Virus record (IMG/VR): IMGVR_UViG_3300021960_000309
Location: 1 to 32,091 of that record
Length of the DNA stretch: 32,091 nt
Reading direction: 5' to 3' (one strand)
Source of the DNA: a virus
Below the pieces are notes generated by a model, which was not told the DNA's origin, did no database searches, and worked only from the letters and a program-made list of their open reading frames with translations. Of this stretch, positions 1 through 32,091 are shown in pieces. The position numbers and the translations under genes are program-made. Within the stretch, counting starts at the first letter, position 1. Each line of letters opens with the position of its first letter.

Positions 1-758
1 TATGCCAGTGCCGCTTCTTGCTCGTTTATCATGCTTTCACCCTTTTTCTTTGTTGGTTTGCAGGTTTCACAACCTTCACCCTTACAGGTATCACAGGTCA
101 TGTTTTTGTCTTCATAATCACCCTTTTCGTCGGCTTTCGTAAGATTGCCGCCATCAAGGTGAGAGAGAATTCGGTTCAGTCCTTCTTTGACTTCATTCAA
201 GGTTTCAGCATTCGTCATGGTTTCACTTCCATTGTCCATTTTCAAAATCGTGTAAGATGATTCGGGGTTAATTCCTTTCTTACACAATGTAATTTCATGG
301 AGTTCCAGGTCGGTGATTTCACGGTGGGTTCCGTGTTCGGGGGTTGTCTTGGTGACACGGAACAAAGCCTGCCCCCCAATTGAGAAGGAACGGAGCGAAC
401 CATCTCGCACTTGCTTCTGCACTTCTCGTGCCTTTTGAATGTCATCACGGATTTTGCAGACTACAAAGAGTCCGTGGCTGTCCACCTCGGATTTCCAAAG
501 GCGACCTTGTGAATCAGTGTGGGAATCGACCACTTCACCGACTTGAATGCCACTGTGAGCCAACTGAACATTTCGGAATGCTTTGTTGGTCATAAATTTG
601 CCGAAAGCCTTCTTGAGAGCATCAACGGGGATTCGGTCGCCCTGCTTGTCCACCATGTCAACGGAAGCATAGCCAGCGACATAAAGTGCGCCGTCCTCTT
701 GGGACTTGAGCAAAAAGTCCTCCCCGACGAGGGAAAACCTTGCTGTGGCGGCTTGCAT
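1..758 (-). CDS. Prohead (capsid maturation) protease, C-terminus cut by window edge
   Basis: The frame is open to the window edge, giving 252 visible residues. The N-terminal half matches the phage serine protease families that mature HK97-type proheads (S78/XkdF-like). It has an early AGYASV..VDKQGD strand, a candidate catalytic His68 in LAHSGIQVGEVVDS, a candidate Ser126 in LRSFSIGGQA, and the typical closing ELHEITLCKKGINP strand near residue 190. The family cuts scaffold and capsid proteins inside the assembling head. Past the protease core there is a CxxCxGxGCxxC cysteine knuckle (Cys222, 225, 230, 233) that ordinary prohead proteases lack, so the C-terminus may be a fused scaffold or zinc module. 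ATG 758 is the first in-frame start after the upstream stop and has only a weak GGAG upstream. It is the last visible gene of the head operon; a capsid gene is expected next. Confidence 0.85.
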   Translation of the reverse strand, partial: MQAATARFSLVGEDFLLKSQEDGALYVAGYASVDMVDKQGDRIPVDALKKAFGKFMTNKAFRNVQLAHSGIQVGEVVDSHTDSQGRLWKSEVDSHGLFVVCKIRDDIQKAREVQKQVRDGSLRSFSIGGQALFRVTKTTPEHGTHREITDLELHEITLCKKGINPESSYTILKMDNGSETMTNAETLNEVKEGLNRILSHLDGGNLTKADEKGDYEDKNMTCDTCKGEGCETCKPTKKKGESMINEQEAALA

Positions 759-807
759 GAACCAACCGACTCCATGTAATGGTATATGAACGGTTCGGAG
801 AACAAAA

Positions 808-3800
808 TCAAGCGATTCGTTCTGCTTCACTACGGGTTGCAGGCTCTATGTCCTGCGTTTCTTCGTCTTCATCCTTTTTTGGGATGCGTAAAACCGCTTT
901 GTCACCCTCAACCGTCAATTGAGCAGGAGTCCCGCCTGTCAATTCGGGATCCACTGTGAGGCTCAATGAAGGAAATTCATCCATGGTTTCTTCCTCATCG
1001 TCTTCTTTTGGTTGCCCAAAGGTTGTGTTTTGTTCCTCCATGAGTTGAGTTGGCCCTCTTGGAGAAGTGGTGTCGGCCTGCATTCCCGACCATGCTCCAC
1101 CATCGGGGGATGCGCGATTCATCCGTGGATAAGCAAACCTTTCGATGATGTCATCATCAATTGCTTCATTGACAGTCCACTTGCCTTCCTCTTCCTCTAT
1201 GCCGTATTCGTTGCCGAAATTCTCAAGCATTTTTGGAGTCAAACCTTTGACACTGTCACACAATTCTTCTGTTGTCATTGACTTTTCTTCTCGTCGGATA
1301 AAGCGGCGAACATGATCCATGATGTGATTTACATCTCCTCGCTTTTCTTCATCTCCAATAACAGCAGGTGCTTTGATTGTTGCTGTTTTATCGGTCTTTC
1401 GTTTCTTAGGCCTCCTGCCTATGCCCCCACTATAAACAGGATTGAATGTGCCTGGCGTAGCACTGGTGACCGCTTCTTTCAGCAGTGAGAAAGCAACGGG
1501 TGACCAAAGCGGAGCCTGCCTCTCGGCGTGTTTGATGAGAGATGGCAGGTCGCTCTCGACCGAGGAGACTTTGAAGGTAAGGCCGTCCATTGTCCCCTTG
1601 ATGACGACAGGAGAAAGGATGGATGGGTATTCAAGAACAACTTCTGTTCCCGACTTTGCTGTGATTTGAGGAAGCGGCGGGTATTGTTTCTTGACATCCT
1701 TTGAAGCATAGCGAATCCACTTGGGGTGGACTTCACGACCTTTGATGAAAGTTGAACGGGAATCCCGAATCAGCATTTCACAATCTCCCTCCTGCAACTT
1801 GTGAACAGTCTTCACCAGCCCTTCATTATCCGATGAGGAGAAATTTTGAGGCATTGGGAATGTCAAATGCTCCGTTGAATCGTAAAGAGTCCGTAGGGCA
1901 TTCATTCGGTCTTCAAGTGGTTCATGGGACAAATCCATTCCCTTGTGAAGCAACAAATCAATGACATGAAGCATGTCTCCATCGTGATAGGCATCAAAGG
2001 AAACATCCCCGCTCAACTGCTTCAAGTCTTTCTTGATTTTTGATGATAGCGACATTGGATTTACGCGCTTCCCCTTTTTTTCAACGAGAACACGCTTGCC
2101 CATGGGCTTCTTTTGCACGATCCATTCTCCACTGAAACCCTTCAACGAATGAATGTCGTCAAGGTCATATACCGTATGAGCAGGTTCAATCATGATTTTT
2201 CCAAAGACCCCTGTTGGTTCATAGTCGTCGGATTTGTTCAAGTCACCCGAAATCAAATGGGAATAACCTTGGGGAGAAGTTGCGCTCATGGCGTAAATGT
2301 CTCTTTGCTTTGGCAACAATTCTTCGGACATCATCGAAGGTAAAGGAATGTGTTTCTCGTGGACTGTGCGTTGCATTGTTGTGAATGGCGTTTCTTTGTT
2401 GTCAAAACGAATGGTATTTGATTGAGGGTCAAAACGCCATGCGAGAGTTGCAGGCATCTCGTGTCCCCAAGCATCATTATTCCCGTTCACATAAACAGGG
2501 GGCATCACCGATTCAGCAAAAGGAGAAAGCCCCTGCGTGGACATTCCACCCTTTCTAATCGCAAGGTGGTTTGCCGCCGCCGCAATCTGCTGAAGGTTGC
2601 CTCGTGCAATTGTGGAGGATTGAGGGTCGGTTCCAGTGACGATTTGAGGCCCGAATTGTTGCATGACTTGACTGGTCAAGCGCATAATCATCTCGCCCAA
2701 CTCCATGTCCGTTTTCTTGAAATGTTCATTATGAGCATCCCAATAATCATGCGTAGATGCGGGGTGTTCTTCACGATAAATGCCTCTCCTCGGATTCCCA
2801 ACATCAGTGTGTGATTGAATAGCCCTTCCTAAAGGAGTCATCAAAAGAGCATCCGAAGGCACTTGCATACGGCCTCCGACACCTTGAATCTCGCTTGGGT
2901 GCAAATACGCATGGTTAGAAACCGCAGACCAATTGCCACGCTTTCGTGTATAAGAATCGGAATTTATTCCCCCCGTCAAGTGAGGCATAGGGGAGGCAGG
3001 AAAGTGGCTGTTGTGATGTTGTGATTGCTTCATCATCTCGAAAACAGAATCCAACAGCATAGTCCCCACATGTCCTTCAAAGGCTTGAGGGTAAGAATCA
3101 GTCATCAGTTGCCGAAGTGAGTCTGTTCCACGACCAACTCCCCCCCAATGAAGAAACGGTTCCCACCAATGATAATTCAGTGATTTGTTGCCCTCCATAT
3201 CCCACGGAGAATGATAGTGTTCGTCGATGCCGCCAAATTTTGAAGAAGAAGTTGCACCGTGGCGATCAGCAGGGCGCATCCACCATTCTACCATCGGGGT
3301 AAAACGAGAACGCCAAGAGCGCAAAGCCCGTCCCCATGAGATGCCAGCCTTCTCTTGAAATTTGTTTTCAATTGCCTTATGTTCGGGAGAATTGGGTTGA
3401 GTTGACCCCATTTGACTCAATAAATCGCCAAAAGCGGCTCTTTGTTCGGGGGTGTTCCATTCCAAGCCGAAGAGGTATGATAGCATTCCAAACGAGGACA
3501 TAAATTCTGCCCTCTTCTCCTCCAACCATTCATTCTCGTCTTGAAAAGCACTGCGGTTACGGTCTTTTTTGTAAAGGTCAATCATGCTTTCGTTTGGCTT
3601 TCCGTAGCCCTGCACAGTCTCATAACCATGGATTCGCTTTTCCTGTTCGGCCATTTCCTTCAACAACAAAGCCGAGTCAATCAAGTGATGTGCATATTCG
3701 GGTTCACCATGCTGGCCGCCATGAAGCAAAGGGCAACATCCCGATTTCAATGACAGGGGATGGTGTGTGCCATACGCATTCTCCGCATCAGCCATCGGCC

Positions 3801-4065
3801 AATCATCCATCATGTTTGTTGATACCTTTCCATGACCTGCAAGAAACGGTGAACCGATTTGCATTTGTGAAACAGGCATTGGTGAATTCAAATCCCGCAT
3901 TCGATACGGGCTTTCGCTTGGTGGAGCAATCATTGTAGAAAGAGCCATGTCAAAGAGGCTCCCCTGCTTTTGCACGAGCGACAGGTATTCGGAATGGTCA
4001 ATTTCATGTCCATTCAAAAATCCGAGGACGGAATCGGTTCGTGAACGCAGAAGGTCTTCTGTCAT
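808..4065 (-). CDS. Large structural-module protein with a DNA-ligase/nucleotidyltransferase-like core
   Basis: This is a 1085-residue protein lying just before the prohead protease. About residues 640-800 resemble the adenylation domain of ATP-dependent DNA ligases or mRNA capping enzymes. There is a motif I-like K-P-M-G-K-R with candidate nucleophile Lys653 (the usual KxDGxR with D changed to M), an FDAYHDGD...HVIDLL segment like motifs III/IIIa, EGLVKT (Glu748, Lys752) like motif IV, and a WIRY (Trp783) motif V-like end. The first ~600 residues are unrecognised and rich in His, Met and Pro. About residues 930-990 could be a small winged-helix, and the tail is acidic and disordered. It could be an active ligase carried in or on the virion, or a dead domain reused structurally. 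ATG 4065 follows a GGGAG ribosome binding site. The gene is certain; the domain call is moderate. Confidence 0.75.
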   Translation of the reverse strand: MTEDLLRSRTDSVLGFLNGHEIDHSEYLSLVQKQGSLFDMALSTMIAPPSESPYRMRDLNSPMPVSQMQIGSPFLAGHGKVSTNMMDDWPMADAENAYGTHHPLSLKSGCCPLLHGGQHGEPEYAHHLIDSALLLKEMAEQEKRIHGYETVQGYGKPNESMIDLYKKDRNRSAFQDENEWLEEKRAEFMSSFGMLSYLFGLEWNTPEQRAAFGDLLSQMGSTQPNSPEHKAIENKFQEKAGISWGRALRSWRSRFTPMVEWWMRPADRHGATSSSKFGGIDEHYHSPWDMEGNKSLNYHWWEPFLHWGGVGRGTDSLRQLMTDSYPQAFEGHVGTMLLDSVFEMMKQSQHHNSHFPASPMPHLTGGINSDSYTRKRGNWSAVSNHAYLHPSEIQGVGGRMQVPSDALLMTPLGRAIQSHTDVGNPRRGIYREEHPASTHDYWDAHNEHFKKTDMELGEMIMRLTSQVMQQFGPQIVTGTDPQSSTIARGNLQQIAAAANHLAIRKGGMSTQGLSPFAESVMPPVYVNGNNDAWGHEMPATLAWRFDPQSNTIRFDNKETPFTTMQRTVHEKHIPLPSMMSEELLPKQRDIYAMSATSPQGYSHLISGDLNKSDDYEPTGVFGKIMIEPAHTVYDLDDIHSLKGFSGEWIVQKKPMGKRVLVEKKGKRVNPMSLSSKIKKDLKQLSGDVSFDAYHDGDMLHVIDLLLHKGMDLSHEPLEDRMNALRTLYDSTEHLTFPMPQNFSSSDNEGLVKTVHKLQEGDCEMLIRDSRSTFIKGREVHPKWIRYASKDVKKQYPPLPQITAKSGTEVVLEYPSILSPVVIKGTMDGLTFKVSSVESDLPSLIKHAERQAPLWSPVAFSLLKEAVTSATPGTFNPVYSGGIGRRPKKRKTDKTATIKAPAVIGDEEKRGDVNHIMDHVRRFIRREEKSMTTEELCDSVKGLTPKMLENFGNEYGIEEEEGKWTVNEAIDDDIIERFAYPRMNRASPDGGAWSGMQADTTSPRGPTQLMEEQNTTFGQPKEDDEEETMDEFPSLSLTVDPELTGGTPAQLTVEGDKAVLRIPKKDEDEETQDIEPATRSEAERIA

Positions 4066-4078
4066 TTATTCTCCCCCC

Positions 4079-4879
4079 TCATAGGCGAGAATAAACCTGT
4101 TCAAGCAGTGAAGTGATTTCTTCTGCGATCCCCATTTGTCCAACGCCGATTGACTTTTTCAATGAAGAGAGAGAATCCTCAATGGGTGCGAGATTCGGCA
4201 AGTTGCCACTGTTCCCTCCATCATTCAAGTGCATGTGCAAAGAAGAAGCCGAGGCATCATACCCTGTTTGAGCAACGGATGGCATTTTGAAAACCTCATT
4301 CACTGTTGTTTTTGAGGGGCCATCGGTGAATTGAGGAACACGATGATTGGTTGAATAAACCGTAGCACGAGTCGGTTCACCACCTGCGACATCCATGAAT
4401 TGAGGAACCCCGTTTTGGAGGTTGCCTTCCACTTCGTATTTCACGATGCCCATGTCGGAAAGGATTTGAGAAGTGGTGTCAAAACCCTTTTTGGTATCTT
4501 TTGCGTTAATGCAGTGAGGGGGACAAGATGTGCTTCCACGGTGCATTGAAGGAGAGGAACCACCGCCAATTCCTCCAAGTGCCTGTGCAACTTTGCATCG
4601 GCCACAAAGGGTCTTTTCGTCCTCTTCTTTTTTCAATTCATTTTTTTTGCATTTATCACAAGGTTCTTTGCCGAAGCGAACATGTGGGCATCCTTTCGTG
4701 TTGGCTTCGATGGCTTCTCCGACCTTACGCTCCCAACTGCTGATTTCGCCGTCTTTGTTACGGTCGGCTTTGCTCTCGTCCAACTTGTCTTCACCCTTGA
4801 GTTGCTTTTCAAGAGCAAGCACTTGAGCGAGCAAACGCCCTTCATGAGATTCCTTCATTGGGTCAAACCACTGTGGCAT
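4079..4879 (-). CDS. Hypothetical protein with EF-hand-like loop and cysteine knuckles
   Basis: This 266-residue protein is not assigned to a family. Near residues 38-51 it has DRNKDGEISSWE, a canonical EF-hand/dockerin-type calcium loop (D-x-N-x-D-G-x-I-x-x-x-E). Cysteine pairs follow, one CxxC near residue 74-78 and another (CGRC) near 92-95, which could bind zinc. The rest is Gly/Ser-rich with a short helical C-terminus. Its start overlaps the stop of the upstream gene (TAATG), with GGTGA seven bases before the ATG. Position between portal-linked small genes and the prohead protease suggests a head, neck or scaffold role, but this is inference from context only. Confidence 0.7.
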   Translation of the reverse strand: MPQWFDPMKESHEGRLLAQVLALEKQLKGEDKLDESKADRNKDGEISSWERKVGEAIEANTKGCPHVRFGKEPCDKCKKNELKKEEDEKTLCGRCKVAQALGGIGGGSSPSMHRGSTSCPPHCINAKDTKKGFDTTSQILSDMGIVKYEVEGNLQNGVPQFMDVAGGEPTRATVYSTNHRVPQFTDGPSKTTVNEVFKMPSVAQTGYDASASSLHMHLNDGGNSGNLPNLAPIEDSLSSLKKSIGVGQMGIAEEITSLLEQVYSRL

Positions 4880-5199
4880 TATCCATTCACCGCCCTTTCA
4901 GCATCCTTCCATTCTTCCAATTCCTCGGAACGGGATTTTCGGAATAATTCTCCACTGCCCGAAAAGGGGCCAACGGAGTTAATGTCGGGAATGTTTCGGT
5001 TCAATGGGTCAAAGGTTTCATCAGCATGAGGCGTGGTAAATTTCTGCCAACCCCAACGCTTGAGAAGCACTTCGGGATCTTCAACTGCCTTTTGCATGAC
5101 CGACCTCTCACGCTCCAACACATCAATGCGAGCGTTAAGAGATTTGATTTGTTCGACCATCTCCTTCATCAATTCCATGTTTTCGGCTTCATCGGACAT
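4879..5199 (-). CDS. Small coiled-coil protein, unknown function
   Basis: This is a 106-residue, Glu/Lys-rich protein. Residues 4-40 (MELMKEMVEQIKSLNARI and onward) form a clear heptad-like helix, followed by a WGWQKF segment and a charged C-terminal helix. I chose ATG 5199 because GGAGG lies eight bases upstream. The longer frame would need a GTG at 5223 and a 23-base overlap. It is translationally packed with both neighbours. The size and coiled coil fit a scaffold or connector accessory, but no family was recognised. Confidence 0.7.
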   Translation of the reverse strand: MSDEAENMELMKEMVEQIKSLNARIDVLERERSVMQKAVEDPEVLLKRWGWQKFTTPHADETFDPLNRNIPDINSVGPFSGSGELFRKSRSEELEEWKDAERAVNG

Positions 5200-5200
5200 A

Positions 5201-5641
5201 TCACATTCCTCCTGCCATTCCACCCGACATATCAGTGGGCATGTTCATTGGTGATTGCTGTTGCTGTGAAGCCATCATGGGGTCGGGTGCGCCCGACATT
5301 GGGCCAAGTGGTTGCATTTGAACCAAAGAAGCGTGTTTTGTTTTTATCATGCTAAGTGGTTCTTTGATTGAAAGAGTTGCCATTTCCAATTGCTTCATGT
5401 CCATTTGAAGGCCAACCAAGGTTTGTTCATCAATTCCTGCGGCGCGCTGGTCATCAAGGAGGTGAATAAGACTGTTCATTTTGGTGGTAAGGTCGGACAC
5501 GGTTCGGTCAATGTCGTTAAACAATTGAGCAATCGGAGCAGTGCTTACGGCAGTTGTTGGGTCTTGCTTCGTAATGAGGCTATCGCGCACTTGAAGTGCC
5601 TTGAGGCGTTCTGCCATTGAAGGACTACCACGCCAAGCCAT
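5201..5641 (-). CDS. Hypothetical helical protein with Met/Gln/Gly-rich tail
   Basis: This 146-residue protein has a helical first ~100 residues and a disordered, Met-, Gln-, Pro- and Gly-rich tail ending GGMAGGM. Start ATG 5641 overlaps the upstream stop by one base (TGATG); a TTG one codon upstream is less likely. No catalytic motifs are visible. The context immediately after the portal suggests a virion accessory or connector protein. Similar Met/Gly-rich tails occur in the 19059-19673 protein of this window, which may reflect a shared style of disordered virion protein rather than homology. Confidence 0.65.
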   Translation of the reverse strand: MAWRGSPSMAERLKALQVRDSLITKQDPTTAVSTAPIAQLFNDIDRTVSDLTTKMNSLIHLLDDQRAAGIDEQTLVGLQMDMKQLEMATLSIKEPLSMIKTKHASLVQMQPLGPMSGAPDPMMASQQQQSPMNMPTDMSGGMAGGM

Positions 5642-6024
5642 CAAACCACCCGATGAGGGGTGTAGAATCCAGTTGCTCGACCTGCCCTGCTCACACCCAA
5701 AGCGATAGCCCCTTCAGTGCCTTTGTAGTCGGAAGCGGTGTTGTCATATTGAGCAAGAACGCCCATTCGTGTTTCTGCCGCAGGCATTGAATTGCCCGAC
5801 ATCATTTTAGAGAGTCGGTCGGCCAAGTCCAAGTCCGATTTCAAGTGCTGAATTGCGTTTTCCGCATCCATCAAGTGCTTTCCAATGGTGGTCTTATCAT
5901 TGGTTTTGATGGCCGCCTGCACTGCCTCAAGAGAAGCCAATGCTCGTCGTGCCATGGGATCCATTTTGCTGATTAAGTCGAAAGCATCCGAATCGGTCAT
6001 GTCCTGTTCCACCCCGTATGTCAT
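5641..6024 (-). CDS. Hypothetical protein following the portal
   Basis: This 127-residue protein is mostly helical (about residues 10-80, with DPMARRALASLEAVQAAI and a second helix around the LDLADRLSKMM segment), then a less structured tail ending in Tyr-Thr-Pro-His. It starts seven bases after the portal stop. ATG 6024 gives the full frame; ATG 6000 has a better placed GGTGG and may be the true start. No family was recognised. The position fits a small head-tail connector or scaffold component, inferred from gene order only. Confidence 0.65.
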   Translation of the reverse strand: MTYGVEQDMTDSDAFDLISKMDPMARRALASLEAVQAAIKTNDKTTIGKHLMDAENAIQHLKSDLDLADRLSKMMSGNSMPAAETRMGVLAQYDNTASDYKGTEGAIALGVSRAGRATGFYTPHRVV

Positions 6025-6031
6025 ATTTTAA

Positions 6032-7804
6032 TCATGCGCCACGGTCGTTCAAGCCTTTTCGTTTTAAGGCCTCATTGATTCGATGTTCAGCCATCCTTTC
6101 TTCGGGAGATTCAAAACGCCGTTTATCGGTTTTTTTGTCCGTCCCTGCGGCCATTCCTTCGTTTCGTTGAACATGAGTTGGTGACTGTCCTGCGCTGTTG
6201 CGCTCTTTGTCGCTGTTATCGCTAATCGACCTCAAGGGTGGAATATCCGAACCTTGAACGCCCACCAGCGAATCGGCAAGGGGCATAGAACCTCGGCTTT
6301 GCCTCAAATCCCTGTCTCCCTTTTGCACCTGTTCTCCGCCGCCTGTGCCTTGCTGTGCCGCCTGCGCCTCCTGCTGTTGCTGTGCGATTTCTTCATCCGA
6401 TGGCTGGCGGAAGTCAAAGTGGAGGATTTCATCGTCTATACCGTCGCGCAGGTTTGCTTCAAAGCCAGCCTGTTTCATTTGAATCATGTTTCGGATTGCC
6501 ATCTCATCCCGTCGCATGTTCATGATTTCGTCCTCTTCCTCATGCGGGTTCAAGCGCAAGTGCCATTCGGTGATTGAAAACGCCTCCATCAACACGGGGA
6601 ACAAAACCCGATTGAAGATTGACTGTGCGTATGAAATTGAACGGTTGCTCACAACGATTTGCATTCCTTCGTTGTTCAAACCACCGCCCGATACATCATT
6701 CATGAACACATTTGACACGCCATAAAACGCCGAAATGCGCTGGCGAATATCGTCTTTCATCGGGATGTATTGTAACTCTTCCAAAGTGTCCATCATTCGG
6801 ACATATTCAATACCGCCACGACCCGACTCGGTTTCTACACCAATTGTCGGAATGTAATTCGGGTCACGCTCAAGGTGTTCTTGGATGTTCCTTGCAGTGC
6901 GCTCCACAGTCTCAAGGTTGGATGATTTGATGACCATCACGCCTCGTGGCATTCTTCGCTTTTGATACGCAGAATAAACATAATTGTCCATGGCTATGAG
7001 CGTATTCACCTGTCGCCACATCGTCGCAACAGGACTACGGCCATACAACTTCGACGGCGACCATTTGCTCAAATGAACGACTTCTCCCTCGGTATAGACC
7101 TGTCCTTTGCCAACACCCGCCAAATTCATGAAATGAATCGGGACGACAGGCATACCCGTCTTTGGACACTTCTCATCCTTATCGCTGGTTCGGAATGAAC
7201 GGTCAACAAGGCTGGTGTATTGGCTCCCTCCACGCACACCCCGCTTATCCGCCAAAATCCGCATGAAAATTGGGTCTGCCCTGCTAATTTCTTTGATGCG
7301 GAAGAACATAGGCTTCTTGGTTTTGGGATCGACATAATACTCCTTGGTCAAAACAATGTAAGCATCATCCACGATGTCCAAGTCCATTTCAATTTCACGA
7401 AGAACCTCCAAGAAGTCTTGTTGCATTGAATTCTTTGCACCCATGAGAGCATCGGCGTATTCGATTTGAGAACGGTCGGCCTTGCGAACACCACCGCCAC
7501 ATTTCGTGCAAGTCTCAACCTGTTGCTGATATTCTTCATCACATTCAAGACATTTCACGACGAATTTCGGCTTCCAGCCCCACCCCTTACGGAATGTTTC
7601 AACATTCAAATGATTGAGAATTGAGCGCAACACGAGACATTCATACGCCGCCGCATAGAGAGCGGGGATGGTGATGCCTTGAAGCAAAGGTGGCTCTTGG
7701 ATGCCTGTTTGAAACAAAGGCATGGTTGGCATCGGGGTTGAATGCCGTTCCATGTCAACTCCAATAGAGGAGAAAAGGCGGTCGATGCGTTTTTTATCCG
7801 CCAT
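6032..7804 (-). CDS. Portal protein with zinc-ribbon insertion
   Basis: This 590-residue protein forms the dodecameric ring at one head vertex through which DNA is packed and released. Support comes from its place after the large terminase and from portal-like segments: a helical stretch around LVLRSILNHLNVETFRKG, a wing region reading YGRSPVATMWRQVNTLIAMDNYVY, and the conserved late segment RISAFYGVSNVFMNDVSGGG leading to LNNEG. An insertion near the start has four cysteines (Cys85, 88, 99, 102, CxxC-N10-CxxC), typical of a zinc ribbon and not usual in portals. The last ~120 residues are Gln-rich and disordered. ATG 7804 overlaps the upstream TAA and follows a GGGGATGA site. The fold assignment is strong; the exact portal family is uncertain. 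Confidence 0.85.
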   Translation of the reverse strand: MADKKRIDRLFSSIGVDMERHSTPMPTMPLFQTGIQEPPLLQGITIPALYAAAYECLVLRSILNHLNVETFRKGWGWKPKFVVKCLECDEEYQQQVETCTKCGGGVRKADRSQIEYADALMGAKNSMQQDFLEVLREIEMDLDIVDDAYIVLTKEYYVDPKTKKPMFFRIKEISRADPIFMRILADKRGVRGGSQYTSLVDRSFRTSDKDEKCPKTGMPVVPIHFMNLAGVGKGQVYTEGEVVHLSKWSPSKLYGRSPVATMWRQVNTLIAMDNYVYSAYQKRRMPRGVMVIKSSNLETVERTARNIQEHLERDPNYIPTIGVETESGRGGIEYVRMMDTLEELQYIPMKDDIRQRISAFYGVSNVFMNDVSGGGLNNEGMQIVVSNRSISYAQSIFNRVLFPVLMEAFSITEWHLRLNPHEEEDEIMNMRRDEMAIRNMIQMKQAGFEANLRDGIDDEILHFDFRQPSDEEIAQQQQEAQAAQQGTGGGEQVQKGDRDLRQSRGSMPLADSLVGVQGSDIPPLRSISDNSDKERNSAGQSPTHVQRNEGMAAGTDKKTDKRRFESPEERMAEHRINEALKRKGLNDRGA

Positions 7805-9048
7805 TATTCATCCCCCAACACTTCGTTGATTAAATCCTCTTGTGTCATTTTCCACTTTTTGAGCAGACTCACCTGCTTCGCAGGAACGGAATTTTGATAC
7901 GCAAACAATTGAATGGCTCGCTCATCACCCTTGATCGCTTTTTGGATAACTGTTGAAGCGGCTCGCTTTTCTTTGAGGAAATCATGGGCCATTTCACACG
8001 CCTTCAACACAGCCCTGTCCCCCATAAATACGATTGAGGAGCCTTCAGCCTTGACAGCACTGACAGACATGACACCTTTCAATGTTTCCACATAATTCGT
8101 TGCGTTGACCGATGAGAAAGGAAGAACCAAGCGAGGGACACCTCGCGAATCAACTTCTAATCGCCCATCTGCTTCCCAAAGGGAACCGATGAAACGACCA
8201 CTGTTTTTGATGATGGCGGAGCCACGATTCATATCGTAGAATAAACCTCGCTGATTTGATTTTGTTCCTTTGCCTGCAACTTCAATGTCAAACAACCAAC
8301 CATGGCTTTTGATGAGGTTTGCCAACTTCGGAGCCGTAGAGGGGACTCCGCTTTCAATAAGTCCCTTTGCATCCATCAAGCCATTCTTCATCAAAAGTTG
8401 CGAGGCTTCGGCAAGAATGGCTGATTCACGGGATGAGATGCGCTCCGATTTGTTGACCATCTGCGACCATAGGCTGTAAGCGTCTTCTCTCTCTTCATCC
8501 GTTTGTGATTCTCGCCAAGACTTCAAGAAACGACGAAACGGCAGACTCAACCGTTCTATGCGCTTATTCAAAATCGAATAGTCGGAATCGTTCAACGGCA
8601 ACTCATCATACAGTGCCTCGCTTGAGAAGTGTTTCAATATCGCCTTGTGTTCTGCGGCGATCAATGGGGCCATCAAGGTCAATGCTTCGTTGCCTAAATC
8701 GCTTTGAGATTTTTTCAACACATCAATGATTTCATCACTGGACATGCCGAAATTCTCAACAAACCATGAGCGGGTGATGTCTCGCCCATCAAGGGATGCG
8801 CCAGGTTGCGTATCGGGGGCAAGTGTGCTTTCGGGAGAATCAAGCCCTTGAATGTCGCCTTCTTCAGCAATACGCTTCAAGTCCTTTTCTGCTTGTTGCT
8901 GTTGTTCCTTCTGCTTCTGTTGTTCCTTGGCATTTTCCAATTCACGCTCTTTTTGCTCAACCACTGGGTCATCTATTTTGGGAAGAATCTTTAACAACAC
9001 ATCCTCGAAGGTTTCAACTCCGAATTGATATTTGATTTCTTTAAGCAT
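7804..9048 (-). CDS. Unknown conserved-position protein between large terminase and portal
   Basis: This 414-residue protein begins (about residues 30-65) with a Glu/Gln/Lys-rich helix, QKERELENAKEQQKQKEQQQ, that would form a coiled coil. A long all-helical region follows, then a compact mixed region (about 250-330) with GWLFDIEVAGKGTKSNQRG and GSLWEADGRLEVDSRGVP strands. ATG 9048 overlaps the terminase stop by eight bases and has GGTGG just upstream; a TTG at 9087 would need a longer overlap. No enzyme motif was found. Genes at this site in tailed viruses often encode head-completion or portal-associated proteins, so a head role is inferred only. Confidence 0.7.
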   Translation of the reverse strand: MLKEIKYQFGVETFEDVLLKILPKIDDPVVEQKERELENAKEQQKQKEQQQQAEKDLKRIAEEGDIQGLDSPESTLAPDTQPGASLDGRDITRSWFVENFGMSSDEIIDVLKKSQSDLGNEALTLMAPLIAAEHKAILKHFSSEALYDELPLNDSDYSILNKRIERLSLPFRRFLKSWRESQTDEEREDAYSLWSQMVNKSERISSRESAILAEASQLLMKNGLMDAKGLIESGVPSTAPKLANLIKSHGWLFDIEVAGKGTKSNQRGLFYDMNRGSAIIKNSGRFIGSLWEADGRLEVDSRGVPRLVLPFSSVNATNYVETLKGVMSVSAVKAEGSSIVFMGDRAVLKACEMAHDFLKEKRAASTVIQKAIKGDERAIQLFAYQNSVPAKQVSLLKKWKMTQEDLINEVLGDE

Positions 9049-10453
9049 CAGCCCACCCCAACCGCTTCTGCCAAGTCTCGGCATCAAGAATCAAAATGTT
9101 GTCTCGGAATTCCTTTGTTGCTTGGACTGAAAGAGCCAAGGCCATAACCATGTCATCATGACCACCAAGGCTTTCCATGCGCCCATTATCCAACATGGTG
9201 AAGGTGGACAACTCGTTTATGAGGGTGTTCATGTGGCGGTGAGTTGCCCCTTCGTCTTTGAAAGGAAGAGACAAATGGTTGCGCTCAAAGTGCAACTGCA
9301 AAGTGTGAATCAGTGCCTCCTTCTTCATTCGGGTGGTGTTGAAGGGTTTGATAGGAAGGTCGCTGATTTCAGCCAGCACTTGATTGAAAGCCATAGCGAA
9401 GTTGTTTGTTTCCAACTCAATGATAACTGGGTTGAATCGTGCGTTCAACTCAATGATTTTCTCAATCTGTGCGCTGAAATCCATACCCTTCTCGTGATGC
9501 ACATGCACGATTCGCTTATGTTTCTTCTCATCCATCCCAATAACCAACATGCAGGTATAGTCGGCTTTCCTGTTTGCACTGATAGCAGGATCCCACCCGA
9601 TGTAATAGGACAACTCTTCATCGGCTTGAGGATAATATGACAGGGCCAATGAGTCGTCTTTGGCGTTTTCAATCACTTCTTCGGGGAACAAACTTGCTTC
9701 ACTGGCTATCGGTTTGCACAGGTATTCACGGGTGAAAGCAATCGAAGTCATTTCACTTCGTCGTGTTTTCAGTGCTTCCAATGACCACCTTTCGGGCCAT
9801 AGTGGATCGCCTGTTCGCTCATTGATTGCGGGGTATTCGTTGACGCAATACCCGTCCAACTTCTTCAACTCGGAATAAAGGTCGGTGTAGGAGAACGGCG
9901 TTCCAACGATGCACAGTTGCGCTGTGTGGTGGAGAACGGGGAGAAGGGCGGTGTAAAACCATGTTGAGATTGACTTCAACTGGGTGGGTGCTTCGCTTGA
10001 AAGGATGTCGTCAAGAACCACAATTTGAGGGTGCGCCCCACGAACAGCCTTACCAACGGACATGGCCCGTATAGATGATTTGTTGGTCATTTTGAACAAC
10101 TGCTTGGCCCATCCCCTCGGCGGCTTCAAATGAGCCAAAGCAGGGGTCGTCATAATCAACTCGTCCATTTTTGCCATGTGGTCAATTGACTGGTGCTGGC
10201 TGTGCGAGAAGAACAAAACTTCAGTGCCAGGATTGTAAGCCATTTTCCATAGGAGATAGCATCGAAAGAACACGGATTTGCCGTGGTCACGACTGGCTAT
10301 CACGCAGGTTTTGGTGTGGCCTTCTGCATTGTTATACCATTCTTTGTGAAATTCGGCCAGTTGAAATCCGCAGATGTCCTCAAAGAAAAATTGAAAATTG
10401 CGACGGCCCATCTCAAAATCAACCTTTGAGGCGACTTCGTTTAGGCCCGACAT
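9041..10453 (-). CDS. terL: Terminase large subunit (DNA-packaging ATPase and nuclease)
   Basis: This 470-residue motor pumps genomic DNA into the prohead and cuts it. The ATPase half shows a Walker A-like SRDHGKS (residues 54-60), a Walker B IVVLDD ending at Asp148-Asp149, and a coupling CIVGTPF segment (about 181-187). The RNase H-fold nuclease half has the three expected acidic sites: Asp288 in GWDPAIS, Glu346/348 in IIELETN, and Asp433-Asp434 in GGHDDMVMA. Walker B ends in D-D where D-E is usual. Length is typical of the family. ATG 10453 follows a strong GAGGTGA site. This is the most secure functional call in the window and marks the region as tailed-virus DNA. Confidence 0.96.
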   Translation of the reverse strand: MSGLNEVASKVDFEMGRRNFQFFFEDICGFQLAEFHKEWYNNAEGHTKTCVIASRDHGKSVFFRCYLLWKMAYNPGTEVLFFSHSQHQSIDHMAKMDELIMTTPALAHLKPPRGWAKQLFKMTNKSSIRAMSVGKAVRGAHPQIVVLDDILSSEAPTQLKSISTWFYTALLPVLHHTAQLCIVGTPFSYTDLYSELKKLDGYCVNEYPAINERTGDPLWPERWSLEALKTRRSEMTSIAFTREYLCKPIASEASLFPEEVIENAKDDSLALSYYPQADEELSYYIGWDPAISANRKADYTCMLVIGMDEKKHKRIVHVHHEKGMDFSAQIEKIIELNARFNPVIIELETNNFAMAFNQVLAEISDLPIKPFNTTRMKKEALIHTLQLHFERNHLSLPFKDEGATHRHMNTLINELSTFTMLDNGRMESLGGHDDMVMALALSVQATKEFRDNILILDAETWQKRLGWADA

Positions 10454-10462
10454 TCATTCACC

Positions 10463-13120
10463 TCAAATCACAAACGGTTCGGGTTCTTCATCATCTACGG
10501 GTATGCGAGGTGCTAAGAGATAACGCAATTCATTCATAAGGCCTTCAAAATCACCTTCGGGTTCACCATGTTCTGTTGTTTCAACGCGTAATTGCAGTGG
10601 AGCCGCACCACCTTTGGGTGTTTGCATAAGGTCAAGAATTGCAGGATTGTCTTTGAAGTCTTTCAAATTCGGAATGATTTTGAGGTATTCTTGGTCGTAA
10701 ATGCTGTCGGGGGCCTCCTCAAAAGCAATATCGGATTTGTCCTTTGGAGCATTCTTGAGCCGTTCCATCAATTCCTTTATGCTGGTTTCGATTGAAGGGC
10801 CGCCCAAATCAGTGAATTCGGGTGGCATCATCACAGGAATGCGGTGGCGGGTTCCTGTTGGTTCTCCCATTTCATTTGCCACTGAAACTGTTTGTCCTGT
10901 GGCTCCGAAAGAGTCAAGGAGGTTTGCATTCACCATGAATTTTCCTTTACCGTCCATAAAGGGCAATTCCCAAACCGCATCTCCCTGTCCTGCTCTCGCA
11001 ACAGGCATCATCTCACCATTGATTTCGGCCAAAAGTGCTTCTTGTGGATTTAGCGTGTCGGAATTTGTTCCTTCACGAATAAAGCGTGGTGCGTCAAATG
11101 ACCTCAATTTCGGAATCCCCATTCCATCAAGAAGCGAGGGGATTTTTGGAGACACAACCCTCTTAGCACCTTTTCGATAACGCCCTAAACCCTGTCTCTT
11201 CGCAGAAGCCTCCAAGTCCTTGATTGGGAATTCGTCGCCCGAAAAACCAGTGCCAGTGAAGACTTCATCACCAATGTTTGCGGTCAAAGGAGGAAATGGT
11301 TCTTTGCCTTGTCCGAGATACCGAAATCCTGCCGAATAACCCCCAGTCATGGGAAATCTCCTCGGCCCTTGACGATTTTTGCTCATCTCTATGAGAGGCG
11401 AGAGATTCATTGGGACTCCGATCATCCCCCTAAGATCCCCAGTCTTTACCGATTGAGGAGCAACAGTCATCATGCCCACATGGTCGCTCGAAATCGCCGT
11501 TCCCGCCGCAGGCCGACCTTCACGGTTTGTCAAAAATAATCCCGAATCGTTCACCAAACCCATAGCCAAGAGGTCTTTTATGCTCAATGCTTTGTTCAAT
11601 GGATAACCCTTTTTTGCGAGATTATGTCCCAAAGGAGAATCCTTTACAGGAACCTTTAGACTCGTTTTGTTTTCATCGGTTTTTTTTTCGGCATTGTTGT
11701 CCTTCTTGGGAGGATTGGCTTTTCCTTGCAGTGCCGCCGCAACTGCTCCCGTAGCAGGGTTGCCCGACTTCTTTTCTTTTGCAGGTTTCTCATCGGCAGG
11801 CTTACCAATATCGGCGGCCACCGTTTTCGCCTCTTTGGGTGATTTCTTCGACTTTGGCAGGTCATCAGTTGGAGACTTTTCCTCGGCCTGCGGTGCGGCC
11901 TTCTTCGGCGTAGCCTTCTTCGGTGCGGCCTCCTTTTTTGGTGGAGCCTTATTGCGCCCCCCCACCTCTCGAAGTGTTGCCCGACCATCCCTGTCCTTTG
12001 GCCCCCATTCGTGGGTTCCAGCACGAACCAAATTGAACGCTCTTATCCCTTCTACGAATTTATCACCCACTCTTACACGCATGGCCTTGGGGCTTTCTCC
12101 TTCGGGTGAATCGTAAAAACCGCTATCGTCCTTCTTTGGTTCGGACTTTGGTTCCTCCTTCATCGGAGCGACCGCTTCTTGCACTGCTGGCACTTTGGAT
12201 GCAGGCTTTAATTCGGGCGTAGGTTCGGGCGTAGTTTCGGGCGTAGGTTCGGGCGTAGGTTCGGGTGGTCGAATAGATTCCTCAATGGCTTTCCAACCTG
12301 CTTCACCTGCTTCGTCCGACAAAGGTTCTTCATCGGGTTCGGGAAGTGACATAAACGATGATGGTTCTTCATCAGTGGTTGGTTCGGGCATAGCAGTGAA
12401 GTCTGTTGCATCGACTCTTTGCTTGGTTTTCGCAGACCCCATTTCATCGTTTGTAGGGTCATTCACGCCATCGGCCATGTCGATCATCTGCTCAACCTTT
12501 TCAGTCGAAACATCAGTTGGAGAAGGCGTTGCTTGATAGTCCCTAAAGAACCGATTCATGCGCTCTTGAAGTGATGGGCCACTGGTGGGCATAGGTCGCG
12601 CCCTTTCATCCTTCATAGGCGAGGGGGCAGGTCGTGGAGGAATACGCTCTCCTGTTAGGTTGTAAGGCACTTCGCCTCCGAGGATTGCGCTTGCTTCTTC
12701 TTGACTCATTGGTTCTTCGCCTGTCACTCCAAGTGCTTCAAAAGCGTTATGCAGGGAGGACATCGGTTCAAAGGTGCTTCCTTGAAATTTGGGTTCGGGG
12801 GGTTGTTCTTGACGAGGAGGGCTTGAGACTGTCCTTCTTCGGACGGGTTTTCTACGAGGTTTTGTCTCTTCTGTTTTTTCGTTGCGTAGTTTTTCAGCCA
12901 ACGCCGCCATTGATTCGTTCTCATTCCTCACCCACTGTTCCCTGCGTTTTTCTCTCCGACTCATTCCTGCATCGGAAGGCAAATCCGCTACAACTCTTTG
13001 TAGCCGCTCGTTGCGTTCTCGTGCTTGGTCGAAACGCTCATTCCTGCGGCGTTGTCGGCCTTCACGAAACCCCTTTTCCACGGCATGTTCCCATGCTTGG
13101 TCAAATTCAACGGAGGCCAC
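10463..13120 (-). CDS. Large partly disordered virion-module protein with FDxAW N-terminus
   Basis: This 885-residue protein starts at GTG 13120 with GAGGTG upstream. Its first residues read ASVEFDQAWEHAVEKG, which resembles the FDxAWxLLK tag of the accessory array at 24152-31805. Residues ~15-90 are very basic and helical. Residues ~95-470 are low complexity: a Pro-Thr-Glu repeat (about 285-305) and a Lys-Ala-Pro histone-like stretch (about 385-460). From ~490 to the end the protein looks folded, with Gly/Pro-rich strands and an acidic C-terminus. No enzyme motif was seen. It overlaps the upstream gene by 14 bases and directly precedes the large terminase. A DNA-binding internal head protein is possible, but that is inference from charge and position. 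Confidence 0.75.
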   Translation of the reverse strand: MASVEFDQAWEHAVEKGFREGRQRRRNERFDQARERNERLQRVVADLPSDAGMSRREKRREQWVRNENESMAALAEKLRNEKTEETKPRRKPVRRRTVSSPPRQEQPPEPKFQGSTFEPMSSLHNAFEALGVTGEEPMSQEEASAILGGEVPYNLTGERIPPRPAPSPMKDERARPMPTSGPSLQERMNRFFRDYQATPSPTDVSTEKVEQMIDMADGVNDPTNDEMGSAKTKQRVDATDFTAMPEPTTDEEPSSFMSLPEPDEEPLSDEAGEAGWKAIEESIRPPEPTPEPTPETTPEPTPELKPASKVPAVQEAVAPMKEEPKSEPKKDDSGFYDSPEGESPKAMRVRVGDKFVEGIRAFNLVRAGTHEWGPKDRDGRATLREVGGRNKAPPKKEAAPKKATPKKAAPQAEEKSPTDDLPKSKKSPKEAKTVAADIGKPADEKPAKEKKSGNPATGAVAAALQGKANPPKKDNNAEKKTDENKTSLKVPVKDSPLGHNLAKKGYPLNKALSIKDLLAMGLVNDSGLFLTNREGRPAAGTAISSDHVGMMTVAPQSVKTGDLRGMIGVPMNLSPLIEMSKNRQGPRRFPMTGGYSAGFRYLGQGKEPFPPLTANIGDEVFTGTGFSGDEFPIKDLEASAKRQGLGRYRKGAKRVVSPKIPSLLDGMGIPKLRSFDAPRFIREGTNSDTLNPQEALLAEINGEMMPVARAGQGDAVWELPFMDGKGKFMVNANLLDSFGATGQTVSVANEMGEPTGTRHRIPVMMPPEFTDLGGPSIETSIKELMERLKNAPKDKSDIAFEEAPDSIYDQEYLKIIPNLKDFKDNPAILDLMQTPKGGAAPLQLRVETTEHGEPEGDFEGLMNELRYLLAPRIPVDDEEPEPFVI
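12211..12268. repeat. 12-bp tandem repeat coding for Glu-Pro-Thr-Pro units
   Basis: About five copies of a 12-bp unit (ggttcgggcgta on the plus strand, with small changes) lie inside the 885-residue protein gene. They encode alternating EPTP units, a stiff, extended linker. In-frame repeats like this change length easily by slippage, so copy number may vary between related viruses. Confidence 0.85.
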
Positions 13121-14144
13121 GACGAAGCACCTCGGTTGTGTTTCTCGCTTGAATTGCCTTTCGGATGGTTAGCATCTCATGAAGTGCATCACGATCCATT
13201 GATTTCTCCGTTCTCAAACGCTCCAAATCTTTTCGCCCTTGGTTTCGCTGATACATGTTGTAACCTGCGGCGGCGATATTTCCAAGCCCTCCTGTCAAAG
13301 CGGCGACTATGGGATTTGTTGCCAATCCCCCCTTTGTGTTTGCTCTTTTGCTTGCTTCAGCAACAGAAGCGAGGTAAGCAGGGTCTTGGATCTTTGCAGG
13401 TGCGGCTGTTTGTCCTTGCTGTGCTGGTTGTTGTCCCTGCTGTGCTGGTGGTGCGGCGGGAGCAGGTGCGGCAGGTGCAGGTGCAGGTGCGGCAGGTGCA
13501 GGTGCAGGTGCGGCAGGTGGAGGCAAAGGAACCCTCTCCTGCTCCTGCGGGGATGAAGCAGGCAGGGGAACAGGATTGGGGTCAGTGCCAGTCCCCGAAG
13601 CACTTGCGGGTGCGGCAGGTGCGGCGGGTGCGGCAGGTGCGGGGGGAGGCGTATTCGTCAAACCCATGGCCGCCGCCTGTTCAGCATTTGGCGCACCAGC
13701 AGGAACGGCAGGCCCCGAAGGTGCGGCAGGGCCGCCCATTGGCTTAATTGGAGTCAACTTTGGGAGGCGCGCTTGCATAGCATCCAGCGTTTGTTCCTCT
13801 TGTTGGAGGTTATGTTGAGCCGCTTCCTGTGGAGTCATGCCTTGAGGAGTCTTTGATGGGTCGGTGATTGCCGTTAAATTGGGATTTGAGGCTGTCCTTT
13901 CCATAAGTGCCTGTTGATTGTCACTTATCCTTTGTTGTCGGGCATCCTGTCTTTCTTGCCTGTTAGCGGCTTTAAGCCCTCTATCTGCTGTTCGGCGGTT
14001 TGCTTTCGTGTCTCGAACAAATTGCCTCCCATAACGCATATTGGCAACGCCAGGAATAAGGTCGGTTTTTCTCCCAGTGCCAGTCATGATTTTTTGTAAG
14101 TCATCATTGGCTTGGAGGCGCGCTTTCAAAGTTAAATCATCCAT
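13107..14144 (-). CDS. Pro/Ala-rich hypothetical protein
   Basis: This 345-residue protein has three parts: a basic helical N-terminus (1-80, ending in an Arg/Gln-rich helix), a long Pro-Ala and Pro-Gln linker (about 130-255, made of APAPAPA-type units), and a C-terminal region with a Gly/Ala-rich, membrane-like stretch (NPIVAALTGGLGNIAAAGY, about 275-295) followed by a charged helix. It overlaps both neighbours by 8 and 14 bases, so translation is probably coupled. A Pro-Ala linker tethering two folded ends, with a hydrophobic segment near one end, would suit an internal or ejected virion protein, but no homologue was recognised. Confidence 0.7.
   Translation of the reverse strand: MDDLTLKARLQANDDLQKIMTGTGRKTDLIPGVANMRYGRQFVRDTKANRRTADRGLKAANRQERQDARQQRISDNQQALMERTASNPNLTAITDPSKTPQGMTPQEAAQHNLQQEEQTLDAMQARLPKLTPIKPMGGPAAPSGPAVPAGAPNAEQAAAMGLTNTPPPAPAAPAAPAAPASASGTGTDPNPVPLPASSPQEQERVPLPPPAAPAPAPAAPAPAPAAPAPAAPPAQQGQQPAQQGQTAAPAKIQDPAYLASVAEASKRANTKGGLATNPIVAALTGGLGNIAAAGYNMYQRNQGRKDLERLRTEKSMDRDALHEMLTIRKAIQARNTTEVLRRGLR
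13464..13520. repeat. 21-bp tandem repeat coding for Pro-Ala units
   Basis: A GC-rich repeat with 21-bp period (ggtgcggcaggtgcaggtgca and close variants) encodes the APAPAPA linker of the Pro/Ala-rich protein. A shorter related patch lies at about 13608-13646. Both keep the reading frame. Confidence 0.8.
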
Positions 14145-15930
14145 TAAACATCACCTTCACTTTTTGCACATCTTGGACATCACGATTCCACTTCTTTGCT
14201 ATGTTTTCCCAATCGCCACGGCTTTCAAAAATCGCCACAATGTCCGAAGGTGGGCAACGCATCTCTTGGGCGAGATGAGAAACATCATTGTGGGAATTGA
14301 TGGATTTCTTTTGAATTGGGGGGGTGATTTCCTGCTTTGCGATTTCAACCTGCACGAATTCAAGCACTTCTTGAATCTGTTCAATTTCATTCATTTCGGA
14401 CTTCTTCAAGGAGGGGAATAAGCCTTCAAAGCCATATCCGAGTCTGTCCAAAAAGCGATCAACCAACGAACCGAACCTCCCTTGCTGTTGGCTCGGAGGT
14501 TGGTTGGCCGCATAAGGTTGTTGGTTTAAAGGAGCCTGTGACATTTGTTGGGGTTGAGGAATAACAGCCATCGGCGGAGGGGGTGCTGAATTTCTTGGCC
14601 TCACAGGAAGTGGAGGTGCGGCAACAACTGGATTCCGTGGCGGTGGACGAGCAGGTGGGGGATTCATCGGAGGAGGAGGAACGGGTGGGGCCTCCACAGG
14701 TGGCTGTTCGGTATTGATGTCCTCGACAGGCGTTTGTTCCTGCTGTGGTGCTTGAGCCGTGAGCGGTTCGGATGGTGGAGGTGTGCCGCCACCATACCAC
14801 GGAGGAGGTGTGCCATCATCCATGTGATGATCCTTGAGGGCTTGCATAAATCGTTGGCGATAATTTCTTCCTCGTCCGCGCTTACCTTGATAAACATCCA
14901 TGAAAAATTGTTGGGCGGCCTCTTCGGATTCAAAACCGTGTCTTTCCATGAAGCCCCGAATTTGGCGACCAATGTTTCCCATTTTGTAGTCGGTATTGCT
15001 GTGAAGGTGTTTATACCAAGCCTCATTTTTGTCTTCGGGATGGTGAAAATTTTCTAAGTTGGTGTCGTCAAATGGTTTAACTCCCGATTGTTCGCTCACT
15101 TCCTGTTCGTCTTCCGCCGATGTTCCGTCATTTGTTGGGTCATTATCGGCATGACGACCAGGCTCAAAAGCCCCGTGTTGTAGGCCAGCATGAACAGCAA
15201 ACGATGGTTCGGTTCTCAACGCCTCAAGAGCCGTCAACATAGGGTCTTGATTTGGATTTTCTGCGATAGCCCGACGAATCGTATTGTGATATTTCGTGTG
15301 AAGCCCCATGTTTTGAATGTTGATTGCATTCCGATGAACAAGACTTGGAGAAATCGAATCTCGTGTTCGCACATTGATTCCTCGCTCCTTTCGCATTTGG
15401 TCTAAACCACGATGATAAGGTCGGGTGTATTCCTCTTCCAATCCATTGAAATGTGAACGCAGTGAAGTCACAAGACGGCCATTTTCATAAATGGGATATT
15501 CTTTGTTCTGCGCCCTGTGAACAGCGACCCCCGCGCGCCATTGTGAAGTCAAACGACCTTCGGCATCAAAGGCCATGGGAATTTGTTCGTGGACTCCCAT
15601 GTTGTTTGAACGCTTGATTGCTTCATTGATGAATGGCGCACCTGCATTGACCAAACCACGGAATGCCTGCATGTAGGAGGGATTTGAAGGGCCTTCGTGG
15701 TAAATGCTGTTTAAATCGGGAACCAAGTTGTTGTCGTAAGCGTATTTGGCGGCATCTGCCTCAACCCCTGTGATGTCATCATGAACAAACGGATGAGGGT
15801 TGTTCATCATCTCCATGTAAGAACCGTTTGGCTGTTCATTGTTGATGACCGATTGAATGTAAGTGTTCAAATCAACGAGCGCATGATTCTTGCGAATCTC
15901 ATACCGCCGAGGATCGAACACGGAATACAT
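14137..15930 (-). CDS. Hypothetical protein with poly-proline linker
   Basis: This 597-residue protein starts at ATG 15930, where AGGTGA lies five bases upstream; a GTG at 15939 would sit on top of that site. Residues ~1-240 look folded and mixed, including an Arg/His-rich segment (LHTKYHNTIRRAIAENP). Residues ~245-300 are acidic, and ~300-375 form a charged helical region with GFMERHGFESEEAAQQFFMD. Residues ~375-490 are a Pro-rich linker with PPPP runs, and the last ~90 residues fold again with an amphipathic helix (EIEQIQEVLEFVQVEIAKQ). No catalytic motif was found. It belongs to the run of four large low-complexity genes before the large terminase. Confidence 0.72.
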   Translation of the reverse strand: MYSVFDPRRYEIRKNHALVDLNTYIQSVINNEQPNGSYMEMMNNPHPFVHDDITGVEADAAKYAYDNNLVPDLNSIYHEGPSNPSYMQAFRGLVNAGAPFINEAIKRSNNMGVHEQIPMAFDAEGRLTSQWRAGVAVHRAQNKEYPIYENGRLVTSLRSHFNGLEEEYTRPYHRGLDQMRKERGINVRTRDSISPSLVHRNAINIQNMGLHTKYHNTIRRAIAENPNQDPMLTALEALRTEPSFAVHAGLQHGAFEPGRHADNDPTNDGTSAEDEQEVSEQSGVKPFDDTNLENFHHPEDKNEAWYKHLHSNTDYKMGNIGRQIRGFMERHGFESEEAAQQFFMDVYQGKRGRGRNYRQRFMQALKDHHMDDGTPPPWYGGGTPPPSEPLTAQAPQQEQTPVEDINTEQPPVEAPPVPPPPMNPPPARPPPRNPVVAAPPLPVRPRNSAPPPPMAVIPQPQQMSQAPLNQQPYAANQPPSQQQGRFGSLVDRFLDRLGYGFEGLFPSLKKSEMNEIEQIQEVLEFVQVEIAKQEITPPIQKKSINSHNDVSHLAQEMRCPPSDIVAIFESRGDWENIAKKWNRDVQDVQKVKVMFNG

Positions 15931-15935
15931 GAGCC

Positions 15936-17447
15936 TCACCTTTTGCCCAAGACTCCTGCGGCTTGAAGAATGGTAGGGTCTTCAACACGAACACCTGCTC
16001 GCTCCTCTTCATTGAGCCTCGTTGCGCCATCTGCGCCAGGGTCGGATGAGCGTTCTTCTGTTGCCTGCGCTCCAACCTTTGCATTGTCATTCAATTCAAC
16101 AGGGGCTTTGGTCAAGCGATTCAATTTTTGTTCCAACCGCTTAAGCATGGCTCGCAACTGGGCCACATCAAGTGCGGTGATGGTTTTATTCTTGGGTGCT
16201 TTGATGAAGTCCTGCGTTCCCAATGGATCGCCAATTGCGCCTTGATCTCCTCGGAATTTGAAGCGAGAAGTGTTTGTCCCCATCGAAGGAGTCTTGGGCA
16301 ACTTTGCACCAATAACTGTTCCACGGCCTTCAATCCCTCTCGTATCGGCGTGAGCAGAAAGACCACGAGGCAAGGAACCCATTTGGCGACGGAATTTTTC
16401 TGCCGCCAACTTTCGCTGATATGCCACTGGGTCACGGAGTCTCAAAGGCAGTTGGTCGCTACGGCCCGAACCAAGGGAGCGCATAGCATGGCTGTGGACA
16501 TTCGGATGAAATGCTTGAACCTTGCTTGAACGGGAAAGGTTGCGTTCAGTGCTTTTTGCACGACGCTTAGATTTTGATTTGGGTTCTCGTGAACCGCCGC
16601 CTGCTGTCTTTTCACGGCCTCGTTGCCTTTTCTTACGCTTATGCTTGGCCTTGGATTTGCGCTCGTCCTCATCGGATTCCTCGTCTTCGGTGTAGCGTCG
16701 TCCCCTGTATTTGCGACGGGCTTTGATGATGTCCGACAAAGCGGTGTAGTCGTCTTCGCTTGCTCGGAAATAAGGAATTTTGCCGACAAATTCTGCAAAT
16801 GCAGGGTCTATTTCATCGTCCACGCTTAAGACTCTCTTTGCATTATCCTCGGCCTCTTGCAGTGAAGGCATGTCGAATTCTCTTGGAGGTTTTGCTCTCG
16901 TTGCGCCAGCAGGATTGCCAGGAGGAAGGCATTCAAAGCAGACTCTTGATTTTCGGGCCTGTTCAACAATTCCTTCCAGTGGTTCTCCGCATAGGCGACA
17001 TGACATCGCATCCTCTTTGCCAATATCCGATTGATACGAGATTTGGCCCGTTGGACTACGAATCGGCCCTGCGTTTGCTCCTGCGGCCAGTGAACCGCCG
17101 TTTGCCATCAACCCCATGTCCACGCCCATGCCCGATTCCAAGAGTTGTTGCATTCCATCCGTCATGGGGGTTCGCCCCAAAACATCGTCAATTTCCATGG
17201 GCTTGATTGAAATGTGCGGGATTTGAGAAGCCAACTCACGGAGAGCGCGCTCACGACGCTTCTTGGGGTCGTTTTGATTCACACTCTCCTCGTCTTCGGG
17301 GGTTTTCAACGAATGATGCGAGAGGCCGTCGCTATCCTCGTTGGGGTTGATGTCGTAGTCCAACATCTCACGGCCATTGTAGCCGCCTGTGAATTCTTGA
17401 GTCCTTGGAGTCCAAAGGCCCTGTTCTCGTGGGTTGCTCATCACCAT
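15936..17447 (-). CDS. Zinc-knuckle protein with strongly basic segment
   Basis: This 503-residue protein carries a CRLC-N17-CFEC zinc finger around residues 149-172. A very basic stretch (about 260-310, runs of Lys/Arg with Ser, for example KAKHKRKKRQRGREK) would bind nucleic acid. A conserved-looking helix lies near 430-450 (ALDVAQLRAMLKRLEQKLNRL). ATG 17447 is preceded by GGGAGG at good spacing. The combination of zinc finger and Lys/Arg patch suggests binding of the packaged DNA or of RNA, but this is inferred. No family was recognised. Confidence 0.72.
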   Translation of the reverse strand: MVMSNPREQGLWTPRTQEFTGGYNGREMLDYDINPNEDSDGLSHHSLKTPEDEESVNQNDPKKRRERALRELASQIPHISIKPMEIDDVLGRTPMTDGMQQLLESGMGVDMGLMANGGSLAAGANAGPIRSPTGQISYQSDIGKEDAMSCRLCGEPLEGIVEQARKSRVCFECLPPGNPAGATRAKPPREFDMPSLQEAEDNAKRVLSVDDEIDPAFAEFVGKIPYFRASEDDYTALSDIIKARRKYRGRRYTEDEESDEDERKSKAKHKRKKRQRGREKTAGGGSREPKSKSKRRAKSTERNLSRSSKVQAFHPNVHSHAMRSLGSGRSDQLPLRLRDPVAYQRKLAAEKFRRQMGSLPRGLSAHADTRGIEGRGTVIGAKLPKTPSMGTNTSRFKFRGDQGAIGDPLGTQDFIKAPKNKTITALDVAQLRAMLKRLEQKLNRLTKAPVELNDNAKVGAQATEERSSDPGADGATRLNEEERAGVRVEDPTILQAAGVLGKR

Positions 17448-17869
17448 TTGTTATCCTCCCTCCTTTTTCTTCGTAGGTGAACAAAGGCATTCATGGCGAT
17501 CAGTGGCAACTTTGAATACCAGCAAGAAAGAACGGGCGTTTCGGAATAAGACTTTGAAATGGGAACCATGGCCCTTCGCAATTCGTCGAAGGCCTTGATT
17601 GATTGGATGTAGTCAATCTCCGTGTCATTTTCCAACTGTGCAAAGGCCATGCGAACACCAATCAATGCCCCATAGACGGATTGTTCGACTTCTTCATAAC
17701 CAGTGATTTTGAATTTAGCCATGCCTTCCGACCATTCTTTGATGACAAAATCAAGAGCGGAACAAAACACAATGGCTTCATTCAGTGTCAAAATTTCTTT
17801 CTTCTCCAAGACTTCGGAGAAAGGAGAATCCTTGAGCATCAACTCGTGCAGTGTTTTTCCCCCCTTCAT
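17441..17869 (-). CDS. Small helical protein, unknown
   Basis: This 142-residue, mostly helical protein has KEILTLNEAIVFCSALDFVI and VEQSVYGALIGVRMAF segments and a basic C-terminus (HLRRKRRED). Start ATG 17869 overlaps the stop of the upstream zinc-finger gene by four bases (ATGA), so the two are probably made together. No motif identifies its function. The coupling to the candidate small terminase suggests a partner in packaging, as an inference only. Confidence 0.68.
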   Translation of the reverse strand: MKGGKTLHELMLKDSPFSEVLEKKEILTLNEAIVFCSALDFVIKEWSEGMAKFKITGYEEVEQSVYGALIGVRMAFAQLENDTEIDYIQSIKAFDELRRAMVPISKSYSETPVLSCWYSKLPLIAMNAFVHLRRKRREDNKW

Positions 17870-18573
17870 TCAAGAACACCTGCCCTTGCTAATGCCGCCC
17901 TCATCTCTCTCCATTCTTCGGGGGCCTTTTGTGAGAACACATCCTGCAAAACGCCAATGATTGAAACCGACTGTTTCTTGTCAACATCGGCGGTCTTCTC
18001 AATCCATTTTGCTAAGTCTCCCAATGTTTCACGGACTTCACGATGCAGTTTAATTGCCGTGTCCATTTCTCGGATGTCAAAGTCTCTTTCCTCGTCGGCC
18101 ATGTCGTTTTCCAACTTGTCCATCACCAATCCAAGAAACCGATCCAAACGATTCATGTTGTTCTCAATACGAATCAAGGTGTCCTGCGCTGATGAAATCG
18201 CTTTGGGCATCACTTCAACTGAAACCTCTTTTTGGATAATCGGATTGATATGCCGTTCCATGTGGGTTTGAATGAGGCTTTCGGGCATGTCCATTTCAAC
18301 AGCGAAGTCTTGGATTCCTGCTGTTCCATTCAAAATGGCCTCTTCGATGAGGCTTCTGTCTGTATGGGTGCAAAGAGGACAGGACGAGTTGCTGTTGTTG
18401 TGATATTCCCCTGCATGTCGTCGCATGTGCCGATGTGATGTGCCTTCAGCCCACCCCTGTTCCTTATCCAACACTTGAACCGAAATGGCTCCTGTGTTGA
18501 TTTGTTGCTCTAACAAATCTCTTTCGGGGTGCTGACAAAAGAAGCAATTCTTTCGTGACTGCCGCCCCCCCAT
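17866..18573 (-). CDS. Tandem zinc-finger protein, candidate terminase small subunit
   Basis: This 235-residue protein contains two copies of a CxxC-N35-HxxxH module with identical spacing: Cys10, Cys13, His49, His53 and Cys65, Cys68, His104, His108. Within each, the cysteines are followed by a similar helix (HPERDLLEQQINTG and HTDRSLIEEAILNG). This layout is common in DNA-binding proteins encoded near terminases. Residues ~135-200 form a long coiled coil ending in RETLGDLAKWI, which would suit oligomerisation. A small terminase recognises the viral packaging site and hands DNA to the large subunit. The gene lies upstream of the large terminase in the same operon, but with four large genes in between. 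The zinc fingers are clear; the small-terminase role is likely but unproven. Confidence 0.72.
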   Translation of the reverse strand: MGGRQSRKNCFFCQHPERDLLEQQINTGAISVQVLDKEQGWAEGTSHRHMRRHAGEYHNNSNSSCPLCTHTDRSLIEEAILNGTAGIQDFAVEMDMPESLIQTHMERHINPIIQKEVSVEVMPKAISSAQDTLIRIENNMNRLDRFLGLVMDKLENDMADEERDFDIREMDTAIKLHREVRETLGDLAKWIEKTADVDKKQSVSIIGVLQDVFSQKAPEEWREMRAALARAGVLE

Positions 18574-18592
18574 GTGTTAAAACGATGTGCTT

Positions 18593-18784
18593 TCACTTTT
18601 TATGGGTATGGGTGTTGCAGAATTCTGTTCCCTTGACAGGGTATTGTTTGCATGGGTCACCTTTCTTTGTAGTCCCCTTGCATTTTTTTCGTTTGACAAT
18701 GTTTTTTACATCATCAAGATCGAAGTCTCCGTCACCATCAGTGTCAAACCTTCTCAACAGTGGAGAATAAACAAGTGGGCTTCT
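18593..18784 (-). CDS. EF-hand plus CxxxH mini-protein
   Basis: This short protein (63 residues from GTG 18784) has an EF-hand-like loop FDTDGDGDFDLDDV, a Lys/Arg helix, and a C-terminal CKG..KKGDPCK...FCNTH pattern that resembles small zinc-binding domains of the GxPC...G..CxxH kind. The start is uncertain. There is no in-frame ATG. GTG 18784 has GGTGG upstream and lies after the neighbour's stop, whereas TTG 18874 would overlap that gene by 65 bases. The function is unknown; calcium and zinc binding are inferred from the motifs. Confidence 0.6.
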   Translation of the reverse strand, partial: RSPLVYSPLLRRFDTDGDGDFDLDDVKNIVKRKKCKGTTKKGDPCKQYPVKGTEFCNTHTHKK

Positions 18785-18809
18785 CACGCCCCCGCCACCA
18801 GCGAGGGAG

Positions 18810-19055
18810 TTACCGAAAGGAAGCGTATTGTCGAACCGCAACCATGAAGGTGAAAAAGAGGCCGAAAATGCCAAACATCAATTCATTATTGGTGAGACTT
18901 GACCCTTCACTGATGAGAAGAGTAAAACAACACAGGAAAAACGAGATGATGAAAATCATAGTTGCCGACTCAACCAGCATTTTGCTTGGGGACATGAATT
19001 CAACGCCCATATCGTATGGGTTGAATGTGCCACTGTCTTTGTCATTTTGTTGCAT
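18810..19055 (-). CDS. Small membrane protein with two transmembrane segments
   Basis: This 81-residue protein has two hydrophobic helices (about residues 33-49, MIFIISFFLCCFTLLI, and 60-75, LMFGIFGLFFTFMVAV) joined by a short polar loop. The N-terminus is polar and the C-terminus short and basic. ATG 19055 is preceded by a GGGGG stretch at workable spacing. Size and topology fit holin-like or other small viral membrane proteins, but lysis genes were not found next to it, so no role is assigned. Confidence 0.65.
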   Translation of the reverse strand: MQQNDKDSGTFNPYDMGVEFMSPSKMLVESATMIFIISFFLCCFTLLISEGSSLTNNELMFGIFGLFFTFMVAVRQYASFR

Positions 19056-19058
19056 CAA

Positions 19059-19669
<611 letters not shown>

Positions 19670-19673
<4 letters not shown>

Positions 19674-20608
19674 ATCGCCTCATTGTTTATGTTTTGCTGT
19701 TGTTGAATTTGCATCATTTGTTGCATTCGATTTTCCGCCGTTTCTGTTTGTAGAATTCGTAAATCAAAAGAAACAGTGACGATGTCAACAACCCCGCTTA
19801 TTGGGTTCTCATATTGATTGACTTTAACACCTTTGCTATGCGAGGCATCCTGCTGAATCATTTTGAAAAACGGTTCATATTTCTGAATTGATTCGGCGGT
19901 GCTACGATTTTTTGGGGAACGGAATCCATTGGTCAAGCCATTGATTCCTGGCACTTTCATGAATTTGGTTCCTTTGCTCACAGGCTTAACGAAAAATCCT
20001 TCTTTCTCCATTTCGTGTTCCTGCAACAAAGACTTGAGCGTGTGGAAAATGTGCAAATGAGCAGGGCAATAAGTTGACTTCAATTCGTCGCCGTGATCGC
20101 CATGGGTTCGTGCAAAAGGCTTCCGAGGCTTTCCCGTTTCTTCATCGAACCAATAAATGTCGGCCAAGGACAGTCCTGTTTTCTCATCAGTCAAGTGTGC
20201 GTATGCGTTGTCCCCTTCAAGAAAGCGGCGCACATCAACGCCACAGCAGGCACATTCATGACCTGCATTGTAGCGATAAACCTTGAACAAACCCAAGTTA
20301 TAACTTGGTGGCCGCAGTGCCTTTCGCAGAATTTTGATGTTCTGCTTACGAGCCTTGACTGGATTTTTGGGGTTCGTCTTCAATTTGACCTCGACAGTGG
20401 GGATGATTGCCTCGTCGCTGTCAATTCCTTGTGAGCCAGCACTCGCCATTTCAGCGCGTTGCTGTGCTTTCAAGAATTCATAAGCAATCCCCGTGTTGAG
20501 GGAAAGTTGCCTCAACTGGTCGTCCGACAACCCGCTAAGAGACATCCTGCCGCCCATGAACGGCATGTTGGGCATGAAGGCCATCAACCCTCCCATGTTT
20601 GACAACAT
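19670..20608 (-). CDS. Cys/His-rich hypothetical protein
   Basis: This 312-residue protein starts at ATG 20608 with GAGGAG eight bases upstream; the longer frame would need a TTG. After a Met-rich start and a helical region it has a putative metal site: HECACCG near residues 118-124 pairs with THGDHGDE and YCPAHLHIFH near 170-195. The segment after it (KGTKFMKVPGINGLTNGF) is mixed, followed by a strand-rich VVDIVTVSFDLRIL and a Gln-rich tail. No enzyme family was recognised. It lies directly after the GTPase gene, so the two may act together. Confidence 0.68.
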
Positions 20609-20624
20609 GATAAACTCTCCTCTT

Positions 20625-21356
20625 TCACATTGAGTCAATCAAATGAAGGAAAGTGTCCTCCACATTGATTCCTCTTTGGGCCGACACTGGATGCACTTCG
20701 GCCCGAAAACCAGCCTTTCTCAAACACTTCAAGCCGTTTCGGAAGTGAGCGACGATTCGATGTTCCCGAAGCAGACCATAATGGTGCAGTTGACGCGCCT
20801 CCTCATCCCACCAATTGTCCATTTTGTTTATCATCAAACAAATGACTTTGGGGCGGTATTTCTTCACATTCTTGCGCGCCTTACGAGAAATCTGCTTTGA
20901 AATTTCTTTTTTGGTGATGTTGTTCACGAGATATTCAAAACCAGCAACCGCTTCCACCAAAAATTGAGGGGAATTCAATACCCTGTCGTCGATCATATAA
21001 ACCACGACTTCTACATCTCGTGCGAACATGTCTTCCACCCACATATTCTTGAATTGGGATTGGCCCGCAATATCACTGCTAATAACGGATTTTTTCTCAT
21101 TCTTCCACTTGATTTGCTTTCGTGTTGCTCGTGGCATTTCATGACCGACCACACTGTTGTTTTTGTGATGGGAAGTGCGAAACAAATCGGGAATTGGTTC
21201 AATGTCGCCTGGCACTGTGAGGTATTGGTCAAGGGTGGTCTTTCCCGTTTTGCTTGGGCCATAAATGCCAATCCGAAACGGCTTGATGATACGATACAGT
21301 GAATAAAACGCCGAGGCCGAAGCCATCAGCATGTGTCCCGCTATGAGAGTTGACAC
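20625..21356 (-). CDS. Ras/Arf-superfamily-like small GTPase
   Basis: This 243-residue P-loop GTPase has all the main nucleotide motifs: G1 GPSKTGKT (33-40), G3 DIAGQ (95-99), G4 NKMD (177-180) and a G5 VSAQRG (224-229). The G3 motif has the Gln used for hydrolysis in Ras and Arf proteins. Such proteins switch between GTP and GDP states to control transport, polarity or assembly. GTG 21356 is the start because GAGGTG sits seven bases upstream and overlaps the neighbour's stop. The N-terminus before the P-loop is weakly hydrophobic. Between G3 and G4 there is a long Lys/Arg-rich helix (EISKQISRKARKNVKKYR) that ordinary small GTPases lack. It sits among small membrane proteins, so a membrane-linked role is plausible. 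The GTPase fold is strongly supported; the partner is unknown. Confidence 0.88.
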   Translation of the reverse strand: MSTLIAGHMLMASASAFYSLYRIIKPFRIGIYGPSKTGKTTLDQYLTVPGDIEPIPDLFRTSHHKNNSVVGHEMPRATRKQIKWKNEKKSVISSDIAGQSQFKNMWVEDMFARDVEVVVYMIDDRVLNSPQFLVEAVAGFEYLVNNITKKEISKQISRKARKNVKKYRPKVICLMINKMDNWWDEEARQLHHYGLLREHRIVAHFRNGLKCLRKAGFRAEVHPVSAQRGINVEDTFLHLIDSM

Positions 21357-21363
21357 ACGATGC

Positions 21364-21369
21364 CACCTC
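21364..21369 (-). promoter_or_regulatory. Ribosome binding site deciding the GTPase GTG start
   Basis: GAGGTG on the minus strand ends seven bases before GTG 21356. It overlaps the TGA of the upstream membrane-protein gene. No equally good site serves the downstream in-frame ATG codons (21332, 21326). Confidence 0.75.
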
Positions 21370-21589
21370 AAACATGACTCATGAGCCAGTCCCAAATTTC
21401 AGTCGGGGTGATGCCGAAGAAATCAAGGCCCACGAATATGCCAAAAGTGAAAATAATTCCAAGAAACAAAGCAACAAATGTGCGAACCCAACCTGCCACG
21501 CGCTCCATTTTGCGCTCATAAGCGTTTTCCGCCAAGACTTGTGACATGGCGTTTGCTTGACGCTCATTTTGAGTTGTGAAAGGCCACAT
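21368..21589 (-). CDS. Small single-pass membrane protein
   Basis: This 73-residue protein has a polar, Gln/Arg-containing N-terminal helix and one hydrophobic segment (about residues 37-56, FVALFLGIIFTFGIFVGLDF) with a short C-terminal WDWLMSHV. ATG 21589 lies just after a GGTGAGGTG region. It directly precedes the GTPase and might recruit it to the membrane, which is inference from adjacency. Confidence 0.65.
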   Translation of the reverse strand: MWPFTTQNERQANAMSQVLAENAYERKMERVAGWVRTFVALFLGIIFTFGIFVGLDFFGITPTEIWDWLMSHV

Positions 21590-21603
21590 CACACCTCACC
21601 TAT

Positions 21604-22077
21604 TCACTCTTTGTCGTTCTTTTCGTTTGAAGGTTGCCCTTGATAAAGTCCAAAGGTTTGCGCCCCATTTGGAGGCACATTTTGGTATTGCTGGTTCCAC
21701 ATCTGCTGTTTCTGCATCCGTCGCTGTTGTAGGCGCATTTGAGAGCGATACCACTTTTCGGCTTGATTCTCACGAGAGAATTCGGCTCGCATAGCGAGAC
21801 TGTCTCGAACACCCCCTACATGGAACAAAACCATGGAGGCGCACAGGAAGCCAAAGCAAATCAGCCCGTATTGGAGTCCTTTTGTTGCTGGCGTTGCGGA
21901 TTCAAGGTATATGCCTTTTGAAGCGATATATACGCCCGTTCCCACCAAAAGTGATTGCCATAGCAACATAGCGATCAAGTTGACATCAATTCGGTTATTG
22001 TCTTCGCCCATGTGCGGAGGCATCATGGGCTGGAACATCATTTGTTGTTGTTTTTCTCTTTCATCATTGGGCGACAT
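21604..22077 (-). CDS. Membrane protein with two transmembrane segments
   Basis: This 157-residue protein has a disordered, Met/Gln-rich N-terminus, two hydrophobic helices (about residues 35-53, NLIAMLLWQSLLVGTGVYI, and 67-85, YGLICFGFLCASMVLFHVG) and a long Arg/Gln-rich cytoplasm-type tail with a helical RLQQRRMQKQQMW stretch. ATG 22077 is preceded by GGAGG nine bases upstream and overlaps the end of the ribbon-helix-helix gene by 14 bases. No family was recognised. It begins the small-membrane-protein/GTPase cluster. Confidence 0.68.
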   Translation of the reverse strand: MSPNDEREKQQQMMFQPMMPPHMGEDNNRIDVNLIAMLLWQSLLVGTGVYIASKGIYLESATPATKGLQYGLICFGFLCASMVLFHVGGVRDSLAMRAEFSRENQAEKWYRSQMRLQQRRMQKQQMWNQQYQNVPPNGAQTFGLYQGQPSNEKNDKE

Positions 22078-22213
22078 TGTTTTTCCCCTCCTTGTTTCGG
22101 AAATAGGACTCAAGCACATAATTCATGAAAGAGGACTTCGATTCACGCCCTCTTTCCCGTTCCATTTTTTGAAACAAGTCGTCTTTCATGACGACCGAAA
22201 CATGCTTTGCCAT
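22064..22213 (-). CDS. Ribbon-helix-helix transcriptional regulator (49 residues)
   Basis: This short gene encodes a 49-residue protein whose first 40 residues fit the ribbon-helix-helix fold of Arc, CopG and MetJ. A beta strand (KHVSVVMKDD) is followed by helix A (LFQKMERERG) and helix B (SKSSFMNYVLESYF), and the loop between the helices carries the usual small polar residues. Dimers of this fold bind palindromic DNA through the strand. Start ATG 22213 is seven bases from a TGTGA-N4-TCACA palindrome. It is divergent from the only plus-strand gene and overlaps the start of the next minus-strand gene, so it probably represses its own operon and perhaps the divergent gene. Confidence 0.78.
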   Translation of the reverse strand: MAKHVSVVMKDDLFQKMERERGRESKSSFMNYVLESYFRNKEGKNNVAQ

Positions 22214-22219
22214 GAACCC

Positions 22220-22233
22220 TGTGATGGTTCACA
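22220..22233. promoter_or_regulatory. Candidate operator, palindrome TGTGA-N4-TCACA
   Basis: A perfect 5-bp inverted repeat with a four-base spacer lies seven bases before the start of the ribbon-helix-helix gene, in the short divergent gap. A second overlapping dyad, TGAACC-N7-GGTTCA (22213-22231), shares the centre. It would suit binding of the adjacent regulator dimer. I could not assign a clear promoter box; TTTTAA at about 22254-22259 on the minus strand is only a possible TATA-like element. Confidence 0.5.
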
Positions 22234-22268
22234 CCCTTATGAGCGTTGTCGTTAAAAGGAAAGACCCA

Positions 22269-22754
22269 ATGCACCATACGATGACGAGTCCCGACATCCA
22301 CATGGCAACCGCAGTGCTTCGCTCTTACAAACGAGCGGTCGATGCCTCTTCACAAAACCCAACGGCAGTCACCGCATGGGTTGAACAAGCCGCAGGAGTC
22401 CATTCTCGTAGTCGTGAATTCCCACAGGATGCGGCCATTGGTTTGCTCTCTTACCTCGCACACCCACTTTATGTTTCAGCCAACATCACCAGCGATCAGC
22501 AGGCATGGGCTTCCTTGATGGCAAGCGCAGAACAGGTTCTCCAAGCCGAGAATTCTTGGTCAAGCGGCCAAATTCAAAGAGGCAACAACACGACTTTCAT
22601 GCGTTTGTTTGGTTCGGACATCACTTGGATTAAAACATGGGCGCAAGCACAAAACCTCAACCTGTCGAATGGTGATGAATTCCTTGTCAATCGTGTGTTA
22701 GAGCAATTCGCTTCTCAACAATCCACCATCCCTCACACGGCCATTTACCCTTGA
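22269..22754 (+). CDS. Only plus-strand gene, unknown helical protein
   Basis: This 161-residue, largely helical protein has no recognised domain (segments include HMATAVLRSYKRAVDAS, AWVEQAAGVHSR and EFLVNRVLEQFASQQ). ATG 22269 has AGGA about eight bases upstream. An earlier ATG at 22188 would overlap the divergent regulator gene by 26 bases. It is the single gene on the plus strand and sits beside a ribbon-helix-helix gene, which often marks a switch between early and late transcription or a lysogeny-related control pair. Its own role cannot be told from sequence. Confidence 0.72.
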   Translation: MHHTMTSPDIHMATAVLRSYKRAVDASSQNPTAVTAWVEQAAGVHSRSREFPQDAAIGLLSYLAHPLYVSANITSDQQAWASLMASAEQVLQAENSWSSGQIQRGNNTTFMRLFGSDITWIKTWAQAQNLNLSNGDEFLVNRVLEQFASQQSTIPHTAIYP

Positions 22755-22885
22755 GAGGTTTTATATCTAAGATTTCTATACGGTTGAACGGTCGGGAAGG
22801 TTTTCTCTCCTAATAAGCGGCGCGGGCAATCGTTGTTATCATGGACTTCTCATTCTTCACCTTCGGCCTTCCCGACCACCTTTTC
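22755..22885. other. Convergent intergenic region, probable two-way terminator
   Basis: The plus-strand gene ends at 22754 and the minus-strand gene ends at 22886, so both transcripts meet here. The region holds a T-rich stretch (ttttatatct, about 22760-22769) fitting intrinsic or archaeal T-rich termination, and an 11-bp inverted repeat. No gene is supported; the frame from 23004 down to 22810 overlaps a real gene and has no features. Confidence 0.55.
22790..22877. repeat. 11-bp inverted repeat GGTCGGGAAGG/CCTTCCCGACC
   Basis: The arms lie at 22790-22800 and 22867-22877 with a 66-base spacer, both within the convergent gap. They match exactly. Such a pair is unlikely by chance in 131 bases. 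It could act as a stem in transcription termination, a protein binding site, or a remnant of a recombination site. Confidence 0.7.
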
Positions 22886-23989
22886 TCAAATGTTCCCTTC
22901 GGGGTTCCACATTCGCGCACCGATTGACCTTGGGCCAAAGCCCCGCCCGAAATTAGATTCTTGCACAGCCTGTCGCGAATCTGCAAAATCAACTGAAGAA
23001 CCAATTAAACGCCCTGCTTCCTTCGATTGAGTCAATTCGTCAATTATAGTGTCAATCCTACGGTTAATGCCTGGCTCTAATGTTTGGTATCGCTTAGGGA
23101 GTCGTTCTCGGTGAAAAATTGCACTTTCAAGCAGGGCATCAATGTCCTCCTGCGGCAGAAGGCCACCATAATTGTCCTCTTTGAATGGCGTTCTTGACAT
23201 GTAATCCAACAACACATTTTGATACATGTTGTCGGGCATTTCTTCGCCATAGCCTTGAAGCACATATTCGTCGGCCAATGCCTTTATCTCATCAATCGGT
23301 GCATCTTTGCCCCAATTCCCGTATTGCTTGTGAGGGTATCTGTTTGAAATTTCATAGAGCCAATCATCAGCCATTCCTCCTCCCACATCCTCAAATCCGA
23401 ACAGGTAATCGTGTATTGCATTCATGTATTGATCACCTACCCTTGGGTTGTATTCGTCAACAAATTCTTGAACAAGGTTCAAACTGGGATATTTTCTTGA
23501 TGTTGGATGCCTTGAGGCAAAAACGGAATACGGAGCCACGGGAAATCGGTCGGCAAGCACTTGACTCCAATACGCTTCTAATGGTGAGCGAATCATACGA
23601 TCTCCCGAACCATACATGGAGGGGATGTTCCGTAGTCTGCTGGTTTGACTGAACATTGGGATTTTGACGACATAATCCGTATTCGGAATTCGGAACACCT
23701 TGCCTTCAAGACCTGCGCCAACTGGGGTGGGTATGCGAATTCTTTCTTGGTTGTAGTCGTCATATTCCTCATCGTAGGTTTCTTTGTAAGCCTCTCCCGT
23801 TTTGGGGTTGAATTGAATTCCCAAGTCTTCAAGGTAAATCCAGTCATCCCCTGTATCAAGAGGCGACTCACCAACCCCCGCGTCGGGGATTGCATCAAAC
23901 AAACCTGCTGGACTTCGCATCATGTCCTCATAGGCTCGCATGAAGGCGTTGTAAGCCTCTTCATCACGCGTAGCCTTGAGAATCCACAT
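22886..23989 (-). CDS. Hypothetical protein with protein-kinase-like N-lobe segment
   Basis: This 367-residue protein is near the end of the accessory array. Residues 91-111 read GAGLEGKVFRIPNTDYVVKI, which looks like a glycine-rich loop followed by a kinase-style VVKI (Lys109). The nearby EAYWSQVLADRFPVAPY and LVQEFVDE could be the following helix and hinge strand. However, I see no convincing HxD or DFG pair later, so the kinase call is tentative and the domain may be degenerate. The N-terminus (YNAFMRAYEDMMRSP, about 13-27) faintly resembles the shared FDxAWxLLK tag. ATG 23989 lies one base after the stop of a 54-residue membrane protein. Confidence 0.62.
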   Translation of the reverse strand: MWILKATRDEEAYNAFMRAYEDMMRSPAGLFDAIPDAGVGESPLDTGDDWIYLEDLGIQFNPKTGEAYKETYDEEYDDYNQERIRIPTPVGAGLEGKVFRIPNTDYVVKIPMFSQTSRLRNIPSMYGSGDRMIRSPLEAYWSQVLADRFPVAPYSVFASRHPTSRKYPSLNLVQEFVDEYNPRVGDQYMNAIHDYLFGFEDVGGGMADDWLYEISNRYPHKQYGNWGKDAPIDEIKALADEYVLQGYGEEMPDNMYQNVLLDYMSRTPFKEDNYGGLLPQEDIDALLESAIFHRERLPKRYQTLEPGINRRIDTIIDELTQSKEAGRLIGSSVDFADSRQAVQESNFGRGFGPRSIGARMWNPEGNI

Positions 23990-23990
23990 G

Positions 23991-24155
23991 TCAATCGCCC
24001 TTCCTCAATCCGTTCCAGCACTGTTCCTGCAACTCGTCGTTGTCGTGCCAAATCACCACATCCTTTCCGATGTCTTCCATCATGAACCACATGAAAACAA
24101 AACCTTCGATGAAGGCGATAATGAACAGCAGGGTGAGCATGATGGAGAGCGTCAC
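23991..24155 (-). CDS. 54-residue single-pass membrane protein
   Basis: This short gene starts at GTG 24155 in a four-base GTGA overlap with the upstream metalloprotease-like gene and is preceded by GGAGAGG. The first 26 residues are hydrophobic (LSIMLTLLFIIAFIEGFVF and onward), followed by an acidic, Trp-containing C-terminal half (VVIWHDNDELQEQCWNG). It ends one base before the next gene. The precise packing supports a real gene. A role as holin-like or membrane-anchor protein is possible but unproven. Confidence 0.65.
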   Translation of the reverse strand: MTLSIMLTLLFIIAFIEGFVFMWFMMEDIGKDVVIWHDNDELQEQCWNGLRKGD

Positions 24156-24679
24156 AAATACCCTCTCCTTCTCAAAACCTCTTTGTGGTCTTTGAAAGGA
24201 ATTCCTTCCATCAACAAAGCCCCCACTTCTCTTTGTAATAGAGGGGGGGGTGAAAAATAATCGCCTAATTCACCTGTGAAAAACGCCCTATGTCTTTCTT
24301 GATCCAACAGTGGTTCAATCATTCCATGACCTTGTTCATGCAGAAGGGTTTTGATTGCTTGTTGCATCATTTGTTCTTCCGACATCGGCTCCATCCCATA
24401 ATGCCTTTTACCGTAATGCCGATCTTTTTCTTCGTCGTATTTCCTCTCAACGCGAAAATCGTTGTATTTGAACATTGGATGAGCCAAATTCACCCCCATG
24501 AAATACCTATCACCGAAGGCTTTTGCGGCAACAGGGGTTCGTTTTACCCTATGGTTTCGATGACTTACATTCGCTCTTTCGGGGACTCCACTTGATAAGT
24601 CGGTCATCCACCCCGCCCCCCCGCCAGGGTCAAGGTAAAATGCCTTCACCAAATCCCAAGCGTCATCAAAAGCAGTCAC
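24152..24679 (-). CDS. Tagged HEXXH metalloprotease-like protein
   Basis: This 175-residue protein begins with the shared tag (MTAFDDAWDLVK). It carries a zincin-type HEQGH motif (His114, Glu115, His118) inside a helix (AIKTLLHEQGHGMIEPL), and an acidic residue in QREVGALLMEG about 35 residues later could be the third zinc ligand. Zincins cut proteins using a zinc ion held by these residues; the family length here is small. GTG 24679 overlaps the upstream stop (GTGA) and has GAGGG seven bases upstream. The protease call rests on the motif in the right helical context, and the target is unknown. Confidence 0.7.
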   Translation of the reverse strand: MTAFDDAWDLVKAFYLDPGGGAGWMTDLSSGVPERANVSHRNHRVKRTPVAAKAFGDRYFMGVNLAHPMFKYNDFRVERKYDEEKDRHYGKRHYGMEPMSEEQMMQQAIKTLLHEQGHGMIEPLLDQERHRAFFTGELGDYFSPPPLLQREVGALLMEGIPFKDHKEVLRRRGYL

Positions 24680-25197
24680 AAGTCATCCCTCACAGGCCAT
24701 GAGCCAAACGGATAAGTGCTTTTCGTTTTGTTTGCCCATAAAGCGGTTGCTTCATCACTCAAAGAGTTGGAGGGGTGTAGTTGCTTTCCTTTATGCCTAT
24801 CAAGAATTGCGGCGATCATGTCATACATGGCTGTCGCATACCCCCTTCTGCGAAAATCATTTTGGACAAAACTGCTATAAGGCCAAAAAACATCTCCTTT
24901 CTTTCGATTTTCTCCCGTGGTGTGAATTGACATGGGCGCATCCGAAACAGTCAATCTCCCCAAAGAATCTAAAAGCCTCGCCATTTCGGGGTCGGGATGA
25001 TTGATTTCAACACTCATAAAATCCGCATCATCCATGTTGGCGGCATTATGTGTTGCCGTCATTGGCATGATGTCACCTGTTATGGGGTCTTCAAAATCAG
25101 CGTCAAATCTGCGTGGCTGTGCGTTTTTGTCATATCGAAGCGAACCAGGCACTATCGGCATTTTCAACAACAGCCAAGCGGTATCAAAGGCGGTCAT
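24676..25197 (-). CDS. Tagged GNAT acetyltransferase-like protein A
   Basis: This 173-residue protein starts with the tag MTAFDTAWLLLK and continues MP. The second half resembles a GNAT N-acetyltransferase: the acetyl-CoA-binding motif FRRRGYATAMYD (115-126, an R-x-x-G-x-A/G type loop and helix) is followed by a helix with HKGKQLHPSNSLSDEATALW, typical of the family's end. GNAT enzymes move an acetyl group from acetyl-CoA to an amine of a protein, drug or small molecule. It is a paralogue of the protein at 30311-30841, sharing FEDPITGDIMPM/FFDDPVTGERVPM and the GNAT core. ATG 25197 directly follows the upstream stop, with GAGGTGA before it. Confidence 0.72.
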   Translation of the reverse strand: MTAFDTAWLLLKMPIVPGSLRYDKNAQPRRFDADFEDPITGDIMPMTATHNAANMDDADFMSVEINHPDPEMARLLDSLGRLTVSDAPMSIHTTGENRKKGDVFWPYSSFVQNDFRRRGYATAMYDMIAAILDRHKGKQLHPSNSLSDEATALWANKTKSTYPFGSWPVRDDL

Positions 25198-25875
25198 TCA
25201 GTCACCTCTAAATTCTCTCAATTGATCCATGATTCCTTCATTGAATCCCCCTTCATCAATGCCAACTGCTTCGTATTCGGGCTGTCGCAACATTCCATGC
25301 AATTCGTCTGTTGAAAGCCCCATGTAGTCTGCAAGCCAAAGCAGGTAGCCTAATCGTTGCTTCCTCGCTTCATCCATTCGTTCATTTTGCATGAATTCAC
25401 GAAATGAAGGCTTATTTGGGTCATCAATGTTTTGATATCGCGAAAGCCCACCAAAAACCCCGCTCACCATGTCAAGCATTTCATCATCGGGGTTTTCAAA
25501 TTCGGGAGGTTCACTTGGATCGGGAACGGGATGATAACCTATTCCGAAACGCTCTCTCGCTGACATTTCCCATGGAGGAATTGTTTTTTCTTGCCCTCTT
25601 GTCATCATGTTTTGACGGTAAGCGTGTCCTGTTGGATTCATCAATGCGCCAAGTGGTTGCTTAAATCCTCCATACGCATGACCGTAACAAATTGGTTTGT
25701 CAAGGTAAGCATCACAATAAGGACAATGATATACGGGGTCGCCACGCTTTGCCGCCTCATACGCTTCTTCAGCGTTTCTCGGAATGTTCCCGAACCACCC
25801 ATCCTCGGTTTCGCCTGGATTGAAATCGGGCGTTTGGTCTTTCAACAAATCCCAAGCGGTATCAAAGGCGGTCAT
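25198..25875 (-). CDS. Tagged cysteine-knuckle protein, unknown
   Basis: This 225-residue protein begins MTAFDTAWDLLK. A short metal-binding candidate CPYC...CYGH lies at residues 51-66 (Cys51, Cys54, Cys63, His66), close to a loop GHAYGGFKQPLGALMNPTGHAYR. The C-terminal half is acidic and helical (LGYLLWLADYMGLSTDELHGML). The start follows GAGGGGTGA. No enzyme family was recognised. It shares the tag and operon with the neighbouring transferase-like proteins. Confidence 0.65.
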   Translation of the reverse strand: MTAFDTAWDLLKDQTPDFNPGETEDGWFGNIPRNAEEAYEAAKRGDPVYHCPYCDAYLDKPICYGHAYGGFKQPLGALMNPTGHAYRQNMMTRGQEKTIPPWEMSARERFGIGYHPVPDPSEPPEFENPDDEMLDMVSGVFGGLSRYQNIDDPNKPSFREFMQNERMDEARKQRLGYLLWLADYMGLSTDELHGMLRQPEYEAVGIDEGGFNEGIMDQLREFRGD

Positions 25876-26553
25876 TCAGTCACCCCTCCGCATTTGTTCC
25901 ACCAATCGCTTTTGAGCGAGCAAGTGTTTTTGCTCCTCTTCGCTCAATGAACCAAGGAATGAAAAATTGAACATCATGTCCTCTAACATGTTTTCGTAAT
26001 TTTTGAATGATTCACGCCACACATTTTCTGCGCGCTTTGCTTCTTCAAGTCTTTCCTGTGGGACACGACGCATGATATGAGGCGGCACATCACCCTTTGT
26101 TCTCAACTCTCGAAAGCCATAACCACGAGGGCTGTTGTAGGCTGTTTTCCGATCTCCATATCGTCGAAATTCGGGGTTGACCCATTCGGGTGAATCGGGA
26201 TGTTCATCGTCGATTTCAAAAACCGTGTCACCATAAGCCATGGCTTGAAGCAACGCTCCGATTTCTCCGCCAGGCGACATGGCTGTTCGTTTTGCGGCGG
26301 GACTGGCGGCGAATTTCCAATTGTCACCCACCATCATTCGCTCCCAATCGTCCTCGCTGTAATCTCTCAAAAACAACTCTTTGATGTCGTCAACGGTATA
26401 ACCGTCCTGCATCATCCCCCCATGCCTTTCTGTCAATTCGGGATTCTCACTGCCTTCCGTTAGCCCAAAAAATTCAATCACTTCGGGATCCTCGTATGTG
26501 CCGTGATAAAGCGGCATTTTGAGCAAAGACCAAGCGGTGTCAAAAGCCGTCAT
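25876..26553 (-). CDS. Tagged ADP-ribosyltransferase-like protein (YHGT type)
   Basis: This 225-residue protein starts MTAFDTAWSLLK, then MPLYHGTYEDPE. The YHGT motif (residues 16-19, His17) is the NAD-binding first strand of the H-Y-E class of ADP-ribosyltransferases (diphtheria-toxin/PARP-like and RNA phosphotransferase-like families). A later WKFAASPAAKRTA (about 79-91) matches the middle helix region, and FRELRTKGDVPPHIMRRV is typical of the closing acidic strand followed by a helix. The C-terminus is helical and charged. These enzymes attach ADP-ribose from NAD to proteins or nucleic acids. ATG 26553 overlaps the upstream gene end by 14 bases and follows GGAGG. The fold is moderately supported; the target is unknown. 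Confidence 0.68.
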   Translation of the reverse strand: MTAFDTAWSLLKMPLYHGTYEDPEVIEFFGLTEGSENPELTERHGGMMQDGYTVDDIKELFLRDYSEDDWERMMVGDNWKFAASPAAKRTAMSPGGEIGALLQAMAYGDTVFEIDDEHPDSPEWVNPEFRRYGDRKTAYNSPRGYGFRELRTKGDVPPHIMRRVPQERLEEAKRAENVWRESFKNYENMLEDMMFNFSFLGSLSEEEQKHLLAQKRLVEQMRRGD

Positions 26554-27109
26554 TATGCCTCAACCTCCAATCCCAGTCCCAGTCTTCTATTTCTTTATCG
26601 GGGTCGTAATGTTCTCGAATCAAGGCTTGAACCTCTTCATCGTTGAATCGGTTCCGATCCCCAACCCAACCAAATTCATGTATTGAGTCGCCATGGGTGA
26701 ATAAATCGTGAGCATTGACTTCTTCCTCAACGATTTCGTAGTTGCCGCCGAGATAGTCATTCCCGTGTTCATGTGCATAAGCCTCGGATAATGTCACCCA
26801 ATCTCCTTCATTTATTCGTTGCTCCCCCTCCAAATCATCGGGTATTGCCCGATAGATCGTGATTTGTTCATACGGGTTCATGTGAATGCGTTTCAACGCT
26901 TCAAGCGTTTCTTGTTGGGCATCGGGGTTGTTGTAATAGTCCGAGATGTAGTCGTTTAAGCGGCCACCCCAAATACCAGGCATGGCTATTTCCATATTCC
27001 ATGCAGGAACAGCACCCTTTGTCGGTGCTTGGTCTTCTTGATAAAGTCCCGAATCGTTTTCAAAATAGGGGGATTTCATCAACTCCCATGCGATGTCGAA
27101 GGCGGTCAT
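26540..27109 (-). CDS. Tagged ADP-ribosyltransferase-like protein (YRAIP type)
   Basis: This 189-residue protein starts MTAFDIAWELMK. Residues 83-90 (ITIYRAIP, Arg87) and 102-116 (GDWVTLSEAYAHEHG) match the R-S-E type ADP-ribosyltransferase fold, in which the first Arg strand and a serine or threonine strand bind NAD. The acidic NYEIVEEEVNAHDLF and the HEFGWVGDR segment would supply the catalytic glutamate region. Many phages carry this fold in host-takeover proteins. ATG 27109 has GAGGTG six bases upstream, the same spacing as several array genes. A longer frame from 27145 lacks this. Assignment is moderate. Confidence 0.68.
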   Translation of the reverse strand: MTAFDIAWELMKSPYFENDSGLYQEDQAPTKGAVPAWNMEIAMPGIWGGRLNDYISDYYNNPDAQQETLEALKRIHMNPYEQITIYRAIPDDLEGEQRINEGDWVTLSEAYAHEHGNDYLGGNYEIVEEEVNAHDLFTHGDSIHEFGWVGDRNRFNDEEVQALIREHYDPDKEIEDWDWDWRLRHNDGF

Positions 27110-27207
27110 TTTTTCCACCTCGCACGATAATAACACGGCCAGCACAAGCCCTCATTGGGGTGTAGTGGCTCACGCTGGCGGCATTTTTTACATTGTTTGG
27201 ACTTCAT
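27106..27207 (-). CDS. 33-residue zinc-ribbon mini-protein
   Basis: This very short gene fills the gap between two tagged genes with four-base ATGA overlaps at both ends. The product, starting MKSKQCKKC, has Cys6, Cys9, Cys22 and Cys25, a classic CxxC-N12-CxxC zinc ribbon, and a basic tail RARWKK. The exact coupling at both ends and the intact metal motif support a real gene despite the size. It lacks the shared tag. Confidence 0.66.
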   Translation of the reverse strand: MKSKQCKKCRQREPLHPNEGLCWPCYYRARWKK

Positions 27208-27734
27208 GGTATGAAATCCCCCTTATCCTCTTCATCGGGCCATTCCATGCCAATAGCACGACCAAAATCGGCTACGCTTGGCGATTGTTGATGAGTCCTA
27301 CGCATAAATTGACCCTTTCCGCTTTCCATTGGGACATACCTGCCTCCTGCGTTAAAAACCTCTTCGATAATGTCCTCAAGCCATTTTTCATCCGAAGGAT
27401 CAACGCTTCTATGCCTTGACAAAGGCGAACCTACAATTGCGTTCAACAAAGAGGCTCTTTCCAATTCTCCGAAAACATCCTCAATGCCAACATCTCGCCC
27501 ATCCTCTTGAGAAAACATGTAGGTGTCGTTGGCGGGGTCATAAATCCCATATCGCCCATCCCGCATGGCTTCTCCAAAGTCCCCAGTGCGATAATCGGGG
27601 ATATGCACACGGTCGGGTGCATTTTTTGAACCAACAACCGCTAATTCAGCGTTGGGGGAAAAATAAGAGGGGCGGTTTTTGGGAAGGCTGAAATCCACTT
27701 TCAACAAAGACCAAGCGGTGTTGAATGCCGTCAA
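27204..27734 (-). CDS. Tagged hypothetical protein with TTG start
   Basis: This 176-residue protein starts at TTG 27734 (tag MTAFNTAWSLLK). The preceding GAGGTG at 27741-27746 sits six bases before it, as at other array starts; a GTG at 27743 would overlap that site. The body, from the VDFSLPKNRPSYFSP segment on, has no recognised motif: a strand-rich DYRTGDFGEAMRDGRYGIYDP region and an acidic helix (KWLEDIIEEVFNAGG). Its stop overlaps the start of the zinc mini-gene. Real gene by context, function unknown. Confidence 0.65.
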   Translation of the reverse strand: MTAFNTAWSLLKVDFSLPKNRPSYFSPNAELAVVGSKNAPDRVHIPDYRTGDFGEAMRDGRYGIYDPANDTYMFSQEDGRDVGIEDVFGELERASLLNAIVGSPLSRHRSVDPSDEKWLEDIIEEVFNAGGRYVPMESGKGQFMRRTHQQSPSVADFGRAIGMEWPDEEDKGDFIP

Positions 27735-27740
27735 TTTCTT

Positions 27741-27746
27741 CACCTC
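27741..27746 (-). promoter_or_regulatory. Ribosome binding site deciding a TTG start
   Basis: GAGGTG six bases before TTG 27734 matches the site and spacing found before other genes of the array (for example 27116-27121 before ATG 27109). Confidence 0.7.
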
Positions 27747-28755
27747 ACATGTTAGTTATGAATGTCCCGTGGGGGTTGTGTTCGCCAGTGTAGAGGATTT
27801 CCTGCGGGGTTCGGGTTCCTTCTGCTGTTGACACCCCATGTGCGGCAAAACTATACGGATAAAATTCTGCGGGGTCAACTGTCATGGTTTCCTTCAACGG
27901 TTTCATGAAATCATCATCTTCATATTCAAATTGAAGGTGTCGGTATGGGTCAATCATGTTCGGGACTTTCAAAGGCTGTTGCGTAAATCGAATAGGGCCT
28001 TTTGACTGTTCAACCAAGAACGGCTGTTGATACCCCGCATCTAAGCCTCGAAGATGCCTCAAGTCATCTTCTATTGGCAACAAACGAGCCTCGCCACCTT
28101 GAGTCAATCTGTCCCCAAGCCTGTTAAACGCCCTTAAGCCACTTGGCGAAAAAGTGGCATCCGTGAGCCTTTGAGCGGGAGCGTGTTGTAAAGCAACACC
28201 CATCAACTGTTCTGCAATCGAAACACCAGTCCCACGATCACCTGTAAAACCAGGAAGTGTCATCATGGTTCCAATCTCGCCCGTTTTAGGGTTTATTTGA
28301 AGCGTTGCCAAATTGACAGGTTGTTTTCTTTTTTCTTGTTCATCGACATAACGATCCATGAAAGACCGTTGTTCTTGATTCTCCCTGTCAAGAACAATGG
28401 CCGCTAATGCTTCTATTGGCATTCGTTGGCTCCTGCTGTGCCTCCCTGCTATGCGACTAAGGAGGTGATAAGGCATACCGAGCAAACCAGGATCCCCATC
28501 CAATTCCCTTCTCATCCTGTGCATCTCGTCTTGAAGAAACAGTTGATGACCAGCATAAGGGAAGGCATAGGCATCGTCAAGAATTTCCCTCGCAGACTCA
28601 ACTGGCACTTTCAATTCATAATTGATATTGGGTTCCCGACTGAAAAAATTCGGCATGTGCGTAGCATAGACCGTGGCCTCCATCTCATCGGGCAAATCGG
28701 GCAGGAGAGCCTTCATAAGCAACCAAGCGTCGTCAAAGGCTTGATTTTCACTCAA
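27745..28755 (-). CDS. Tagged hypothetical protein, largest of the array
   Basis: This 336-residue protein starts at TTG 28755, giving MSENQAFDDAWLLMK, so its tag is offset by four residues. The TTG overlaps the stop of a 28-residue gene in a TTGA junction and has a G-rich stretch upstream; a TTG at 28788 would need a long extension into that gene. The body is unrecognised: a strand region (EATVYATHMPNFF), helices (AREILDDAYAFPYAG, DEMHRMRRELDG), and a mixed region with NLATLQINPKTGEIGTMM. The end is Pro/Tyr/His-rich. Function unknown. Confidence 0.66.
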   Translation of the reverse strand: MSENQAFDDAWLLMKALLPDLPDEMEATVYATHMPNFFSREPNINYELKVPVESAREILDDAYAFPYAGHQLFLQDEMHRMRRELDGDPGLLGMPYHLLSRIAGRHSRSQRMPIEALAAIVLDRENQEQRSFMDRYVDEQEKRKQPVNLATLQINPKTGEIGTMMTLPGFTGDRGTGVSIAEQLMGVALQHAPAQRLTDATFSPSGLRAFNRLGDRLTQGGEARLLPIEDDLRHLRGLDAGYQQPFLVEQSKGPIRFTQQPLKVPNMIDPYRHLQFEYEDDDFMKPLKETMTVDPAEFYPYSFAAHGVSTAEGTRTPQEILYTGEHNPHGTFITNM

Positions 28756-28838
28756 CGCTTGCGCCCCCCAATGCTTTCTCCCATGCAATAACTTGGGTTA
28801 AACATTGTTGTAGCGAGATAGGCTGGTGTAGAGGTCAT
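28752..28838 (-). CDS. 28-residue micro-gene coupled at both ends
   Basis: A very short frame (starting MTSTPAYLATTMFNPSYC) begins with an ATGA overlap of the upstream stop, preceded by GGAGAGGGGA, and ends in a TTGA overlap with the next gene's start. The coupling and good ribosome site are the main support. It might simply couple translation between neighbours rather than make a functional peptide. Confidence 0.45.
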   Translation of the reverse strand: MTSTPAYLATTMFNPSYCMGESIGGRKR

Positions 28839-29314
28839 TCCCCTCTCCCCATCGTTTGTTGTAATTGTTTTTTCCATTCATTCATGGCTTTATACCACGC
28901 TTGCCCCTTTTCATTTCCTTCCCACCTATCACGGAACGGGGGTTTAGGAGGGCCATAATGAACAGTCAATTGGTCGGGGGGAACGGTGCGAGTCGTATAG
29001 GCATAATTGGCGAATGATTCTTCTTGGGTTGGATTTTCGTTATTCACTGCGCTATCGGGAAATTCAAGAACCACAGGGTCGCCCCGATCCCTGCTGTCCT
29101 CTTCGGCACGATACATAGCGAATGAGGCCGCTTTTTTGGGTTTCGTGGCGTAATACAGGCGAGCCTCCCACGGTAGGAAAACCCCCTGCTCATCACGATC
29201 TCTAAACGAACCCCTTGGTTGTAAGCCATCACGCATGATTTCCTCTAACCTGTCGGTTGTAGTGCCGTGATACGGCATTTTGAGCAACGCCCAAGCGGTA
29301 TCGAAGGCGTTCAT
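28835..29314 (-). CDS. Tagged ADP-ribosyltransferase-like protein (second YHGT type)
   Basis: This 159-residue protein starts MNAFDTAWALLK, then MPYHGTTTDRLEEIMRDGL. The YHGT motif (15-18) with a following helix and GLQP turn is close to KptA/PARP-like ADP-ribosyltransferases. ARLYYATKPKKAASFAMY gives the tyrosine strand and alanine-rich helix, and DPVVLEFPDS followed by YTTRTVPPDQLTV matches the later core strands. ATG 29314 overlaps the upstream stop (ATGA) and has GGAGGTGA nine bases upstream; the earlier frame from 29347 lacks the tag at its start. The fold is the clearest of the array's transferase-like set. The target is unknown. Confidence 0.74.
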   Translation of the reverse strand: MNAFDTAWALLKMPYHGTTTDRLEEIMRDGLQPRGSFRDRDEQGVFLPWEARLYYATKPKKAASFAMYRAEEDSRDRGDPVVLEFPDSAVNNENPTQEESFANYAYTTRTVPPDQLTVHYGPPKPPFRDRWEGNEKGQAWYKAMNEWKKQLQQTMGRGE

Positions 29315-30288
29315 TCCCGAATCACCTCCGTTGCACCACGCTCCCAAAGAGGGTTGATGTCGTCGGGACTAACCAAGAATTTCTTTTTGTTGCCATCACG
29401 ATCTTCTTGACCACGAATAATCGAATAAATCAAAGCGTCAAGGTATTCTTTGTTCCCGCCATAAACGGAATAAGGTTCACCAAAATAGGAGGTGGTCGTG
29501 ACACCAACTGGCACTTTAACACCTCCATACCCCATGTCGATGAGCGATTGCATCCGATGTCGCCCCTCATGTCCAATTTGTTGAAATCTCTTTTTTTCAC
29601 CAGTGGGTTGCACTATAATGTGCGGTAAATACATGGGGATGCCCTGCTGAAATGTTTCAGCCATGGCTGGCAATTGGTGGTCAAAGGGAAGATCCTCACG
29701 CTTCGTATCGTAAGCAAGTCCAAGGAATTCTTCGGGAGTCATCATCACTTTATGCGTGTAGTTGCCAAAAGTGGGACTTCCGCCAACTGGGACATAAATT
29801 GGGTTCACCTTTTCCTTTTCCCAATCAAGGCCGTGAAGGTATGAATCTTTAGGGTTGCCTTCTTCATCCATTTCATCCCACCATTCGGGCCTATCACCTG
29901 GCTTTTCCCATGTCAAAGGAAGGCCTCTTTGAGTCAACCATTCTTCCCTCGATGGGCTTCCTTCTTGATAATAGAGGTGTTCTCGCTCGTCCCATATTTC
30001 CGTAGGGCCAATACGATGTCTCGCCATTTTCATCAATTCTTTGTCTTGCATTTTTTCATAACATGATTTGCATCCCGAAATCCAATTGTCGTTAGGTTTT
30101 CTTGGGTCTATTGGGCCACTCACTTCTTCAACACCTTCGCAACCTCTCAATGCAATTCTGCATGGTTTCAATGGCGTTCTAAACTCTCCTTCGTCGGAAA
30201 AGTCCACTGCATCCAAAGTGGGGAGAAGGTAAATTTCTCTATGATTTATGCGCTTTACCAAGTCCCATGCGGTGTTGAAGGCCCTCAC
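29311..30288 (-). CDS. Tagged ParB/sulfiredoxin-like protein (GHEGRHR)
   Basis: This 325-residue protein starts at GTG 30288 (tag VRAFNTAWDLVK), with GAGGTG six bases upstream, as elsewhere in the array. Residues ~195-260 resemble the ParB/Srx nucleotide-binding fold: MTPEEFLGLAYD, then MYLPHIIVQPTGEKKRF, then QIGHEGRHRMQSLIDMG (His240), then VKVPVGV. The GHEGRHR loop is the family's phosphate-binding site. Such folds act as nucleases, NTPases or kinases. The N-terminal third has cysteine pairs (CRIALRGC, CKSC) that may bind zinc. The exact activity is not predictable. Confidence 0.66.
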   Translation of the reverse strand: MRAFNTAWDLVKRINHREIYLLPTLDAVDFSDEGEFRTPLKPCRIALRGCEGVEEVSGPIDPRKPNDNWISGCKSCYEKMQDKELMKMARHRIGPTEIWDEREHLYYQEGSPSREEWLTQRGLPLTWEKPGDRPEWWDEMDEEGNPKDSYLHGLDWEKEKVNPIYVPVGGSPTFGNYTHKVMMTPEEFLGLAYDTKREDLPFDHQLPAMAETFQQGIPMYLPHIIVQPTGEKKRFQQIGHEGRHRMQSLIDMGYGGVKVPVGVTTTSYFGEPYSVYGGNKEYLDALIYSIIRGQEDRDGNKKKFLVSPDDINPLWERGATEVIRE

Positions 30289-30294
30289 TTTTTC

Positions 30295-30300
30295 CACCTC
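30295..30300 (-). promoter_or_regulatory. Ribosome binding site deciding a GTG start
   Basis: GAGGTG six bases before GTG 30288, same spacing as other array genes. It argues against the GTG at 30297, which overlaps the site. Confidence 0.7.
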
Positions 30301-30310
30301 TTACACTTCG

Positions 30311-30841
30311 TCATACGGTTGGCTTCCAAATCAAGTCTTCGGGAGGTTCGACCGAACCTGGCGCACCCAAATAAAGGCGGTAGTCTGCGGGGTATTCTTC
30401 GCCGCCCATTTGCGTGTTTTGCCAAAAATCACGGCCTTCCTGCGTTTGAACATCCGATGGCCCCAACTCTCCGCCTCCATGATGATTCAAGAGGTATGCG
30501 ATAAGGTCATACATGGATGTCGCATAACCTCTCCTGCGGAATTCTTTTTCCGTTTCGGGGTGCATCACTGCATAACGGACTTTGCCTTCTGCGATATTTT
30601 GGCCCCCCGTGTCAAGTTTTGCCTGTGACCTTCCTTGCCAAACATCATCGGGGTAGTCTCGACCCACGCGAACATAATGGTTCCCCAACTTTCCAACAAA
30701 CATAGGGACTCGCTCGCCTGTCACGGGGTCATCAAAGAAAGCAACTGGCGTTTGCATGTCATCCAACTTGTGTTCGTAGTCGATTGAATCCACATCAAGA
30801 GGGGCTTTCATCAAGTCCCAAGCGGTGTCGAAGGCGGTCAT
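30311..30841 (-). CDS. Tagged GNAT acetyltransferase-like protein B
   Basis: This 176-residue protein starts MTAFDTAWDLMK. The GNAT core lies at residues ~86-130: a strand (GKVRYAVMHPE), then the acetyl-CoA motif FRRRGYATSMYDLI (101-114) and a helix ending ALLNHHGG-like. A later QTQEGRDFWQN fits the family's last helix. It is a paralogue of the protein at 24676-25197, 5.6 kb away. The two share the tag, a FxDDPVTGE-like segment and the GNAT motif, but differ in the linker and C-terminus. ATG 30841 overlaps the upstream stop (ATGA). Confidence 0.72.
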   Translation of the reverse strand: MTAFDTAWDLMKAPLDVDSIDYEHKLDDMQTPVAFFDDPVTGERVPMFVGKLGNHYVRVGRDYPDDVWQGRSQAKLDTGGQNIAEGKVRYAVMHPETEKEFRRRGYATSMYDLIAYLLNHHGGGELGPSDVQTQEGRDFWQNTQMGGEEYPADYRLYLGAPGSVEPPEDLIWKPTV

Positions 30842-31134
30842 GCGTTATCCCTCCGCCATTCGTGTTCGGACATGAAATTGATTAAAGGATCGTCAATCAA
30901 ACCTTCTTTTGCGGCTTGTTCGGTGCAATCAAAGCATAAGTCCGTATTATGATGGGGGAAACCCCACTTTTCTTTCTTTTCACATTGAATGCACATTTTA
31001 TGACAAGTGCATTCCCCGCTATATTTGCGGTGCGAATAATGAGGATAATAGCCATTCAAGCGTAATTCGCAACCTGCTTTGTGATTTGGCAACGCTTTTT
31101 TTACCAAAGACCAAGCGGTGTCAAAAGCGGTCAT
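30838..31134 (-). CDS. Tagged zinc-binding protein
   Basis: This 98-residue protein starts MTAFDTAWSLVK. A compact cysteine cluster, ECTCHKMCIQCEKKEKWG then CFDC (Cys42, 44, 48, 51, 67, 70), suggests one or two zinc ions. ATG 31134 overlaps the upstream stop (ATGA) and has GAGGT eight bases upstream. The frame continuing to 31164 has a weaker start. Function unknown; probably nucleic-acid or protein binding. Confidence 0.68.
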   Translation of the reverse strand: MTAFDTAWSLVKKALPNHKAGCELRLNGYYPHYSHRKYSGECTCHKMCIQCEKKEKWGFPHHNTDLCFDCTEQAAKEGLIDDPLINFMSEHEWRRDNA

Positions 31135-31805
31135 AGACTTGACCTCACTCGTTTTGCCATCCATTCTTTCATTTCGTCAATTCCTACCTTTCTGTCCAGC
31201 GAAAAATAATCGTCGGGAGAGATTTTAGTTGGGATAATCACCTCAAAAGTATCTTTTGAATCATGGTCAATTATTTCAACATCATTTGAGTCCCACCTAT
31301 CGCCAATGTGAACATATCCTCGGGGGATTGTCCACCGATTTCCGTCCCATTTTGAATAATTTTGGATATATGGCTTGTAAGCATTTGGTATAGAATCAAT
31401 CAATCTTTGAAATCCTTCCCGTTCCTCTTCACCATACATTTCATCATCCAACAACAATTCTTGAAGGTTTTGACCATGAAAACCCAAAGAATCCGCCACC
31501 CCATAATCCCCAACATAGGCCACATTTTCATACGGCAACATATCAATCAAAAACTTGTTTTCTTTTCCATAAGTCGGGGAAGTAATTGCTTCATGAAGCC
31601 TGTATTTGTTATTGCTACCAATTGGATGCGAAAATATGCCGTGTGGCCTTTGGAGGATTTGATTATGTTTGTGGGTTGTCATAATCCCATTTGACGGCAA
31701 AACGGACGGGTCTAACACTTCCCCAACGGGTGCAGAACCGCTATGAAACACAAAACGAGGCCTTCTTGCCTTCATCAAGTCCCAAGCGGTGTCAAATGCG
31801 GTCAT
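31131..31805 (-). CDS. Tagged hypothetical protein, possible ADP-ribosyltransferase relative
   Basis: This 224-residue protein starts MTAFDTAWDLMK. Residues 19-33 read VFHSGSAPVGEVLD, faintly like the HG[ST] strand and turn of ADP-ribosyltransferases, and later PHGIFSHPIG and KFLIDMLPYENVAYVGDYG could be core strands. The match is weak. The C-terminal half is mixed with a closing acidic/basic helix (IDEMKEWMAKRVR). ATG 31805 has GGAGGTGA upstream. A real gene by tag and spacing; function uncertain. Confidence 0.6.
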   Translation of the reverse strand: MTAFDTAWDLMKARRPRFVFHSGSAPVGEVLDPSVLPSNGIMTTHKHNQILQRPHGIFSHPIGSNNKYRLHEAITSPTYGKENKFLIDMLPYENVAYVGDYGVADSLGFHGQNLQELLLDDEMYGEEEREGFQRLIDSIPNAYKPYIQNYSKWDGNRWTIPRGYVHIGDRWDSNDVEIIDHDSKDTFEVIIPTKISPDDYFSLDRKVGIDEMKEWMAKRVRSSL

Positions 31806-32091
31806 TTATTCACCTCCATACAACTTAGCGTGTTTTGAAGAAGCCTCTCTCCATTTATCCAAAATTGCTTTCGCTTCGGGAATAACAGTGGGGTAAAATT
31901 CAATCCCACGGGGGCCTTTCATTCCAGTCTCCCTTGACAAATAGCGCATGTGATTGACCAACTCATGCACTGCATCGTCGGCTTCTTGAGAATCAATGTG
32001 CGGTTCCCAACTTGAACCCGAACCCAAACCCGCTTGCATTTTTTCCCTCTTCAATTCCAAAAATGTTTGAATAAGTGGCAGGTGCCTTTGC
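31806..32091 (-). CDS. Helical hypothetical protein, probably cut by the right edge
   Basis: The frame is open to the window edge, so the N-terminus is probably beyond 32091. The visible end is helical (SQEADDAVHELVNHMRYLSR; VIPEAKAILDKWREASSKHA). An internal ATG at 32039 with GAGG six bases upstream is an alternative start that would give a 77-residue protein without the shared tag. The stop lies directly before the next gene. Function unknown. Confidence 0.5.
   Translation of the reverse strand, partial: QRHLPLIQTFLELKREKMQAGLGSGSSWEPHIDSQEADDAVHELVNHMRYLSRETGMKGPRGIEFYPTVIPEAKAILDKWREASSKHAKLYGGE

Follow-up and report, generated by a model that had tools for sequence, protein, structure and literature searches.

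The window analysed here is the whole 32,091-nucleotide stretch of the linear virus record IMGVR_UViG_3300021960_000309. On its minus strand lie, in order, the terminase large subunit (9041 to 10453; Pfam Terminase_6C, 3.1e-10), a 427-aa protein, the portal protein (6032 to 7804; Pfam Phage_portal, 1.4e-9), several small genes, an open reading frame (ORF) of 1085 aa (4065 to 808), and an S78 prohead protease (3 to 830; Pfam, 3.1e-10) that is truncated by the end of the window. The major capsid protein follows in relatives such as the contig L001. Searches of viral contigs retrieved about 100 loci with the same gene between portal and protease, and in the lineage of the window (clade A) homologues of the 1085-aa protein lie directly upstream of the prohead protease in 95 of 101 loci. 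One homologous contig of 106 kb (L114) belongs to a Poseidoniales single-cell assembly, which supports a Marine Group II host for clade A. The minus strand of the window also carries a gene for a Ras-like small GTPase (20625 to 21395), which is found in clade B (see below) as well (positions 16246 to 16911 of contig L115).

The 1085-aa protein is composed of a large N-terminal domain, a ligase-derived domain, and a C-terminal part. The N-terminal domain (residues 1 to 611; 2233 to 4065, minus strand) is conserved and mostly helical, and although it was modelled with good confidence (pLDDT 84.8, pTM 0.86), no match was found in the PDB or BFVD at an E value of ≤0.001 or in Pfam. The ligase-derived domain spans residues 612 to 863 (1477 to 2232, minus strand), with a well-modelled core at residues ~614 to 790. 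The full-length protein matches Pfam DNA_ligase_A_M at an E value of only 0.039, but the excised domain matches at 0.0012, and 17 of 19 aligned relatives match the same family. The AlphaFold model of residues 614 to 868, built on 19 sequences, has a mean pLDDT of 78.7. Its top matches in the PDB are exclusively ATP-dependent DNA ligases, both by Foldseek (E value of 1e-6) and by VIA-align, where all of the top 50 rows are ligases (Z score of 14.7, RMSD of 3.3 Å over 165 residues). This match covers residues ~614 to 792, showing that the domain has the predicted fold of a ligase adenylation (nucleotidyltransferase) domain. Beyond residue ~790 the model is of medium confidence (pTM 0.60) and contains strands, but PF04679, the family of the OB-fold domain that follows the adenylation domain in ligases, was not matched.

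A sequence-only reading of this DNA had proposed a ligase- or capping-type nucleotidyltransferase core in this protein, with motifs I, III/IIIa, IV, and V in the order found in ligases and the Asp of KxDG changed to Met. The observation itself is confirmed, as K653-PMGKR, FDAYHDGD...IDLL, and W783-IRY are present as described, with the exception of one motif assignment. Motif I is degenerate (K652-KPMGKR-658; 2092 to 2112, minus strand), with K653 at the position of the nucleophile and M655 in place of the Asp. Motif III is degenerate as well (residues 689 to 693, SFDAY; 1987 to 2001, minus strand), with Tyr in place of the catalytic Glu, whereas the Asp of motif IIIa is kept (residues 700 to 705, HVIDLL; 1951 to 1968, minus strand). 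The stretch E748-GLVKT (1807 to 1824, minus strand), which had been taken for motif IV, falls at the start of a helix of the model and is not motif IV. The true motif IV is EMLIRD at residues 763 to 768 (1762 to 1779, minus strand), which aligns with the EGVVIKD of intact relatives. In motif V (residues 782 to 787, KWIRYA; 1705 to 1722, minus strand), both lysines are replaced.

In 70 distinct domains from clades A and C, the nucleophile position is occupied by K in 44, M in 20, W in 2, V in 2, R in 1, and Q in 1. The Asp of KxDG is kept in 2 of 70, the motif III Glu in none, the motif IV Glu in one, the first motif V lysine in one, and the second in none. Clade C includes a 1933-aa version of the head protein (contig L032, positions 8075 to 13873) with KWYDGKR at motif I, which also lacks the catalytic residues of motifs III, IV, and V. 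The domain therefore looks catalytically dead, although this is inferred from sequence. Conservation of the candidate lysine had been named beforehand as a criterion, and it does not hold. The interpretation of the sequence-only reading is partly supported, in that a ligase-type domain in a head-module protein and the loss of activity with structural reuse, offered as an alternative, are supported, whereas a nick-sealing enzyme is not. Although Lys653 itself is present in the window protein, an active ligase is very improbable given these losses. It is also unlikely that the domain retains nucleotide binding or nucleotidyl transfer by other residues. The Asp of motifs III and IIIa, the Gly of motif I, the Arg of motif IV, and the Trp of motif V stay conserved, which suggests a maintained site, but no invariant lysine remains at the nucleophile position or at the neighboring positions 652 and 657. 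Despite the loss of these residues, 47 pairs of clade A sequences gave a median dN/dS of 0.049 for the domain, lower than for the rest of the protein (0.066 and 0.101). This indicates a pseudoenzyme that is maintained for another purpose and not a decaying relic.

One distant hit, on the contig L115, carries a complete set of ligase motifs (EKYDGIR, LDAEL, VFDI, EGVVIKD, and KWIKFK) and matches DNA_ligase_A_M at 4.9e-31 and the Archaeoglobus ligase 3gde at 2e-17. A search with this sequence returned 80 viral loci, defining a second viral clade (clade B), in which all 66 distinct domains keep every catalytic residue examined. In clade B the gene also lies directly before the prohead protease (78 of 81 loci), and the terminase, portal, protease, and capsid protein are homologous to those of clade A. 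The contig L115 is binned as Maricaulis, but this bin holds several such contigs and is probably chimeric, so it does not identify the host of clade B. Family B DNA polymerase appears split into two genes in many clade B viruses (e.g., record G018:C1, positions 1972 to 4379).

Profile-profile comparison of clades A and B with hhalign gave a probability of 99.7 and an E value of 3e-25 over 165 columns for the ligase domain and nothing for the N- and C-terminal parts. A degenerate phosphoesterase-like domain suspected by eye at the C terminus of clade B was not supported by Pfam. In a tree with 22 archaeal cellular ligases and 9 stand-alone ligases of clade B viruses, the head-module copies of clades A, B, and C form a single group (100/100), and A plus C form one as well (100/100). 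The locus L203, initially labelled head type, falls with cellular ligases on a very long branch and was not counted. The tree is subject to long branches and does not resolve whether A/C arose inside B, but because clade B and the outgroups are intact, secondary loss of catalysis in the A/C line is the simplest reading. Eleven of 12 long clade B records also hold a separate, stand-alone ligase of 508 to 537 aa, whereas 12 clade A records of 74 to 107 kb, not known to be complete, hold no other PF01068 or NAD-dependent ligase. Some Poseidoniales genomes hold short, divergent ligase-like proteins of 427 to 463 aa (loci L207 to L210).

Among sequenced phages, with the named magrovirus genomes ON649702, OR863078, and PP497040 outside the comparison, tblastn found no homologue of either head protein. 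The portal of halovirus HVTV-1 is related (28%), but profiles of the clade A and B proteins found nothing in the 25 kb around it. In HVTV-1 the region between portal and protease also holds a very large protein, annotated as zeta toxin (L196, positions 18201 to 22142).

The ligase-derived domain of the window is directly preceded by L609-N-K611 (2233 to 2241, minus strand), followed by S612, which is a predicted prohead protease site. In all 67 clade A sequences, the domain is preceded by [LI]xK followed by S or A, with 11 residue types at x. The capsid protein carries DLLK followed by A or S in 62 of 62 clade A sequences and LLK in clade B, the motif lying near its N terminus. The protease carries (I/L)LK followed by S near its N terminus (FLLK followed by S in the window, a site conserved in clade A) and, in clade A, EIQK followed by S near its C terminus. 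In clade B, the 40 residues before the ligase hold such a site in 58 of 68 sequences, against 10.9 in shuffled linkers. By analogy with known prohead proteases, such as that of SPN3US, which cuts after AXE (PMC7411985), [LI]xK followed by S or A is inferred to be the cleavage motif. The motif alone is not proof, since LxK followed by A also occurs inside the folded core of the protease. A possible second site after the domain (L861-L-K863; 1477 to 1485, minus strand) is weakly supported, being present in many but not all clade A members and usually followed by E, Y, or M. Alternatively, the domain may be a purely structural part of an uncleaved head protein, with LxK as a structural helix end. 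The fusion is indeed always a single ORF in clade A, and LxK motifs occur in uncleaved protein cores. This is nevertheless considered unlikely, because the site is invariant in its P3, P1, and P1' classes while P2 varies, as in a protease motif, and because the same motif lies near the N termini of the capsid protein and protease, where processing is expected.

The LxK motif also gives a way to predict which other proteins are processed and packaged. Twelve small ORFs of the window (24152 to 31805, minus strand) share the N-terminal peptide AF[DN]xAWxL[LMV]K, which ends in this motif and is followed by unrelated sequence. By eye some of these look like GNAT or ADP-ribosyltransferase folds, but Pfam gave no clear match for the ten scanned. 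The peptide is possibly a capsid-targeting tag on packaged cargo.

Taken together, the window protein is best read, with moderate confidence, as a head protein of a Poseidoniales (Marine Group II) tailed virus with a domain descended from an ATP-dependent DNA ligase. Sequence and model establish that the domain has the adenylation fold, that it has lost residues for lysine adenylylation and metal binding, that it is under strong purifying selection, and that the same slot in a related viral clade holds an intact ligase of the same origin. That this is a ligase-derived, catalytically dead domain in a head-module protein is very likely. What remains inference is that the S78 protease cuts after K611 during head maturation and frees the domain from the N-terminal part, which is probable, and that the domain now works as a noncatalytic internal head protein, probably using the old nucleotide/DNA-binding surface to contact packaged DNA or other core proteins. 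A further possibility, less likely than not, is that clade B viruses package a working ligase, cut out of a head polyprotein by the prohead protease, that would seal nicks or join genome ends during packaging or on entry. In this view the lineage of the window has turned the packaged ligase into a noncatalytic internal head protein. Papers on magroviruses report a DNA ligase among replication genes (PMC10160649, PMC10768690, and PMC12999244), whereas no description of a ligase domain in a virus head module was found in the literature searched, which left out most subscription papers. The two sister clades offer a natural comparison of enzyme against structural reuse, and they point to the idea of a DNA-sealing enzyme carried in the capsid of abundant marine archaeal viruses.

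The predicted processing recalls the internal head proteins of T4 (IPI to IPIII and Alt), in which an N-terminal capsid targeting sequence is cut by the prohead protease gp21 (PMC7411985), in that it would leave an enzyme-derived domain inside the head, in the window as the product of a gene in the head module next to portal and protease. The proteins are not homologous, the predicted motif is [LI]xK followed by S or A instead of the T4 type, and the putative site is internal to a large protein. The closest matches in structure and sequence are archaeal and eukaryotic ATP-dependent DNA ligases of the LIG1 type (PF01068; e.g., Archaeoglobus fulgidus 3gde, Thermococcus sibiricus 4eq5, and human LIG1), which share the adenylation-domain fold and motif order. 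The window family differs from these by the loss of catalytic residues, by the absence of a detectable PF04675 DNA-binding domain, by its embedding in a head-module protein, and by its separate clade in the tree. The head-module ligases of clade B (loci L115 to L195, from uncharacterized viral contigs) share with the window protein the slot directly before the prohead protease, the homologous ligase domain, and the LxK motif in the linker, but they retain all catalytic residues and an OB-like region, a part that is modelled with lower confidence in the window protein, and their N- and C-terminal parts are unrelated.
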